From the NCBI GenBank assembly GCA_946478755.1, contig CAMLDJ010000002.1, positions 7,052-71,051 on the forward strand: a DNA stretch of 64,000 bases, read 5' to 3'. The notes under the pieces were generated by a model, which was given only the letters and a program-made list of their open reading frames with translations, was not told the DNA's origin and ran no database searches. Within the stretch, counting starts at the first letter, position 1. Each line of letters opens with the position of its first letter. Below are positions 1 to 64,000 of the stretch, piece by piece. Origin of the DNA: an uncultured Pedobacter sp. Lineage in GTDB: Bacteria; Bacteroidota; Bacteroidia; Sphingobacteriales; Sphingobacteriaceae. The position numbers and the translations under genes are program-made.

Positions 1-1642
1 CGTAATTCCTTCGTGAAGCACCAAGACTTTGAAAAGTGCTCTCTTGCGATTCATGCCCTGCTAAAGCATCAATATGAAATTTTTTGAAATTATAGTTATA
101 AGTTAGAAAATTGCGTATTACTACATAAAAATTTTGACCGGCGCTAGAGGAACCGAAGTTAGCGCTTACATTACCTTTGCCAAAACTATAAATTGGCGAA
201 TACCTATCTTCTGTATTAAAATCGAAATTACCGGATACTTCATTTCGCAGCGATAACCCTTTAGCCAATTGTATTTCGGCATACACATTGCCAAATACCT
301 GATTTCGCTTTCTTAAGTGTTTGATAATTTCTGCCAATGCCACCGGGTTGGCAACAGGTGCTACCCAACCGTTTGGATCGGTAACCCCTCCCCAAGAGCC
401 ATCAGAGTTCGTTACCGGAACATTAGGACTAAGACTTAGTGCAGTGGCAATTACATTACTGGAGGTTGAGTTTACTTTTTCATCAACATGCGACAACTGA
501 AGGCTCGTCCCTATTTTTAGCCATTTAGTGGTTTTATTGTCTAAATTCAGCCTTACTGAGTATCTGCTAAAATCAGATCCAATGGCTATCCCTTCCTGGT
601 TAAAATACGAGGTTGACAATAAATATTGGGTTCTGTCATCCCCACCGCTTACAGTAAGTGTGTGATTCATCTGCGGGGCTTTCCGGAATAATTCTTTTTG
701 CCAGTCGGTGCCCTTACCTAAATATTGAGGATTGGCAAATTCGGCCCTTTTATCAAAGTCCCAGCCCGAGCTAGCGGACCGGGCATTGATGAGCGTAGCA
801 AATTGTTGCAAATCTACTGTTGGGAGTCGCTTAAGTATTTCCTGATAACCTGCATAGAAATCATAAGTGATCTGCGGCGCTCCGGCTTTCCCCCTTTTTG
901 TAGTGATCACAACAACTCCATTGGTTGCCTGCGAACCGTATATGGCTGTTGCCGAAGCATCTTTCAATACATCTATTGATTCAATTTCGGCAGGATTTAT
1001 TGAATTTAGCGGATTAGAACCACTACCTGGGTTGTTTACCGGTGGGATAATAATACCATCTATAACGAATAGCGGCGAATTAGAGCCACTTATTGACGAC
1101 ACGCCGCGTATTTGGATAGATACGCCGCCACCCGGCTGGCCCGAAACCTGTTGAACCACTACCCCAGCAACTTTGCCTTGCAGGGCCTGGTCAAAAGTAG
1201 TTGGCTGGGTTTGGCGTAAATCGTCTCCCTTGATTGAGCTTATTGAACCTGTAACATCTTTTCTTGCTACCTTCCCATAGCCAATAACAACCACTTCATC
1301 CAATTTTGTAGTTTCGATCTTTAAGGTAACATTGATGACACTGCCATTACCGATCGTTATTTCCTGTGGTTGAAAACCGATCATTTTGAAAACAAGTACA
1401 TCCCCGGTATTTCCTTTTATAGAATACTGTCCCTGTTCATTTGTTGATACAACCGTGTTCTTAGGTGTGTTCTTAGGCTTGAGCAGCACGACCACTCCGC
1501 GCAGCGGTGCGGGATTGTCGTTCCCCACAACCTTTCCTGTAATTTGCCTCTCCTGAGCATAGCTTTTTAAGTGCAGAAGCACTAAGAAAATTACCACCAG
1601 CAAAAAAGCCGGTAATTTCCGAATAGAAATTGTTTGGTTCAT
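1..1642 (-). CDS. SusC/RagA-type TonB-linked outer membrane protein, 3' part cut by window edge
   Basis: The frame is open from an ATG at 1642 to the left edge, giving about 547 residues of N-terminal sequence. It starts with a signal peptide ending near SYAQ, then a carboxypeptidase-like regulatory beta-sandwich (ITGKVVG..., about residues 30-115), the SusC linker VVVIGYGKVARKDVTGS, and a TonB plug with PLFVIDGIIIP and the hallmark ESIDVLKDASATAIYGS. The barrel begins but its end lies outside the window. No STN domain is present. The family forms the outer-membrane transporter that pairs with a SusD lipoprotein to import oligosaccharides or other large nutrients using TonB. The susD partner would be further left. 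The divergent GH5 endoglucanase suggests, without proving it, a beta-glucan-type substrate. Confidence 0.93.
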   Translation of the reverse strand, partial: MNQTISIRKLPAFLLVVIFLVLLHLKSYAQERQITGKVVGNDNPAPLRGVVVLLKPKNTPKNTVVSTNEQGQYSIKGNTGDVLVFKMIGFQPQEITIGNGSVINVTLKIETTKLDEVVVIGYGKVARKDVTGSISSIKGDDLRQTQPTTFDQALQGKVAGVVVQQVSGQPGGGVSIQIRGVSSISGSNSPLFVIDGIIIPPVNNPGSGSNPLNSINPAEIESIDVLKDASATAIYGSQATNGVVVITTKRGKAGAPQITYDFYAGYQEILKRLPTVDLQQFATLINARSASSGWDFDKRAEFANPQYLGKGTDWQKELFRKAPQMNHTLTVSGGDDRTQYLLSTSYFNQEGIAIGSDFSRYSVRLNLDNKTTKWLKIGTSLQLSHVDEKVNSTSSNVIATALSLSPNVPVTNSDGSWGGVTDPNGWVAPVANPVALAEIIKHLRKRNQVFGNVYAEIQLAKGLSLRNEVSGNFDFNTEDRYSPIYSFGKGNVSANFGSSSAGQNFYVVIRNFLTYNYNFKKFHIDALAGHESQESTFQSLGASRRNY

Positions 1643-2616
1643 ATTTGGTTTATTTTGGTTTGTTTCGCCCCTTATTAAGTAACAGTCCTCCGAACAGCAA
1701 GACGTAGATGAGTTTATTCTTCCGTGATCACTGATCTTAATTGCCTGCCATTAATAATTGGCTTTGAATATTCAAATATAGTTTCAAGTCAAATTGACGA
1801 ATGCCTCAAATGATACAAAGAAGGATATTTTTGTTACATGGCTATCGAAAGCATTTTGATCAGAAAACTAAACAAAAACACCTTTACATACTGAAAAACA
1901 GACAAATACCTAAAAAACAAGATAATCCTGCCTTATAAAACATCTCTCCCTTATGTAACATTTTATCAATTTTTAAGCTTTATCCGGAAATGATTCTGTT
2001 AACTTAAGCCACTTGAATTCTCTAAAAACCATCTATGTTTTAACGAATAACTGTAAGCAACCCCAGCCTGTAAAATACTTAAATCAACAGGCAACATTTG
2101 TTACCTATTTAGCAACATATATACCCCGTGTGCAGATTACCTATCGTTACTTTTAGTTATTGGTATGCAGATCCTATAAACCCATGGACCATTCTTACTT
2201 TTTATAATCAGCGTGTTGCTGGTTCAAATCAGTATTACCGTCAATTGCAGGTTTATCAGCTTCAGCCTGCTAATAATAACCTTATCTAACCAAAAACAAT
2301 ATGAGCATGAAAGTTATCAATCTAACTAGGCTGTTAGAACCAACAAGATTGCGGCTAATGTCGAGAAATGCATGGCCCGTCAGTGTACAAGCAATCGGAA
2401 ACCGAAAAAACACAACATCAACCGATGGTAACAAACCGCTTCCCTGTATTAACTCAGTAAAAAAGGAAGGCAAAGCACATTACCTGCACCAATGGTTTCC
2501 CTATCCGATCAATAAAAAAACTATCTGTAAAAAGTTAGTCGATTAACCTATTATTAACTGTTATTGGATCAAATATCAATCCAATATAGTTTACTAACCA
2601 AATCATCTATAACAAT
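1643..2616. other. Long intergenic region with a possible gene remnant
   Basis: This 974-bp AT-rich gap holds the divergent promoters of the susC-like gene and the GH5 gene. At 2113-2289 on the plus strand is a 58-codon open stretch with coding-like composition (it includes PINPWTIL and ends QPANNNLI before a TAA) but no ATG, which looks like the tail of a lost gene. An 81-codon frame at 2301-2546 follows, but its composition is not convincing. I see no other gene or repeat here. Confidence 0.35.
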
Positions 2617-4314
2617 ATGAGAACCTTAAAATATTTTATGGGCATCTTTATGTTCCTTTTAGTAACAAGATGCCAAAAGCCAGAAGTTGCCATTCCAGAA
2701 TCGGATACAACTAATAAAACAACTGCCAGGGCTTTAACCGCAACCAGTTATCCAAGTTACAACTTATCACCTCTTCCACCCGACCAATCGGGAGTAAACA
2801 GCACGGCGATGCAGCTCTCGGCAAAATTCAAACTGGGCTGGAATTTAGGCAACACACTTGAGGCAGTTGGTGGTGAAACAAACTGGGGCAATCCTATGGC
2901 TACCCAGGCGCTTATCGATCAGGTGAAAAGAAGCGGTTTTACTGCAGTTCGGATCCCTTGCTCATGGAACCAATACATGGCCAACAGTGCTACGGCAGAA
3001 CTTCAGCAATCATGGCTAAACAGGGTAAAGCAGGTTGTGCAATACTGTGTTAACGATGGTCTGTATGTAATATTAAATATCCATTGGGACGGAGGTTGGC
3101 TGGAGAACAACTGCACCACAGCCCAACAGGCCCAGGTTAATGCATTACAAAAAGCCTTTTGGGAACAGATTGCAACACAAATGCGTGATTTTGACGAACA
3201 TGTTATGTTTGCCAGTGCTAATGAACCTGCGGTATCAGATGCTACCGGAATGAGTGTTCTGCTTTCCTATCACCAAACATTTGTGAATGCGGTCAGATCA
3301 ACCGGTGGCCGGAACAGTTACAGGGTATTGGTTATCCAAGGCCCCACAACCAGCATTGAATACTCAAATAATTTAATGAATACCCTACCCACAGATCCTG
3401 CAGCCAATCGCCTGATGGTTGAAGTACACCATTATACACCATTTAATTTTGCTGGTCTCACCCAGGATGTAAGTTGGGGCAATATGTTTTATTATTGGGG
3501 TGATGGATATCATTCTACTACTGATGCTTCACGGAATGCTACTTATGGAGAGGAATCAAATGCTGGAGCAGATTTTTCGCTGATGAAGACTAAGTATATT
3601 GATAAGGGCATTCCAGTTATATTGGGAGAATACGGAGCAGTCCGGCGGTTGACAACCCTTTCTGGAGATGCATTGATACTCCATCTGGCCAGCAGGGCAT
3701 ATTACCTGAATCACGTCACTCACCAGGCACTGTTAAACGGTTTACTTCCATTTTATTGGGATGATGGATCGAGCGGAAACAATGCATTCAGAATCATCGA
3801 CAGGCAGACAAACGGAGTTGCTGATCAGCAAGGCCTCGCCGCAGTGATGCAGGGAGCACAAAATAACACCACCTCAACCATCCAGGTGGGACAGGTTTAC
3901 CAGATTGTAAACAGATACAGTTTTAAGGCATTGGAAATTGGAGGATGGGGTACTGCCAATCAAACACCCGCTCAGCAGTGGGGGTATGTAGCAGGAGCAA
4001 ACCAGCAGTTCAAAGTGGAAGATGCGGGAGGTGGATATTACAGATTAACACCAATGCATGCCACCGGAAAGTGTTTAGAAATTAATGGCTGGAGCACTGC
4101 TGATGGCGGCCAGGCAGCTTTATGGGATTATAGTGGTGGTGCAAATCAAAAATGGTCAATTCAGATTACCACTAATGGATTTTATAGGATTATTAATGTA
4201 AATAGCGGAAAGGCTTTGGATATTAATGGATCTTCACTCAACAATGGCGGTACAGCTATTCAATGGTCTTACGGTGGTGGACGTAACCAGCAGTGGGCAT
4301 TTTTAAAAATATAA
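2617..4314 (+). CDS. GH5 endo-beta-glucanase lipoprotein with C-terminal ricin-type lectin domain
   Basis: The protein has 565 residues and a lipobox at LVTRC (Cys19), so it is probably a surface or periplasmic lipoprotein. Residues 60-415 are a glycoside hydrolase family 5 barrel with the cellulase signature GWNLGNTLEA, VRIPCSW, LNIHWDGGW, the acid/base motif ANEP (Glu203) and the nucleophile motif ILGEYG (Glu338). Residues about 425-565 form a RicinB-like beta-trefoil with QxW-type repeats (QQF, QKW, QQW) that would bind carbohydrate. GH5 enzymes of this type cut beta-1,4-glucans such as cellulose, or sometimes mannan or xyloglucan, by a retaining mechanism. I cannot fix the subfamily, although GWNLGNTLEA with ETNWGNP resembles GH5_4 or GH5_2. 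It stands alone on the plus strand and ends in a strong terminator. Confidence 0.92.
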   Translation: MRTLKYFMGIFMFLLVTRCQKPEVAIPESDTTNKTTARALTATSYPSYNLSPLPPDQSGVNSTAMQLSAKFKLGWNLGNTLEAVGGETNWGNPMATQALIDQVKRSGFTAVRIPCSWNQYMANSATAELQQSWLNRVKQVVQYCVNDGLYVILNIHWDGGWLENNCTTAQQAQVNALQKAFWEQIATQMRDFDEHVMFASANEPAVSDATGMSVLLSYHQTFVNAVRSTGGRNSYRVLVIQGPTTSIEYSNNLMNTLPTDPAANRLMVEVHHYTPFNFAGLTQDVSWGNMFYYWGDGYHSTTDASRNATYGEESNAGADFSLMKTKYIDKGIPVILGEYGAVRRLTTLSGDALILHLASRAYYLNHVTHQALLNGLLPFYWDDGSSGNNAFRIIDRQTNGVADQQGLAAVMQGAQNNTTSTIQVGQVYQIVNRYSFKALEIGGWGTANQTPAQQWGYVAGANQQFKVEDAGGGYYRLTPMHATGKCLEINGWSTADGGQAALWDYSGGANQKWSIQITTNGFYRIINVNSGKALDINGSSLNNGGTAIQWSYGGGRNQQWAFLKI

Positions 4315-4623
4315 ACCTTACGAGCCAATAATCTGATACAGTTGCTCTGCATTGGTGAGTGTTTTACCATGCGCCATATGATGAAGCAAGGCAGGTAACA
4401 GGATATTGGCTAAGAAATATGTAATTCCCGGATAAAATGATTATCCGGGAATTTTTATTTTACGACTTAAAAGGTGAAGGACATATCTGTCCTTTGATAA
4501 AACCTAGACTCTTATTTTTGTTGATCCGAAAACCGTATACATTTCTTATCCAATTGACAGTCATCTAAACGAAATGCTTGCTTCCATTCTCCAAGACAGG
4601 ACATTCTGTCAAGTACACAATAA
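4315..4623. other. Convergent intergenic gap with terminator and possible coding remnant
   Basis: The gap lies between the GH5 and GH89 genes. On the minus strand, codons between about 4455 and the TAA at 4318-4320 read like a real C-terminus (it includes YFLANILLPALLHHMAHG and ends YQIIGS). They are preceded by a stop inside the terminator region, so if real this is the tail of a deleted gene. The family is not recognised. Confidence 0.3.
4424..4463 (+). terminator. Rho-independent terminator of the GH5 gene
   Basis: A perfect inverted repeat (AATTCCCGGATAA, short loop, TTATCCGGGAATT) runs straight into a T-rich stretch about 110 bp after the GH5 stop codon. It has the canonical form for plus-strand transcription. 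Confidence 0.85.
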
Positions 4624-6783
4624 TTATCTAAGTATGTTATCAATCAATTTATTCATTGCAGAAACCGTAAGGGGTCTAGGTCGATAGGTATCGGTCAACT
4701 TTGTCCAGGCTGCTTCCATAGCAAAATAGTCGGGGGTATTGCTTTCCTTGCCTTCTATCTTAGCTAAATGCTGCTTAATAAAGCACTGCCAGCGGGCAAG
4801 ATATAAAGAACCTAACAAACCGCCCCATTCCTTATGCGCGTAATCATGTAGATCTGTATTAGGATTATTTTCGGGTCCCCAATAGGTGATCTGAATTTTT
4901 GCATTTCTTAAAGCATTAGATTTCTCCATTGGTGTTTCAGCAAAATCAATAGCCTGATCCAACCAGCGGTATAAAGAAAAGTATCTGCTTGAACTCAATA
5001 ACGAATCCTGCTGCAGGATCAGCTTCTGAAATACAGCACTTTCATTTTTAAATGCTATGGCATCTTTTGCCTGTATTGCATCAACCATTTTCTGATAACT
5101 TTCGTCGCCTTTATTTGATAATACCTGCCTTACAAAATCTATCTTATCGATTTGATATGTCTCTACATTTTTAAAGTTGCCTCCAGCTGCTACAAAAAGC
5201 CTTACCGCCTTCAGAAATTTAGCCGGGTCATAATTTCGCTTCCTTGTTCCCCATGTTGAAACGGTTTTGATGGCAATACCAGGCCTTGCACAGAAAATAG
5301 ATTCTGAGGGACCTTCCTGATAAATTTCAGGACTGCTGTAGGCTGTTTGCAATAACAGTTGCCAAGCTTGATCCAACTCTGGACTGCTTTTTCCGTAGCG
5401 ATAGTTTTGATAACCTTTAATCCAACTACCCACTAATACAGCATTATTATGCCAGCCAAGCTCCAGCATAAAATCAAAGGCAACAGGATTATTGTTTATC
5501 CCCTCTGGAATAATGCCAATACCCACTAAAAACTGACCATACTGACTACTTTTGGCTCGGCTCACTTCATCGGAGAAACGTTGGAGCTTACCATATAAAC
5601 CATTCTTTTCGCCAAAATTACTTACATTGCTCCAAACGAATGGATTGCCGTTGTACGCCTTGCGTTTTTCCCAGTTATTTGTATTTTCACCGAAAAGTTC
5701 GATTACCAGGGTTTTCTTTTTATCTAAACCATTAAGCAAGGCTTCAGAAGGATTAGATTGCCAGCCTTGCAATACCCAGGTGCTCGCAGGAAAGTGTTGC
5801 TGCATCTTCTTTTGAATTGATTCAGCTGCTTTACTCACATCGATGCCTTTTGAGCTTCCACCTTCATGAAAAGGATCTCCTCCAAAAAACTGAAGGTCTG
5901 CCCCATAAAGTTTCTTCATTTGCGTGTAATAGATATCGGATATCTTGCTAAAGGCAGGGTCTGTCGGAGCCAAGAAATCAGGACGCGTAAATCCGCCCGC
6001 CCATTTACCCTGGTCAACCACACTAAGTTTCATTTTGTTTTTTAAGCTTGTAGGAATCATTCCATAGAAACCTTGCATCACAGGTTCGATCTTTAAGTCC
6101 CTCATACGTTTAAGGATCTGCTGTTCCAATTTAACCTGCCGATCAATTAAATCTTGGCTAACTGGTCCGCCCCAACCTTCCAGATTCCCCATGAGCCACC
6201 AGGCACTGAAGGCAGGGTCAGCTATAAAATCGCTAATGTCTTTTTTACCATAGCCCAGCTTTTGTAAAGTACCTTGCCATACAGCTTCCATTCCAACAGG
6301 TGCAAGCATCAGGTTTACTCCGTTAAGTGCCATCCAGTCGAGTTCGCGCTCCCATTCGGCCCATTTATAATACGCCATTGAATAGCTAACAGTACAATAA
6401 TTTAAAGCATACCGGAAGCGGACCGGCGACGATATCCTAATCTTCGCATTGATTAACGGGATCTTGTCAGGTCGGGAAAGGTTATCCCCTAAGTGGGACA
6501 TACTTCTATTACAGTAATATTTCAGATAATAACCTAATCCATATGCCGCACCATTCGAATTTGAGGCTGCTATTATTACCTTATTATTGCTAGATGAAAG
6601 CTCAAAAACATCCCTACCAGCTTCTGCAGGAATGACCCTAAATGAAAGGGCGGGAGCAAGCCAGGGAACCCTTCGTAAAGCTATTTCCCTTACCGCGGGG
6701 TATGTTTCACCACTCACAGAAAGAGAGAAAACTATAAATAAAATTGATAAGTTATATTTTATAAGTCTCATACTGATTTTCAA
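4624..6783 (-). CDS. GH89 alpha-N-acetylglucosaminidase (NAGLU-like)
   Basis: This 719-residue secreted protein has an N-terminal signal peptide (residues 1-25, LSILFIVFSLSVSG). A small alpha/beta domain (about 26-115) precedes the family 89 barrel with FRYALNYCTVSYSMAYY and WAEWERELDWMALNGVN. By comparison with human NAGLU, the acid/base is Glu307 in GGDPFHEGG and the nucleophile Glu427 in GIIPEGINNN; both are intact. GH89 enzymes remove terminal alpha-linked GlcNAc from heparan sulfate or from alpha-GlcNAc-capped gastric mucin O-glycans, with retention of configuration. It follows the metallopeptidase gene on the same strand, but a 359-bp gap with a terminator separates them, so it may have its own promoter. 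The exact substrate is inference. Confidence 0.94.
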   Translation of the reverse strand: MKISMRLIKYNLSILFIVFSLSVSGETYPAVREIALRRVPWLAPALSFRVIPAEAGRDVFELSSSNNKVIIAASNSNGAAYGLGYYLKYYCNRSMSHLGDNLSRPDKIPLINAKIRISSPVRFRYALNYCTVSYSMAYYKWAEWERELDWMALNGVNLMLAPVGMEAVWQGTLQKLGYGKKDISDFIADPAFSAWWLMGNLEGWGGPVSQDLIDRQVKLEQQILKRMRDLKIEPVMQGFYGMIPTSLKNKMKLSVVDQGKWAGGFTRPDFLAPTDPAFSKISDIYYTQMKKLYGADLQFFGGDPFHEGGSSKGIDVSKAAESIQKKMQQHFPASTWVLQGWQSNPSEALLNGLDKKKTLVIELFGENTNNWEKRKAYNGNPFVWSNVSNFGEKNGLYGKLQRFSDEVSRAKSSQYGQFLVGIGIIPEGINNNPVAFDFMLELGWHNNAVLVGSWIKGYQNYRYGKSSPELDQAWQLLLQTAYSSPEIYQEGPSESIFCARPGIAIKTVSTWGTRKRNYDPAKFLKAVRLFVAAGGNFKNVETYQIDKIDFVRQVLSNKGDESYQKMVDAIQAKDAIAFKNESAVFQKLILQQDSLLSSSRYFSLYRWLDQAIDFAETPMEKSNALRNAKIQITYWGPENNPNTDLHDYAHKEWGGLLGSLYLARWQCFIKQHLAKIEGKESNTPDYFAMEAAWTKLTDTYRPRPLTVSAMNKLIDNILR

Positions 6784-6985
6784 AAGTTAAATGCGATTAT
6801 TATATTATTTCAGTTTGTATTTAATGCGATAAACTCCTTTCTATTGACCTAAAAACAAGAAGCAGTTTCTTTTGCTATGCTATATTTTTGCTCAGAAAAA
6901 AAATATGAAGGCCAAGATTTAAATATTTCGTAACTAGTGAATATTATCCGCAGCCTATACTCCTCAGTCACCAAGTTAGTGTTGA

Positions 6986-7017
6986 TAAAAAACCGGTGCC
7001 ATCCAGCTAACCGGTTT
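6986..7017 (-). terminator. Terminator between metallopeptidase and GH89 genes
   Basis: The arms AAACCGGT (6990-6997) and ACCGGTTT (7010-7017) are perfectly paired and flanked on the left by A6, which is a U-tract on the minus-strand RNA. It sits about 125 bp past the metallopeptidase stop. The rest of the 6784-7142 gap shows no gene and must hold any separate GH89 promoter. Confidence 0.7.
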
Positions 7018-7142
7018 CTCAAACTAACTAATCTTAACCAAGATTGCTAATTTTACACAGAACGTTGAGTTCAATAAGCAATCGTGGATATAATGAGGTT
7101 TACAAATCAATTCTCAATTTTTTATTTGCTCAAATAGTGCTA

Positions 7143-8780
7143 TTATTCGTTAAAAGCTGTAATTTCTGCAACATTGGCTGCATTTCCGCCATTGTATGAT
7201 GAAAGAACAACAAGTTTGAAATATCTGGCCGTTTTTTTAGATGTAAGGTATACATGTTGCGGACCTGATATTGCTTTCAATGTAAAATTTCCAGCACTCT
7301 GCCAGCTCAATCCATCCATACTGGTCTGTAGTTCAATATCCTTACATTTGGCACCATACCGTGATTCCATCGCTATTGTAAACCCAGTAAACGGTAGTGG
7401 CGCTTTCATATCTATTGCCACAAAATGCGGAGGCACTGCAACCGGGTCGCTCCACCTGGAAATCCACGAGCTTTGAAAATCCCCATCAATAATATTGATT
7501 GCCTTGCCATCGTCGATACTGGTTTGGTTAGAACTGAAACCTAGCACAGACCAAGTACTATTGTCATATTGGCTTGCTTTAAGTCCAAACTCAATCACTG
7601 GGATACCGGCGTTGAACGTATAGGAAAAAACAGTCTCCGTAACATTTCCATTGTCATTTACCAGTTTCACCTTTAGTTCGTATGCTATACCATCGGTTTT
7701 ATATTCTAATTCGGAAATAGGCATTTCTACATAGAAACTGTCGATGCCAATAACCTTCGATTCCCAAGTGGTAGCATTATAATCCTTATTAGTGCCTGTC
7801 CCTTCATTATCTACATTCGGATCATTATAATAAAGAACACTAGTAACCGGGCCAGTCGAGGTAAACTTGCCTGATACGATTATACTTTGTTTATCCGGCG
7901 CATATCTGGCGTATAGTTTTTTTATTGATGAGCTTACTGTACCATAATAAGATTTTGTATCAGTGTTAAATATTTGGTTAACATTCAAGATCGCACAGTC
8001 TGCAGCGGTCAAAAAAGTAGGGCTTTTTCCCAATGTCCCATTCCCTGCCCACATGAGTGACATCCCTTTTAAAGGGTCATTGTTTTCCGAAACTTTTTGA
8101 CAGTTATGAGGTAGGTTTAACCCATGTCCAAGCTCATGCATCATCCCGCCGAACCATACACTGAATGCGTTGCCCAGCACATCTGATTGCCCAAGATGTT
8201 TGATATCCATGTCCAGATAGTCAAGGGCAAAACAATTTCTACCAATACCATAAAACGGAGGGCCAAAGGTGCCTCCGCCCGGGGTTCCGTCGGCTTTCAT
8301 AAAATAACTAGGGATAATAATGAGATTGTGGTCGCCCGATTTAAGTGATGGATTGGCCGAGAAATAGCTATTAATCTCAGTGATTACATTACCAGATCCA
8401 CCTTCATATTGATAATTGGCTTTACCTTTTGTTCCATTGATAACAATTAACCTGACATCAGTTTTAGCTGCATTGGTGTAGAGGCCAAAAGTCTTATTGG
8501 GATATCCATTAAGCGCCATTTGCTGCTTATACCAGTTTTGGCCCCATAGTAGCAGGTCGCTCAATCTTTTTTGATAATTAGCTGGCGGAATGACATCTGA
8601 TGGTATAAAATAAATCACATTTAGATTGTATTTTCGATCAGAGGCATAAGCCACTGTAGTATCCTGTTTTTTTGCAGATTGCTCCATAACGGATTCTACA
8701 ACACTTTCTTTACAAGAAAGCGTAATAAATAAAAGGCATAGGCATAGCCAACGGGTAATAATTCTTACCAGGTTTGTCAT
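7143..8780 (-). CDS. Secreted zinc metallopeptidase lipoprotein with F5/8 type C (discoidin) domain
   Basis: The protein has 545 residues. A lipobox-like end of the signal peptide (ITLSC, Cys23) suggests outer-membrane anchoring. The centre carries MMHELGHGLNLPHNC: His215, Glu216, His219 and His225 fit the metzincin-like zinc pattern HExxHxxxxxH, although the usual Gly before the third ligand is Asn. Residues about 395-545 look like a galactose-binding-like discoidin fold (SWISRWSD, GFTIAMESR, RYFKLVVLSS), usually a glycan or glycoprotein binder. The gene follows susD and precedes GH89, so a glycoprotein such as mucin is a plausible target. I do not recognise the exact peptidase family; an inactive binding protein is less likely because all three His ligands are present. 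Confidence 0.75.
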   Translation of the reverse strand: MTNLVRIITRWLCLCLLFITLSCKESVVESVMEQSAKKQDTTVAYASDRKYNLNVIYFIPSDVIPPANYQKRLSDLLLWGQNWYKQQMALNGYPNKTFGLYTNAAKTDVRLIVINGTKGKANYQYEGGSGNVITEINSYFSANPSLKSGDHNLIIIPSYFMKADGTPGGGTFGPPFYGIGRNCFALDYLDMDIKHLGQSDVLGNAFSVWFGGMMHELGHGLNLPHNCQKVSENNDPLKGMSLMWAGNGTLGKSPTFLTAADCAILNVNQIFNTDTKSYYGTVSSSIKKLYARYAPDKQSIIVSGKFTSTGPVTSVLYYNDPNVDNEGTGTNKDYNATTWESKVIGIDSFYVEMPISELEYKTDGIAYELKVKLVNDNGNVTETVFSYTFNAGIPVIEFGLKASQYDNSTWSVLGFSSNQTSIDDGKAINIIDGDFQSSWISRWSDPVAVPPHFVAIDMKAPLPFTGFTIAMESRYGAKCKDIELQTSMDGLSWQSAGNFTLKAISGPQHVYLTSKKTARYFKLVVLSSYNGGNAANVAEITAFNE

Positions 8781-8817
8781 ATTAAATATTTTTAAAATGA
8801 ATTATTCTGTTTGGTTA

Positions 8818-8841
8818 AGAGTGGGGAATTATCCCCACTCT
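8818..8841 (-). other. Perfect intercistronic hairpin after susD
   Basis: AGAGTGGGGA, loop ATTA, TCCCCACTCT forms a perfect 10-bp stem with a tetraloop in the 85-bp gap between susD and the metallopeptidase gene. No U-tract follows on the minus strand. It therefore looks more like an mRNA 3'-end protector or partial attenuator that keeps susCD message high relative to the downstream enzymes. Confidence 0.6.
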
Positions 8842-8865
8842 AATTGGTCTAGAGCGAATATCTTT

Positions 8866-10509
8866 TTACCAGCCCTCTGTCTGTTTAAAATCAGGATTTT
8901 TACCGTTCAGTTTATCTATTTCGGATTGGGGAATAGGCATTAAATAATGTTTTGTCTTATCGAACACACGTTTTTGGGCTTCAAAATAAGTAAATGTAGT
9001 ATCCGTAGCGTTGCTTGAGGAAATAGTATAATTCACTCCATAAACAGGACGGTTATCAACCACCTCAGCAATCTTCCACCTCCTCACATCCCAAAAGCGG
9101 TGCCCCTCAAAGGCCAGCTCAATCCTCCGTTCGTGCCTGATTGCCTCCCGCATCTGTTCTTTGGTCAATCCGGCAGGTATGTCTGGCATCCCTGCTCTTT
9201 TTCTGATCGGGTTGATAGCATTGTAAACATTTGCATCTGCACCAGCAGCTTCGTTTTGTGCTTCTGCATAGTTCAGCATCAGTTCAGCTGTTCTGAAAAT
9301 TGTGAAGGACTTGGTTACTCCTCCGGAATTGTTAGATAAGTTCAGGCCTTCGGTCATGTACTTCCTCCACCAGTAGTTGGTTCCTGGCTGCTCTGCATTG
9401 TCCTTATCATTAGCGTAAATATTAATCTTCCTGTTTTTCCAGGTTGCACCAGGATATAACACCGTTGCATAAAACCTTGGATCGCGGTTTTTATAGGGAT
9501 GTTTAGGATCCCAACCAGAACCTGCAGACTTAATAGGAAAGCCGTTTTTCATTTCAAAATCATCAACAAAATCCTGGATCGGCCCACAGTTGTTCCATCC
9601 ACTATAACCTAATGGCTGCATTACCTGATCTATTCCTGACACTGCACCTGTTCCAATATTACGCCCCCATATACATTCGGTGTTTGCATATTTCAAAAAG
9701 GCATCAGAAAATTTGGGTTCTAAAATATAGCCCTGGGCCAAAGCTGCATCCAGGGCTTCCTTCGAAGCTGCCGCGGCTTTCTGCCATTTGGAAGCATCGC
9801 TGTTTGGATTAAAAAAAGCGCTTGCATAATAAAGGTTTAATCTTGATTTTATTGCCTGACAGATGGTTTTGGTAGCTCTGCCCCATAAACCGGGATCGTG
9901 TTTGGCTGGCAAGTTTTGCATTGCCTCATTTAAGTCACTTTCAATAAAAGCCACCACTTCGGCATACTCACTCCTTTTTAGGAATACGGCATCGCCATCG
10001 GTTGCAGGTGAAAGCGGCTTATCCATGATTGGGACCTTACCCCAGCCCCTGAAGAGCACAAAGTGATAAAAGGCACGCAGCATTAAAGCTTCGCCTCTTA
10101 ACCTGGTTTTTCTGTTTGGCACATTAGGGTCTTCCGGGATCCTTTCAAAATTGGTCAAAAAAAGATTACACGCTCTGATCTTGGCGTATGCGTTTGTCCA
10201 ATCATCTCCTAATGGAGAAAAATTACTTGGATTCCAGGCACCGGTATTAAACAAAACCGCCCCGTTTGCCCAGCGTTGTTTCGATTCATCTGTCATTGCA
10301 GATGTTACGTAGGAATTACCAGCACCGTAATTCCAGGAAGGAATGGCGGAGTAGATGTTATTTAAAAAGCCCTCAGCGTTATCTATATTACCAAACACTT
10401 CTGTTTCACCAATATAATCACTGGGCACCCTATCTAAAAAGCTTTTTTTACATGATGTTACGACCACGATCAATAACATAACCCATAAAGCATAACTATA
10501 TTTTTTCAT
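8866..10509 (-). CDS. SusD/RagB family nutrient-binding outer membrane lipoprotein
   Basis: A 547-residue protein with lipobox VVTSC (Cys20) followed by KKSFLDRVPSD, the standard SusD start. The N-terminal TPR-like half includes LRGEALMLRAFYHFVLFRGWG, and the C-terminal half has the family signatures LMLNYAEAQNEA, IRHERRIELAFEGHRFWDVRRW and YLMPIPQSEI. SusD proteins sit as a lid on their SusC partner and capture the ligand at the cell surface. The gene starts 23 bp after the upstream susC stop, so the two form one transcript and one complex. The ligand is probably an alpha-GlcNAc-bearing glycan, judged from the GH89 gene downstream. Confidence 0.95.
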   Translation of the reverse strand: MKKYSYALWVMLLIVVVTSCKKSFLDRVPSDYIGETEVFGNIDNAEGFLNNIYSAIPSWNYGAGNSYVTSAMTDESKQRWANGAVLFNTGAWNPSNFSPLGDDWTNAYAKIRACNLFLTNFERIPEDPNVPNRKTRLRGEALMLRAFYHFVLFRGWGKVPIMDKPLSPATDGDAVFLKRSEYAEVVAFIESDLNEAMQNLPAKHDPGLWGRATKTICQAIKSRLNLYYASAFFNPNSDASKWQKAAAASKEALDAALAQGYILEPKFSDAFLKYANTECIWGRNIGTGAVSGIDQVMQPLGYSGWNNCGPIQDFVDDFEMKNGFPIKSAGSGWDPKHPYKNRDPRFYATVLYPGATWKNRKINIYANDKDNAEQPGTNYWWRKYMTEGLNLSNNSGGVTKSFTIFRTAELMLNYAEAQNEAAGADANVYNAINPIRKRAGMPDIPAGLTKEQMREAIRHERRIELAFEGHRFWDVRRWKIAEVVDNRPVYGVNYTISSSNATDTTFTYFEAQKRVFDKTKHYLMPIPQSEIDKLNGKNPDFKQTEGW

Positions 10510-10532
10510 TATATTAAAAATTTAAGTCTGTT

Positions 10533-13500
10533 TTAAAAATTCATAGATACACCAACATTATATATTTTCATGGTTGGATAAAGTGCCGTTCCATTAGCCG
10601 TTTGCTCCGGATCATAATCCTTGTAGGGAAGCTTATCCCATGTAGCGAGATTCAGGCCATTTGCAAATATCCGCAGCGAACTTATCTTTACTTTAGCCAA
10701 TGTATGGACAGGAAAAGTATAACCTAACTCAAGATTTTTGATTTTGATATAATCCGAACTGTAAATAAAGAAAGTGCTCAACTGAGCGTTGTTCTGCCCC
10801 CCTGAAGAGCTGTAATGCACACTTGGATAGCTTGCCGTACTTGCTGTAGCAGGTGTCCAAACATCCTGCAGCCTGTCTGGCCCAAGATAAGGCACATTCG
10901 TTTTACCACTCAATGCGCCCTGTACCAACACACTCAGGTCAATTCCCTTCCAAGATGCTCCAAAAGAAGCTCCAAAAGTATTGTTGGGAAAGTTACTTAC
11001 TTGTATGGCTACCCTATCGTTCTCATTGATGATATGGTCTCCATTCATATCGCGGTAACGGATATCACCGGGAATTACTCTTCCGGCAAAACTTTGCTTA
11101 GGGGACGCATCAATTTCTGTCTGGTCTTTAAACAACCCTTCTGCAATATAGCCCAATTGATAACCAACCGGTAACCCTGTTAAGGCCTGATAAGGATAAG
11201 CCAGATTCGGTTCATCACGGGCAATTATCTTATTTTTATTGTATGTCCAATTGATGTAACCAAAAAGATTAACTTTGTTAACATGGGTATTAAAATTTAA
11301 GGATGTTTCGAACCCCTGGTTCAATACCTTACCCACATTGATCGCTGCCAAACCTGCAATACCAAGATAGGTAGGAATAGTCTGCGGTGTGGTAAGAATG
11401 TTAGTCCTGTTTTCTCTAAAAACGTCGACATCTAATTTGATCGCATTGTTGAAAAATCCGGTTTCTATACCAATGTTGGATTTTTGAGCTTTTTCCCAGG
11501 TGATGTTTGGATTACCGGTACGGTTTACATTATATCCCCCGGCTGTATTTGGACTTGGAGAGCCAAAATCAAAACCTCCACCCCTGCTGTAATCTGATAT
11601 AAATAACCATCTGGAACCACCAATATTATCGTTACCCACATAGCCGAATGATCCGCGGAGTTTTAAGTAATTCATAGCCTTACTGTTGTACCATGGTTCG
11701 CTTGAAATTACCCAGCCTGCAGATACTGCAGGAAAAAAGCCGTAGCGTTTACCTTTAGGGAAATTTTCCGACCCGTTATATCCCACATTGAAGTCTGCAA
11801 AATACCTGGAATCATAATTATAAGATACCCGTCCAACAAAACCTTCATAGGCCCTTGGCAGGTCACCGGTAACCGAGGTATAGTTCCTGTTAAACAGTGC
11901 CAGACCGGAAACAGTATGAGTACCGAAAGAACGATCATAATTTAACTGCATGTTATAAGAATAATAACGAGTTGCCGAAGTACTTGAAGTTTTTGCAAGT
12001 GAGGTCTCCGTAGAAAATGGTGTGTAGGTTTCTACACCGCTTACCGGATCTTTACGATAACGGAAGGCCGTAAATTGCTGATTTTGTCCATAGTTAATCG
12101 CACCAAAATTCTCGAAGGTATACAATCCCTTAATATTCAGTCCTTTGGTAATAAAATCCAGCTTATGATTTACCTCGATCGTTCCATTGGTACTGTTCCA
12201 AAAGTTATCATAATAACCACTTTGTAACAGGGCGCCCAAAGGATTTCTTACATCAGATGCATTTATACGCCCCGCCCCATAAGTACCATTGGGATTATAT
12301 ATCGGTGTAGTATAATTCTGCATCAGGGCAACGTTACTGAAAACAGAACTATAGCCAGGACCTGGCCCGGTCCTTTGCTCAATTCTCGATGCGAGGTCTA
12401 AACGGACAGTCATCATATCGGTTGCAACAATGTCAATATTTGATCTAAAATTATAGCGATCATATTTCTGCGAGATGCCATATTTATTGTCTTGTGCACC
12501 TTTAAACAGCGTTCCCTGATTGAGATATCCAAGCGAAACAAAATATTTCACACTACTATTCCCACCACTCATATTGGCATTATACTGTTGTTGTGGGGTG
12601 TTGCGTTCAAAAATCACATCGTACCAGTTCACATCGGGATAGGTATATGGATCGGCCTGGTTCCCAAACAATTCTACCTCCTTAGGGGTCCATATTGGGT
12701 TACTGCCATCATTAACTGAGCCCTGGTTGTCTAAGGTTGCTTTTTGAAAACTGCTGAAGCGTTCTGGGATACGCTGTGGTGTCTGGATACCATATTGGCC
12801 ATTAAACTGGATATTGGTCTTTCCAATCTTTCCACGTTTGGTGGTTACCAGAATTACTCCATTTGCCCCCTGTATGCCATACAATGACGTTGCAGCAGCA
12901 TCTTTTAATATGCTTATTGAGGCCACCTCATTTACATCGATATCTCCAAAGTTAGCATCCCCTCTGGTTAATCCATCAATAACGATCAACGGGCTCCTGC
13001 TGGCTCCATAGGTACCGATACCCCGGATATATACAGTTGAGGCATCTCCCCCCGGGATACCCGACGATTGAATTGTGGTCAGTCCTGGCAAACGGCCGGC
13101 GAGGGCGTTACTTAAGTTCGAAACAGGACTCTGTTTAAGCTCTTTTGTCTGAACGGTAGATATTGCAGCGGTTACACTCACCTTTTTCTGTGTCTGGCCA
13201 AAACCAGAAACCACTACTTCATTTAAGCTCCCGGCCTCTGCAATCAGCTGGATAAGCATTTCTGCTTTCAGGTTAGCCTTTACTTCCTGGGTTTGGTAGC
13301 TTACAAAGGATACCTGTAAAATAGCGCCATCCTGGACATTCTTAAGTAGAAAATCTCCGTTATCGCCACTCAATGTTACGGTTGTAGTCCCTTTTACCTT
13401 AATAGTTGCTCCCGGAAGCCCTGCTCCGGCCTCATCTACAACACGCCCCCGAATATCGGCAAACAAATGCTTAATGTTGTTGGGCTTGGCCTCATTGCGG

Positions 13501-13853
13501 TCTGTTATTACAATAGTAGAAGCCTCGATGCTGTAAGTTAAGGGCTGATTGGCAAAACATTTGTCCAAAACGATAGATAAGGGGGCATCTTTAACATTAA
13601 TGGTAATGTTGTTTATCTTTTTTATCCGGTTAGCATTATAAAAAATATCTAAACCGCTTTGTTGACTAATTTTATCCAATACCTGCTCTAAAGAGATATT
13701 CTTTTCTGAAAGGGTAATCTTATTCTGCGCAAAGCCGGTTGCACATACCTGAAAAGCCAGGGCAAAGAGTAGGAAAACTGTAAGTTTCATGGTTAGCAGG
13801 ACTTTATTTTTCGCACAGGGAATCCTGTACGATTTAAAATCATAAAATTTCAT
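10533..13853 (-). CDS. SusC/RagA family TonB-dependent transporter with STN signalling domain
   Basis: The protein has 1106 residues. After a signal sequence (the hydrophobic stretch LTVFLLFALAF follows a Pedobacter-like leader starting MKFYDFKSY), residues about 45-120 form an STN domain (ISLEQVLDKISQQSGLDIFY), the part that signals to FecR. Next come a carboxypeptidase-like domain (DIRGRVVDEAGAGLPGATIK), the linker NEVVVSGFGQTQKKVSVTAA, the plug with SISILKDAAATSLYGIQGA and a long beta-barrel ending in VGVSMNF. It imports the glycan bound by the adjacent SusD. The STN domain fits with the sigma and FecR genes directly upstream: ligand binding would release the sigma factor. A 154-bp leader before the gene probably holds its sigma-dependent promoter. 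Confidence 0.95.
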   Translation of the reverse strand: MKFYDFKSYRIPCAKNKVLLTMKLTVFLLFALAFQVCATGFAQNKITLSEKNISLEQVLDKISQQSGLDIFYNANRIKKINNITINVKDAPLSIVLDKCFANQPLTYSIEASTIVITDRNEAKPNNIKHLFADIRGRVVDEAGAGLPGATIKVKGTTTVTLSGDNGDFLLKNVQDGAILQVSFVSYQTQEVKANLKAEMLIQLIAEAGSLNEVVVSGFGQTQKKVSVTAAISTVQTKELKQSPVSNLSNALAGRLPGLTTIQSSGIPGGDASTVYIRGIGTYGASRSPLIVIDGLTRGDANFGDIDVNEVASISILKDAAATSLYGIQGANGVILVTTKRGKIGKTNIQFNGQYGIQTPQRIPERFSSFQKATLDNQGSVNDGSNPIWTPKEVELFGNQADPYTYPDVNWYDVIFERNTPQQQYNANMSGGNSSVKYFVSLGYLNQGTLFKGAQDNKYGISQKYDRYNFRSNIDIVATDMMTVRLDLASRIEQRTGPGPGYSSVFSNVALMQNYTTPIYNPNGTYGAGRINASDVRNPLGALLQSGYYDNFWNSTNGTIEVNHKLDFITKGLNIKGLYTFENFGAINYGQNQQFTAFRYRKDPVSGVETYTPFSTETSLAKTSSTSATRYYSYNMQLNYDRSFGTHTVSGLALFNRNYTSVTGDLPRAYEGFVGRVSYNYDSRYFADFNVGYNGSENFPKGKRYGFFPAVSAGWVISSEPWYNSKAMNYLKLRGSFGYVGNDNIGGSRWLFISDYSRGGGFDFGSPSPNTAGGYNVNRTGNPNITWEKAQKSNIGIETGFFNNAIKLDVDVFRENRTNILTTPQTIPTYLGIAGLAAINVGKVLNQGFETSLNFNTHVNKVNLFGYINWTYNKNKIIARDEPNLAYPYQALTGLPVGYQLGYIAEGLFKDQTEIDASPKQSFAGRVIPGDIRYRDMNGDHIINENDRVAIQVSNFPNNTFGASFGASWKGIDLSVLVQGALSGKTNVPYLGPDRLQDVWTPATASTASYPSVHYSSSGGQNNAQLSTFFIYSSDYIKIKNLELGYTFPVHTLAKVKISSLRIFANGLNLATWDKLPYKDYDPEQTANGTALYPTMKIYNVGVSMNF

Positions 13854-14007
13854 ACATTTGAATAGTTTAGGTTGTTGAAATGCTCCGCTGCCGGACCATT
13901 TTGTTTGGTTATATTACTTCTAAAAAATATTGTGGGGCAGACAAACTGAATTTTCCCCGGGAGTGTCTTCAGCACTTCCGGTTTTTTACAGCTTATCCCA
14001 ATTGAAA

Positions 14008-15183
14008 TTACGGCATAACTGTAATCCTCCTTTCTGTTACTTTAAAGGTTACATCATTGGTGCGTGTTAATATTCTTAAAACATCTTTTAGTGATTTTGA
14101 TCTGGAAATCTTGCCACTGAAGTTTAGATTTTCCATGGGTTTAACATAATCCACCTCAATATCATACCACCGGGCCAACTTGCGCATTACACTTTTTAAA
14201 TCTTCATCCTTAAAAATAAAACGCCCGTTTTTCCAATCTACCTGCGTGGCCGCATCTACCTCTTTTACCAACCAATCATTATCCGCTAACACAGACTGCT
14301 GTCCAGGTTTTAGGTATTTCTGCCCAGTTTGTTTTTTCCCCTGCCTGCTGATTACTTTTACGCTACCTTCTAGCAGAGTGGTTTTAATCTCATCTTCATC
14401 TGCGTATGCGTTAATATTAAAATGCGTTCCTAAAACCTGAACCTCCTGCCTGTTAGTTACCACGATAAATGGCTTAGCTGTATTATGTGCAACTTCAAAA
14501 TATCCTTCTCCCACCAGTTCAACCCTTCTCTCTTCACCAGTAAACTGCAATGGGTAACGTAAATAGGAGGCCGCATTAAGCCAAACTACAGTTCCATCAT
14601 TCAGCACAATCCTGTATTGGCCGCCTTTTGGGGTTTCAATAGTGTTAAATATGGTTGAATATTGGTTATCGGTAGCAGGAGCACTTAGCTGAACATATTC
14701 TATAAGCCCGTTTTCTTTCTTTTTGATCTTTATGCCATTTTGTTCTGCGATATCAGCGTTCGATTTACCGTCCAAAACAACCTTTGATCCATTACTTAAT
14801 GTTAATATTGCCTTATTTCCTCCCGGATGAATTAATTCTGCATAATCGACATGCTCCTTATTGGTGCTTTTTCCAGCCCTAAATAACAATATACCTACAC
14901 TGAAAAAGATGAGCAATATAGCAGCGGCACTTATCCACCATAAGTTAAGGTGCCTCTTAAGCTTCACTTTACCGATTTCTTCCTGTTCGGACTCCGCTCT
15001 TATCTGTGTTATAATCCGATTTAACAAAAGATCTTTAAAAAGCGCTTCATCTTGTGTCTCAATGCTTTCAATATCAGGTTTGCCTAATCTGGAATAATAC
15101 GCTTCGACCAAACGTCTTTCATTTTCACTTGCCTCGCCGTTTATATAAGTATCGATAAGAGATAAGAATTGTTTTTTTTCCAT
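14008..15183 (-). CDS. FecR-type anti-sigma factor
   Basis: The start is set at the ATG at 15183 (MEKKQFLSLIDTYING) rather than a TTG seven codons earlier, giving 391 residues. The N-terminal cytoplasmic segment binds the sigma factor. One membrane segment (WWISAAAILLIFFSVGILLF) follows. The periplasmic FecR domain includes GGQYRIVLNDGTVVWLNAAS, GEGYFEVAHN and VLGTHFNINAY. The DUF4974 tail (LKSVMRKLARWYDIEVDYV ...) resembles an STN fold and would contact the STN domain of SusC. It relays the transporter's ligand state to the sigma factor encoded 80-100 bp upstream on the same strand. Confidence 0.93.
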   Translation of the reverse strand: MEKKQFLSLIDTYINGEASENERRLVEAYYSRLGKPDIESIETQDEALFKDLLLNRIITQIRAESEQEEIGKVKLKRHLNLWWISAAAILLIFFSVGILLFRAGKSTNKEHVDYAELIHPGGNKAILTLSNGSKVVLDGKSNADIAEQNGIKIKKKENGLIEYVQLSAPATDNQYSTIFNTIETPKGGQYRIVLNDGTVVWLNAASYLRYPLQFTGEERRVELVGEGYFEVAHNTAKPFIVVTNRQEVQVLGTHFNINAYADEDEIKTTLLEGSVKVISRQGKKQTGQKYLKPGQQSVLADNDWLVKEVDAATQVDWKNGRFIFKDEDLKSVMRKLARWYDIEVDYVKPMENLNFSGKISRSKSLKDVLRILTRTNDVTFKVTERRITVMP

Positions 15184-15283
15184 GGTCTTGATATTATGTT
15201 CCAAAAAGAACCCACTACCCTACGGCAAAATATTTTTTTTCTTAAAAAAAATCGTAATATACTGACATTCAGCATTATAAAAT

Positions 15284-15862
15284 TTAAAGAAAAGTATAAG
15301 AAACGATTATGCAAACACACATTTCTATGCTTAAGCCTTCACGGATGAGCTTTAATGATTTCGACATTTTTTTTTCGACCGTTTTTACGGAAATCTCCAG
15401 TTTGCCAGCAATCTGCTTATAAGACATCTCTTCTTCCCTGCTCATCAGAAAAATCTGCCTGCAATCGGCGGGTAGGCTATTGATCAATCGCTGTAGCAAA
15501 TGCAGGTGGTCTTTAAAAATCGTTGGATCTTCTTCTATGATTTCTGTAGTAACTTGAGCCAAACGCTTATAAAAGCCACTATCAGTCTTTTGTGATCTAA
15601 TAGCCTTTAATACTGTTAGCCTAACTGACTGATGGAGATATGCTTTAAGGGAGACAATGTTCAATTCCTTTCTCCGCCGCCATAAATGCAGGAACATTTC
15701 CTGTAACGCATCGGAGGCTCCTTCTTCATCGCGCAGAATAGTAAAAGCTGTTCTGTAAAGCTGTTTCCAGTATAGATTGTAGATTTCACTAAATGCCTGC
15801 TCATCTCCATCCCTTAATCTGGAGATTAGCTCATCTTGACCCGATATTTGGTAAATCGACAT
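15284..15862 (-). CDS. ECF (FecI-like) RNA polymerase sigma factor
   Basis: This 192-residue protein has sigma region 2 (AFSEIYNLYWKQLYRTAFTI, EEGASDALQEMFLHLWRR) and region 4 (LPADCRQIFLMSREEEMSYKQ, then IAGKLEISVKTVEKKMSKSL), the latter a helix-turn-helix. Bacteroidota FecI-type sigmas with a downstream FecR and an STN-SusC control their own nutrient locus. This one should drive the SusC/SusD/peptidase/GH89 genes. The hydrophobic tail (MCVCIIVSYTFL) is slightly unusual for the family. Confidence 0.94.
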   Translation of the reverse strand: MSIYQISGQDELISRLRDGDEQAFSEIYNLYWKQLYRTAFTILRDEEGASDALQEMFLHLWRRRKELNIVSLKAYLHQSVRLTVLKAIRSQKTDSGFYKRLAQVTTEIIEEDPTIFKDHLHLLQRLINSLPADCRQIFLMSREEEMSYKQIAGKLEISVKTVEKKMSKSLKLIREGLSIEMCVCIIVSYTFL

Positions 15863-16089
15863 TTGTATTGAAAAACGAAACTAACATTTTTTTTACAGTT
15901 ATTTTGTTGACATACCAATAAATCTACCCATTTGGACAAATTTTTAATCGCTTATTGCTTATAACCCAAATTTATCAGTTCTCAATTTTCTCGCATGTTG
16001 CTTATTGTTTTTATAAGGTGGACGATCTTCAAAACCCTTTCTTTCGGGGAAAATACCTCATTAGTTTATTGAGATATAAAATAATCTAT

Positions 16090-16659
16090 TTAAGCAAAGA
16101 AGCGCGCGAGTGTAGCGAACAATGAATTAGCCCGCGGGTCGATGGGTGGCGGCATTAAGCTGCTCAAAAATGCAGCGACACTTGACAACGTAGCGCCCGC
16201 TTTTTCGAGCTGTCGAAACGCAGCTTGCTCTGTTCTACCACTCAGGCCACCACAAACATCTGTTAGCAGATATACATCAAAGCCGTTCCGAAGTGCTCCA
16301 AGTGCTGCCTGCACTACAGCCAGCTCCGTTGCTACACCACCAAGAACAATCACTGGCTTTTTGTAACTAGCTATGGCTTTTAGGCTTGTGTCATCATCAA
16401 ATACCCCAGCTGTTGATCGAATCACAACCGGATACTCAATCAGTTCATCGATAGTCTTAAGGTCTTTATCTGGCTGCATTTTAACTCCCGAGATAAAAAC
16501 AGGGATATCGAGAATATTTGCGCCTTCAATAAATATTGAAACAGCCTGGAGGAGCGTTGCCTCAACTATTGTTTTATTAGCAACCTTAAGAATTTCAGGT
16601 TGTAAATCCACTAGTACGACAATGACCTCGCTGGCATTTAGTTTTTGTAAAGTATTCAT
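16090..16659 (-). CDS. Isochorismatase-fold (YcaC-like) protein lacking the catalytic cysteine
   Basis: The protein has 189 residues and the isochorismatase-like alpha/beta fold: VVLVDLQPEI (Asp18, first triad residue), IVLGGVATELAVVQAALGAL and DVYLLTDVCGG. In cysteine hydrolases of this fold the motif after the cis-peptide reads T-x-x-C-V; here it is TELAV, so the nucleophile is Ala114. The triad Lys is also not evident (VVIRSTAG). It is therefore either a non-thiol vinyl-ether hydrolase like true isochorismatase, or a non-catalytic member. It is divergent from an HxlR regulator 330 bp away, the usual layout for a regulator and its target. The substrate is unknown. Confidence 0.85.
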   Translation of the reverse strand: MNTLQKLNASEVIVVLVDLQPEILKVANKTIVEATLLQAVSIFIEGANILDIPVFISGVKMQPDKDLKTIDELIEYPVVIRSTAGVFDDDTSLKAIASYKKPVIVLGGVATELAVVQAALGALRNGFDVYLLTDVCGGLSGRTEQAAFRQLEKAGATLSSVAAFLSSLMPPPIDPRANSLFATLARFFA

Positions 16660-16867
16660 TTTGTAAAGATTTTAGTATAAAAATTAAGAAACACTTCCGG
16701 CCAAGAATAGCACAAAGTGCCGATGTTTATAGCACTTGTTCGAACCACAGAATCGGCATGCATTCTAGAGTTATAAATACTGTTAATACCAGCCACTGTG
16801 GAAAGCACTTATAGCAAGATTACATCCATTTAAAGACTTTGCTAATCATTTACCATATTTATGTTAT

Positions 16868-16949
16868 TTTTACTAACGTAAAACTACAGCCTTGTTCTTA
16901 TAAAGTCTATAACTGTTACCGAAGAGTAAGCGCTTACCATTTGGTAAGC
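16868..16949. promoter_or_regulatory. Two inverted repeats between divergent isochorismatase-like and HxlR genes, likely HxlR operators
   Basis: A perfect palindrome GCTTACCATTTGGTAAGC occupies 16932-16949, 40 bp before the HxlR start. A second inverted repeat TTTTACTAACGTAAAA occupies 16868-16883. Both contain TTAC and GTAA half-sites. HxlR-family dimers bind short inverted repeats next to their genes, so autoregulation and control of the divergent gene is a natural reading. A TAATTTTG box (16977-16984) lies only 5 bp before the HxlR ATG. The 16660-16989 gap shows no gene. Confidence 0.6.
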
Positions 16950-16989
16950 AGTTTCCATATCACTCATTAGTTTTTGTAATTTTGTCTTA

Positions 16990-17346
16990 ATGAAAAAACC
17001 AGAAAAAGGGATTTCCGATTATTGTCGTTTACAGCTTCAAGGTATCAAGGACACTCAGGACCTGTTAAATGGGAAGTGGAAAACAGTTATTGTAACCGCC
17101 CTTTACTATAATGAGAAAATCAGATTTATGGAGTTAGTTCGTAATATAGAGGGTATTGCACCAAAAGTATTATCCAAAGAATTAAGAGATTTGGAAATAA
17201 ATCAACTTGTCAAACGAACGGTTTCGGACACCATGCCTGTCACAGTCCAGTATGAGCTTACCTCACATGGTAAAAGTCTTTACAAAATTATTGAAGCGAT
17301 GGCCGAATGGGGGATTTATTATCGAAATGCGGTTTTTAGAGCATAA
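16990..17346 (+). CDS. HxlR-family winged-helix transcriptional regulator
   Basis: This 118-residue protein matches the HxlR family from end to end: the Cys-containing N-terminus (DYCRLQLQGIKDTQDLLNGKW), KWKTVIVTALYYNEKIRFME, the recognition region (LVRNIEGIAPKVLSKELRDLE) and the wing (VKRTVSDTMPVTVQYELTSHG), ending in WGIYYR. HxlR proteins often sense electrophiles or oxidants through a conserved N-terminal Cys, and Cys13 is in that region. It probably controls the divergent isochorismatase-like gene. Confidence 0.93.
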   Translation: MKKPEKGISDYCRLQLQGIKDTQDLLNGKWKTVIVTALYYNEKIRFMELVRNIEGIAPKVLSKELRDLEINQLVKRTVSDTMPVTVQYELTSHGKSLYKIIEAMAEWGIYYRNAVFRA

Positions 17347-17518
17347 ATGCTTCTCTCAAAAATGCCTTTCTGTCAACGAGAAACATCTTAATGAGATGCC
17401 TCCCAGAAATTTCTCTTTAAGTATGATGAATAATTTTTCATGCAAATATATACCTACCTACAAATTCCCAATCTCCATCTTAGTCTCATCTATTTTACCA
17501 TTTTTTTAACTTCTGTAA

Positions 17519-17550
17519 TATGTGGCCACCTAGTGACAAGCAGCCACATA
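17519..17550 (-). terminator. Hairpin after the phosphodiesterase locus
   Basis: TATGTGGC (17519-17526) pairs perfectly with GCCACATA (17543-17550), about 30 bp past the stop of the last minus-strand gene. No strong U-tract follows, so a terminator role is tentative. Confidence 0.35.
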
Positions 17551-17583
17551 CTCCATCAGTGCTTTTGATTTCTCAATAGAGCG

Positions 17584-18864
17584 CTACTGTTTCACCAGTC
17601 TGAACTTCTGTGAATTGTAGGTGTGCGCGCTGTAGATCTGGATGGGCGTATCATTGGCTGTACTTCCCCCGTTTACATCAAGATTTTTCCCTGGCGCACA
17701 GGCCGGTGTAAGGTTATAATATCCACTGCCTGCATAATTGATCTGCCAACGTTGCGCTGAGGTATTGGTAAAATTATAAACCTGTACTGCTGTGCTATTG
17801 GCTGATCCTCCTCCTAGGACATTAAGTGCTTTGGTCGTATCCGCAAGACTCTTCAAGGCATAATACCCTCCTCCTAAAGATCTTAGCTTAAAGACCTGGT
17901 TGTTTGATGTGGGGTAATTATTTGTCCAAAGTGATACATCAGAACCGTTTACAGGAGGTGAGTCATTTACATCCGCTACCTTACTGGGTTCATTGGCTAA
18001 AGCCGATACGAGCTTATAATTAGCACCGTTAATCAACGTAATCTGTTGTGGATAAAAAGCAATCAACAACACACTTAAATGACTGTACCCTGCTAACTTT
18101 GTAGTTAAGTCGGTTTCACCATAATACCTTGAGAGTGCCCATGCATACATTTTCACGGGTTGACCGGCTACAGTTTTGGATGAAAAATAATTCTTCATCG
18201 GATCGTCTGCTGCCGCATCGTAGCTGATGCCATCTATACCGTAGGTAGTTAATTGATTATACATTGCGGCCATGGCGGTCTGCTGCTGGGCCGCAGGTTT
18301 CCCATATACATCTTCCCAATTGCAATAGTAGCTCACTTTCCAACCATCCTGCTTCAGGTTAACAAGGTAAGAAATGTAACGGCTTTCAACCAGAACCCGG
18401 TTTTTGATTCCATAAAGATTGTCTAACTGCTCAAGCGTAGTTCTAAAAAGCTGCTCATTAGCAGCGCTATTCAAGTCCTTACAGTCTAACCACAAGAATT
18501 CAAAACCGCTCATCTTCTGATTAAGATTAGCAAAGTATTCAAGCAAGGTCTGACCAGTAGCTGTCGCAGCTTCATGTCCGATCAAACAGGTAGGTTGACC
18601 GTTTTTGGTACCGACAAAAATGTCAACTTCCAGACTGTTGATTCCAGCATTTTTGATCTCGTCAACTTTGATCAGATCGTTTACACGATGGGCACTTACA
18701 ATTGCCGGGCCTCCACTCAATGTCTGAGAGGTCTGCTTGGCCAAAAGTTTCCCGGACCCTGTTAGCCCGTTTTCGCTTTCCGATGCACTCTTTTTACACG
18801 CTGTAAAAGAAATTGCCAGTGCAAAAACAGCACTGTAGATTTTAAATAGATTTTTGTTTAACAT
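17584..18864 (-). CDS. Sphingomyelinase D/GDPD-like phosphodiesterase lipoprotein with ricin-type lectin domain
   Basis: The protein has 426 residues and a lipobox ISFTAC (Cys23). Residues 53-280 resemble the GDPD-like TIM-barrel phospholipases: AHRVNDLIKVDEIKNAG, NSLEVDIFVG, IGHEAA and FLWLDCKDL. Recalled against spider and corynebacterial sphingomyelinase D, the two catalytic His (59, 97) and the Mg ligands (Glu79, Asp81, Asp127), plus Lys129, are all present, and the His59-Glu79-Asp81 spacing (20 and 22) is identical. Such enzymes cleave choline- or ethanolamine-phosphodiesters, often giving cyclic phosphates. Residues about 300-426 are a ricin-like beta-trefoil. It is the last gene of a SusCD operon, 6 bp after a metallophosphoesterase. 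A plain GDPD or FAM151/menorin-like enzyme is the main alternative. Confidence 0.72.
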   Translation of the reverse strand: MLNKNLFKIYSAVFALAISFTACKKSASESENGLTGSGKLLAKQTSQTLSGGPAIVSAHRVNDLIKVDEIKNAGINSLEVDIFVGTKNGQPTCLIGHEAATATGQTLLEYFANLNQKMSGFEFLWLDCKDLNSAANEQLFRTTLEQLDNLYGIKNRVLVESRYISYLVNLKQDGWKVSYYCNWEDVYGKPAAQQQTAMAAMYNQLTTYGIDGISYDAAADDPMKNYFSSKTVAGQPVKMYAWALSRYYGETDLTTKLAGYSHLSVLLIAFYPQQITLINGANYKLVSALANEPSKVADVNDSPPVNGSDVSLWTNNYPTSNNQVFKLRSLGGGYYALKSLADTTKALNVLGGGSANSTAVQVYNFTNTSAQRWQINYAGSGYYNLTPACAPGKNLDVNGGSTANDTPIQIYSAHTYNSQKFRLVKQ

Positions 18865-18870
18865 TGGTTT

Positions 18871-19815
18871 TTATTTTTTAAAGTAAATAGTTCTCGAAGT
18901 CATCCTGCCTTTTCCCTTTATCAATATCCTGTCTTTGTATAGTTCAACCTCCCCCCATGAATTGTCATACTCGGTTTCTACCATTCCCTCAATAATAACT
19001 GAAGGGATACCTGATTCCTCGCAGTAACCGCCGGTGTGGTGGTGGCCGGCAATAAGTGCTTTTACACAAGGGAACCTGGAAACTAGCCCAATTACCTCTT
19101 TACCGTTGAGTGATTCTAAACCATCGGCACAGCTAAAGGGGTGGTGCGAAAAAATTATCACTTTTTCATTTCTTGATGTTGCCTGCTTTAAATTCCTTTC
19201 CAGCCAGTCCATTTGCCTACTACTTAAACCTCCATTGTAGGGCTCGGCATTTTTACTGTTTGTTTTCTTAATTCTTGTAGAAAGCGAATCGAACTCCACT
19301 TCTTTCCATGTTCCCTTTACATTCGCGTAAGACGAAAGTTCGTTCGTATTTAACATCAGCAAACGCCATCCAGATTTTTTAATAACATAATATTCGCTGG
19401 GCATGCCCAATGCGCTATATAGTTTATCGTTATCCGCTATTCCACCGTAATCATGATTTCCGGCTATATTATATACGTTGTTACCGAATTTATCCAGCTC
19501 ATTCAATACTGGTTTAAGATCTTCAGGATTTCGGTCGGTAACATCACCCAAATTGATCAAAAATGCAAGGTTCTGCTTTTTAAGTTCAACCACAGCTGTG
19601 GCAAGTTTTTGTAAAGAATTTTTATAAAAACGTGTTCCACGCGTAGGTGCACTTGCATATTGAATGTCGGCAATAAGCCCAAAGCACAAATCTGGCCTTT
19701 CGGCTTGGGCATCAGCCCGGAAAACAAACAAACCAATACACCATAGGATCAGTAATAAGGTTTTTAAAGTAAAACGTTGTCTATATTTTATTTGTCTTTT
19801 CATAGTTATTACCAT
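18871..19815 (-). CDS. Secreted metallophosphoesterase, ADP-ribose/CDP-alcohol diphosphatase (ADPRibase-Mn)-like
   Basis: This 314-residue protein has a signal peptide (LLLILWCIGLFVFRADA). The calcineurin-type metal motifs are in order: GLIADIQYA (Asp50, Gln52; the D-x-Q form is typical of ADPRibase-Mn rather than D-x-H), NLGDVTD (Asp91), AGNHD (Asn120, His121), FSHHPF and AGHHH. RFYKNSLQKL after the first motif also fits that family. Members hydrolyse ADP-ribose, CDP-choline and related phosphoanhydrides or phosphodiesters. The first ATG overlaps the susD stop; the ATG at 19803 (MKRQIK) is an equally good start. In this operon it would act on phosphorylated products in the periplasm, which is inference. 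Confidence 0.82.
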   Translation of the reverse strand: MVITMKRQIKYRQRFTLKTLLLILWCIGLFVFRADAQAERPDLCFGLIADIQYASAPTRGTRFYKNSLQKLATAVVELKKQNLAFLINLGDVTDRNPEDLKPVLNELDKFGNNVYNIAGNHDYGGIADNDKLYSALGMPSEYYVIKKSGWRLLMLNTNELSSYANVKGTWKEVEFDSLSTRIKKTNSKNAEPYNGGLSSRQMDWLERNLKQATSRNEKVIIFSHHPFSCADGLESLNGKEVIGLVSRFPCVKALIAGHHHTGGYCEESGIPSVIIEGMVETEYDNSWGEVELYKDRILIKGKGRMTSRTIYFKK

Positions 19816-21569
19816 CCAGGATTTTGGTAAAGTTTGGGATTTAATGTAATTTCATTTAGCGGAATACATTCCAGATAATCTCTTAATGGATTGAAACCAT
19901 AGCCACCAGAAATCTGTGCAGAGAAGGGATCCAAAAAGCCATCGGCATCGGTTTTATAACTGATGTTTTTTCCTGTCCACTCACTGGCAAGGTATGGGTA
20001 GCCTTTAGGACGCTTACCCTTTAGCAGGTTATGGGCTGCCCACCGTCTGATATCGTCAAAACGAAAACCTTCAGCACCAAGTTCTACGGTACGCTCTCTG
20101 CGTATTTCCTGAAGCTCATCTGTTATGCTATATCCATAATCGGCATAACGTGACCTATTGGGGTCAGACTGTACCTTAAAATCAGGCATGCCAGCCCTTG
20201 ATCTCAGTAGGTTTATTGATTTTGCATAATCTACAGCCTCTCCAAGTTCAGCTTTTGCTTCTGCATAATTTAACAATGCTTCAGCATAACGGAAAACAAT
20301 TGCCCCCGTCTCACAGCTGGTGTTCCAGGAAACGCCGCTGCCTGCCTGTGGGTCTTTGGGATCGTTTCCTTTTCTAACCTGGAAGCCTGTATTGTTGAGC
20401 GTTTCACCCGATTTGTCCAAAAACGGCTTACTGAAGGTTCCTTTGCCGAAGCTATTGTCCCACATGGTTTGTCCTGGAACCCAAATGGTCTGCTTCAACC
20501 TTGGATCGCATTCATTCCCGATTTTGGTTAAAAAATTACTTCCCTTTACGCTTTTACCAATACTGAGATAATCATAGGCATTTCCATTTTTATCAAGGTA
20601 GTTGAATACCTGTTGCAGCGTTATACTGATCCCTGCCGTCCGATCTGATACGTAAATCTGAAAGGAATGTGATGCCTGAAGATTTACAGAATAGGCTTTC
20701 CATAAAATAACCTCTTTGTTATTCGACTGGTTAATTAGGGAAAATAGTTTGCAATAATCGTTATCGGGATCATTGTTGGAATAAAGCATTCTACCGTATT
20801 TGGTAGTCATCAATTCCTCTGCAGCATTAACTGAAGCGCGCAAATATTTATTCGCATCTGCATTTGCTGTACCAAAAGCAGTGCCTTTATGGTATTTTTG
20901 CCAAGTACCCTCGTATAATCCCACACGTGACTTGAAAAGCAAAGCGGCTTCTTTTGAAAGTCTGTTGTTTCCACCATCTGCCTGGGCAATGGGTTTCAGG
21001 TATGCAATAGCTTTATCCAGGTTCAGTAAAATCGAATCAACAACCACTGTTCTTAGGTCCCTTGCTTTGTACAAACCTTCAGCATCCATTTCAAGCGCAT
21101 CGGTAAACCAGGGAACGTCTCCATATTGGCGCACCTTTTCAAAATAAAACCAAGCTTTAAAAAAATGTGCCTCACCCACAAAATGCCTGATCTTGTCGAA
21201 AGGATCTGTTACGCGGCCATAGTTTTTAAAAAAAACATTTACACTTCTGACGTTCTCCCAGTTCCAATTTCCGGTAGCAGTTACGGGCTGATTGGTTCCA
21301 TTCCAAAGTGTGCTCGGTGATGCCGAAATCTGGGTATCCGAACCTCTCGTGCCATCCCAGCCAATAAAGCCCATATAACTCCCTATCGTTCCATATCCCG
21401 GAAAGCTATTGTAAAACTGTAGCGTGTATTTTTCCAGGTCGCTTGCGGTTTTCCAATAAGCCCCATTTTCTATTTGGGTTAGTGGGGGCCTGTCTAAATA
21501 ATCTTTTTTGCATGATAACGCAAAAAGAAGAATACCTACATTGAATATGATTAAAAATTTACTTTTCAT
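19809..21569 (-). CDS. SusD/RagB family nutrient-binding lipoprotein
   Basis: A 586-residue lipoprotein (LFALSC, Cys20, then KKDYLDRPPLTQI). Typical SusD features are HFVGEAHFFKAWFYFEKVRQYG, FRYAEALLNYAEAKAELGEA, IRRERTVELGAEGFRFDDIRRW, CIPLNEITLNP and a terminal NPGW. It forms the lid of the SusC encoded 48 bp upstream. The two downstream enzymes are phosphoesterases rather than glycosidases, so its ligand may be a phosphodiester-containing molecule. Confidence 0.95.
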   Translation of the reverse strand: MKSKFLIIFNVGILLFALSCKKDYLDRPPLTQIENGAYWKTASDLEKYTLQFYNSFPGYGTIGSYMGFIGWDGTRGSDTQISASPSTLWNGTNQPVTATGNWNWENVRSVNVFFKNYGRVTDPFDKIRHFVGEAHFFKAWFYFEKVRQYGDVPWFTDALEMDAEGLYKARDLRTVVVDSILLNLDKAIAYLKPIAQADGGNNRLSKEAALLFKSRVGLYEGTWQKYHKGTAFGTANADANKYLRASVNAAEELMTTKYGRMLYSNNDPDNDYCKLFSLINQSNNKEVILWKAYSVNLQASHSFQIYVSDRTAGISITLQQVFNYLDKNGNAYDYLSIGKSVKGSNFLTKIGNECDPRLKQTIWVPGQTMWDNSFGKGTFSKPFLDKSGETLNNTGFQVRKGNDPKDPQAGSGVSWNTSCETGAIVFRYAEALLNYAEAKAELGEAVDYAKSINLLRSRAGMPDFKVQSDPNRSRYADYGYSITDELQEIRRERTVELGAEGFRFDDIRRWAAHNLLKGKRPKGYPYLASEWTGKNISYKTDADGFLDPFSAQISGGYGFNPLRDYLECIPLNEITLNPKLYQNPGW

Positions 21570-21617
21570 CGTTTAATAAATAATTGTTTACCTATTTGTT
21601 TTATGCTGATACGGAAT

Positions 21618-24600
21618 CTAAAATGAAAGGTTGAGCCCAAAAGCCCAGATTGCCTGAGAAAACATACTCTTTCCATTACCAAGCTCGCCTAAAGCTGCCG
21701 TCTCTGGATCAAAACCTGTTGGCAGCTTAGAAAAAGTGTAAATATTTTCACCAGAGAAGTACATCCGGGCCCGTTTCAGTTTGGCCCAGTTCAGCAGCGC
21801 TTGTGGCATGGTATACCCCAGTTGCACATTTTTTAAGCGTACATAAGCACCATTTTGAAGATAACGGGTCTGAACCTGCTGGTTTTTTGCGTATTGGGTA
21901 GCGTTACTGTAAGGACGTGGAAAATAGGCTTCGGTGTTTATACCCAGTCCGGAATACTTACCAGCTTCTGCATCGCGGTAATAGTCCAAATGATTTGGGA
22001 ACAGTGATGATTGGTTCCACTGGTTGAATCCCCAGAATATATTACCACTTAACCATAAGTCTCTTTTGGCCACACCCTGAACGAAAATCCCTAGATCAAA
22101 GTTTTTGTAACTTGCCGAAAAATTCAGCCCAAACTGATACCTGGCCGTATTGTTACCGATTACTTTGAGGTCTCCGTGATCACCGATAGTGTTCTTTCCG
22201 TTATTGATGATACCATCGCCATTTAAATCCCTGTACTCTACATCCCCGGTTCTCCAAAGCTGGCCGTTGATAAAATTCTGAGATTTGCTGGTATTGATCC
22301 TATTGGCAAGCTCTTGGCTCTGAATTAAGCCAACTGTTTCATATCCCCATATTTCTCCTACTCTTTTCCCACTATAATCAGTAGTTAAAATACCTGTAGG
22401 ATTCGGATATTTGGTTACTGTATTGACATTATCGAAAATATTCGCGGTAATTGAATAGTTGAAATCATTACCAACCTTGCTCTTCCAGGTAAGGCTCAGG
22501 TCCCAACCCCTGGTCTGTAATTCTGAGTTATTTTCGCGGGGAACCGCTGCACCCAATACTGCCGGTAATGCTTTGGCCGGGCCTAAACGGTCGAGTGTTA
22601 AACGCCTGTAGTAATCAAATTCGATTTTTAACCTATTTTTGAAAAGGCCAAACTCAATTCCTATATCCGTTGTTCTGGATGATTCCCATGTCAGATCCCG
22701 GTTGATCAGGTTTGGCGCGACAGTATAGGCTGATCTTTTGCCGTTCAGAATCCAATCCAAATTAGTCCTAACCCCTAATAATGCCAGATCCTGGTATGAA
22801 GCTACATTCTGATTTCCCAGCATCCCCCAAGACCCCCTTATTTTAAAGTATTGAATATTATCGCTGATTGCCGACCAGAACTTTTCATTGGATATTACCC
22901 AACCGCCGGATAAAGAAGGGAAAAAGCCCCATCTTTTGCCATCAGCGAACTTCGAGGTACCATCATATCTTAGGTTTGATTCCAGTAAATATTTGTCATC
23001 GAAATTATAGTTTAACCTACCAAAAAAACCTTGGGTAGCCCAATGCGACATCGCATCAGAAACCTGCATCTCACCTGTAGCAGTAGTTATAGATATGACT
23101 TCCTGTGTAATCAGCTCTCTTTTCAAACCGCTTAGATAGTCATATCTGTTAGATTCCTGTTGATACCCACCCATGAGCTCAAACCGGCTCTTTGTGCCAA
23201 GGTTAAATTTGTAAGACGAGAAGATGTTCAGCGCCTTATAAGTGGTATTTGCCTTGTCTTTTGAAATAGAGGAAGGCACAGTGAGTGAAATGGGCAACAA
23301 AGTGCCATCTACCTGATCTTCGTAAGCGGTCAGATTAGCCCCTTCATAATTATTGATACTATAGTTCATGGAATAATCTGCATTTATCAACCAATTTTTC
23401 AGCGGTTTTATTTCAGTAGCCAGCCGCTGCATCAATTCATTGTCAGTAAACCTCTCATATCCCGCCTGCATCTGGGGAACGCGGGACAACTGTGAATAAT
23501 AACCATTAGGTGATTTGAGGAAAACCTCGGGATGTGTACGGAATATCTGATGGATAATCATACCATAGCCTCCTTCTCCATTGTAAATAGGTCTGTCACG
23601 GTTTTCATTTGTAAGCCGGGTATTAGAACTGATCTTCCACCAGGGCGTGATGTTGATGTCAAGTTTTGCGGTTAGATTATAGCGATTATATTTATCCTCC
23701 ACCATCTTTAATGGCCCCTTTTCACTGGCATGGCCTCCAGACAGATAGTACGCCATGTTTTTAGAACCACCACTAACCGAGAGGTTTTCCTGTGTCCTAT
23801 AACCAGAACCAAAATGGATGTCTATCCAGTCGTTATTGGCATTTGACAGTTGATAAGTTGACCATTTGGTAGGATTGGAGGCATCAGGAACTGTTTCAGG
23901 TAGTGTAGGGTCATTAATGTAAGCTATAATCCTATCGATTGTAGACTCTGCAAACAACCTGGCGACACCCTGATTATCGTGCATCTCATTGATAGCTCTG
24001 GTGAAAGTATAAGAATCTACCATTCTGGGCTTGTTAATAATGGTTGTAGGACCACCATTAACGGAGAAATCAATTTGCGGGACCTGATTGGCTTTTCCCG
24101 ATTTTGTGGTAATCAACAATACCCCATATGGTGCCCTTGCGCCGTATATTGCTGATGCCGCCGCATCCTTTAAAACCGAGATACTTTCAACGGTATTTGG
24201 ATCTAATGTATTGATATCACCAACAGTGCCATCAATGAGTACATAAGGTGATCCTTGTCCCCTTATCTGAACCGATGGACCAGCTCCAGGTTCAAAACCA
24301 TTATTGCCATAGCCTATTGTGAGTCCGGGCGTATTTCCATAAAGTGCCTGACTAACATTATTTACAGGTCTGTTCTGTAAAGCCTTTCCATCAACCACAC
24401 TTACCGCACCCGTTAAGTTTACCTTTTTCTGTGTTCCGTAACCAACGACAACAACATCGTTTAGGCTGTTGTTTTGAGCGGTTTCCAACCGCACTACGAT
24501 CGAACTGTTTCCTTCTTCTGATACCTGTACGTTTTTTAAATACTGTGTTTCAAATCCAACACTGGAAAAAGTTAAAGAATACCTCGCATTGGGTTGTAGC

Positions 24601-24827
24601 TTCGGAAAGAGAAAAACCCCATTTGAGTCTGTCAAAACCTTTGACTGCTGAGCGGTATCGGTATCTTTAACGATTTTGACGGTAACAGATGGTACCGGAA
24701 GTGATTTATCATCAAGTACCTTACCTGTAATTTTTGGATTTTTCTGTGCATAAATGCACAAATGGCACAACATCAGCAATAGCAGACAACTTATCTGCTT
24801 CCACCGCATTTTTTTTCGGTTCTTCAT
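21618..24827 (-). CDS. SusC/RagA family TonB-linked outer membrane transporter without STN domain
   Basis: A 1069-residue protein. After a signal peptide (CLLLLMLCHLCIYAQ) it goes directly into the carboxypeptidase-like domain (ITGKVLDDKSLPVPSVTVKI), the linker LNDVVVVGYGTQKKVNLTGA, the plug (PYVLIDGTVGD, ESISVLKDAAASAIYGARAP) and a barrel ending FGLNLSF. It pairs with the adjacent SusD. It has no STN domain although sigma and FecR genes lie directly upstream, which leaves the usual transporter-to-FecR contact unexplained. Confidence 0.95.
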   Translation of the reverse strand: MKNRKKMRWKQISCLLLLMLCHLCIYAQKNPKITGKVLDDKSLPVPSVTVKIVKDTDTAQQSKVLTDSNGVFLFPKLQPNARYSLTFSSVGFETQYLKNVQVSEEGNSSIVVRLETAQNNSLNDVVVVGYGTQKKVNLTGAVSVVDGKALQNRPVNNVSQALYGNTPGLTIGYGNNGFEPGAGPSVQIRGQGSPYVLIDGTVGDINTLDPNTVESISVLKDAAASAIYGARAPYGVLLITTKSGKANQVPQIDFSVNGGPTTIINKPRMVDSYTFTRAINEMHDNQGVARLFAESTIDRIIAYINDPTLPETVPDASNPTKWSTYQLSNANNDWIDIHFGSGYRTQENLSVSGGSKNMAYYLSGGHASEKGPLKMVEDKYNRYNLTAKLDINITPWWKISSNTRLTNENRDRPIYNGEGGYGMIIHQIFRTHPEVFLKSPNGYYSQLSRVPQMQAGYERFTDNELMQRLATEIKPLKNWLINADYSMNYSINNYEGANLTAYEDQVDGTLLPISLTVPSSISKDKANTTYKALNIFSSYKFNLGTKSRFELMGGYQQESNRYDYLSGLKRELITQEVISITTATGEMQVSDAMSHWATQGFFGRLNYNFDDKYLLESNLRYDGTSKFADGKRWGFFPSLSGGWVISNEKFWSAISDNIQYFKIRGSWGMLGNQNVASYQDLALLGVRTNLDWILNGKRSAYTVAPNLINRDLTWESSRTTDIGIEFGLFKNRLKIEFDYYRRLTLDRLGPAKALPAVLGAAVPRENNSELQTRGWDLSLTWKSKVGNDFNYSITANIFDNVNTVTKYPNPTGILTTDYSGKRVGEIWGYETVGLIQSQELANRINTSKSQNFINGQLWRTGDVEYRDLNGDGIINNGKNTIGDHGDLKVIGNNTARYQFGLNFSASYKNFDLGIFVQGVAKRDLWLSGNIFWGFNQWNQSSLFPNHLDYYRDAEAGKYSGLGINTEAYFPRPYSNATQYAKNQQVQTRYLQNGAYVRLKNVQLGYTMPQALLNWAKLKRARMYFSGENIYTFSKLPTGFDPETAALGELGNGKSMFSQAIWAFGLNLSF

Positions 24828-24905
24828 TAGTTTTATTTATAGTTTTTTGGTTTCGGGATGGTGGCTAACATCAAAACGTGTTGCCTGTTAAAAAGCGGTT
24901 TCCGA

Positions 24906-25958
24906 TCAATCGGTATTTGCTTTTTGGCTGTGGATCAGGTAGTCTGTGCCTTTCTTTTGGACAGTAATATCATTAATGGAGGTTATGACCCTCAAAATAT
25001 CCAAAGGCGTCTCTTTGCCGCCAAAACTTCCTGTGAAATATTTCTTGTCAACGTCTGCTTGCTGGAAGATTATTCTAATCTGATAAACAAGTTCCAACTG
25101 TTTGAACACATCATTTAACGGCGTATTTACCATGGTCATACCCTGCCTGATAGCGTCGGGTGTTAAGTTGCTCATCACCCCTAAACTAGTATCGATAGTG
25201 CTATTGAAATTTCCGTTAAAAGTTGACAATTTTGGAATATTCGTATCTAAACTGACGCTGTACTGCTCACCTGGCTTCAAAAAGTTAGCGCGTTTTTTTC
25301 TGGATTTCTCAAAAACATCTACTACAACCCTCCCCTCATACAGCTTCACATCGACCCCCTTTCCTAAATCAGCAACCGTAAATTTTGTACCCAGAGCTGT
25401 AGTGGCGATACCACGCGCCCACACCGTAAACGGATGATCTTTATCCTTTGCAACCTCAAATGCTGCCTTTCCGGTTTTTAAGAATATTTTTCTGTTGGTA
25501 TTAAAGTTAACGGGATATGAAATTGCCGCTCCAGGGTATAAGGTAATCAGGGTGCCATCAGATAGGCTAAACTTCAAGTAGCCCCCAGTTCTGTTGATTG
25601 CTGTTTTAAACTTTATATCAGCATAGGGATTGGGAGTACTCTCCTTGACTGCCTCAACAAAATGGAGGCGGAAGTAAAGCAATCCAAAAACCAGTATCAA
25701 GCTTGCCGCAATCGTTAACGGTTTCCATAACTGAAATATTTTTTTCCGGGGACGTAGTGCAGTACTGATACCTGCCCATATTTCTTCCCTAAGACGATCG
25801 TCTCCTTCAGGAAGAGGTCCCGGTCTATTCCATTCCTCCTCAGTTAATAATTCTTCAAGCAGATCGGGATATTGTTTGAGGGTGCCATCAATAAGCGCCT
25901 CCTCCTCTTTACTGCATTCATTTCTTAAAAATTTTTTGATCAGCTCAATTCTACCCAT
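24906..25958 (-). CDS. FecR-type anti-sigma factor
   Basis: The ATG at 25958 (MGRIELIKKFLRNECSKEEE) is preferred over a TTG two codons earlier, giving 350 residues. It has a short cytoplasmic sigma-binding part, a membrane segment (LTIAASLILVFGLLYFRL), a FecR domain (GGYLKFSLSDGTLITLYPGA, KAAFEVAKDKDHPFTVWARG, ALGTKFTVADL) and a DUF4974 C-terminus (VNTPLNDVFKQLELVYQIRI). It lies 59 bp after the sigma gene and 78 bp before susC on the same strand. The DUF4974 part normally meets an STN domain, which the neighbouring SusC lacks. Confidence 0.92.
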   Translation of the reverse strand: MGRIELIKKFLRNECSKEEEALIDGTLKQYPDLLEELLTEEEWNRPGPLPEGDDRLREEIWAGISTALRPRKKIFQLWKPLTIAASLILVFGLLYFRLHFVEAVKESTPNPYADIKFKTAINRTGGYLKFSLSDGTLITLYPGAAISYPVNFNTNRKIFLKTGKAAFEVAKDKDHPFTVWARGIATTALGTKFTVADLGKGVDVKLYEGRVVVDVFEKSRKKRANFLKPGEQYSVSLDTNIPKLSTFNGNFNSTIDTSLGVMSNLTPDAIRQGMTMVNTPLNDVFKQLELVYQIRIIFQQADVDKKYFTGSFGGKETPLDILRVITSINDITVQKKGTDYLIHSQKANTD

Positions 25959-26017
25959 GTTCAACTTTTTATATACAGGTACGTTGAACTTATAAGATCT
26001 CCCTATCGGGTTAAAAA

Positions 26018-26572
26018 TTAATTTAAAAAATCAGCGCCAGTGATGACAGCCCATATAGACAACTGTAAAATCTTCCGGAGTTGGTTATTGGCCTTAACCA
26101 GCTGACTATCTATTGTTTTTGTTGAAACCCCAAGCTTTTCTGCTATTTCTTTATACGAATACCCATGTATATGCCTAAGTTCAAATATTTCTTTTCTTTT
26201 GGGCGGTAGTTTATCTATTGCCCAATAAACATGATCTGCAACATCAATCTGATGGTTAATCTGATCCCAACCGGCATCGACACATTTTATACAATTGGCT
26301 TCAAGATATTCCCGCTTACGCATTTCCTGGCGTAACCAATCAATAAATACCTGTTTTGTTTTCCGGAATATCTGTATGTCTAACGGAAGTTCATCAGATA
26401 GGCTGTGCTTATACCGCCATAACTTGATAAAAACCAGTTGAGTTAAATCCTTTGCCTGTTCTATATTTTGGGTCTTGTTCCATAAGTAACGGTATACCTT
26501 ATCCCATGAGGATTCAAACACCGCTTTGAAAGCAGCATCAGATCCAGTTTTTAAGGCATTGATTTTTTCCAT
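26018..26572 (-). CDS. ECF (FecI-like) RNA polymerase sigma factor
   Basis: A 184-residue protein with region 2 (AFKAVFESSWDKVYRYLWNK, EQAKDLTQLVFIKLWRYK) and region 4 (LPPKRKEIFELRHIHGYSYK, then EIAEKLGVSTKTIDSQL). It heads the SusCD-phosphoesterase operon and presumably drives it under FecR control. Confidence 0.94.
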   Translation of the reverse strand: MEKINALKTGSDAAFKAVFESSWDKVYRYLWNKTQNIEQAKDLTQLVFIKLWRYKHSLSDELPLDIQIFRKTKQVFIDWLRQEMRKREYLEANCIKCVDAGWDQINHQIDVADHVYWAIDKLPPKRKEIFELRHIHGYSYKEIAEKLGVSTKTIDSQLVKANNQLRKILQLSIWAVITGADFLN

Positions 26573-26921
26573 ATTACATACGTAGTTGCGAAATTATCCG
26601 TTTACAGGCACAGCGATTGGAACGGCACATCATGTTTTTGTTAATGAATATTCATGGCACGCTTGGTTCCGGGTCTGTAGTCTCATTACAATTAGGTTTT
26701 AGGGTATGAAATGACAGTTATAATTATTAATCTGTTTGCATCTTACCCAGATAAAAAATCTTCTTCTTATTCTCATGCGGGCTGTTAAACAGGAACAAAT
26801 TAGCACTTTGCCCTGAAGTAGAAATGCGCAAACGTTTGTTCAATTTTAATAGGTAAATTTATTTCAGGCGCTATCAGGCCTTTTGGGCAGCCTGACTAAA
26901 AGTAGGCTTCATGCTATACAA

Positions 26922-26979
26922 TGAAAAAATTTCAGTCCCGTACACTGAAAAAATTTCAGAAAAAATGAAAATTTTTCAG
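26922..26979 (+). promoter_or_regulatory. Three near-identical palindromic sites upstream of hsp20
   Basis: The motif TGAAA-N3/4-TTTCA occurs three times: 26922-26935, 26945-26959 (fullest form CTGAAAAAATTTCAG) and 26966-26979. The copies start 24 and 20 bp apart, about two helical turns. They lie 135-190 bp before the Hsp20 start and about 350 bp from the divergent sigma gene. Array and symmetry suggest a cooperative repressor or activator site; the binding protein is unknown. The rest of the 26573-27113 gap shows nothing recognisable. Confidence 0.5.
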
Positions 26980-27113
26980 TTTGACCGCCATAATCACTTT
27001 ATTATCACCATTGGCATAGCGGTTGATCAATCAAAATGGGACCATCAGTGTCCAGAGAAAATTAATTGATTTATAGTCCATTTATTATTAAAAGTTTTAA
27101 AGGAGAAAACACT

Positions 27114-27554
27114 ATGACATTGGTTAAATTCAATCCGGAAAAAAAGAACAGTTCATTATTGCCAGGCTTTAATGACATCTTTGAATCAGTACTTGGCGAC
27201 ACTTTTTTTACCGACCGTCGTTTAAGCAACGTTCCTGCTGTAAACATCTCGGAATCAGCTGATCACTATCACATTGAGCTTGCTGCGCCCGGACTTAAAA
27301 AAGATGATTTCCGCGTTTCGGTAGAACGGGATATGCTCACTATCTCTACTGAAACAAAAAACGAAAACCTCAGCGAAGGAAGAACTTATAACAGAAAAGA
27401 GTATAATTATTCGGCCTTCACAAGATCTTTCACACTTCCGGAAAGTGCTGACATTGAAAAGATCAGTGCAAGCTATAACGATGGAATTCTGAAACTTGAA
27501 CTTCCTAAAAAAGAGGAGGCCAAAGCGGTCGCCAGACAGATCGAAATCCAATAA
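27114..27554 (+). CDS. Small heat shock protein, Hsp20/alpha-crystallin family
   Basis: The start is placed at the ATG at 27114 because an AAAGGAG ribosome-binding site precedes it by 9 bp; a longer frame starting upstream would contain that site. The 146-residue product has an alpha-crystallin domain from about residue 40 (VNISESADHYHIELAAPGLK, DFRVSVERDMLTIS, YSAFTRSFTLPESAD, ISASYNDGILKLELPKKEEA) and ends in a short tail. It is an ATP-independent chaperone that holds unfolding proteins under heat or oxidative stress. It is convergent with the Kai/kinase operon and separated from it by a two-way terminator. Confidence 0.96.
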   Translation: MTLVKFNPEKKNSSLLPGFNDIFESVLGDTFFTDRRLSNVPAVNISESADHYHIELAAPGLKKDDFRVSVERDMLTISTETKNENLSEGRTYNRKEYNYSAFTRSFTLPESADIEKISASYNDGILKLELPKKEEAKAVARQIEIQ

Positions 27555-27587
27555 AAAAATGCCGCATATAGCGGCATTTTTTTTTAT
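27553..27587. terminator. Bidirectional terminator between hsp20 and the kinase gene
   Basis: AATGCCGC, loop ATATA-type, GCGGCATT, flanked by A7 on the left and T9 on the right. It can end both the plus-strand hsp20 transcript and the minus-strand Kai operon transcript. Confidence 0.9.
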
Positions 27588-27611
27588 ATAATCCCTCCAC
27601 CAGCTTTCGCA

Positions 27612-29381
27612 CTAAAAGCGCTTTGCAGGATTAATTAAGGGTAAACTGAAATAAAAAACCGAGCCTTTTGTTAACTGGCTTTCTGCCCATATCTTTCCGC
27701 CATGTCTCTGGATAATCTCTGCAGATAGATAAAGCCCTATTCCGAAACCGGCAACAGTACTCATCCGATTGTTTTCTACCCGGTAAAACCGTTCGAATAG
27801 TTTTGGGATATCGTTTTCATCTATTCCCATACCATGATCCATTATGCGGAATACAGCTGTACCATTCTCAAGATAACTGTCAATAGTTATTTCACTATCG
27901 GCCGGTGAATATTTCACCGCATTGCTGATCAGATTATTGACCACATGCCCAAGTTTGTCCCTGTCTGCATTCACAAAAAAACCTGGCTGGAAGGCGTACT
28001 TTATATTATGGTTGTTTACCGTGGCAATATATTCCTCTACCACTTCCTTAAGTAGGACAGACATTTCTATGGGCTGAAAATCCATCAACATTTTTCCCGA
28101 TTCCAAACGCGAGAGGTTGAGAAAACCATTGATCATGCCTGTCATTTTATTGATCTGACGCTCAGCGCCCCGGAGGGCCTTATCTGCAAAACCGTTCAGC
28201 GTACCCCTGGCTTTCACCTGCATAACCTGAATATAACCTTTCATGGAAGTAAGCGGTGTCTTGAGTTCGTGACTAACCATTGCAATAAAATCGTTCTTCC
28301 GCTGTTCATCCCTTTTCTGATCTGTCACGTCCATTAAAACAGCATAAAAGCTATCAAAATCGCCATAGCTACCTTTTTTTAGCTTGCCTACGATTCTCAT
28401 CCAACGGTTCTCACCTGAAATAAGATGTTTGATCGGATAGGTATAATCCAGGGGTTTCCCAAGATTAATACAATCCTGAAGGACCCCTTGGAGCGCAGAT
28501 AGGTATTCGGTGCCAACACTGCTCAGTACCATTGTCCAGCTCACTTCGCCCTCCAAGGGCAGACCACAGAGTTTCCTGAACCGCTCTGATACTTCAACCC
28601 GTCCTGTTTTGATATCCAGGTTACAACTGCCCAGCTCAGCAGCGTCGAAGGCAGACTGTAAGTTATCTTCGCTCTCCCTCAGCGCATCGAGTGCATCCTT
28701 AAGCTGCCCGTTGACTTCTTTCTGAAGATCATTGACTGCTGCGAGTTTTTCATTGATAGTCTCGAGCTCCTGTGTCCTTAGCCTGACTGTATTTTCAAGA
28801 TTTTCATTGAGTTCATCTGCATTTTTTCTTGCCGCTTCAAGTTCCCTGTTCCTCGTTTCCAAAAGCAACTGGTTTTTCTTCAGCTCGCTCAGATCGGTAA
28901 TAATGACGCTCAGTGAAGTGCCTTCATCAAGGTTAAGCGCCTTTAGAGAAAGCTGAACAGCCAAGGAAGTGCCCGAGCTGTTGATGATATCGACTTCTGC
29001 CCTGGTGTCTACTTCCCAGGCTCCATCTATTGTCTCTCTTACAAAGGCCTGATCTTCTGTTGAAAAAAATGCCAAAAAGTTTAGACCGATAACTTTCTCT
29101 AAGGGTAGCCCCAAAAGCCGTGCGAGTTGTGAGTTGCAATACAGTACCCTATAAGATTCATCGAGTGTAAGTGCGCTTTCTGTCATCTGTTCGATAAAGA
29201 TCCTGTAGGTCTGATCAGCACTCTTAAGTGTAAAAAGCTGATGACCATCCTGACCATTTACAATCAGGGCATCAACTTCTCCAGAGCGGATCGCATGGAT
29301 AATATCGTTGGCTTCCTCGAGCTGGATACGAAGTTCTTCATAGGCCTGCTCGAGCCTGATATGTTCACTTGACTTCTGCAT
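27612..29381 (-). CDS. Cytoplasmic PAS-PAS sensor histidine kinase linked to kaiBC genes
   Basis: This 589-residue protein has no membrane segment. A short N-terminal helix contains HAIRSGEVDALIV. PAS 1 spans about 55-165 (ESALTLDESYRVLYCNSQLA), a coiled coil 165-240, PAS 2 240-355 (FDAAELGSCNLDIKTGR), then HisKA with MVSHELKTPLTSM (phosphoacceptor His371) and a HATPase domain with NLISNAVKYSP and GFGIGLYLSAEI. There is no receiver or output domain, and unlike cyanobacterial SasA no KaiB-like sensor domain. It starts 3 bp after the second kaiB, so it is part of the Kai operon. A likely role is reading the KaiB/KaiC state and passing phosphate to a separate receiver such as the lone one at 38867-39247; that pairing is inference. 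Confidence 0.93.
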   Translation of the reverse strand: MQKSSEHIRLEQAYEELRIQLEEANDIIHAIRSGEVDALIVNGQDGHQLFTLKSADQTYRIFIEQMTESALTLDESYRVLYCNSQLARLLGLPLEKVIGLNFLAFFSTEDQAFVRETIDGAWEVDTRAEVDIINSSGTSLAVQLSLKALNLDEGTSLSVIITDLSELKKNQLLLETRNRELEAARKNADELNENLENTVRLRTQELETINEKLAAVNDLQKEVNGQLKDALDALRESEDNLQSAFDAAELGSCNLDIKTGRVEVSERFRKLCGLPLEGEVSWTMVLSSVGTEYLSALQGVLQDCINLGKPLDYTYPIKHLISGENRWMRIVGKLKKGSYGDFDSFYAVLMDVTDQKRDEQRKNDFIAMVSHELKTPLTSMKGYIQVMQVKARGTLNGFADKALRGAERQINKMTGMINGFLNLSRLESGKMLMDFQPIEMSVLLKEVVEEYIATVNNHNIKYAFQPGFFVNADRDKLGHVVNNLISNAVKYSPADSEITIDSYLENGTAVFRIMDHGMGIDENDIPKLFERFYRVENNRMSTVAGFGIGLYLSAEIIQRHGGKIWAESQLTKGSVFYFSLPLINPAKRF

Positions 29382-29384
29382 AAC

Positions 29385-29699
29385 TTAATAACTGATACCC
29401 AAACCTTTCAATACTTTCTCCCTGTCAGAACAGTCCCCGATCAGCTTTTTGGTAGGAACTGGCGATTTTTTGATCAACATCGGGATGGCCGTCACATCTT
29501 CCTGCTGCACTAACAATGGCTGCTGATGTGCATCAATGATATCCAGCTCGTACCTACCAGCAATAAATTCCTCACATATTGCGCGGATGTTGACAATTGC
29601 CCTTGCGGAAACCGGTGATGCACCTGCAATGAAAAGCCTAAGCGAAAAAAAATCAGCGCTTTGGGTACTATCTTGATGATCCGGGTTTCCTATCGACAT
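29385..29699 (-). CDS. KaiB-family protein (second, divergent copy)
   Basis: A 104-residue KaiB-like thioredoxin-fold protein: LRLFIAGASPVSARAIVNIR, YELDIIDAHQQPLLVQQEDV, TAIPMLIKKSPVPTKKLIGD and DREKVLKGLGI line up with the family throughout. It carries a longer N-terminus than the first copy and is more divergent. It begins 2 bp after the first kaiB stop. Paired KaiB paralogues may divide KaiC binding and kinase signalling between them; this is inference. Confidence 0.92.
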   Translation of the reverse strand: MSIGNPDHQDSTQSADFFSLRLFIAGASPVSARAIVNIRAICEEFIAGRYELDIIDAHQQPLLVQQEDVTAIPMLIKKSPVPTKKLIGDCSDREKVLKGLGISY

Positions 29700-29701
29700 A
29701 A

Positions 29702-29989
29702 TTAATTATTAATCTTTGTACGTATGTCCAGTCCCACAAGAACCTTTTCCTCGTTTGAAAGGTCACCTATAATTTTGCGGACCGGTTCAGGCACTTTTTT
29801 TACCAGTGTCGGAATGGCAAATATCTGATCACCCTCAGCCAGCTGCGGTTTTTCCAAAAGATCGATCACCTCAATGCTATATTTACCTTTCAGATGCTCC
29901 TCGCAGAGCTTTTTCAGGTTTTCAAGCGCAGCTACCGATTTACTTGTTTTACCGGCTACGTACAGCCGGAGTTCATATGCTTTCCCCAC
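29702..29989 (-). CDS. kaiB: KaiB-family circadian clock protein
   Basis: A 95-residue protein very close to canonical Kai[61 protein letters not shown] and [13 protein letters not shown]. The start is a GTG at 29989, two bases after the kaiC stop, so it is translationally coupled; no in-frame ATG is available. In cyanobacteria fold-switched KaiB binds the CI ring of KaiC. Confidence 0.95.
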
Positions 29990-29991
29990 AA

Positions 29992-31737
29992 TTATTTGTT
30001 TTTGTGTACATTTTTTTCTTCCCCGCCATCATCTCCCCTGCGCAGATCGGCAATTTTGTTTATCGTTTCGCCCATAATCTGCTTTTTTAAAGCCTCCTCA
30101 ACATAAACTTTATTGAGTTCCTCTTCTGCTGATTCATATTCGGATCTTAAACTTTCGATCTTTGATTCTAAAATTTTCCGTTTGCGCTCGAGTTCACGGT
30201 CCTTACGGCTAACAGCCTGGGCGTGGATAACTTCGCCAGTCTGCTCCATAAGCATCCTTGCTTCCCTTGCCGAGCCGGTAAGTACACCATCCTCGGTAAG
30301 ATATACATCCACCAGATCCAATCCCTTATCTGTAATCACAAATTCGCGTATCTGGTTTGAATGTTTCATTCCTCTTGACTTCATGATATACAATCCACGG
30401 TTCCGCTCACCATTGCTTTCGATATCACGAATCAAAAGCCAGGCATCAACAAGCGAAGACACCCCTTCATCGGTCTGTTCATTAACTATATTATTCAGTG
30501 TGAGGGCTGTAAACATTACTGTAATCTGTTCAGCCTGTAGAAAATCGATCAGTCGCACAAGCATGGTTTTCACATCACTAACCGATCCTATCGTGATCAG
30601 GTTGGTAATCGGGTCAAGTATAACAACAGATGGCTTAGACTTTTTGATTGCCTTATGGATCGCCACCAGGTGCATTTCCAGTCCGTACAAAGTAGGGCGT
30701 GAGGCGTAAAACTCAAGAGATCCTTCCTTAAGGTGTTTTTGAAGATCTATGCCAATGGAACGCATATTTCTGATAATCTGTTTTGGGGATTCTTCGAAAG
30801 CAAAGAAAAGGCATTTCTCTCCCCTAAGACAGGCCGCATTAGCAAATGTTGCTGCTATACTCGTCTTGCCCGTGCCGGCCGTCCCTGAAACCAGAATACT
30901 GCTCCCTTTATAAAAGCCAGAATTTCCCAACATTTTATCCAGCGCAGCAATACCTGAAGGCAAGCTTTTTGTAGAAACTTCATGATTCAGCTGCAGAGAG
31001 GTAACAGGAAGCACGGATATACCCTCATCGTCTATCAGAAAGGGATATTCATTGGTTCCATGGACCGATCCCCGGTATTTTACAACCCTGAGCCTCCTGG
31101 TGGAGATCTGGTTGATAATCCTGTGATCAAGTAAAATAACACAATCTGACACGTACTCTTCAAGGCCCTGACGGGTAAGGCCATTCCCTCCACGTTCACC
31201 TGTTATGACTGCCGTAACGCCCTTCGATTTTAGAAACTGAAAAAGTCTCCTGATCTCTGCCCGCAGCACTGCAGTATTATTTAATCCCGCGAAAAGGTTC
31301 TCGATGGTATCAAGTGCTACCCTTTTTGCACCTATACTGTCAATTGCGTATCCCAGACGGATAAAAAGCCCCTCCAGGTCATACTCTCCGGTCTCCTCAA
31401 TTTCTGAACGGTCTATATGCACGTAATCCAACCTTATCTTCTTATCCTTTTCTAACTGTTCCAGATCAAAACCAAGTGATGCTACGTTCGCTTTAAGTTC
31501 TTCGGCTTTTTCCTCAAAGGCCATAAATACCCCTGGTTCGCCATAATCCAAGGCTCCTTTAACAATAAACTCTATGGAAAAAAGTGTTTTTCCCGAACCT
31601 GCCTCACCGCATACAAGTGTAGGTCTTCCAGCGGGCAGCCCGCCTAATGTAATCTCATCAAGTCCGGAAATGCCAGTAAGTGTTTTTGGAATTGTACCAG
31701 TTGAGCGCGCTTCCAGTTGATTTTTTGATTTAGCCAT
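29992..31737 (-). CDS. kaiC: KaiC-family double-domain ATPase/kinase
   Basis: The protein has 581 residues and two RecA-like KaiC domains. CI has Walker A GEAGSGKT (44-51) and the catalytic pair FEE (75-76); CII has GTAGTGKT (285-292) and FEE (315-316). In CII the region aligned with the cyanobacterial phosphosites reads [12 protein letters not shown], so Thr422, Ser427 and Ser428 stand where T426, S431 and T432 are; the phosphorylatable side chains are retained. After the conserved GVLTGSAR, the C-terminus is a charged coiled coil (about 500-570) rather than the KaiA-binding A-loop, and no kaiA gene is present. It is the first gene of a four-gene operon (kaiC-kaiB-kaiB-kinase). Non-cyanobacterial KaiC proteins are known and have been tied to stress fitness. 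Confidence 0.95.
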
Positions 31738-31974
31738 TTATTTTTTAACGCTTAAATCTATTAGATTATAGTAATATTGATCAGTTCTTTCCAAACAAAC
31801 AGGGAATATTAAAAAATGTTTGCAACAAGCGCATATATTAGGTACCGGAAATTACTGTATATACGTTGAAGAATGGCAACGCATCCATTGCAATCCAACA
31901 AAAACAGAGAAACGTCTTACATTGGTTTTCATCCGACATCACAGGTCATTCCGCATCTATCTGGCAGAACATAT

Positions 31975-32008
31975 AAAAAGCGGGCATGCCATACCGCTGC
32001 CCGCTTTT
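31975..32008 (-). terminator. Terminator of the small acidic protein gene
   Basis: AAAAGCGGGCA pairs with TGCCCGCTTTT around an 11-base loop; the left A-tract becomes a U-tract for the minus-strand transcript. It sits 7 bp past the stop at 32015, which also supports that small gene being real. It separates it from the kaiC promoter region (31738-31974), where nothing else is seen. Confidence 0.82.
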
Positions 32009-32014
32009 AAGGTG

Positions 32015-32203
32015 CTAGGCATTTCCGCCCGCATTCCCGGCAAGATCTCCCCCAACATCATCTTCATCATCAGTTTCACCGGTAAGCCCCCGTTGAACCT
32101 CATTATCATCAGCTTCTTCTTCTTCGTTGGGACTTATCCGCGACTGTTCATTGCCGTTTTCATCTTCTTTGTCTTCTTCTTTTGGATCGATGTAATTTTT
32201 CAT
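32015..32203 (-). CDS. Small highly acidic hypothetical protein
   Basis: A 62-residue protein, strongly acidic (runs such as KEEDKEDENGNE, EEEEADDNE, TDDEDDVGGD) and probably disordered, without signal or membrane segment. No family is recognised. A clean terminator directly after the stop supports expression. It resembles in style the other small polar proteins of this cluster at 36346 and 38533. Confidence 0.65.
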   Translation of the reverse strand: MKNYIDPKEEDKEDENGNEQSRISPNEEEEADDNEVQRGLTGETDDEDDVGGDLAGNAGGNA

Positions 32204-32295
32204 AGTATCTGTTTTATTGTAAAACAGATACTTTACAACTATAGTTTCAAAAAAATAGCAAAATTGGCATCAAATATGACTGCCTGCTCAATAGC

Positions 32296-32372
32296 TGGTC
32301 GGGATAGGAAGATTCGAACTTCCGACCTCCAGCACCCCATGCTGGCGCGATACCTGGCTACGCTATATCCCG
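32296..32372 (-). tRNA. tRNA-Pro (anticodon GGG)
   Basis: A 77-nt cloverleaf on the minus strand. The acceptor stem is CGGGATA/TATCCCG, the discriminator A and CCA are encoded, the anticodon stem is CCAGC/GCTGG with loop ATGGGGT (anticodon GGG), and the T loop is GTTCGAATC. It decodes CCC/CCU proline codons. It stands alone between the small acidic gene and the ankyrin gene. Confidence 0.96.
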
Positions 32373-32539
32373 TTTGCTGAATTCCCTTTAGGGAACACAA
32401 AAAATTGATACAAAGATATATCACATCGCGCTTTTGACAGAAAAATTTTAAAAAAAGGTTGAAGTATTATTGATTTTTTCAACAGAAAATGAACAGCGCT
32501 TCCCCTTAAACTTTTTAACAATGTGAATGTTATATAACA

Positions 32540-33046
32540 ATGGAAAACATAGAACAACTCATTATACCTGCTGCAAGAAAAGGCGATACCGAGGTTTTAA
32601 AAGAATTAATACGCAGAGGAGCGAATATAAATTTTCAAGACGCTAAAGGTTATACCGCTTTGATTATTGCCTGCTACAATGACCAGCTGGAAGCGGCAGC
32701 ATACCTGGTTGCTTCGGGAGCAGACTTAAATCTTGGAGATCAGGGAGGCAACACAGCCTTAATGGGTGCAGCATTTAAAGGCTATACCGATATTGCTAAA
32801 CTATTGATCGAAAGTGGGGCAGACATTAATCTTCAGCATGGAAACGGTGGAACTGCACTGATGTTTGCTGCAATGTTTGGCCGCAATGAGGTATTAAAAC
32901 TACTTTTAGACAATGGTGCAAAAACCGGGCTCCGGGATATCAGGGGACAGCACGCATTGGATCTGGCCATTTTGCAGGGGAACGAAACTGGAGCTGAACT
33001 GCTTGAATTATACAGCAAAAATGTTAATCTTGCAAAAGCGCCTTAA
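32540..33046 (+). CDS. Ankyrin repeat protein
   Basis: A 168-residue protein made of about four to five ankyrin repeats with the usual motifs: GDTEVLKELIRRGANINFQD, GYTALIIACYNDQLEAAAYL, GNTALMGAAFKGYTDIAKLL, ESGADINLQHGNGGTALMFA and LRDIRGQHALDLAILQGNET. There is no signal peptide, so it is cytoplasmic. Ankyrin proteins next to catalase genes are known in Pseudomonas (ankB-katB), where they support catalase activity; here a catalase gene is 0.6 kb away on the other strand. It overlaps the end of the convergent gene by 23 bp. Confidence 0.9.
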   Translation: MENIEQLIIPAARKGDTEVLKELIRRGANINFQDAKGYTALIIACYNDQLEAAAYLVASGADLNLGDQGGNTALMGAAFKGYTDIAKLLIESGADINLQHGNGGTALMFAAMFGRNEVLKLLLDNGAKTGLRDIRGQHALDLAILQGNETGAELLELYSKNVNLAKAP

Positions 33047-33629
33047 CCAGTCCTTTCCACTGCGGATATGAAAAACCCAGTTTGGCTGCCATTCCCACCA
33101 TAAAATTCCTTCCCTTATCATAAAGGCTGCCGTTATCCGTATTTGGAACTTCATTTCTAGCATGTTCTTCCGCACTAACACATCGTCCAGTCCGCGTAAT
33201 GATAAAGCTTGATGTAGCCTCACTTTTTAAAAAGTGGGCAGTTTCCTTTTTTCGCGACAAAGGGTGTGCACAGGGCCTTACCCTCATGGATAATGTTTGC
33301 TTTTTATCGTCGCTTTCAGTTGTGATCTCCTCGATTTGAACCCAATCATAGCCCATTCCAGCCTGGGTTCCGGGACCAGGAATATCGATTCTAATATAAT
33401 CATTTAACTGCGCCTGCCTTTCTGCACGGATGCCTTGAGGATCGATTAATTGGAATGCGGATATGCCTGCATAACGTCCCCATTCGTTTACGGACAATAA
33501 TCTGGTACACGCCCGTTCAAAAACCTTTACCGCTTCTGCCAGGGTGCTACAGTTCATGCGCTCTATTACATCCATTTCGCTACCTGTATATTGGGCAGGT
33601 ACGGCCTCTAAGTTGTTTTTATTTTCCAT
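33024..33629 (-). CDS. Conserved hypothetical protein next to catalase
   Basis: A 201-residue product with its ATG at 33629 (MENKNNLEAV), preferred over a TTG two codons earlier. It is soluble, without signal peptide. It looks like a globular domain with TLAEAVKVFERACTRLLSVN, GYDWVQIEEI, SMRVRPCAHPL, FLKSEATSSFIITRTGR and a helical C-terminus. I do not recognise the family. It lies 54 bp after the catalase stop on the same strand, with a hairpin between, so it may be partly cotranscribed with the catalase. Confidence 0.78.
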   Translation of the reverse strand: MENKNNLEAVPAQYTGSEMDVIERMNCSTLAEAVKVFERACTRLLSVNEWGRYAGISAFQLIDPQGIRAERQAQLNDYIRIDIPGPGTQAGMGYDWVQIEEITTESDDKKQTLSMRVRPCAHPLSRKKETAHFLKSEATSSFIITRTGRCVSAEEHARNEVPNTDNGSLYDKGRNFMVGMAAKLGFSYPQWKGLVKALLQD

Positions 33630-33642
33630 AGCCAATAAATTT

Positions 33643-33666
33643 GGTGAAGGCTATTTGGCCTTCACC
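33643..33666 (-). terminator. Hairpin after the catalase gene
   Basis: GGTGAAGGC (33643-33651) pairs perfectly with GCCTTCACC (33658-33666). On the minus strand it lies 18 bp after the catalase stop and is followed by an A/T-rich stretch, so it is a terminator or attenuator before the next gene. Confidence 0.6.
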
Positions 33667-33683
33667 TTGGTTTGTACCTTAAA

Positions 33684-35876
33684 CTATGCAGGTACTTTTC
33701 TTTGGATTTCACGGTCCCAAAAGCGGTGCAAGGCAATCATTTCTGCAAAAGTCTTTATAAGGGCAGCAATATCCTCAGTAATCAAAATTCCTTCGCGTAG
33801 TGCAGCATCGTCTGCGTATTCTTCTGGTAGCTTTTTAGCGAAATAAGTAGATTCCAATACCTGGAGCGCTTGTTTGTCGGCAGCAATTGCCTTACAATGT
33901 TTAAAAGCCTCATTTAAGAAATGAATGGCATTGGCTTCTCCACTAAGTGCATTAACTGAATCAGCGCCCCCAGGTACATATACTGCATCGTAAAGGACGG
34001 ATGCTGCTGTTAGAAGACTTTCATCCACTGCAATATTTTTACCACCTGTCGAAATAATTTCACCCAATCTTGGCGCTATAATATGCACCACCGCTCCCTG
34101 TGTAACCAAGAAATCTTTAACTTTGCTAAGTGTCGGCTCATTTACCCCATCTGCAGCAAGTATTGCAATTTTTCTTGACCTGACGGTATCTTTGATCGTT
34201 GTGGCCATACTTAGCGCTACAGACCTTGCAAGGCTTCCTTTAGGATTTACAGAAGCATAATCCTTCCTTTTGCCATCCGCTGGGAGGCTATTGTTAAGGT
34301 CTACCAAAGGGATTTTTGGAATCTGCAGGCCCAATGCCTGCGCAACTGCCCCAGCCAACCCCTTATCTATCTGAATTAATACAGCCAGCATACGCTCCCT
34401 TATAGGAATGGCCTTTACTTTGCCGAGTTCAAAACTAAGGGCATCAATAAGGTGGTTTTTTTCGGCATTGCTCTGTGAATTGAAGAACAAGCGGGCCTGT
34501 GAAAAATGATCGAAAAAACTTCTGCTCCTTGCCCGGATCTTTCTGGCATCAATTGCCTCATTATGACTTACAAAGCCACCTTGTGCAACCGGTACCTGCA
34601 TTGGGTCGTTTGCGGCTAGTCCGTTCGGGCCATAACTGGTTTTACCCCTGTTGATTGTTTGCCGCATATGGCCATCGCGTTGGTTATTATGCACGGGAAT
34701 TACAGGTCTGTTAATCGGGATTTCATGAAAATTTGGCCCTCCTAATCGAATTAGCTGGGTATCGGTATAAGAAAACAATCTGCCCTGCAATAGCGGGTCG
34801 TTAGTAAAATCGATACCTGGTACAACATGGCCAACGTGGAAAGCAACTTGCTCAGTTTCCGCGAAAAAGTTATCGGGGTTTCTGTTAAGTGTCATCTTAC
34901 CAATACGCTGTACGGGAACAAGTTCTTCGGGGATCAGTTTTGTAGGATCCAAAAGATCAAAATCAAATTTAAACTCATCAGCCTCAGGAACGATCTGCAC
35001 ACCGAGTTCCCATTCTGGAAAGGCACCTGCCTCGATAGCATCCCAAAGATCCCTCCTATGAAAATCGGGATCTTTGCCCGAAATATTCTGTGCCTCATCC
35101 CAAGCTACCGAATGTACACCCAAAAGTGGCTTCCAGTGGAATTTCACAAAACTGGCATCACCATTGGCATTTACGAATCTAAAGGTATGTACACCAAATC
35201 CCTCCATCATGCGGTAGCTCCTTGGTATAGCACGATCACTCATTAGCCACATAATCATATGCGACGACTCCGGCATCTGAGAAATAAAATCCCAAAAAGT
35301 GTCGTGAGCCGAAGCCGCCTGCGGCATTTCGTTATCAGGCTCTGGTTTTACTGCATGAACAAGATCTGGAAATTTAACCGCATCCTGAATAAAAAATACT
35401 GGCATGTTATTGCCTACAAGGTCAAAATTCCCCTCCTGGGTATAAAATTTTACGGCAAAACCCCTTACGTCACGTGCCAAATCTGTCGATCCCCTGGAGC
35501 CTGCTACAGTTGAAAACCTAACAAACACCGGAGTTTCTGCTCCCGGATCGCATAAAAATGCGGCCCTGGTTAACTTAGACATGTCTTCGTATACCTTAAA
35601 AACTCCATGTGCAGCCGAACCCCTGGCATGCACTACCCTTTCGGGTATGCGTTCATGATCAAAATGTGTAATTTTCTCCCTAAGGATAAAATCCTCCAGA
35701 AGTGTTGCTCCTCTTTCTCCGGCTTTGAGCGAATTCTGATCGTCGTTAATACCGACCCCATGGTTAGTTGTTAAAAATTCGCCTGTCGAATCTGCTACAA
35801 AAGATTCCAGTTGTGTAGTCTTGTCATTTTCTTGTTGGGCAGGTTTATTTTTTCTTTTTGGTGTTTTCTTGTCCAT
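33684..35876 (-). CDS. katE: Large-subunit (HPII/KatE-type) monofunctional catalase
   Basis: A 730-residue clade-2 catalase that degrades hydrogen peroxide. The N-terminal extension is Lys/Gln-rich. The heme pocket carries RVVHARGSAAHGVF (essential His83), VRFSTVAGSRGSTD, FFIQDAVKFPDLVHAVKPEP and the proximal Tyr in GRLFSYTDTQLIRLG (Tyr370). A C-terminal DJ-1/PfpI-like flavodoxin domain (about 570-710, KIAILAADGVNEPTLSKVKD) marks the large-subunit class. Such enzymes are cytoplasmic and usually stationary-phase or general-stress induced, which fits the Hsp20 and Kai neighbours. Confidence 0.97.
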   Translation of the reverse strand: MDKKTPKRKNKPAQQENDKTTQLESFVADSTGEFLTTNHGVGINDDQNSLKAGERGATLLEDFILREKITHFDHERIPERVVHARGSAAHGVFKVYEDMSKLTRAAFLCDPGAETPVFVRFSTVAGSRGSTDLARDVRGFAVKFYTQEGNFDLVGNNMPVFFIQDAVKFPDLVHAVKPEPDNEMPQAASAHDTFWDFISQMPESSHMIMWLMSDRAIPRSYRMMEGFGVHTFRFVNANGDASFVKFHWKPLLGVHSVAWDEAQNISGKDPDFHRRDLWDAIEAGAFPEWELGVQIVPEADEFKFDFDLLDPTKLIPEELVPVQRIGKMTLNRNPDNFFAETEQVAFHVGHVVPGIDFTNDPLLQGRLFSYTDTQLIRLGGPNFHEIPINRPVIPVHNNQRDGHMRQTINRGKTSYGPNGLAANDPMQVPVAQGGFVSHNEAIDARKIRARSRSFFDHFSQARLFFNSQSNAEKNHLIDALSFELGKVKAIPIRERMLAVLIQIDKGLAGAVAQALGLQIPKIPLVDLNNSLPADGKRKDYASVNPKGSLARSVALSMATTIKDTVRSRKIAILAADGVNEPTLSKVKDFLVTQGAVVHIIAPRLGEIISTGGKNIAVDESLLTAASVLYDAVYVPGGADSVNALSGEANAIHFLNEAFKHCKAIAADKQALQVLESTYFAKKLPEEYADDAALREGILITEDIAALIKTFAEMIALHRFWDREIQRKVPA

Positions 35877-36345
35877 AGTTTTTTTAGCTTACGCCTCTTT
35901 TTGGGCTGTTAACAATATTTTTTTTCTGCAGTTAATGCATTACTAATTGAGGGAAAAACTATCGGCCAATGTGCCGACAAAGTTTATCTTTGCCAATTTA
36001 TTTTCATCAACAATCTCTGATATTTATGGCGCCGGATGTATTTTCGGCAGCATATAGAAAACCTGCAAAAACAATAAATGGTTTTAACAATTTGCCCTAC
36101 CATGTTAAGTACCAACTTTGGCCACAGTGCTTTTAATGACCAAAAGTTTATCACAACTGCTTAAGAGATAACCAGGTATTTTACAATTTAGCGTCCGTAA
36201 AGTTCGCTTTCTGATTTCAACCATTTTCGAAACGCTTTGGCTTTGTCTGCTTCATTTTTTAACTAACCCAAAGTTGTATTGTTGTTGTTGTGGGTTCCGC
36301 TATAGACAATAAAAGTGTTTATTATATTATACTCTTTCAAAAAAA
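35877..36345. other. Intergenic region, possible short coding remnant
   Basis: The region has the catalase promoter on its right-hand flank and no full gene. On the minus strand 36188-36260 reads as a coding-like 24-codon tail (it includes KAKAFRKWLKSESELYGR before TAA) bounded upstream by a stop, perhaps a gene relic. Nothing else is seen. Confidence 0.25.
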
Positions 36346-36540
36346 TTAACCCTGATGAGGAGTTCCGTTATCTTCTGCGCGGTCTGCATCCGAATCCGAT
36401 TTTGCTGCTTGTTTTGATAATTCCCTGGCAGAAGCCTCGTCCTGATAAGCACTATCCGCATCACTTGCCTCAATCTGAGAATGCGGTACAATACCAACCT
36501 TATTTTCACTGTCCTGTTGATCTGTTTTTTTGTTTTCCAT
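36346..36540 (-). CDS. Small polar hypothetical protein
   Basis: A 64-residue protein rich in Asp, Glu, Ser, Ala and Gln (ASDADSAYQDEASARELSKQ), without hydrophobic segment, so probably disordered. It starts with ATG at 36540. No family is recognised. A longer frame on the same strand (36327-36584) is basic with low-complexity arginine codons and less credible. Confidence 0.55.
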   Translation of the reverse strand: MENKKTDQQDSENKVGIVPHSQIEASDADSAYQDEASARELSKQAAKSDSDADRAEDNGTPHQG

Positions 36541-36865
36541 TGTTTCAAGTTTAAACCTTCAAAATTATTTTCTGCAAGAAGCAAACCTTTGTTTTAAAAC
36601 TTGTGCTTCATTAAATAAACAAGGTAAACTGTTACAGGTTTGATTTATTTAACGGTTAAAGTATTTGGTTACAACACTGGTTAACATTTCAATTAAATAT
36701 TAACCACCAGACACAATATCAACATGTGTTTAATAACTTAAAAAAGGAACGCCCAGGTATTTATATCCCCAAGGCCAGCAAGAGAAAATAAAAACTGAAA
36801 ACCATCTGAAATTTTCACCTGTTTATATAAACAAAAACAACCCCTTAGACTTAATACTAAAGAAT
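36541..36865. other. Intergenic region without recognised elements
   Basis: This 325-bp AT-rich gap separates two divergent genes and presumably contains their promoters. I see no repeat, RNA gene or strong hairpin. Confidence 0.4.
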
Positions 36866-37330
36866 ATGACAAACAAGCAAAACTTTTTTGAGCGTATATC
36901 TGACAGGATTACTTATTGGACCGGAAGTGCAAGCGCCTTCACCATAGCTGTTGGCATTATCGTAATCTGGGGCATTAGCGGACCTATTTTTAACTATTCG
37001 GATACCTGGCAATTGGTAATTAATACCGGAACAACAATTATTACTTTTTTAATGGTATTTCTGATCCAAAAAACCCAGAATAAAGATTCGAAGGCCATAC
37101 AGTTAAAACTTAATGAGTTATTGGCGGCCAGTAGACATGCGAGTAACCGCATGGTTGATATTGAAGATCTTTCGGAGGCAGAGCTGGATATATTGCATAA
37201 ATACTATGCGAAACTTTCTGATGTGGCAGAAAAAGAAGAAGATATCCACCACTCACATTCAATTGATTCTGCAAAAAAAAATTCAGAAGAAAAATTAACA
37301 GATAAGCCCAGGCTAGCTAAAAATAATTAA
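36866..37330 (+). CDS. Low-affinity iron permease family membrane protein
   Basis: A 154-residue protein with two membrane segments (AFTIAVGIIVIWGISGPIF and WQLVINTGTTIITFLMVFLI) followed by IQKTQNKDSKAIQLKLNEL and LDILHKYYAKL, the typical pattern of the bacterial low-affinity Fe permease family. The true function in bacteria is uncertain; the family is named after yeast Fet4-related transport. The charged tail (about 125-154) is predicted soluble. It is followed 11 bp later by a small gene. Confidence 0.88.
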   Translation: MTNKQNFFERISDRITYWTGSASAFTIAVGIIVIWGISGPIFNYSDTWQLVINTGTTIITFLMVFLIQKTQNKDSKAIQLKLNELLAASRHASNRMVDIEDLSEAELDILHKYYAKLSDVAEKEEDIHHSHSIDSAKKNSEEKLTDKPRLAKNN

Positions 37331-37340
37331 TAAAACAAAG

Positions 37341-37637
37341 ATGAGAGACCTACCCTTAAATAACAATAAAGAAGAGTTGAATACATTAAAGAAAAAATTT
37401 GATGATGGATTAATTGAATCATCGTGGAGCGAAAACGGAGAACTGACCTATATCATCAATGATGGATTGGATTTGAATGAATATGCTAACCTGGCCAAAC
37501 AAATTCTGGAAAGCGAAGGCGATATTGCCCATGATTTTACAGGCAAGGTTACCAATAAATCGAAAACTGCATCAGCAAAATTCGAATACAGGTCTGGCTG
37601 GTTTTTAGATGGCATGGCTGATGGAGAAATTGAATAA
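37341..37637 (+). CDS. Small hypothetical protein
   Basis: A 98-residue acidic soluble protein (KKFDDGLIESSWSENGELTY, ILESEGDIAHDFTGKVTN, FEYRSGWFLDGMADGEIE). No family is recognised. It sits 11 bp after the permease-like gene and 39 bp before the DUF72 gene, so it is likely part of one transcript. Confidence 0.7.
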   Translation: MRDLPLNNNKEELNTLKKKFDDGLIESSWSENGELTYIINDGLDLNEYANLAKQILESEGDIAHDFTGKVTNKSKTASAKFEYRSGWFLDGMADGEIE

Positions 37638-37675
37638 CCGGTAGCAGCAATGTGCAAACAAACTGATAACGAAAT

Positions 37676-38419
37676 ATGAAATTAGGAAAAGCGTACATCG
37701 GTACATCGGGATGGAAATACCGTCATTGGGAGGGCAATTTTTATCCTGATGATCTTAAAAAGAAAGATCAGTTTAAATATTTTATCGAACATTTCGATAC
37801 TGTAGAGCTGAATAATTCATTTTATCGCCAGCCAAGCATTGATAATTTTAAGCAATGGCAATTGCAAAGCCCGAAAAATTTCACTTATGCTGTTAAAGCC
37901 AATAGATATTTTACCCACCTCAAAAAACTGAATGTGGAAAAGGGAGAAATCCTGGATTTTTTAAAAGCCACTGAAGGGCTGGAAAACAAACTCGGACCTA
38001 TCCTTTTTCAGCTCCCGCCTAAATGGAAATTAAATACCGAAAGGCTGGAAAGATTTTTAGAAATGCTTCCTAAAAAGCACCGGTATACTTTCGAATTCAG
38101 AAATCCAAGTTGGTATCATGATGATGTATTTACGCTGCTCGCCAAATATAACTGTGCTTTTTGTATTTATGAGCTGGCTGGGCATCAATCTCCTATATTG
38201 AGTACTGCAGATTTCGTGTATATCAGACTACACGGACCTGAAGGGAAATATCAGGGAAGTTATAACAACAATAGCTTAACAAAGTGGAACAGCATGTTGA
38301 TTTCGTGGATAAAAGAAGAAAAAGACGTGTACCTCTATTTCGATAATGACCAGGCTGGTTATGCTGCTTTTAATGCGCTCGAAATAAAAAAGATGATCGG
38401 TCCAGCTTATCAAAAATAA
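37676..38419 (+). CDS. DUF72 (YecE-like) TIM-barrel protein
   Basis: A 247-residue protein that matches DUF72: YIGTSGWKYRHWEGNFYPDD at the start, FDTVELNNSFYRQPSIDNFK, NFTYAVKANRYFTHLKKL, LGPILFQLPPKW, YTFEFRNPSWY, VYIRLHGPEGKYQGSY and VYLYFDNDQAGYAAFNAL. The biochemical role of the family is unknown. It is cytoplasmic. Confidence 0.93.
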   Translation: MKLGKAYIGTSGWKYRHWEGNFYPDDLKKKDQFKYFIEHFDTVELNNSFYRQPSIDNFKQWQLQSPKNFTYAVKANRYFTHLKKLNVEKGEILDFLKATEGLENKLGPILFQLPPKWKLNTERLERFLEMLPKKHRYTFEFRNPSWYHDDVFTLLAKYNCAFCIYELAGHQSPILSTADFVYIRLHGPEGKYQGSYNNNSLTKWNSMLISWIKEEKDVYLYFDNDQAGYAAFNALEIKKMIGPAYQK

Positions 38420-38532
38420 TTTGGCAAATAAAAAATTAGGCTAAAATATCCAAGCTTATGTTGGTTAAATTTTCGCTTTGATTAAAACTTTTAATCTGAT
38501 GTTTCTGTTTATTTTAACAATTAAATCGCATT

Positions 38533-38808
38533 ATGGCAAATACTAAAAACGATAGAAAAGACCTTGAGAAAGGCAATCAAAGAAAAAATCAGGAACAGCT
38601 AAATCAAATTGCCTTGGGTAATACTGAAATAAAAAACACGCCGTTAACCGATAACAACGATCTTTTAAGTTTGCCCAAAATTTCTGGCACAGGTGCAAAC
38701 CCTGCCTCAGCCACCCCCCATTCGCTTATTGTACACGAAGATGAAAAGGAGAAAGACAGGTATGAAGAAGGCAACAATAAAGATCAAAAAAATGCTGCTA
38801 CAGAATAA
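38533..38808 (+). CDS. Small hydrophilic hypothetical protein
   Basis: A 91-residue protein, strongly charged at both ends (NTKNDRKDLEKGNQRKNQEQ and VHEDEKEKDRYEEGNNKDQK) and without hydrophobic core, so probably disordered; the composition recalls stress-induced hydrophilins. No family is recognised. It lies between the DUF72 gene and the receiver-domain gene. Confidence 0.6.
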   Translation: MANTKNDRKDLEKGNQRKNQEQLNQIALGNTEIKNTPLTDNNDLLSLPKISGTGANPASATPHSLIVHEDEKEKDRYEEGNNKDQKNAATE

Positions 38809-38866
38809 CCTGAAAACGAAAATGCTATTTTAATGAACAAATATTTAGTGTACAAACTATTTCTTT

Positions 38867-39247
38867 ATGGGTAAACTGATCTGTATACTTGAGGATGATG
38901 CAGGGATTAGAGATATATTACAGTTCCTGCTTTTAGAAGAAGGCTACCAGGTAGCATGTTATACTACCGTTAATGAGTTTTTGAGCAGAAAGGATATCAG
39001 TCCAGACCTTTATTTATTGGATGTGATGTTGCCCGATGGGAACGGCATGGCGGTATGTAAACTGCTTAAGGCTGATCCTAAAACTGCTGCAACACCGATA
39101 ATTATGATGAGTGCCCATGCCGATATACAACAAATGACCAGCGGATGTAATGCCGAAGAATTTGTGGTAAAACCCTTTGATATTTTTGCATTATTAAAAA
39201 AGATTGTCGATCTATTAAATTTAAAAAGTGCTGCAAAGGATTCATAA
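38867..39247 (+). CDS. Single-domain response regulator (receiver only)
   Basis: A 126-residue CheY-like receiver: acidic pocket LEDDAG, phosphoacceptor in YLLDVMLPDGNGM (about Asp52), the Ser/Ala switch IIMMSAHA and Lys in VVKPFD. There is no DNA-binding or enzymatic output domain. No kinase is adjacent; the nearest one is the orphan kinase in the Kai operon about 9.5 kb away, a candidate partner by inference. Confidence 0.93.
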   Translation: MGKLICILEDDAGIRDILQFLLLEEGYQVACYTTVNEFLSRKDISPDLYLLDVMLPDGNGMAVCKLLKADPKTAATPIIMMSAHADIQQMTSGCNAEEFVVKPFDIFALLKKIVDLLNLKSAAKDS

Positions 39248-39338
39248 TTGGCTAATTAAACTTAAAATCAGCCAGTTTGATATAATTATAGGGCGCACAA
39301 CAGAGCGACAAAAACCGGGGCAGCAATACCAGCTTTGC

Positions 39339-39842
39339 TTATTTTTTTAAACCTTGGATTTCATTCAAAGCTGCCGTCCAATGGGCAATTTTTGCTTCAG
39401 CCCAAGCCCTCAAATCAGGGTTGAGCAATCCTGAAGAACCAGCCGCTTTTACGTGAAATTCAATCATCTTTTGGTCCGAATCGATGAGAAGTGAATGTAG
39501 CTGTTCAAATTGGACCGGATAATGTTGGCGCAATAGCGTTAGTTTTTGTAAGTGTTCTTCTTTGAGCGAAGTTTGTGAAAATTGATCCTGCGTATTTGTA
39601 TTTGCTGCTAACTGCTGAATATAGGCTTGATTTTCATTCTCTCTCCTGATCCCTAAACCCTTAATTTCTGGAGCATCGGCCATCTTTTGCAGTTCAAGGT
39701 TCAACTGCTGCTGGTATTGCATTTCAGGATACACGGAGTCGGTAAATTCGCGATCGTGCATGGCAAATTCGGTCTGATCATGTTTGCAGCCAAGCAAAAA
39801 CAGCGAAACGATAAGAAATAGACAAAACTGAGGGTATTTCAT
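39339..39842 (-). CDS. DUF4142-like lipoprotein
   Basis: The start is set at the ATG at 39842 (MKYPQFCLFLIVSLF), which places a signal peptide with lipobox LLGC right at the N-terminus; a frame start 13 codons earlier would spoil it. The 167-residue product has the helical pattern of DUF4142 (a ferritin-like bundle): ENQAYIQQLA, KEEHLQKLTLLRQHYP, SDQKMIEFHVKAAGSSG and ALNEIQGL. The function is unknown; members are common beside stress genes in Bacteroidota and Proteobacteria. Family assignment is moderate. Confidence 0.65.
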   Translation of the reverse strand: MKYPQFCLFLIVSLFLLGCKHDQTEFAMHDREFTDSVYPEMQYQQQLNLELQKMADAPEIKGLGIRRENENQAYIQQLAANTNTQDQFSQTSLKEEHLQKLTLLRQHYPVQFEQLHSLLIDSDQKMIEFHVKAAGSSGLLNPDLRAWAEAKIAHWTAALNEIQGLKK

Positions 39843-40117
39843 GATTTTAACGCTTTTACAAAATATTAATTTACCTATCAATAAACCAGCACAAAATTGT
39901 TCCGCTTACTTATCCGGTTTTTCACCATAAAACAAAATAAAAACAGAGATGGTTTTATAAAATTAATTGGTTGATGAAGAACCAGTGCAGAAAAAATATC
40001 ACTGGCTATGCACTGAAAAATTGCGCAGCACTAAAAATGTCGAAAAGAAAAATTCATAAAACTTTCACGAAAACATAATTGTTTTATTACTAGTATTTTA
40101 ACAATAATTCTATTCTT

Positions 40118-40318
40118 ATGAAAAAACTTATGATTATGATACTGGCCTGCTCAATCTGTCTGGCATCAGTTGCACAAACACGGCAAGACACCACCAAAAA
40201 AAAGACAGAAAAAACAAAACCTGCAAAAAAAAGCAAGGAATGGCCGTCTAAAAAAGACACCACCAAACGTGACACGCTCAAACGTGACACCATGCAAAAA
40301 ACCAATCCAGTACATTAA
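40118..40318 (+). CDS. Small secreted lysine/threonine-rich protein
   Basis: A 66-residue protein with a clear signal peptide (KKLMIMILACSICLASVAQ) and a basic, low-complexity mature part with repeated DTTKK/RDTLKRDT units. It is probably periplasmic and disordered. No family is recognised. A hairpin begins at its stop codon. Confidence 0.65.
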   Translation: MKKLMIMILACSICLASVAQTRQDTTKKKTEKTKPAKKSKEWPSKKDTTKRDTLKRDTMQKTNPVH

Positions 40319-40345
40319 GCAAAGGCCCTTAACGGGCCTTTGCTT
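40317..40345. terminator. Hairpin between the small secreted gene and surE
   Basis: The 12-bp perfect arms AAGCAAAGGCCC (40317-40328) and GGGCCTTTGCTT (40334-40345) include the stop codon of the upstream gene. The two flanking genes are convergent, so it can serve both. The T-run is offset by about 15 bp. Confidence 0.6.
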
Positions 40346-40378
40346 AATGTATAAACAATTTTTTTTAAAAAATTTAAG

Positions 40379-41107
40379 CTATTTAGACATCAGGTGGCCT
40401 ACAAGCTCAACCTCATTGGTCAAATCTAACCGCAATGGCGTAATAGAAACATAACCATGCTCAACGGCCCAACGGTCGGTATCTTCTTCCGCCGGCTCAA
40501 GCGGAGTTACAGTAATCCAAAAATGTTTCCGTCCCATCGGATCTTCTCCTGGAACAACATTTCCATCATATAGGCGCACAGACTGCCGCGTCCACTTAAT
40601 GCCCTTAGGTTCTGGCGGAAAATTAACATTATATAGAGCAAGCTCGTTGTTTATAAATAATTCCTGGAGTGAACTTACCACAAAGGGTTTTAGTTTTTCG
40701 AAATCAGGTTCGGTACGGCCAACCGGCGTACTTAAAGCAATGCCTTTTACACCCAAAAGAACAGCTTGTTTTGCCGCGGCCAATGTTCCCGAATGCCACA
40801 TGGAATTGCCTAAATTTGGCCCCATATTAATACCGGAAAGCACCACATTGGTATCAGGGTATAGGTGCAGGCCAAGTGCAACACAATCGGCCGGTGTACC
40901 GTTTACACGAAAGGCATCTATACCTTCAAAAGCAATGGGCGATTTCTTATAGCTCAAAGGCCGTGAATGTGTTATTGCATGGCCCATAGATGACTGTTCT
41001 ACATCAGGGGCAACAATTCTTACTGAGCCGAAAGTTTTGGCAATGTTGGCAAGTGCTGCTATTCCGGGGCTGTAAATGCCGTCGTCATTGGTGATCAAGA
41101 TATTCAT
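40379..41107 (-). CDS. surE: 5'/3'-nucleotidase SurE
   Basis: A 242-residue SurE: NILITNDDGIYSPGIAALA with the metal-binding Asp8-Asp9 pair, QSSMGHAITHSRPL, VNGTPADCVALGLHL, VLSGINMGPNLGNSMWHSGT and ITVTPLEPAEEDTDRWAVEH. The enzyme removes phosphate from nucleoside monophosphates and short polyphosphates and is linked to stationary-phase survival. Confidence 0.96.
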   Translation of the reverse strand: MNILITNDDGIYSPGIAALANIAKTFGSVRIVAPDVEQSSMGHAITHSRPLSYKKSPIAFEGIDAFRVNGTPADCVALGLHLYPDTNVVLSGINMGPNLGNSMWHSGTLAAAKQAVLLGVKGIALSTPVGRTEPDFEKLKPFVVSSLQELFINNELALYNVNFPPEPKGIKWTRQSVRLYDGNVVPGEDPMGRKHFWITVTPLEPAEEDTDRWAVEHGYVSITPLRLDLTNEVELVGHLMSK

Positions 41108-41173
41108 TTCTATTTTTTTTAATGTTTATACCTCTTAATAAAACTAAGTCTGGCCTATATTGTTCAAATAAAG

Positions 41174-42094
41174 ATGAAAAAGCCAGCGCCTTTAGTTCAC
41201 GTAATCCATAATCCTGGAGCGGGACAGCAAAAACATTCAGAAAAAAAACTCTCGTCGGCCATTGAGCGTCATGGCTTTTCGATAGATTATGCATCTTCTG
41301 AAAAACGTTCGTTAAAAGATATCCGCCCCGAAACTTCATTTATTGCCATTGCTGGCGGCGATGGAACTATAAAAAAAACGATTATCAAACTTCTTGATAA
41401 AAAACTGCGTTACAAACGGCCGGTAGCCCTTCTTCCTTTCGGTACTGCAAATAATATAGCAACCTCTCTTGGTATTTCAGACGATCTGGACCGTAATATA
41501 GCTTCCTGGTCTAATTACAATCTGAGAAAATTTGATATTGGACAGGTTACTGGAACAACAGAACCACTGTTTTTCATCGAATCTTTTGGCTTTGGCATTT
41601 TTCCTAAACTGATGCAAAAGCTCGAAGGCCTGGATACAACAGCAATCAAAACGGCTGAGGATGAATTCAAAATTGCACTGGATTCGCTATTAGCGATTAC
41701 CGAAACCTATGCTGCGCATACCTGTAGTATAGAGTTGCCAAATGAAAAAATAAGGAAAAAATGTATCATGGTCGAAATCATGAATATTTCGCGCCTTGGT
41801 CCCAATTTGAGGTTAAGCGAACATGCCGATCCCAGTGATGGTTTTTTTGATGTGGTAATTGTAGAAGAAAACCAAAGGGAAATTCTAAAAAATTATATCG
41901 CAGAAATTGCAAAAGGAAAAGATATAGTATTTCCTGTGCCGCCTATAAGAACAAAACATTTAAAGATAAAATGGAACGGAAAAGATGCGCACGTTGATGA
42001 CCAACTGATAAATGACATAAAAAAGAGCCGTTTAAAGGTAAACCTCATGCACAGCCTTGTAGAAATAATGGTGGAAAGTGAAAAACTCAAATAA
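41174..42094 (+). CDS. Diacylglycerol kinase-family lipid kinase (YegS/BmrU-like)
   Basis: A 306-residue protein with the DAGK catalytic domain: VIHNPGAGQQKHSEKKL, IAGGDGTIKKTI (nucleotide-binding GGDGT) and LLPFGTANNIATSLGI, followed by the beta-sandwich domain (FDIGQVTGTTEP, GFFDVVIVEEN, LKIKWNGKDAHVDDQL). It would phosphorylate a diacylglycerol, sphingoid or related lipid at the inner membrane face. It is divergent from surE. Confidence 0.92.
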   Translation: MKKPAPLVHVIHNPGAGQQKHSEKKLSSAIERHGFSIDYASSEKRSLKDIRPETSFIAIAGGDGTIKKTIIKLLDKKLRYKRPVALLPFGTANNIATSLGISDDLDRNIASWSNYNLRKFDIGQVTGTTEPLFFIESFGFGIFPKLMQKLEGLDTTAIKTAEDEFKIALDSLLAITETYAAHTCSIELPNEKIRKKCIMVEIMNISRLGPNLRLSEHADPSDGFFDVVIVEENQREILKNYIAEIAKGKDIVFPVPPIRTKHLKIKWNGKDAHVDDQLINDIKKSRLKVNLMHSLVEIMVESEKLK

Positions 42095-42278
42095 ATTTGC
42101 GCCATTTAACACTACCGTTACCGATCATCTTACTAATCAAAGATATGTAGAAATTAACCGGCTTTTTTTATCCAAAAAGGATAACCTTCTGTTCAAGGTA
42201 AAAAAATAAGCCCTTGGAAATCGCGTATAGTTCAAAAACCTTTGCGCTTTACCTCCTGTTTTAATATAAAAACAGCTT

Positions 42279-43832
42279 ATGAAAAACCATACCGACCTTA
42301 CGTCCGCCAGGGACGGAGAAAATGAAAGTTTATGGCAGGGTTCGCATCCCCGCCTGGAAATCAAACCGCTTAAAGAAAATACAATTTACGATGTAGTAAT
42401 CGTTGGTGGAGGTATTACAGGTGTAACCACTGCACTTGAACTACAGCGAAAGGGCAAAAAATGTCTTTTGATAGAAGCGCAAAACCTGGGCTTCGGTACA
42501 ACAGGTGGCACAAGCGCACACCTGAATACCTTTTTGGATGCCACCTATCCGGAGATTGATAGCGATTTTGGAAAAGAAGCCTCTGCCCAACTTGCCCGTG
42601 CTACAAAAGAAATAATCGAAATGATCCACAGCAATATCAAAGCGCTCGAAATCGATGCAGACTTTGAATACAAAGATGCCTTCCTCTTCTCTCAGAACCA
42701 GGAAGAGACCGAGCAGCTTAAATCCATCCTTTCCTCTTCACAGCAGGCTGGTGTTAAGGTTAGTGAGGTATTTGAAAACGGCATTCCAATCGATTTCCAA
42801 CACGTGTTATTATTTAAAGAGCAAGCGCAATTCCATCCCATAAAATATATACTAGGCCTCGCCAGAGAATTCCTTAAACTGGGCGGAGATATCCTGGAGC
42901 ATACCTTTGTTGAAAACAGTGAGTATAAAGACGACATCCGCTATATAAAAGCAGGCAATATAACCGTTCAGGGCAGACATTTGGTATGGGCTACACACAT
43001 TCCGCCTGGAATTAATATCCTGTCGCTCAGGAATGCGCCTTACCGAAGTTATGTACTGGCGGTAAAACTTAAAAACGGAGATTACCCCAACTGCCTGGCC
43101 TACGATATGCAAGAGCCTTATCACTACTTCCGAAGTCATGAAATAGACGGAGATCAATATCTGTTAATTGGTGGTGCTGACCATAAGACGGGGCACGATG
43201 ATCCGGAAAAGGCCTTTTCAGCGCTAGAGAAATATGCAATGGAAAACTTTGACATCAGCTCAATCGATTATCGGTGGTCATCACAGTATTATGTTCCTGT
43301 AGATGGTCTACCCTATATCGGGCAATTTCCGGGTGGTGATGCAAATAGCTTTGTAGCAACAGGTTTTAACGGGAACGGGATGATTTTCGGCAGTCTTTCG
43401 GCAGTTATCTTAACCGATTTGATATTGGGTATTGAAAACGATCTTGCCAAACTGCTTAGCCCGTCGCGATTGAAACCGATTTCAGGTTTTATGGATTTTG
43501 TCCAAGAAAATGCAGATGTGGCCTATCATTTCGTTGCTGACCGGTTTGGAACAGAAATTATCCAGTCAACAAAAGAACTAAAAAATGATGAAGGCAAAAT
43601 AGTAGAATTAGATGGCAAAAAGCTCGCTTTGTATAAAGATGTAAACGGCCAGGCTATCGCCTTAAGCCCTGTGTGCACACATGCCGGTTGCATTGTTAAC
43701 TGGAACGCCAGTGAAAAGAGCTGGGACTGCCCCTGTCACGGAGGAAGATTCGCTATTGATGGTAAGGTTCTTACCGGGCCACCAAGGAAAGCGTTAGAGA
43801 GAATAGAAATCCACAAGATTGGACAAGCCTGA
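42279..43832 (+). CDS. FAD-dependent oxidoreductase with C-terminal Rieske domain
   Basis: A 517-residue protein. Residues about 35-400 are a DAO-type FAD oxidoreductase with VVIVGGGITGVTTALELQRK and a second FAD segment near LPYIGQFPGGDANSFVATGF. Residues about 430-517 are a Rieske [2Fe-2S] domain with ligands Cys466, His468, Cys484 and His487, plus the disulfide-type Cys471 and Cys486 (CTHAGC, CPCHGG). It is cytoplasmic with no signal peptide. The substrate is unknown; such fusions are frequent in soil bacteria near stress genes. Confidence 0.93.
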   Translation: MKNHTDLTSARDGENESLWQGSHPRLEIKPLKENTIYDVVIVGGGITGVTTALELQRKGKKCLLIEAQNLGFGTTGGTSAHLNTFLDATYPEIDSDFGKEASAQLARATKEIIEMIHSNIKALEIDADFEYKDAFLFSQNQEETEQLKSILSSSQQAGVKVSEVFENGIPIDFQHVLLFKEQAQFHPIKYILGLAREFLKLGGDILEHTFVENSEYKDDIRYIKAGNITVQGRHLVWATHIPPGINILSLRNAPYRSYVLAVKLKNGDYPNCLAYDMQEPYHYFRSHEIDGDQYLLIGGADHKTGHDDPEKAFSALEKYAMENFDISSIDYRWSSQYYVPVDGLPYIGQFPGGDANSFVATGFNGNGMIFGSLSAVILTDLILGIENDLAKLLSPSRLKPISGFMDFVQENADVAYHFVADRFGTEIIQSTKELKNDEGKIVELDGKKLALYKDVNGQAIALSPVCTHAGCIVNWNASEKSWDCPCHGGRFAIDGKVLTGPPRKALERIEIHKIGQA

Positions 43833-43941
43833 TAAAACATGCTCAGATATAAATCTGGAACAAGATTTCAACCTTTACCAAAAGAGGGGCTAAAAAAGAC
43901 CAATATCCAAACAAATCAATCAACATTAGGGTTGTAATTTT

Positions 43942-44223
43942 ATGGTTCCATTTAATATCCAGATCGATCACGGTAATGATAAAATTACCCTGACTATTGT
44001 TCCAAAGGAAGATTATTATATAATCGTTTATTTTGGCAGTATCCTTGGTGCCATCCGAAAAATGGGGCTTGACTGGATACTACTCCAACAGGAAGAGATT
44101 GATCCTGGGCCCCTTAAACATTTCGACCATAAACTGAATTCTGAAGCAACACAAATATCATTAGGTATTCATGAAATTAACCTCATTGCGGGCGAAATTG
44201 AAAATCACCTTGTAAATCAGTAA
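43942..44223 (+). CDS. Small hypothetical protein
   Basis: A 93-residue soluble protein (FNIQIDHGNDKITLTIVPKE, YYIIVYFGSILGAIRKMGLD, ATQISLGIHEINLIAGEIEN). No family is recognised. It sits in the plus-strand series between the FAD-Rieske and CinA-C genes. Confidence 0.7.
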   Translation: MVPFNIQIDHGNDKITLTIVPKEDYYIIVYFGSILGAIRKMGLDWILLQQEEIDPGPLKHFDHKLNSEATQISLGIHEINLIAGEIENHLVNQ

Positions 44224-44412
44224 TAATAGAAGCTTTAGTCAGATCTTCATTTTGTTTATCACAAAGGTTCCGTTCTTTCCCTCCGCTACATAAAACCATT
44301 TATCCATAAAGGTTGTTATTTAGGCCAAAAGACCTCCGCACTACCGCCATCAGGACCTGCAGAGACCTGCAAACTGATCTGTTAATGTTGGGGCCAATAG
44401 TAAGATTTTATA

Positions 44413-44901
44413 ATGGATGATAAGATGAAAAGTGTAGGCCAAATGCTTATTGGCAGAAACCTCACCATTGCTTTTGCAGAAAGCGCAACCGCAGGCCGGC
44501 TTTCAGCAGATTTTTCAATGATAGAAGATGCGGGTAAATTCCTTAAAGGAGGCATTACCTGTTATGATGCCTGTTTAAAGGAAGATCTTTTACAGGTTAA
44601 CGCCTCGCTGATCAAGACCTATACCCCTGAATCAATGGAGGTTACACAAGCCATAACCTTGGGGCTGTCAAAATTGATTGATGCTGACATCCATATCGGT
44701 ATCACCGGGCTTACTGCTCCCGGAGGAAGTGAAACTCAGGAAAAACCGGTAGGCACCATGTTTATCTACGCTACCCACCACAATGAACTGGCTTTTTCAG
44801 AAAGGCTTAATTTTACCGGCAGTCGCGAGGAAATTGTTACAGCAACCGTACTGGCTTGCGCAACCATGTTAGAAGATTACCTCACTTCCGTGGATAATTG
44901 A
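44413..44901 (+). CDS. CinA C-terminal domain protein (nicotinamide-nucleotide amidohydrolase-like)
   Basis: A 162-residue stand-alone CinA-C/PncC domain: IAFAESATAGRLSADFSMIE, FLKGGITCYDACLKEDLLQV, ESMEVTQAITLG, HIGITGLTAPGGSETQEKPV and ERLNFTGSREEIVTATVL. PncC deamidates NMN in NAD recycling. The usual GRLS and GPGG motifs appear as AGRLS and APGG (Ala for Gly), so activity is likely but unproved. It starts 10 bp before the next gene's end of the pair (gap to DUF6766 gene 9 bp). Confidence 0.9.
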   Translation: MDDKMKSVGQMLIGRNLTIAFAESATAGRLSADFSMIEDAGKFLKGGITCYDACLKEDLLQVNASLIKTYTPESMEVTQAITLGLSKLIDADIHIGITGLTAPGGSETQEKPVGTMFIYATHHNELAFSERLNFTGSREEIVTATVLACATMLEDYLTSVDN

Positions 44902-44910
44902 CAAATAGAT

Positions 44911-45588
44911 ATGAAAGCAAAGAAAGTATTTCCAAAAAAGACCTGGCTGTACCGAAATGGGCTCTCCATAACCTTTATCAGCCTATTTGTTTTTACACTC
45001 CTGGCACAGGCAATTACAGGATGGAAAGAACACAATGGCGAACTGAGCGATCAGGGAGCGTCGCCGATCTCTTTTAATAATTACCTTCATACCGGGCATT
45101 TTATTTCTGCCACTTTCGAAAATTTTGAAAGCGAGTTTCTGCAGATGGTTCTTTATGTGTTGCTAACCGTAAAACTGCGTCAGATCGGTTCGGCCGAATC
45201 TAAAAAACTTGATGAAGAAGAAGCAGTAGACCGCGAGCCTGTTGCCTCGAAGAGTGCCCCATGGCCCGTACGCCAGGGCGGACTGATCTTGAAACTGTAT
45301 TCCAACTCCCTTTCTATTGCTTTCAGCATACTTTTTCTGTTAAGCTGGTACCTCCATTTTTATGGCAGCTGGCGAGATCACAACGCTGAGCAAATATTAA
45401 AAGGTCAAGAAACAGATACGATGACCACCTATCTTGGCCAGGCAAACTTCTGGTTCGAAACCTTTCAAAACTGGCAGAGCGAATTCCTCTCGGTGGCTGC
45501 CATTGTGGTATTAACCATTTTCTTAAGGCAGAAGGGCTCTCCGGAATCTAAACCCGTAGATGCGCCGCATATGGAAACAGGAAAATAA
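44911..45588 (+). CDS. DUF6766-family membrane protein
   Basis: A 225-residue protein with an internal duplication: two halves each contain two membrane segments and the same pattern (LYRNGLSITFISLFVFTLLA with FENFESEFLQMVLYVLLTVK; then LYSNSLSIAFSILFLLSWYL with FQNWQSEFLSVAAIVVLTIF). Each half ends in a Lys/Arg-QxGS-xESK motif (RQIGSAESKK, RQKGSPESKP). The function is unknown. It directly follows the CinA-C gene and precedes a ferritin-like stress gene. Confidence 0.88.
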   Translation: MKAKKVFPKKTWLYRNGLSITFISLFVFTLLAQAITGWKEHNGELSDQGASPISFNNYLHTGHFISATFENFESEFLQMVLYVLLTVKLRQIGSAESKKLDEEEAVDREPVASKSAPWPVRQGGLILKLYSNSLSIAFSILFLLSWYLHFYGSWRDHNAEQILKGQETDTMTTYLGQANFWFETFQNWQSEFLSVAAIVVLTIFLRQKGSPESKPVDAPHMETGK

Positions 45589-45698
45589 AAAGAACAGAAA
45601 TATTATAGACTTGTACCAAGACTTAAAACAAAAAACATAAAACCATTTGAAATTTCAGCCTGTTCTATAGATATCAAAAACCTATTAAAATTATAATT

Positions 45699-46256
45699 AT
45701 GGCAACTACAAAAACAGCAGGCAACAAAGCCTCAAAATCTACATCAAAAACAGGAAAAATAGAAAATTCTGAATTCCATGATTTTTTTATTGATGAATTA
45801 AAGGATATTTATTGGGCAGAAAAACACCTTGCCAAAGCGCTGCCAAAAATGCAGAAGGCAGCCACTAGCCCTGAACTTGCAGTAGCTTTTGAAAAGCACA
45901 CCGAGGAAACTCAACAACATGTAAGTACACTGGAAGAAGTTTTTGGGCTTTTAGGTGAAAAACCAGTAGCTAAAAAGTGTGATGCAATGGCAGGTTTGCT
46001 CGAAGAAGCCGATGGAATTATTGCTGATACCGATAAAGGTACGATGATAAGAGATGCAGGACTTATCCTGGCGGCTCAAAAAGTGGAACATTATGAAATT
46101 GCAACCTATGGTACGCTTAGGGTGTTTGCCGAAAATATCGGACATAGTGATGTGGCCGAACTTCTTTCTCAAACCCTTGAAAATGAAAAGGCAACCGATG
46201 TGGCACTTACCGAGATTGCTGTCAACGCGGTTAATGAAGAGGCCGTTACAGAATAA
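45699..46256 (+). CDS. Ferritin-like DUF892 (YciE/YciF-type) stress protein
   Basis: A 185-residue protein with a Lys/Ser/Thr-rich, probably disordered start (about 1-22) and then a four-helix ferritin-like bundle: FHDFFIDELKDIYWAEKHLA, AFEKHTEETQQHVSTLEEVF, LAAQKVEHYEIATYGTLRVF and LLSQTLENEKATDVALTEIA. Conserved Glu/His suggest a di-iron site. YciE/YciF proteins are general-stress induced. It closes the stress cluster. Confidence 0.94.
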   Translation: MATTKTAGNKASKSTSKTGKIENSEFHDFFIDELKDIYWAEKHLAKALPKMQKAATSPELAVAFEKHTEETQQHVSTLEEVFGLLGEKPVAKKCDAMAGLLEEADGIIADTDKGTMIRDAGLILAAQKVEHYEIATYGTLRVFAENIGHSDVAELLSQTLENEKATDVALTEIAVNAVNEEAVTE

Positions 46257-46425
46257 AAAAGAGGGTGTATCATAAAGGCGGTTTCAACTCTGATGCTGTC
46301 CTGTTGTCCAAAGGACTCCTAAGGAGAGCCTCCCGATGAAAATCGGGACAAGTCGTCGAAACACCTTAAAGATTATTTAAATAGGCCTTCGATAGGCTAT
46401 CATTGACAGACTCCAATAGAATGGT

Positions 46426-46574
46426 CGTCATTGCGAGGAACGAAGATAACCGAACGAAGTGAGCTCATGAATGCCTTTAAAAACAACGGCACAAATGAAT
46501 AATCTTAATGCGCACGCTGGTAGCGATCGTTGTAAGATTGCTTCGTCGGCTGAAAAAGCCTTCTCGCAATGACG
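46426..46574. repeat. Dispersed ~150-bp inverted-end repeat, copy 1
   Basis: Bounded by CGTCATTGCGAG at the left and CTCGCAATGACG at the right, exact inverted complements. The interior is shared with the copy at 55170-55319 with few differences (including TAGCGATCGTTGTAAGATTG and GCTTCGTCGGCTGAAAAAGC). No coding capacity. It sits in the 46257-46663 gap, which also has a small hairpin TCCCGATGAAAATCGGGA at 46331-46348. It looks like a non-autonomous palindromic intergenic element. Confidence 0.85.
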
Positions 46575-46663
46575 ATCCTTCGAAGCTTATCATTGCAAAA
46601 AAAATCTTATCAGATCACATCCAACAATAACGGACATGTAAGTGTTATTTATTATGCAATGAT

Positions 46664-47545
46664 ATGATCAACACAGGAAATCCCATATTCAGCCACAAAT
46701 TTACTTCTGATCCAACTGTTTTGTTATACGATCAGAAAGTATATTTATATACCGGGCACGATGAAGCAGCACCAGGTGTACAAAGCTATATCATGCGCAA
46801 CTGGCTCTGCTTTTCTTCTGCCGACCTGATCAATTGGGAAGAACATCCGGTACCATTACAGGCAACAGATTTTAGTTGGGCTAGCGGGGATGCATTTGCA
46901 TCCTGTGTGGTATTTAACAAACAGCAATTTTATTGGTTTGCTGCAGTCTCCCATCGCGATATACCCGGCAAAGCAATTGCACTTGGAGTATCAGAAACAC
47001 CTACAGGTCCTTTCCGTGATGCAATTGGATCGGCACTGATCACAGGGAATGATATTCCTTTCGACAAAAATCCAATGGCGAACCTAGATCCTTCTGTAAT
47101 CATTGACACAGACGGGCAGGCCTATATCTTTTGGGGTAACCAAAAGTGCTATTTCGCTAAATTAAGTGACGATATGCTCGGCCTGCAGGGCAAAATTAAT
47201 ACGATTGAGCTACCTGGTTTCTCTGAAGGTGCTCATGTTTTTAAACGCAACGACTGGTATTACCTAACTTACGGTTATGGCAATCCTGAAAAGGTAGCCT
47301 ACGCCATGAGCCCCAGCATACACGGGCCGTGGGCATTTAAAGGAATATTAAACGAACTGGCTGGAAACTGCGAAACAAACCGTCCTGCCATTGTCGAATT
47401 CAAAGGAAAGAACTACTTCTTTTATCATAACGGCGCATTAAAAGGCGGAGGCAGTCACAGGCGTTCGGTCTGCGTTGATTATCTTTATTATAATCCAGAT
47501 GGGACAATCAAGCGGGTGCTAATGAGCAGCGAAGGATTGCGCTAG
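46664..47545 (+). CDS. GH43-family glycosidase without signal peptide
   Basis: A 293-residue five-bladed propeller glycosidase: FTSDPTVLLYDQKVYLYTGH (general base Asp), NLDPSVIIDTDGQAYIFWGN (pKa-modulating Asp), ELPGFSEGAHVFKRNDWYYL (catalytic Glu), CETNRPAIVEFKGKNYFFYH and a late RRSVCVDYLYYNPDGT. Family members are xylosidases or arabinofuranosidases that trim (arabino)xylan oligosaccharides. There is no signal sequence and upstream in-frame codons end at a stop, so it is probably cytoplasmic and works on imported oligosaccharides. A repeat element lies directly upstream. Confidence 0.92.
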   Translation: MINTGNPIFSHKFTSDPTVLLYDQKVYLYTGHDEAAPGVQSYIMRNWLCFSSADLINWEEHPVPLQATDFSWASGDAFASCVVFNKQQFYWFAAVSHRDIPGKAIALGVSETPTGPFRDAIGSALITGNDIPFDKNPMANLDPSVIIDTDGQAYIFWGNQKCYFAKLSDDMLGLQGKINTIELPGFSEGAHVFKRNDWYYLTYGYGNPEKVAYAMSPSIHGPWAFKGILNELAGNCETNRPAIVEFKGKNYFFYHNGALKGGGSHRRSVCVDYLYYNPDGTIKRVLMSSEGLR

Positions 47546-47758
47546 CGCTCCCTGGCCAAAGAAAGCTTGGACTGCCTGCAATTTGAAGATCAATTTCACC
47601 GAAATATCTCCCCTAAACTTTCATATTAGCGTCCTATCTGGCCTAGATGCCAGATCTGACGAACAAAAAACACCACCCTAGTATACTCCAGCAATGATTT
47701 ATGGTTCTAATCCAGATCGCAGTAATTGCATTTACCAGGGAAGCATAAATAAACAAGT

Positions 47759-47846
47759 GTTACAAAAAAACATCTGATTATTCAAATGTACTAGTAAAAA
47801 TGACGAAATAAACTATTCTCATAGCCACAATCCGAATAATTTAGCC
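47759..47846 (+). promoter_or_regulatory. Shared xylan-locus promoter module, copy 1
   Basis: The blocks GTTACA-A6-CA (47759-47772), a 30-bp core at 47783-47812 (CTAGTAAAAATGACGAAATA inside) and AATAATTTAGC (47835-47845) recur before the GH43-CBM6 gene at 57431-57518. Core identity is 28/30 and core-to-box spacing is 52 bp in both. TAATTTAG resembles the Bacteroidota -7 box TAnnTTTG. The GH10 ATG follows 33 bp after. It is probably the operator plus promoter used by the HTCS regulator. The rest of the 47546-47867 gap shows nothing else. Confidence 0.75.
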
Positions 47847-47867
47847 TACTGATCATCAAACCAGATT

Positions 47868-48947
47868 ATGAGCCGAAAGCCGAACAAATTACTAGTGATT
47901 CTGCTATTCCTTTTCTTAGGAATTCTAACCTTAAGTGCATACAAAAGAGCCAGCGGGCTTAAAGATTACTATAAAAATTATTTCCCTATAGGTGTTGCCG
48001 TTAAGCCGAGCGACCTCCATAATCAAGAAAAATCGCTGATCTTAACACATTTTAATAGTATCACGGCAGAAAATGCAATGAAAATGGGTCCAATACATCC
48101 CCTTGAAAATAGATTTTTCTGGAAAATTGCAGATTCAATTGTTCAATTTGGATTACAGAATAAGATAAAAGTAAGGGGCCACTGCTTAGTCTGGTATGCC
48201 CAAACACCAAGATGGCTATTTAAAGACTCCATAGGAAATCAGGTAACTAAAGAAGTGTTACTTTCCAGGATCAAAAACCATATTAACACCGTTGTATCCC
48301 GGTACCGTGGAAAAATTTATGCTTGGGATGTAGTAAATGAGGTGATTGCAGATGACACCAGCACTTTCCGAAAATCTCAGCTGTATAATATTGCCGGGGA
48401 GGATTTCATTGAACAAGCATTTAGGGATGCACATGCAGCAGATCCAAAAGCATTGTTGTTTTATAACGATTACAATACGGAAAATCCTATAAAACGGGAT
48501 AAGATATATCAGATGCTTAAAAAGCTGTTAGCCAAAGGAGTTCCCATCCACGGCGTTGGATTACAGGCACATTGGTCTATCAGTAACCCTACCCGCTCCG
48601 AACTTGAAAAATCTATTGAATTGTTTTCATCTCTTGGTCTTCAGATCCAATTTACCGAGCTAGATGTTTCCGTGTATTCGGGAAGACAGGGCGGCCAGAT
48701 GATTACAGGCGAAAAAGGCACTAATGCAGCTGTTTTTACACCAGAAATGGAACAACAGCAATTGGAAAAATACAAGATGGTTTTTGAGGTGTTCAGAAAA
48801 TATAAAAAAAACATTACAGGTGTTACCTTTTGGAACCTCTCCGACCGTTATAGCTGGCTCAATGCCAGAGGTAGAAAAAACTTTCCACTACTATTTGATG
48901 CCGATTTAAAACCAAAAAAAGCATACTACGAAGTTACAAAGTTTTAA
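47868..48947 (+). CDS. GH10 endo-beta-1,4-xylanase (first copy)
   Basis: A 359-residue secreted enzyme with an N-terminal signal segment (LLVILLFLFLGILTLSAY). The GH10 barrel motifs are FNSITAENAMKMGPIHP, VRGHCLVWYAQTPRWLF, YAWDVVNEVI (acid/base Glu158), YNDYNTENP, GVGLQAHWSI and IQFTELDVSV (nucleophile Glu264), ending GVTFWNLSDRYSWL. It cuts the xylan backbone with retention. It is the first gene of a five-gene operon (GH10, esterase, GH10, GH115, GH43) behind the promoter module. Confidence 0.96.
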   Translation: MSRKPNKLLVILLFLFLGILTLSAYKRASGLKDYYKNYFPIGVAVKPSDLHNQEKSLILTHFNSITAENAMKMGPIHPLENRFFWKIADSIVQFGLQNKIKVRGHCLVWYAQTPRWLFKDSIGNQVTKEVLLSRIKNHINTVVSRYRGKIYAWDVVNEVIADDTSTFRKSQLYNIAGEDFIEQAFRDAHAADPKALLFYNDYNTENPIKRDKIYQMLKKLLAKGVPIHGVGLQAHWSISNPTRSELEKSIELFSSLGLQIQFTELDVSVYSGRQGGQMITGEKGTNAAVFTPEMEQQQLEKYKMVFEVFRKYKKNITGVTFWNLSDRYSWLNARGRKNFPLLFDADLKPKKAYYEVTKF

Positions 48948-48966
48948 ACAAACAACAATTTGATGA

Positions 48967-49869
<903 letters not shown>

Positions 49870-49907
49870 TCAAATAGCCTATACTTTTCCAAACTGATCA
49901 AGATACA

Positions 49908-51017
49908 ATGAGTGCCAAAAATATATTTTCAAGTTATATCCTATCTCTATTCTTCGTACTGGGTTTCGGAGGATGTAAAACGGGGCAATCGCTTTCCAGT
50001 TACCAAACAGATAGCAGGGGTTTAAAAGATTTTTACAAAGATTACTTCTCAATTGGTGTTGCCGTTGGCAAAAGAAATCTGAGCGGAGAGGAAAGTACAC
50101 TGATCAAAAAACATTTTAACAGCATTACAGCAGAAAACGCCATGAAAATGGAGTCGATGCAGCCTGTTGAGGGAAAATTTAATTGGCGGGAAGCCGATTC
50201 GATTATCAGCTTTGCAACGCTAAACAACATCAAAGTACGTGGACATAATTTATGTTGGCACGAACAGGTACCCTCATGGTTTTTCACAGATAAAGAGGGA
50301 AAGGAAGTAAGTAAAATAGTATTGCTACAACGATTAAAGGCACATATTGATGCCGTAGTTGGGCGATATAAGGGGAAAATATATGCCTGGGATGTTGTAA
50401 ATGAAGCCATTGACGATGATTCTACAAAATACTTACGAAATTCGAAATGGTACCAAATCTGTGGTGAAGACTTTATCATTAAAGCTTTTGAATATGCACA
50501 TGCCGCCGATCCTGATGCAAAACTTTATTACAATGATTATAATACCGAACGACCAGAAAAAAGAGAACGCGTATACAAGTTGCTCAAAAGCCTGAAAGAC
50601 AAGGGTGTACCTATAGATGGGGTTGGCCTTCAAGCGCATTGGTCTATCTACGAGCCTAGTGAAAATGAACTCGTTACCGCAATTAAACGCTATTCATCTT
50701 TAGGCCTTAAAATACAGTTTACCGAGTTAGATCTTTCCATTTATCCATGGGAGAAAAATAAACGTGCCAAACGTGTGGATGAAAGCGATGCTTACACCGC
50801 CGAACTTGAAGCTCAACAGGTTGCAAAGTACAAAATGGTGTTCAACGTGTTCAGAAAGTATAAAAATGTAATCACCAACGTTACATTCTGGAACATTTCA
50901 GATCGCCGCACCTGGCTGGATGGTTATCCGGTACCCGGCCGCAAAAATTACCCCTTACTTTTCGACACGCAATTAAAACCAAAAAAAGCCTATTGGAGCG
51001 TTATTAAATTTAAGTAA
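49908..51017 (+). CDS. GH10 endo-beta-1,4-xylanase lipoprotein (second copy)
   Basis: A 369-residue enzyme with lipobox LGFGGC (Cys23), so it is membrane-anchored, unlike the first copy. Motifs: FNSITAENAMKMESMQPVEG, VRGHNLCWHEQVPSWFF, YAWDVVNEAIDD (acid/base Glu166), YYNDYNTERP, GVGLQAHWSIYEP and IQFTELDLSI (nucleophile Glu273), ending NVTFWNISDRRTWLDG. It is an obvious paralogue of the gene at 47868. Its stop overlaps the GH115 start by one base (TAATG). Confidence 0.96.
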   Translation: MSAKNIFSSYILSLFFVLGFGGCKTGQSLSSYQTDSRGLKDFYKDYFSIGVAVGKRNLSGEESTLIKKHFNSITAENAMKMESMQPVEGKFNWREADSIISFATLNNIKVRGHNLCWHEQVPSWFFTDKEGKEVSKIVLLQRLKAHIDAVVGRYKGKIYAWDVVNEAIDDDSTKYLRNSKWYQICGEDFIIKAFEYAHAADPDAKLYYNDYNTERPEKRERVYKLLKSLKDKGVPIDGVGLQAHWSIYEPSENELVTAIKRYSSLGLKIQFTELDLSIYPWEKNKRAKRVDESDAYTAELEAQQVAKYKMVFNVFRKYKNVITNVTFWNISDRRTWLDGYPVPGRKNYPLLFDTQLKPKKAYWSVIKFK

Positions 51018-53869
51018 TGAAGAAAATATTTCCGCTAGTCTTATTCCTTTTCAACGTCCTCATTGCACAAGCCGCTGGGCTCGGTCCAATTACGGTAAAT
51101 ACTTATTTGCCCGGAAGTTTTGCTGTGGTGAGCAAAGGTAAGGTACCTTCCATTTTAGTAAGTGCCAACGAATGGCCAGGCGCTATACGTGCCGCCCAAA
51201 ATCTTCAAAACGATATTAAAAAGGTAAGTGGACTTGGACCCGAATTTTTAACGGATAAAACAACCGGCATGCCTATCATCATTGGCACTATCGGCAACAG
51301 CAAAATCATCGACGAAATGATCAGGAACCGTAGTCTAAATGTCTCTGAAATTGCCGGAAAATGGGAAGCCACAATAATTCAAGTGATTAAAAACCCAATT
51401 AAGGGCATAGATTCTGCTTTAGTAATTGCAGGAAGCGATAAGCGGGGAACGATATATGGAATATACGAGCTCTCTTCTCAAATTGGTGTTTCGCCATGGT
51501 ATTATTGGGCTGATATTCCTGTAAAAAAAAGCAGTTCTCTCTATGTTATTGCGGGGCGTCATGTAATTTCTTCACCTGCGGTAAAATACCGGGGGATATT
51601 TTTAAATGACGAAGCGCCTGCACTTTCGGGATGGAGCAGAAAAGAATTTGGGGGTTTTAACCATAAGTTTTATGAGAAGGTATTCGAATTGATTCTTCGC
51701 TTAAAAGGAAATTATTTATGGCCAGCCATGTGGGGAAGTGCATTTAACGACGACGATAAACTCAACCCTGTTTTAGCCGACGAGTACGGCGTAGTGATTG
51801 GAACTTCTCATCACGAACCCCTAACACGGGCCCATGATGAGTGGAAAAGATATAAAGGCGGCAAATGGAACTATGATCAAAATCCAGAACAGTTACGTGC
51901 ATTTTGGGAAAGCGGCCTGCAACGTGTAGCCGATAAAGAACAGATCATTACTGTTGGCATGCGTGGCGATGGCGACGAGCCCATGTCTACAGGCACGGCT
52001 ACCACCCTATTGGAAAAAATTGTAAAAGATCAACGTGAAATAATTGAAAAAGTAACCAAAAAACCTGCAGCACAAACGCCACAGCTATGGGCCTTGTATA
52101 AGGAAGTTCAAGATTATTACGACAAAGGGATGCGCGTTCCCGATGATGTAACGTTACTTTTATGCGATGATAATTGGGGCAACATTAGAAAATTGCCAGG
52201 TTTAGGTGAAGCGCCCAGAAAAGGCGGTTATGGAATTTATTATCATTTCGACTACGTGGGTGGCCCTAGAAATTACAAATGGGTAAACACCAACCCTATC
52301 CAAAAAATTTGGGAACAAATGCGATTGGCTTACGAACATGATGCCAATCAGATCTGGATCGTAAACGTTGGCGATTTAAAACCAATGGAGTTCCCCATCC
52401 AGTTCTTTTTAGATTACGCCTGGAATCCTGACGCCATCCCGGCCGATAAATTAATGGACTACACAATTAATTGGTCGGCCAACCAGTTTGGCAATGAAAA
52501 CGCAACAGCAATTGCCAGCCATATAGATACTTACCTAAAATACGTAGGTAGAATTAAACCAGAACTACTTCATGCAAATACTTATAGTTTAAGCAACTAT
52601 AACGAGTTCGAACAAGTTACCGCTGATTTTAAAAAACTTAAAGAACAAGCAATCACAACACATCATCAATTACCTGACAATCAAAAAAATGCATATTATC
52701 AATTGGTTCTTCATCCCATTGAGGCTGTGGCTAATTTATATGAGATATATCTCGCGGTAGCCAAAAACAAACTATATGCCAAACAGGGCAGATTTTCAAC
52801 CAATAGTTTCGCCGGTAAAGTTGATTCTCTATTTAAGCGGGATGCCGAAATCAGCGCTTACTACAATAAAACATTAGCAGGAGGAAAATGGGACCATATG
52901 ATGGATCAAACGCATATCGGTTACACTTCCTGGCAGCAACCTGATAGCAATATTATCCCTAAAACTACGCTGATTAACAATACTACTACCAATCTGGGTG
53001 TTTCACTGGAGAACTCGGAGCTTCACTTTACAGGAAAAACAAAGGTAGCGCAAGGCTTCACTTTTTCAGCGCTTGCAAATACATCACATACACTCGAAAT
53101 TTTTAGAACAGGTGCAGGTGAAATGAAATACGACATCAAAGCACCTGATTATGTAATGTTTAGCAGTAAAAAGGGACCACTTAACGATGATCAGAAAATT
53201 CAGATCAGCATTGATTGGAATAAAGCTCCAAAAAACACTATAACAAGTGAAATTCTCATTTCAGGTAGTGATAAATCGAACATCACCATCCCAATTAAAA
53301 CCGAAAACATTATACCAACCAACTTACCTGCTAATTTATTCCTCCCTGATAACGGCTATATTTCTATGGAAGCGACAAGTTATAGCAGAGCGGTAAACAG
53401 CAGACCTATTTTTTGGAAAACCATTCCAAATTACGGAAAAACCAGGGGCGGCGTAATCGCAACACCTGTGACTTCACCAATTCAGCAGCCTGGCGAAAGT
53501 TCACCACATTTAGCTTACGATATTTTTGTAACTGAAACGGGCAATTTTACCTTAAATACCTTTATCTCCCCTACTATTGATTTTAATGGGAAAGATGGAT
53601 TAAAGTTTGCCGTGTCATTAGACGCGCAACCTCCCATAGTAGTTAATATCAGCAAGGATTATACCTCTGATTATGCCTGGGGACAATCGGTAGCCAACAA
53701 CATCAAAATTTTTAAAACTCCCCTTGTCTTTAACAAAACCGGAAAACACACCATCAACTATTGGATGATTAATCCAGGCGTGGTACTGCAAAAATTAGTA
53801 CTCGATCTTGGAGAATTAAAACCAAGTTATTTAGGACCACCAGAAAGCATTAAAAGCACACGACATTAA
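51017..53869 (+). CDS. GH115 xylan alpha-1,2-glucuronidase
   Basis: A 950-residue secreted enzyme (signal LVLFLFNVLIAQAA). It shows the GH115 layout: N-terminal domain, then YRGIFLNDEAPALSGWSRKE, KVFELILRLKGNYLWPAMWG, DEYGVVIGTSHHEPLTRAHD, ITVGMRGDGDEPMSTGTATT and LLLCDDNWGNIRKLPG in the barrel, a helical domain around 520-640 and C-terminal beta-sandwiches including the terminal part from about 770. GH115 removes (4-O-methyl-)glucuronic acid from internal xylose units. It is translationally coupled to the preceding GH10. Confidence 0.96.
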   Translation: MKKIFPLVLFLFNVLIAQAAGLGPITVNTYLPGSFAVVSKGKVPSILVSANEWPGAIRAAQNLQNDIKKVSGLGPEFLTDKTTGMPIIIGTIGNSKIIDEMIRNRSLNVSEIAGKWEATIIQVIKNPIKGIDSALVIAGSDKRGTIYGIYELSSQIGVSPWYYWADIPVKKSSSLYVIAGRHVISSPAVKYRGIFLNDEAPALSGWSRKEFGGFNHKFYEKVFELILRLKGNYLWPAMWGSAFNDDDKLNPVLADEYGVVIGTSHHEPLTRAHDEWKRYKGGKWNYDQNPEQLRAFWESGLQRVADKEQIITVGMRGDGDEPMSTGTATTLLEKIVKDQREIIEKVTKKPAAQTPQLWALYKEVQDYYDKGMRVPDDVTLLLCDDNWGNIRKLPGLGEAPRKGGYGIYYHFDYVGGPRNYKWVNTNPIQKIWEQMRLAYEHDANQIWIVNVGDLKPMEFPIQFFLDYAWNPDAIPADKLMDYTINWSANQFGNENATAIASHIDTYLKYVGRIKPELLHANTYSLSNYNEFEQVTADFKKLKEQAITTHHQLPDNQKNAYYQLVLHPIEAVANLYEIYLAVAKNKLYAKQGRFSTNSFAGKVDSLFKRDAEISAYYNKTLAGGKWDHMMDQTHIGYTSWQQPDSNIIPKTTLINNTTTNLGVSLENSELHFTGKTKVAQGFTFSALANTSHTLEIFRTGAGEMKYDIKAPDYVMFSSKKGPLNDDQKIQISIDWNKAPKNTITSEILISGSDKSNITIPIKTENIIPTNLPANLFLPDNGYISMEATSYSRAVNSRPIFWKTIPNYGKTRGGVIATPVTSPIQQPGESSPHLAYDIFVTETGNFTLNTFISPTIDFNGKDGLKFAVSLDAQPPIVVNISKDYTSDYAWGQSVANNIKIFKTPLVFNKTGKHTINYWMINPGVVLQKLVLDLGELKPSYLGPPESIKSTRH

Positions 53870-53882
53870 ATTAACCAAAACC

Positions 53883-54992
53883 ATGAGCAACATGATTAAC
53901 GAATTAAAAAAAATCACCCTTTTTACATCCATTATGGGAATGGCAATTGCCAGCTCCTGCCAGCAAGCAAACCAAAAAGCAGAAAAGGAAACGACAAAGG
54001 CACCTAAAAAAACCAGCTACTTATCGCAGCCTATAATCTCCAAAATTTATACGGCCGATCCGTCTGCGCATGTTTTTAATGGAAAAATTTATGTTTACCC
54101 TTCACATGATATCGAGACTGGCACTCCGGAAAATGACAATGGTGATCATTTTGACATGAGAGATTACCACATTTTGAGCATGGATAGTGTTAATGGTAAA
54201 GTTACCGATCACGGTGTGGCTTTAAGCATAAAAGACATTCCATGGGCCGGCAGGCAACTTTGGGCACCAGATGCTGCCTTTAAAAACGGAACCTATTATC
54301 TGTATTTCCCGGTTAAAGATAAATCTGATGTATTTAGAATAGGTGTTGCTACATCAAAAAATCCAGCAGGACCATTTAAGGCTGAACCAGAACCCATTAA
54401 AGGAAGTTATAGTATCGATCCGGCGGTGTTTACAGATACTGATGGTACCAGTTACATGTACTTTGGTGGGATTTGGGGCGGGCAGTTGCAACGTTGGAAT
54501 AACGGAAAATACGATGCAAATGGCTCTAAAACCGACTCACAGAAAGAAAATGAACCCGCATTGAGCGCTAAAGTAGCGAAATTGAGCAGCGATATGTTAT
54601 CGTTTGATGGCGAAGTGAAAGATGTTCAACTAGTAGATAAACAAGGAAAAGCATTACTTACTAACGATCACGACAGACGTTTCTTTGAAGGTGCCTGGAT
54701 GCACAAATTTAATGGTAAATATTATTTCACTTATTCAACAGGCGATACCCATTATTTAGCTTACGCGATTGGCGACAAACCTTATGGACCGTTCGTTTAC
54801 GAAGGCACTTTTATGAAGCCTGTTCAAGGCTGGACTACCCATCATTCCATTTTAGAGATAAAAGGCAAATGGTATATCTTTTACCACGACACCCAGCTTT
54901 CGGGCAAAACACACCTTAGAAATGTGAAAGTGACCGAATTGAAGCACAACGCCGATGGAACAATCCAAATGATTGAACCATGGGTTGAATAA
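53883..54992 (+). CDS. GH43 beta-xylosidase/arabinofuranosidase lipoprotein
   Basis: A 369-residue protein with lipobox-like IASSC and a short Lys-rich linker. Propeller motifs: KIYTADPSAHVFNGKIYVYP (base Asp), YSIDPAVFTDTDGTSYMYFG, FFEGAWMHKFNGKYYFTYST (catalytic Glu) and WTTHHSILEIKGKWYIFYHD, ending NADGTIQMIEPW. The DNGDHFDMRDYH insertion after the first blade is typical of GH43 subfamily 1-like xylosidases. It is the last gene of the operon, 13 bp after GH115. Confidence 0.94.
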   Translation: MSNMINELKKITLFTSIMGMAIASSCQQANQKAEKETTKAPKKTSYLSQPIISKIYTADPSAHVFNGKIYVYPSHDIETGTPENDNGDHFDMRDYHILSMDSVNGKVTDHGVALSIKDIPWAGRQLWAPDAAFKNGTYYLYFPVKDKSDVFRIGVATSKNPAGPFKAEPEPIKGSYSIDPAVFTDTDGTSYMYFGGIWGGQLQRWNNGKYDANGSKTDSQKENEPALSAKVAKLSSDMLSFDGEVKDVQLVDKQGKALLTNDHDRRFFEGAWMHKFNGKYYFTYSTGDTHYLAYAIGDKPYGPFVYEGTFMKPVQGWTTHHSILEIKGKWYIFYHDTQLSGKTHLRNVKVTELKHNADGTIQMIEPWVE

Positions 54993-55169
54993 GTATAAGT
55001 TGAAAATAAGGTTGTTATAGGGAACTGAAGCAATTGATCAAATTAATCCCAGTAATGTTATTATTATCCCTAGGTTTCACGAATTGAGAAATCTGGGGGT
55101 AAAAAACACGCAATACAGCGAATAAATGCCCTCCGACTAGGGTGTCAATAACGGATCCAAAAGAAAGGT

Positions 55170-55319
55170 CGTCATTGCGAGGAACGAAGATAACCGAACA
55201 AAGTGAGCTCATGAATACCTTTAAAAAACACATGCAAAGATGAATAATCTTAATGCACACGCTAGTAGCGATCGTTGTAAGATTGCTTCGTCGGCTGAAA
55301 AAGCCTTCTCGCAATGACG
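55170..55319. repeat. Dispersed ~150-bp inverted-end repeat, copy 2
   Basis: The same boundaries (CGTCATTGCGAG and CTCGCAATGACG) and interior as 46426-46574, with scattered substitutions and one extra base. It lies in the 54993-55751 gap between convergent genes and is followed at 55355-55384 by an AT-rich unit that recurs at 55662-55690 and 61311-61337. Confidence 0.85.
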
Positions 55320-55435
55320 ATAATCTGAGGAGATTTAATCTCTTAAATTCTCCTGTCATTTATATTGATTTTATACAATAAATTAAGCCTATCATTGACA
55401 TTATTTTACAAATCATTATTAATCAACATTTATCG

Positions 55436-55690
55436 ACTTTCGCATTTCCATTCAGCTAGGCCTTAGCACTGTATCCCCGTTCTACTGACATCCGGCCTAA
55501 CAAATTTTTCGGACCGCACTACTCAAGCCACCCCACTGACCTCTAAAGAAAAATTTTCAGCCGGCATTTTTTGTTTCTTTTTGATGCCAAAAAGAAAGAG
55601 CCCTTCGGCGGCGGCGAGCCGAGGCAAGACCGCTCCTTAAGGCAAAAGAAATCAATTAAACGTCACTCATATTGATTTATACAATAAATT
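55436..55690. repeat. Second dispersed intergenic repeat, copy 1
   Basis: The stretch 55436-55607 (contains CCCCGTTCTACT, GGCCTAACAAATTTTTCGG, AAGAAAAATTTTCAGCCGG and TTTTTTGTTTCTTTTTGA) recurs in 61050-61217 at roughly 85 percent identity by eye. The centre differs between copies, then both continue into the unit ATATTGATTT(T)ATACAATAA. It fills the rest of the intergenic gap and has no plausible gene. Confidence 0.8.
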
Positions 55691-55751
55691 CACCTCAGAG
55701 TGATATCTTTTTCCGATTTATCCCTTGGATAAGATTAGGCTGAAAACTATT

Positions 55752-57302
55752 CTATTTTGCCTCCATCCTAAAATAATCGAAGTCAACATATCCTCCAGCA
55801 TTTTCAGTTGCATAATTAAACAGTCCGAAACGGTAGCCTATAAAATGGGGAAGCGTATATGACATTTGCAGCGGCTCTCCTATCGGTTTCCAGGTTTTGC
55901 CATCAAAGCTGTAAAAAAAATAACCTTTATCTGTTCGGTTCTCAAAATCACATCTTGCTTTGAGATAAACGGTTTGCTGTCTGGCTGGAACATCTTCACC
56001 ATTTACAGTGCCGCTTTGGGCACTTACCGTTACCACCGTTTTCTTTGACCCTGTATGTTTTACGCCAACCCAGCCAAATTTGCGTTGCAGCAACATCAAT
56101 CCCGCCTGGTCTCCGGTTTTCATATTGGAAATATCAATTGAAGTGATTGCGGTTGATACGGGCCCAATAGTACGCTGGGTTAATGTATTGCGGGCCAGAA
56201 GAATATTAGTATCCAATCTTGAGGTGGTAATCCGTAAAAATCCCGGGCGTTTGGTTAGCGACCAAAACGCATGGTCTGGATTGTGGTTCCATTGCCATAC
56301 CAGTGGAAGCGCGGGCTCGCCTTTTTTGCGGATAAATTCGTCTGATGCCACAATGCCGGGAATTAAGCCGCTACTAACGGGAAGTTCTAATGTTTCCGGA
56401 ACTTTACCATCAACACCCAACACCGGCCAGCCATCTTCCCAGGTAACCGGAACTAAATATGGAATGCGGCCAACGGATCCAAAATCTCTAAAAAGATAAG
56501 AAAACCATTTTCCTTCTGGCGTACTGATTAAACCGCCCTGCGCAACACCCTTGTCTCTAAGTGCTACCCGCCCTTCATATGGCCCCATAAGTTTGTCGGA
56601 ACGGTGTACCACAACTGTACGCATCCCATTTCGTGGCCAGGTAATGTTAAAAAGATAATATTTGCCATTGATTTTAAACAGTTGGGAGCCCTCAGCTGGT
56701 AATCCGGCTCCCGTACCCGTGGGAAGGCTTGCGTTTTCGATAATCGTTATGGGTTTCGTATCAGGTTTTATTCCAGATAGATCTTCCTTTAATTCCACCA
56801 AAGTAATTTTGCCGGCACCGTATACCATGTAAGTTTTTCCATCCTCAAAAAACAGAGAGTGATCATGGAGCGAAGGTTTAAAAGACGTGAGTTTCCACGG
56901 GCCTTTTTCGATATCTTTTGTACTGTAGATATACGTTGTGCCTGTGGTACCAGAAAAAGTACTTACATAATAAATACCTTGATGAAAACGAAGGCTACTT
57001 GCCCACGATCCCCGCCCATAATCCCATTTTCCATTGGATAAAGTTAATTCGTCAGCATTTCCGAGGGTATCATAGGCGTAACTTACAATTTTCCAGTTTA
57101 CCAGATCGGTTGATTTCATGATGGGCACACCGGGATTCATGTGCATCGTAGTGCTGCTCATGTAATACACTTTCCCTACTCTGATCATCGAAAGATCGGG
57201 CACATCAGCAAAAATGAGCGGATTTGTCGCTTTTTGTGCATCAACACTAGCTACATTTAGCACAAAAAAGAGCAATAATGTAAATAATTTAAGGTTCTTC
57301 AT
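55752..57302 (-). CDS. GH43 glycosidase with C-terminal beta-sandwich domain
   Basis: A 516-residue secreted enzyme (signal FTLLLFFVLNVASVDA). The propeller starts with NPLIFADVPDLSMIRVGKVY and includes SWASSLRFHQGIYYVSTFSG, DHSLFFEDGKTYMVYGAGKI and LPAEGSQLFKINGKYYLFNI (catalytic Glu in AEGSQ). The C-terminal sandwich (about 320-516) has DQAGLMLLQRKFGWVGVKHT, YFFYSFDGKTWKPIGEP and FGLFNYATENAGGYVDFDYF, as in GH43_12-like alpha-arabinofuranosidases and xylosidases. It is convergent with the five-gene operon and divergent from the GH43-CBM6 gene. The base Asp lies in FADVPDLSM, an unusual wording of the DPS motif. Confidence 0.92.
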   Translation of the reverse strand: MKNLKLFTLLLFFVLNVASVDAQKATNPLIFADVPDLSMIRVGKVYYMSSTTMHMNPGVPIMKSTDLVNWKIVSYAYDTLGNADELTLSNGKWDYGRGSWASSLRFHQGIYYVSTFSGTTGTTYIYSTKDIEKGPWKLTSFKPSLHDHSLFFEDGKTYMVYGAGKITLVELKEDLSGIKPDTKPITIIENASLPTGTGAGLPAEGSQLFKINGKYYLFNITWPRNGMRTVVVHRSDKLMGPYEGRVALRDKGVAQGGLISTPEGKWFSYLFRDFGSVGRIPYLVPVTWEDGWPVLGVDGKVPETLELPVSSGLIPGIVASDEFIRKKGEPALPLVWQWNHNPDHAFWSLTKRPGFLRITTSRLDTNILLARNTLTQRTIGPVSTAITSIDISNMKTGDQAGLMLLQRKFGWVGVKHTGSKKTVVTVSAQSGTVNGEDVPARQQTVYLKARCDFENRTDKGYFFYSFDGKTWKPIGEPLQMSYTLPHFIGYRFGLFNYATENAGGYVDFDYFRMEAK

Positions 57303-57430
57303 ACAGGTTAGTCAGCTTTTCAACTTGCGCTGCGTTTATATTTGGTATTCAAAGCTATTCAGAAATATGTAGATCAACGAACCGCTTTGTTCAAATCTAT
57401 GTTACAAATGTTTTTAATTCAATCCATCCC

Positions 57431-57518
57431 GTTACAGAAAAACAAGCAAACTAACCAAATGTGCTAGTAAAATTGACGAAATAAAGTAGTTGCTGACTAA
57501 GGTTCTCAATAATTTAGC
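57431..57518 (+). promoter_or_regulatory. Shared xylan-locus promoter module, copy 2
   Basis: GTTACAGAAAAACA (57431-57444), the 30-bp core at 57456-57485 (CTAGTAAAATTGACGAAATA inside) and AATAATTTAGC (57508-57518) match the module at 47759-47846 with the same 52-bp core-to-box distance. The coding ATG is 35 bp beyond. As the region is between divergent genes, it might also influence the minus-strand GH43 gene at 57302. Confidence 0.75.
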
Positions 57519-57552
57519 GGCATTGATTGAAATTAACCAAATTTATCTTTTT

Positions 57553-58920
57553 ATGAACCTTAAATCCATCTTAGCCTTCTGCGCTTTTCTGTTTCTTCTT
57601 ACAACCGCTCAAATCAGCTCCGCCGATGATGTTATAGTCGGTTACCGTCATTTGGCAGATCCTGGCACCCTTGTTTACAACGGAAGAGTTTATCTCTACG
57701 CATCTAACGACGATGAGAACTCCTACGATAAAAATAGCGGATACAAAATGAAATCGATCGTTTGCATTTCGAGCAGCGACATGAAAAACTGGACAGACCA
57801 TGGTGTGGTATTTGAAGCACCTAGAGATGTAGCCTGGGCAGGCAGAACCTGGGCTCCGGCAGCAATTGCCCGCGACGGCAAAATTTTTCTATACTTCGGA
57901 AATGGCGGCAATGGCATCGGCGTGGCAACTTCGAGCAGCCCGATAGGGCCATTTAAAGATCCCATTGGAAAAAAACTTGTTGAAACCGAAACGCCAGGTG
58001 TACTTCCTGCGCCAAACATGTGGTTATTCGATCCGATGACCTTTATTGATGACGATGGCCAGGCCTATATGTATTTTGGTGGCAACGGCGAGAGCAACGT
58101 TCGGGTAATTAAACTTAACCGTGATATGATCAGCGTAGATGGACCTGCAACTTCTATTACTGCTCCTGCATTTTTTGAGGCTTCGTGGATGCATAAGCGC
58201 AATGGGATTTATTATTTCTCCTACTCAACCAATCCGAAAGCACAGATGCGCATCGACTATATGATGAGTAAAAGCCCCACAACTGGATTTACTTATGGAG
58301 GAATTGTTGCCGCACAACCGCCAAAAAACAATAACAACAACCACCAGGGAATTTTCGAATTTAAAGGACAATGGTACCACGCCTACCACAACAGGGCTGT
58401 AGCATACAAATTGGGAATCCCTACAGAATTTAAAAGAAATCTGGCTGTTGAGGTGCTAAATTACAAAGCCGATGGCAGTATAGAACAGGTAACCTACACG
58501 GCAGATGGAGCACCACAGGTGGAAGGATTAAATCCCTACATGCGTGTGGAGGCCGAAACGATGAGTGATCAACAAGGTGTTAAAACTGAAACATGCAGCA
58601 AAGGTGGTTTAAATGTTACGCATATTAAAAACGGAGATTGGATAAAAGTTAGGGGCGTAGACTTCGGCAAAGGAGCAAAACGTTTTTCAGCTTCGGTAGC
58701 AAGTATTGGAAAGTACAATAAAATTGAACTCCGATTAGGCAGCTCTGACGGAAAAGTAATTGGAACACTTGCCGTGCCAAATACTGGTGATGCGCAGGCC
58801 TGGAAAGAAGTGAGCTGCAAAGTTGATTGTGCAACGGGAAAACAAGATCTTTTTCTAACCATTAAAGGCGCAGAAAAACCAGAAGTAAATATTGATTTTT
58901 GGACATTTTCGGCGAAATAG
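57553..58920 (+). CDS. GH43 arabinofuranosidase/xylosidase with CBM6
   Basis: The start is set at ATG 57553 (MNLKSILAFCAFLFLLTTAQ), which gives a proper signal peptide; an upstream ATG would add 21 residues and break it. The 455-residue product has the propeller motifs YRHLADPGTLVYNGRVYLYA, AGRTWAPAAIARDGKIFLYF, WLFDPMTFIDDDGQAYMYFG and APAFFEASWMHKRNGIYYFS (catalytic Glu). A family 6 carbohydrate-binding module follows (about 335-455: RVEAETMSDQQGVKTE, VTHIKNGDWIKVRGVDFGKG, NIDFWTF). GH43-CBM6 enzymes remove arabinose from arabinoxylan. Confidence 0.94.
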   Translation: MNLKSILAFCAFLFLLTTAQISSADDVIVGYRHLADPGTLVYNGRVYLYASNDDENSYDKNSGYKMKSIVCISSSDMKNWTDHGVVFEAPRDVAWAGRTWAPAAIARDGKIFLYFGNGGNGIGVATSSSPIGPFKDPIGKKLVETETPGVLPAPNMWLFDPMTFIDDDGQAYMYFGGNGESNVRVIKLNRDMISVDGPATSITAPAFFEASWMHKRNGIYYFSYSTNPKAQMRIDYMMSKSPTTGFTYGGIVAAQPPKNNNNNHQGIFEFKGQWYHAYHNRAVAYKLGIPTEFKRNLAVEVLNYKADGSIEQVTYTADGAPQVEGLNPYMRVEAETMSDQQGVKTETCSKGGLNVTHIKNGDWIKVRGVDFGKGAKRFSASVASIGKYNKIELRLGSSDGKVIGTLAVPNTGDAQAWKEVSCKVDCATGKQDLFLTIKGAEKPEVNIDFWTFSAK

Positions 58921-58941
58921 AATCTCACCCTATGTTTAAAC

Positions 58942-58983
58942 AAAAAAACCTCGCAGGTATTACAGCACCTGCGAGGTTTTTTT
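58942..58983. terminator. Bidirectional terminator between two convergent GH43 genes
   Basis: AACCTCGCAGGT and ACCTGCGAGGTT are perfect arms, flanked by A7 to the left and T7 to the right, 22 bp past the GH43-CBM6 stop. It can also end the minus-strand gene that stops at 59082. Confidence 0.93.
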
Positions 58984-59081
58984 CACTAATCAATCTGGAG
59001 GAGCTTTTCGCAGATAGTTTAGGTAACATCAATATTTTTCAATATGCTTCAGGCAATGTGTTCAACAGAAACCTGTCTTAT

Positions 59082-60737
59082 TTATTTTTGCTTGTAAATG
59101 GCATCATTGCCACTATAATCTAACCATTTAAAAGACGCTGTACTTTTAGTGTTTTCTCCGGATGAAGTACCATAAAGCGCATAAAGTGAGCCGACAAAAC
59201 CTCCCGCGGTTTCAGTACTCAAAAACTTCCCATCCACTTTATCCTTCAATATTTTCCATTTACCCGGGCTTTCAGCGTACAGAAAATTATAAAGCCCTCG
59301 ATTAGCTTCTATTTTAAACTGCAGGGTTTTAGCTTTTACCGGAGTTTCAATAATCAAGTCCATACCTTTTGTGGTCCGATTTCCTTTGTAAAGCTGAACG
59401 ATCTGCCTGCCATCTTTTATTGATTTGCAGATATAGTAAAAATTATATTCACCTTGAAAGATAAGCATCCCTGCTTTTTCATTTGGCTGCGATGCCGTAA
59501 AGATCATCTGAGTTGAAGCGCTACCGGTTAAATGCTGCTGTCTTTTACCGATAAATGCCGGATTTCCCAACCCCATACACGTTTCTGGCAGTAACTTCAT
59601 TGTTAAGCCATTTTCTTTATCTAAACTATACCAGCTGGTATCATTGGTTCTTAGAAACAATAACGATTGATCAAGTTTTTTATCAAAGGTAGTTCTGTAG
59701 GCAAAGTTTCCACTTTGTGGCGGGGCAATCTGTTTTACTTCCTTAAAATCAGCAGTATAACTATATTGAACTTCTTTTTGGTCTGGATTAATGATTGGCC
59801 AGCCATCTACCCATTTAACCGGCGCGATAAATGTTTCCCTCCCAGTATTATAATGATTGCCTTCATAAGGTCTTACAGCCAGGAAAATCGCATAAGTTTT
59901 ACCGTCTGGACCATCAACCAATTCTGCATGACCGGTAGAGGTAATCGGATCTTTACGGTTTGGATCTAAATCGCGTTGTGTCAATATCGGGTTTTTCTCA
60001 TAAGGAACATAAGGTCCGGTGGCTTGCTTACTTCTTAAAATTACCTGTGAGTGATTAACGGAAGTACCTCCTTCGGCAGCACAGAGATAATACCAATCGC
60101 CACGTTTAAAAATGTGCGGTCCTTCAATCCAGACCGGTTTTTTGCTGATGTCTACCCCACCATTTACCAGCTGAACTTCTTCACCCACTACTTTTAAACC
60201 CACTGGATCAAATTGAAAAGTACGGATGGTTCGGTGCCCCGGATATAGGGGTTTATTATCTGGTGCATCGCTGTTATAAACGATGTAGGCTTTGTCCTGA
60301 TCAAAAAACAGTGACGGGTCAATCCCTCTCACTTGCGGCAACCAAACGGGATCACTCCATGGTCCTTCAGGTTTTTTTGACGTCATTACAAAATTTCCGC
60401 GCTTATCGATATTGGTACAGGTCATATAAAATGTCCCTTTATAATAATTGATTGAAGGTGCAAAAAGCCCTCTCGAGGTACGATCACCGAAAAAAGTCAT
60501 TTGTGATGGGCGATCGATCACATTGCCGATCTGTTTCCAGTTTTTTAAATCTTTGCTATGGAACACCGGAACCCCCGGAAAGTAGGCGAAGGTTGAATTA
60601 ACAAGGTAATAATCGCTTCCCACTTTGGTTACACTGGGATCAGGATAAAACCCTGCCATAATCGGGTTTGTAAATTTAATTTGTCCGTACGAATAGCCAG
60701 TATAAAGAAAGGCGATCAATAGAAGAATTTTTTTCAT
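59082..60737 (-). CDS. GH43 beta-xylosidase with C-terminal beta-sandwich
   Basis: The ATG at 60737 (MKKILLLIAFLYTGYSYG) gives a normal signal peptide; a frame start 11 codons earlier does not. The 551-residue product has KFTNPIMAGFYPDPSVTKVG (base Asp), VRGIDPSLFFDQDKAYIVYN, WIEGPHIFKRGDWYYLCAAE (catalytic Glu) and STGHAELVDGPDGKTYAIFL. The C-terminal xylosidase sandwich (about 340-551) includes MLIFQGEYNFYYICK and GGFVGSLYALYG. It acts on xylo-oligosaccharides, possibly with arabinofuranosidase side activity. Confidence 0.94.
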   Translation of the reverse strand: MKKILLLIAFLYTGYSYGQIKFTNPIMAGFYPDPSVTKVGSDYYLVNSTFAYFPGVPVFHSKDLKNWKQIGNVIDRPSQMTFFGDRTSRGLFAPSINYYKGTFYMTCTNIDKRGNFVMTSKKPEGPWSDPVWLPQVRGIDPSLFFDQDKAYIVYNSDAPDNKPLYPGHRTIRTFQFDPVGLKVVGEEVQLVNGGVDISKKPVWIEGPHIFKRGDWYYLCAAEGGTSVNHSQVILRSKQATGPYVPYEKNPILTQRDLDPNRKDPITSTGHAELVDGPDGKTYAIFLAVRPYEGNHYNTGRETFIAPVKWVDGWPIINPDQKEVQYSYTADFKEVKQIAPPQSGNFAYRTTFDKKLDQSLLFLRTNDTSWYSLDKENGLTMKLLPETCMGLGNPAFIGKRQQHLTGSASTQMIFTASQPNEKAGMLIFQGEYNFYYICKSIKDGRQIVQLYKGNRTTKGMDLIIETPVKAKTLQFKIEANRGLYNFLYAESPGKWKILKDKVDGKFLSTETAGGFVGSLYALYGTSSGENTKSTASFKWLDYSGNDAIYKQK

Positions 60738-60893
60738 AAAATGCACGTTGGTTATGCTCAAAACTAACATCTACAGCCTTACTTGCATGAGCCATTTGTT
60801 TAAAAGAAAGCTCCAGATGTTTGTTTTCAACCTGAGTTCGATTGATAGAGTCATAGTAAGTATTTTACAGCCGCTTTACGTCATGCGATCGTC

Positions 60894-60922
60894 ATGCTGT
60901 CCCGAATGTTCGGGATCAGCAT
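60894..60922. repeat. Small palindromic unit
   Basis: ATGCTG-T-CCCGAA, TG, TTCGGG-AT-CAGCAT forms a 13-bp stem with one bulge in the 60738-61449 gap between the GH43 gene and the HTCS gene. It resembles common short intergenic palindromes. No gene is seen in this gap. Confidence 0.5.
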
Positions 60923-61049
60923 CTTTCCTGCCATTAAGACCCTGAAATGAATTACCTTCGGTGAGCTTGTTAAGGCTAGGTTTACTGCGTAGCTTTCCAC
61001 TGCGCTACCATTGACGTTATATTGTAATTATTTAAATATGAATGGTTTA

Positions 61050-61337
61050 TGACAATTTCGCATTTCCGTCCAGCTAGGCCATAGCACCGTCTCCCCGTTC
61101 TACTTAAATCTGGCCTAACAAATTTTTCGGGCTGCACTGCCCAAGCCAACCTACTAGCTTCGAAAGAAAAATTTTCAGCCGGTGTTTTTTGTTTCTTTTT
61201 GACGCCAAAAAGAAAGAAGCCTGTCCGGCTAGGACTAATAAAACACCCCGTCCTGCGGACACCCGTCTGAAAGAGGGGAATTACATATCGCACAAGATCA
61301 ATAATTAAATGTCATTTATATTGATTTTATACAATAA
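61050..61337. repeat. Second dispersed intergenic repeat, copy 2
   Basis: Matches 55436-55690 in both end blocks (61050-61217 and 61298-61337) with a different centre (61218-61297). Both copies end in the unit ATATTGATTTTATACAATAA. It occupies most of the gap before the HTCS stop codon. Confidence 0.8.
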
Positions 61338-61449
61338 CTTATCCGTCAGGATGACGGCACCAATACTAAAATACCTAAAGAATGGCCCTAAAAGCCACAT
61401 TGTTAATCGAATTCAAGTTTCTTAAACAAGAAATATACTGAGATGGATT

Positions 61450-64000
61450 TTAAAGCTTCACGCGTTTATCTTTTCGTTTTACATTGATATATTCGGAGGG
61501 AAGCATATTAAACTGCGCTTTAAAAAGCTTCGAAAAATAGCTTGGTGTACCAAAACCAGTCATGTATGCGATCTGTGCAACATTGTAATCACTTTTCTCC
61601 AATAATTCTACCGCCCTTTCCAGTTTTACGGATCTAATGTATTCGATTGGTGTTAAACCGGTAATTTCGAGCAGTTTGTGGTAGAGAGAACCCCGGCTCA
61701 TGCCCACATGCCTGCTGAGTTCCTCTACTGAGAGTTCTGGATTGTTAAGCTTCTCATCAATATACTGAACGATTTTATTTAACAACTTAACTTCGCTAGA
61801 CTCAATTTCGATTTCTTTAGCCTGTACCTGTACCTGTTTAGAATACGCATTTTTTACCGAGCGATTAAACAACAATAAGTTGTCGATTTTTGCATGGAGA
61901 ATATCAAAATTAAAAGGCTTGGTGAGGTAGTCGTTGGCACCAGATTTCAGGCCTTTAACCTGATCCTCTTCTCCACTGATTGCGGTTAACAGGATAACTG
62001 GGATATGACTTGTTCTTTTGTCTGCCTTTATTTTCTGGCTTAGCTCAATGCCATTCATTTCCGGCATGCTGATGTCGGTAACAACTAATTGCGGGTGCCC
62101 GGAAAGCGTTTTCTGCCATCCTTCTTTACCGTTTGATGCCTCTATAATATGATAAAAAGGCTGCAGACTATCTTTTAGGTAAAACCTAAATTCCTCATTG
62201 TCTTCAACCAAAAGGATTGTGGGCATCTTGACCTCATTAGTTGTTGATTCAGTAACGGATTCATCCAGTTCTTCGTTCGTAAAACTATAGGCTGTATCAT
62301 CAACCTCCTGATCATTTTCTTCATCCACTATCTCAACTGGCATCGAAACCAAAAATGCTGTTCCTTTTCCAAGTTCACTTTCTACGGTAATCTGTCCACC
62401 GTGCAGTTCTACAAACTCTTTTACAATCGACAACCCGATTCCACTGCCTTGATTTAAGATAGAACTCACATTGTTATCCATAAAAAAACGATCGAACACC
62501 CTATCTTTACTTTGATGTGCAATGCCTATCCCTGTATCAGAAACCTCAATACAAAACACAGGCTTAGTCTGATCGGCAGCGGATCTTAGGAACATGTTAA
62601 GAGATACTTCCCCACCTTCTTTTGTAAATTTAAATGCATTAGAAAGCAGATTAAATATAATCCTTTCCATTTTATCCTGATCAAAATGCGTTTTCAGTTT
62701 TTTAATATCGCTGTTAATGCTAAGTGAAATTTTCTTACGTTCCGAAAGATCCTGGAATGCTTCTGCGGCTTCACTGATAAAAGTAATGAGATCGGCCTCG
62801 TTCAGGTTCAACTTTAGTTCCTGTTCTTCCATTTTTCTAAAATCGAGCAGTTGATTGACCAGATTTAACAGTCTCCGTGCGTTTCTACGGATCATCTTTA
62901 CCTGACCGGCTACAGCAGATTCCTGTTTAACGGCAAGCAACTTATCAACGGGTGCCAAAATCAATGAAATCGGCGTTCTAAACTCATGACTTAAATTGGT
63001 GAGGAATTTGATCTTTTGTATATCCAATGCATGGGCACGTTCTGCATCCTTTCGCTGCTGTAGGATCCTTTGTTCTGCATTGATCTGGGCTTGTTCAATG
63101 GCAAGCTGCTGTTTGATGCGCTGAATGCCCCGTCGCCTAATGGCAAATAAGATTGTACCAATTAAGACTGCATAAAAAACATAAGCATAAATCGTTCTCC
63201 AAAAGGGTGGTTGTATATGAACAGAAATTGAAGTGATTTTATCACTCCAAACCCCGTCATTGTTACTTGCCCTTACCTGAAAAATGTAATCTCCCGGGTC
63301 CAAATTTGTATAATATGCTGTTTTCTCTTTACCAACTTCATTCCAGCCATCATCCAAGCCAACAAGGCGATAAGAATAGTGGTTTTGTTGGGGCGCTGTG
63401 TAATTTAACGCTACATAACTAATTGAGAAATTTTGCCCATAACTCAGTTTAATTTTTTTTGCAAAGCCAATTTGCTCTTGAATAGGTGATTTTTCACCAG
63501 GAAGTACAACAGTATTGGCTACCTTTAATTCGGTAAGCAGCACATTTGGAACCACATTATTGGTAGGCAATTCGAGCGGATTAAAATAATTGAAACCGTC
63601 TTGGCCGCCAAAATAAAGCTCACCATCTGAAGTACTGATTCCCGAACTCAATATAAAAGGACTGTCTTGCACTCCATTGGGACGTCCGAAATTTTTTATT
63701 TTTTTTGTTTCTGGATCAAGACAACTGATGCCATTATCGGTACTGAACCAAATCAGTCCGTCTCTGCCTTCCAATATTTTGTAAACAATAGCATTAGGCA
63801 AGCCGTTTGTTTCGTTAAAATTGGTAAATTTTCCGGTACGGCGATTGAAAAGATCGAGCCCTGCACCATCGGTTCCGGCCCATATATTCCCCCTACTATC
63901 ACATAACAAACTCAATACCACATCATAAGAAAGCCCACAAAATGCATTTCGATATACTTTCAGCGGTAATGACATTGACCCGGATGCAATAAACCGGCTT
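61450..64000 (-). CDS. Hybrid two-component system regulator (HTCS), 5' end cut by window edge
   Basis: The frame is open from the stop at 61450 to the right edge (first in-window Met at 63975; numbering from there). It shows the last propeller-type repeats of the periplasmic sensor (LLCDSRGNIWAGTDGAGLDL, LEGRDGLIWFSTDNGISCLD), a Y_Y_Y domain (about 175-250), one membrane segment (about 262-280), HisKA with FLTNLSHEFRTP (His330), HATPase (NLLSNAFKFT, GSGIGLSIVKEF), a receiver with Asp634 (VVTDISMPEMNG) and an AraC-type HTH (about 735-835, LSRHVGMSRGSLYHKLLEIT). HTCS proteins bind breakdown products in the periplasm and activate glycan genes. It is the probable regulator of the xylan genes here and of the two shared promoter modules. 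Confidence 0.95.
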   Translation of the reverse strand, partial: SRFIASGSMSLPLKVYRNAFCGLSYDVVLSLLCDSRGNIWAGTDGAGLDLFNRRTGKFTNFNETNGLPNAIVYKILEGRDGLIWFSTDNGISCLDPETKKIKNFGRPNGVQDSPFILSSGISTSDGELYFGGQDGFNYFNPLELPTNNVVPNVLLTELKVANTVVLPGEKSPIQEQIGFAKKIKLSYGQNFSISYVALNYTAPQQNHYSYRLVGLDDGWNEVGKEKTAYYTNLDPGDYIFQVRASNNDGVWSDKITSISVHIQPPFWRTIYAYVFYAVLIGTILFAIRRRGIQRIKQQLAIEQAQINAEQRILQQRKDAERAHALDIQKIKFLTNLSHEFRTPISLILAPVDKLLAVKQESAVAGQVKMIRRNARRLLNLVNQLLDFRKMEEQELKLNLNEADLITFISEAAEAFQDLSERKKISLSINSDIKKLKTHFDQDKMERIIFNLLSNAFKFTKEGGEVSLNMFLRSAADQTKPVFCIEVSDTGIGIAHQSKDRVFDRFFMDNNVSSILNQGSGIGLSIVKEFVELHGGQITVESELGKGTAFLVSMPVEIVDEENDQEVDDTAYSFTNEELDESVTESTTNEVKMPTILLVEDNEEFRFYLKDSLQPFYHIIEASNGKEGWQKTLSGHPQLVVTDISMPEMNGIELSQKIKADKRTSHIPVILLTAISGEEDQVKGLKSGANDYLTKPFNFDILHAKIDNLLLFNRSVKNAYSKQVQVQAKEIEIESSEVKLLNKIVQYIDEKLNNPELSVEELSRHVGMSRGSLYHKLLEITGLTPIEYIRSVKLERAVELLEKSDYNVAQIAYMTGFGTPSYFSKLFKAQFNMLPSEYINVKRKDKRVKL

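Follow-up and report, generated by a model that had tools for sequence, protein, structure and literature searches.

Loci built around a SusC/SusD pair (SusCD) are usually interpreted as glycan loci. Lidbury et al. (PMC8115612) describe phosphate utilisation systems (PUS) of Flavobacterium johnsoniae, among them PUSI and PUSII. PUSI comprises an ECF sigma factor (Fjoh_4171), PusCD1 (Fjoh_4168/9), Fjoh_4172, annotated as PI-PLC, and Fjoh_4173, annotated as CpdA; the last two are phosphodiesterases and carry pf00149 and pf16670 between them. It is induced by phosphate depletion and was proposed to scavenge phosphodiesters. In PUSII, PusCD2 is accompanied by PhoA1.

We analysed a SusCD locus in a 64,000-nucleotide stretch of DNA from an uncultured Pedobacter sp., hereafter the window. 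Six genes form a co-directional run on the minus strand from 26572 to 17584 (Table 1), with gaps of 53, 78, 48, -7 and 6 bp from the sigma gene onward. The sequence-only reading had described a complete sigma-FecR-SusC-SusD order followed by two enzyme genes spaced by -7 and 6 bp, and the ORFs lie exactly there. The sigma factor scored 104 bits against TIGR02985, below the 126-bit cut-off of that family, and no STN signalling domain (PF07660) was detected in SusC at E 0.1.

Table 1. Genes of the SusCD locus, in their order along the run
Gene product	Position	Strand	Supporting match
ECF sigma factor, opening the run	26018..26572	-	PF08281 3.5e-16; sigma-70 regions
FecR-type anti-sigma factor with FecR_C domain	24906..25964	-	PF04773 1.6e-15; PF16344 1.5e-12
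SusC/RagA TonB-dependent outer-membrane transporter	21618..24827	-	TIGR04056 2.7e-231, 771 bits
SusD/RagB surface lipoprotein	19809..21569	-	PF07980 2.2e-42
ADPRibase-Mn-like metallophosphoesterase (MPE)	18871..19815	-	Metallophos PF00149 2.6e-14
Lipoprotein, predicted GDPD/SMaseD-type TIM barrel and C-terminal ricin-B lectin	17584..18864	-	lectin by Pfam, barrel by model

A SusC-like TonB transporter adjoining a SusD-like lipoprotein is the arrangement of a polysaccharide utilisation locus (PUL). The carbohydrate-active enzyme expected of a PUL was missing: searches with Pfam and NCBIfam yielded lectin domains, but not one glycosidase family, across the six proteins. The MPE and the barrel lipoprotein are probably the phosphodiester-type enzymes that had been proposed in place of glycosidases. 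Judged by family membership, the locus fits the definition of a PUS, a SusCD-like pair together with phosphomono- or phosphodiesterases.

When the MPE was combined with 19 relatives, the resulting profile matched 2nxf, the ADPRibase-Mn-like protein of zebrafish, along its entire length (E 1.1e-43), the next match lying at 1e-7. The dimetal signature, including D-x-Q (D50-x-Q52, D91, D94, GNH 119-121, H224, H225 and HHH 258-260), was kept in 20/20 aligned rows. This likeness and these metal ligands indicate that the window MPE is of the ADPRibase-Mn-like type. It differs from 2nxf in lying in a SusCD locus and in being probably exported, as its N-terminus resembles a signal peptide and suggests a periplasmic location.

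The barrel lipoprotein, in which a lipobox-like FTAC can be read, combines a modelled TIM barrel (~residues 50-273) with a ricin-B lectin domain (~290-424). Only ricin-B lectin families of Pfam and NCBIfam scored above cut-off, and no Pfam family matched the catalytic part. With HMMER filters on and E allowed up to 10, the Pfam GDPD family (PF03009) matched none of 12 barrel-protein rows. Structural matches of the barrel model were led by GDPDs, followed by SMaseD/PLDs, and a single beta-glucanase entry also ranked near the top; fold and matches together place the protein in the GDPD/SMaseD superfamily. By sequence, the best PDB match of the catalytic part, and the sole one below 0.1, was the Arcanobacterium haemolyticum PLD 9yd8, a marginal link at E 7.3e-4 with the single sequence and 0.038 as a profile. 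Residues H59, E79, D81, D127 and K129 align with 9yd8, so that the first histidine, E-x-D and D-x-K coincide, while H97 is off by 2-3 residues. Both histidines, E-x-D and D-x-K were all kept in 24/25 barrel rows. The alignments differ in coverage: 8/23 hits were left out of A1, L008 out of A2 and 1/23 (P0001) out of A3. The kept H-R-x-N, E-x-D, D-x-K pattern is one typical of phosphodiesterases. No usable motif list defining SMaseD/PLD enzymes was found in passages of PMC6299612.

The barrel protein thus shares its TIM barrel with GDPDs and GDPD-like SMaseD/PLD enzymes (2o55, 9yd8, SicTox), but it has no Pfam GDPD match and a marginal sequence link to SMaseD, and it is apparently a lectin-bearing lipoprotein in a nutrient locus. 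A true sphingomyelinase-D/lysophospholipase-D system, in which the surface enzyme would turn sphingo- or lysophospholipids into cyclic phosphates and the released head group would be imported, could draw on the 9yd8 match and its aligned residues; we regard it as improbable. Identity as a PI-PLC-C1 was rejected, as PF16670 appeared in just 2/12 rows (best E 0.22); a blastp match to the PI-PLC-C1 of locus L089 (E 0.005 over 106 residues) may reflect distant kinship. Menorin (PF10223) matched 3/12 barrel rows, with a best E of 0.016. A ricin-type lectin of the same kind is also found on a GH5 protein elsewhere in the window.

The sequence-only reading had proposed a search for the SusCD, metallophosphoesterase and SMaseD-like order in other genomes, and this search succeeded: SusC, SusD and the MPE adjoin the barrel gene in 12/12 named barrel-protein loci. 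In 23/23 genomes that carry this type of SusD (22 recovered by the SusD query and that of L012), an MPE adjoins SusD, though in fragments in one of them. The barrel gene is adjacent in 16/23, a count drawn from four genus groups each picked for holding a barrel locus and hence favouring barrel-bearing loci; in 7/23 no barrel protein was found, either beside the locus or genome-wide at E 0.001. Because the MPE is adjacent in all 23 and the barrel gene in 16, the constant core is SusCD plus MPE, and the barrel lipoprotein is an accessory that is often missing. The two enzymes therefore do not form the obligate pair that had been supposed. Loci of this type occur in Pedobacter, Sphingobacterium, Chitinophaga, Niabella and one Bacteroidia bin. 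A purple acid phosphatase joins the locus in L012, and another does so in L064, a locus that lacks the barrel protein.

In a SusD tree of 31 rows (28 different sequences), the window SusD and 24 other rows form one clade of 25 with 100/100 support, and an MPE lies beside all of them. No MPE lies beside the six outgroup rows, nor in the longer flanks of the five that were extended, these being all but L032. Absent from the tree are L044 and L046, whose SusD ORF was removed by an overlap filter, although L037 and L039 show that each has both SusD and MPE. Enzymes of glycan type surround the more remote SusD relatives (42-48%). Genes with a ceramidase domain (PF04734) near outgroup SusCDs raised the idea of a sphingolipid link, which was dropped: all three clear cases belong to a single genome, the fourth, L110, scores below cut-off, and glycan enzymes and esterases are also among the outgroup neighbours.

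In the wider searches, between 3 and 79 top-ranking candidates were scored per genome; their counts are therefore lower bounds, and close SusDs may be missed. SusD was found in at least G001 and three others at 50-51% (48% by blastp) among 294 family genomes, in at least G001 and three places in one genome among 345 phylum genomes, and, among 247 genomes from the order to which L012's genome belongs, in at least that genome itself and one further case at 48% with a stop. Barrel relatives were detected at E 0.001 in at least 5/395 phylum genomes, only that of G001, the genome of L001, being strong; no SusCD lay beside the four others (best 4.9e-17) within the short loci examined.

The constancy of the MPE bears on two further accounts. 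In one, the barrel protein is a TIM-barrel glycosidase like the beta-1,3(4)-glucanase 7wwc/7ww4, in a small glycan PUL with an MPE there by chance. We judge this extremely improbable: besides the constant MPE partner, 9yd8 as the only PDB sequence match below 0.1 and the kept phosphodiesterase pattern argue against it, and no glycosidase family appeared among the Pfam matches of the 12 rows at E up to 10. In the other, the constant MPE would scavenge nucleotide-type phosphoanhydrides and cyclic nucleotides (ADP-ribose, CDP-alcohols or 2',3'-cyclic nucleotides from RNA) and the barrel enzyme would act on something else. Counting against it, the ADPRibase-Mn-like members that have been characterised come from vertebrates (PMC3407115, PMC4334965), and we give this account little credence.

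PUSI and the window locus both have an ECF sigma factor, a SusC/SusD pair and two enzymes of apparent phosphodiesterase type, without CAZy enzymes. Since PUSI (PMC8115612) already has this content and logic, the window locus is not the new kind of nutrient locus that had been suggested. PUSII resembles it in content, in that a phosphatase stands in for CAZy enzymes beside SusCD, and differs in having a single alkaline phosphatase with an extra domain. For sequence comparison, PUSI was represented by L089, which was assigned to the PUSI type by content, not by name. Whereas the PUSI barrel enzyme is a PI-PLC-C1 (PF16670), that of the window is GDPD/SMaseD-like and carries a lectin. At ~650 aa, the MPE of L089 is long, and it belongs to a different subfamily (E 0.018 as the best blastp to the window MPE); the L089 SusD shows no significant similarity (E 0.07), the L089 SusC is 24% identical, and the enzymes of L089, unlike those of the window, do not follow SusD in one run. 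Against the L089 proteins, no orthologues of PusC1/PusD1, the PI-PLC-C1 or the long MPE were found in the window locus. Given the dissimilar SusD and the different enzyme subfamilies in these comparisons, the reading that we favour for the locus is a PUS variant that was assembled independently. Loci of the PUSI type were also recognised, independently, in L088-L091 and L095; two of 16 PI-PLC-C1 places, both in G124, were not extended. Within the open-licence PMC literature, two passages of one iron-limitation paper mention metallophosphoesterases without linking them to a SusD operon.

On balance we lean towards a PUS-like SusCD locus that scavenges organic phosphodiesters. This reading draws on the 12/12 and 23/23 linkage, the 100/100 SusD-MPE clade with its MPE-free outgroups, the two cases in which an extra phosphatase joins, and the precedent of PUSI, which is alike in content and is induced when phosphate is depleted. 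The surface lipoprotein would hold its substrate by the lectin while the barrel, to judge from fold and residues, cuts a phosphodiester in a larger molecule. SusCD, by analogy with its family, would take in the phosphorus-containing fragment, driven by TonB, and the periplasmic MPE would hydrolyse it, possibly opening a cyclic phosphate left by the first cut, with the remaining monoester passed to general phosphatases. The ECF sigma/FecR pair would switch the genes on. Such two-step chemistry fits two published findings: zebrafish ADPRibase-Mn turns 2',3'-cAMP mainly into 3'-AMP (PMC3407115), and GDPD-like SMaseD/PLDs finish at cyclic phosphates (PMC13079978).

The most serious competitor is a PUL directed at carbon, whose substrate would be a phosphorylated glycoconjugate (GPI-type glycan, glycosyl inositol phosphoceramide, phosphomannan or teichoic acid). 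Here both enzymes would merely remove or split phosphate and the sugar or polyol part would be imported and eaten. This account would explain the ricin-B lectin, the LamG stretches in the barrel protein of L012 and the downstream M60 peptidase there, which bears F5/8C and BACON domains, the glycan-linked SusCD outgroup, and, in L062, a ricin-domain GH5 encoded on the opposite strand ~440 bp beyond the barrel gene; ECF/FecR control, too, is usual for glycan PULs. However, PUSI also has an ECF sigma factor and yet is phosphate-regulated, and the six window proteins include no glycosidase. Nor did Pfam find one among the same-strand followers in L001, L009, L012 and L064, the four loci scanned. 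The lectin is dispensable, being absent from relatives P0016-P0019, L010, L011 and L047 (a list in which some proteins recur), and it says little about the substrate because its type also sits on the window GH5. We therefore hold a carbon-directed PUL to be rather unlikely.

A more specific cyclic-phosphate relay has a slim chance of being correct. In it, a surface SMaseD-like enzyme would make a cyclic phosphate fragment from a phosphodiester that carries a glycan, such as a GPI-like anchor or plant glycosyl inositol phosphoceramide, SusCD would import this fragment, and the ADPRibase-Mn-like enzyme would open it. We know of no SusCD system for this class of molecules; the relay, if true, would supply one and would give an SMaseD-like enzyme a nutritional role.

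Of the initial interpretation, a SusCD system with phosphoesterases and the MPE-barrel linkage stand; the novelty of the locus type and the obligate pairing do not. Since the only constant enzyme of the conserved set is an ADPRibase-Mn-like phosphoesterase, our results suggest that phosphorus-type SusCD systems arose more than once, outside Flavobacterium. They also place two groups in a functional setting, namely an uncharacterised family of barrel proteins and a bacterial branch of the ADPRibase-Mn-like enzymes. Finally, dN/dS lay between 0.017 and 0.185 in 10/10 computed gene pairs (six genes against L062, four against L063), showing that the genes of the window locus are under purifying selection.

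Re-derivation of the ORFs and gaps confirmed the first description of the locus, coordinates and spacings included: a co-directional run of six genes, spaced 53, 78, 48, -7 and 6 bp from sigma to barrel. None of the six proteins matched a glycosidase family.

Genes of the locus, in order of the run (MPE, ADPRibase-Mn-like metallophosphoesterase; barrel, GDPD/sphingomyelinase-D-type TIM barrel with C-terminal ricin-B lectin)
Gene	Window coordinates	Strand	Place in run
ECF sigma	26018-26572	minus	first
FecR	24906-25964	minus	second
SusC	21618-24827	minus	third
SusD	19809-21569	minus	fourth
MPE	18871-19815	minus	fifth
Barrel lipoprotein	17584-18864	minus	last

A barrel-family scan of one genome per species recovered 12 loci, from Niabella, Chitinophaga, Pedobacter, Sphingobacterium and one Bacteroidia bin. 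SusC (56-75% identity), SusD (62-76%) and MPE (43-60%) adjoined the barrel gene in 12/12, confirming conserved linkage in other genomes, and the order SusC-SusD-MPE-barrel held in 11/12. At the exception, the Bacteroidia bin locus L012, the barrel gene lies upstream of MPE and its product contains LamG stretches.

The SusD search (threshold E 1e-140) covered four genus groups, each picked for holding a barrel locus. SusD was found in 8/79 genomes of the Chitinophaga group, 1/17 of the Niabella, 6/119 of the Pedobacter and 7/93 of the Sphingobacterium group, giving 22 genomes (SusD identity 64-96%), or 23 with L012 added; all 22 SusD places were paired at 100% identity with longer, inspected loci. 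MPE adjoined SusD in 23/23 genomes (fragmented in G739), whereas the barrel protein was adjacent in only 16/23 (15/22 excluding L012). An obligate pairing of the two enzymes is thus not supported, MPE being the constant partner of SusCD. A genome-wide search at E 0.001 found no barrel match in the seven genomes lacking an adjacent copy (G685, G715, G747, G689, G713, G739 and G869); the same search returned one in each of the three further genomes included. In G869, a purple acid phosphatase follows MPE, in the barrel protein's place. At L048, the locus of G739 (Chitinophaga group), SusC, SusD and MPE appear in several pieces, reflecting either decay or assembly errors.

Given that MPE, unlike the barrel enzyme, is present throughout, the molecule imported by SusCD would most simply be the substrate of MPE; the surface barrel enzyme would widen supply by releasing this substrate from a larger molecule. 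Both phosphoanhydrides and 2',3'-cAMP are substrates of ADPRibase-Mn enzymes (PMC3407115), and GDPD-like SMaseD/PLDs end at cyclic phosphates while GDPDs proceed to hydrolysis (PMC13079978), which would make hand-over of a cyclic phosphate from barrel enzyme to MPE chemically reasonable.

On an IQ-TREE tree of 31 SusD rows (28 distinct sequences), the 25 MPE-linked rows formed a single clade (support 100/100), with six outgroup rows without MPE. Longer flanks held no MPE or barrel match at 5/6 outgroup loci and one further relative. The outgroup SusCDs (SusD 42-48%) neighbour GH3, GH115, GH88, WbsX, sulfatase, ceramidase-domain and esterase genes. From this we infer that phosphoesters became the target of an originally glycan-type SusCD, MPE being its constant enzyme. 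Barrel presence or absence mapped on the tree needed four changes, indicating repeated gain or loss of the barrel gene. In G167, a protein with a neutral/alkaline ceramidase domain (PF04734) is encoded after each of three related SusCD pairs (L107, L108, L109); beyond it lie GH115 and GH88 at L107 and esterase-type genes at L108 and L109.

The proposal of a new kind of nutrient locus was not borne out. In the phosphate utilisation systems of Flavobacterium, depletion of phosphate induces SusCD-like pairs that lie beside phosphomono- and diesterases, not CAZy enzymes (Lidbury et al. 2020, PMC8115612). PUSI of F. johnsoniae comprises PusCD1 (Fjoh_4168/9), the ECF sigma factor Fjoh_4171 (8.88 in the table's first expression column, by context a log2 fold change) and two phosphodiesterases, by annotation a PI-PLC (Fjoh_4172) and a CpdA (Fjoh_4173), whose two Pfam numbers look swapped in the table; FecR is not among the components noted in the excerpted account, PusD forms are polyphyletic, and the proposed phosphorus sources are lipid head groups and nucleic acids (PMC8115612). 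By gene content alone, the window locus is the same (ECF sigma, SusCD pair, phosphodiesterase-type enzymes), but its parts are unrelated: against the PUSI-type locus L089, SusD reached only E 0.07 with PusD and SusC was 24% identical, and the enzymes belong to other subfamilies. The locus therefore appears, from these sequence comparisons, to be a new version of a kind already described; we recognised no published account of this variant in the open-licence PMC literature. The earlier interpretation was thus partly supported, standing for a phosphoesterase-linked SusCD and falling for its novelty of kind. The locus is well bounded and directly testable. A search for PI-PLC-C1, the barrel enzyme type of PUSI (PF16670), found 16 places; in the 14 regions extended, PusC and PusD relatives were nearby in 12, a long MPE in 8, and the full sigma-FecR-PusC-PusD, PI-PLC and MPE set in 5 (L088-L091, L095).

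The PUSI precedent argues that the cell may scavenge phosphorus with the locus. Use of a glycoconjugate as carbon source would instead fit the lectin on the barrel protein, yet this is weak evidence, since a GH5 within the window bears the same domain type and several barrel proteins have no lectin. Neighbouring genes also favour a glycoconjugate: a DUF5077-DUF3472 lipoprotein follows the barrel gene at two related loci (L001, 11287-12621; L009, 11222-12598), with a near-copy on the opposite strand of L001 (15633-16955). In L012 the locus goes on (9929-18127) to encode a purple acid phosphatase, a BACON-F5/8C protein and an enhancin-like M60 peptidase, which suggests that the substrate is linked to a glycoprotein.

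Despite the preceding ECF sigma/FecR pair, no STN signalling domain was seen in SusC of the window or L001 (3936-7157). The longer same-clade SusCs of L009 (3733-7197) and L012 (4667-8149) gave a weak STN match, pointing to a possible exchange of signalling mode among members of the clade; that of L010 (3774-7223) gave a weak FecR_C-type match only.

Purifying selection was indicated on all genes compared. Against the near-twin locus L062, dN/dS was 0.037 for the barrel protein, 0.060 for SusD, 0.054 for SusC, 0.151 for MPE, 0.185 for FecR and 0.080 for sigma; against L063, four genes gave 0.017-0.080, rough values since dS was 1.6-2.3. MPE shares only 82% identity with its L062 counterpart (8755-9699), compared with 96% for SusC, SusD and the barrel protein, and its dS was 0.67 (0.30-0.52 for the other genes), hinting at recombination or replacement of MPE.

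Adjoining the locus is a second, ordinary-looking PUL (4624-15862, minus strand) with sigma and FecR-like ORFs, an STN-bearing SusC, SusD, an F5/8C protein and an alpha-N-acetylglucosaminidase (NAGLU). The GH5 protein with a ricin-B lectin of the barrel lipoprotein's type is encoded at 2617-4314 (plus strand), and a GH5-ricin gene lies just beyond the locus in L062 (11430-13169), on the opposite strand. The window also carries a GH115 gene at 51017-53869 (plus strand).
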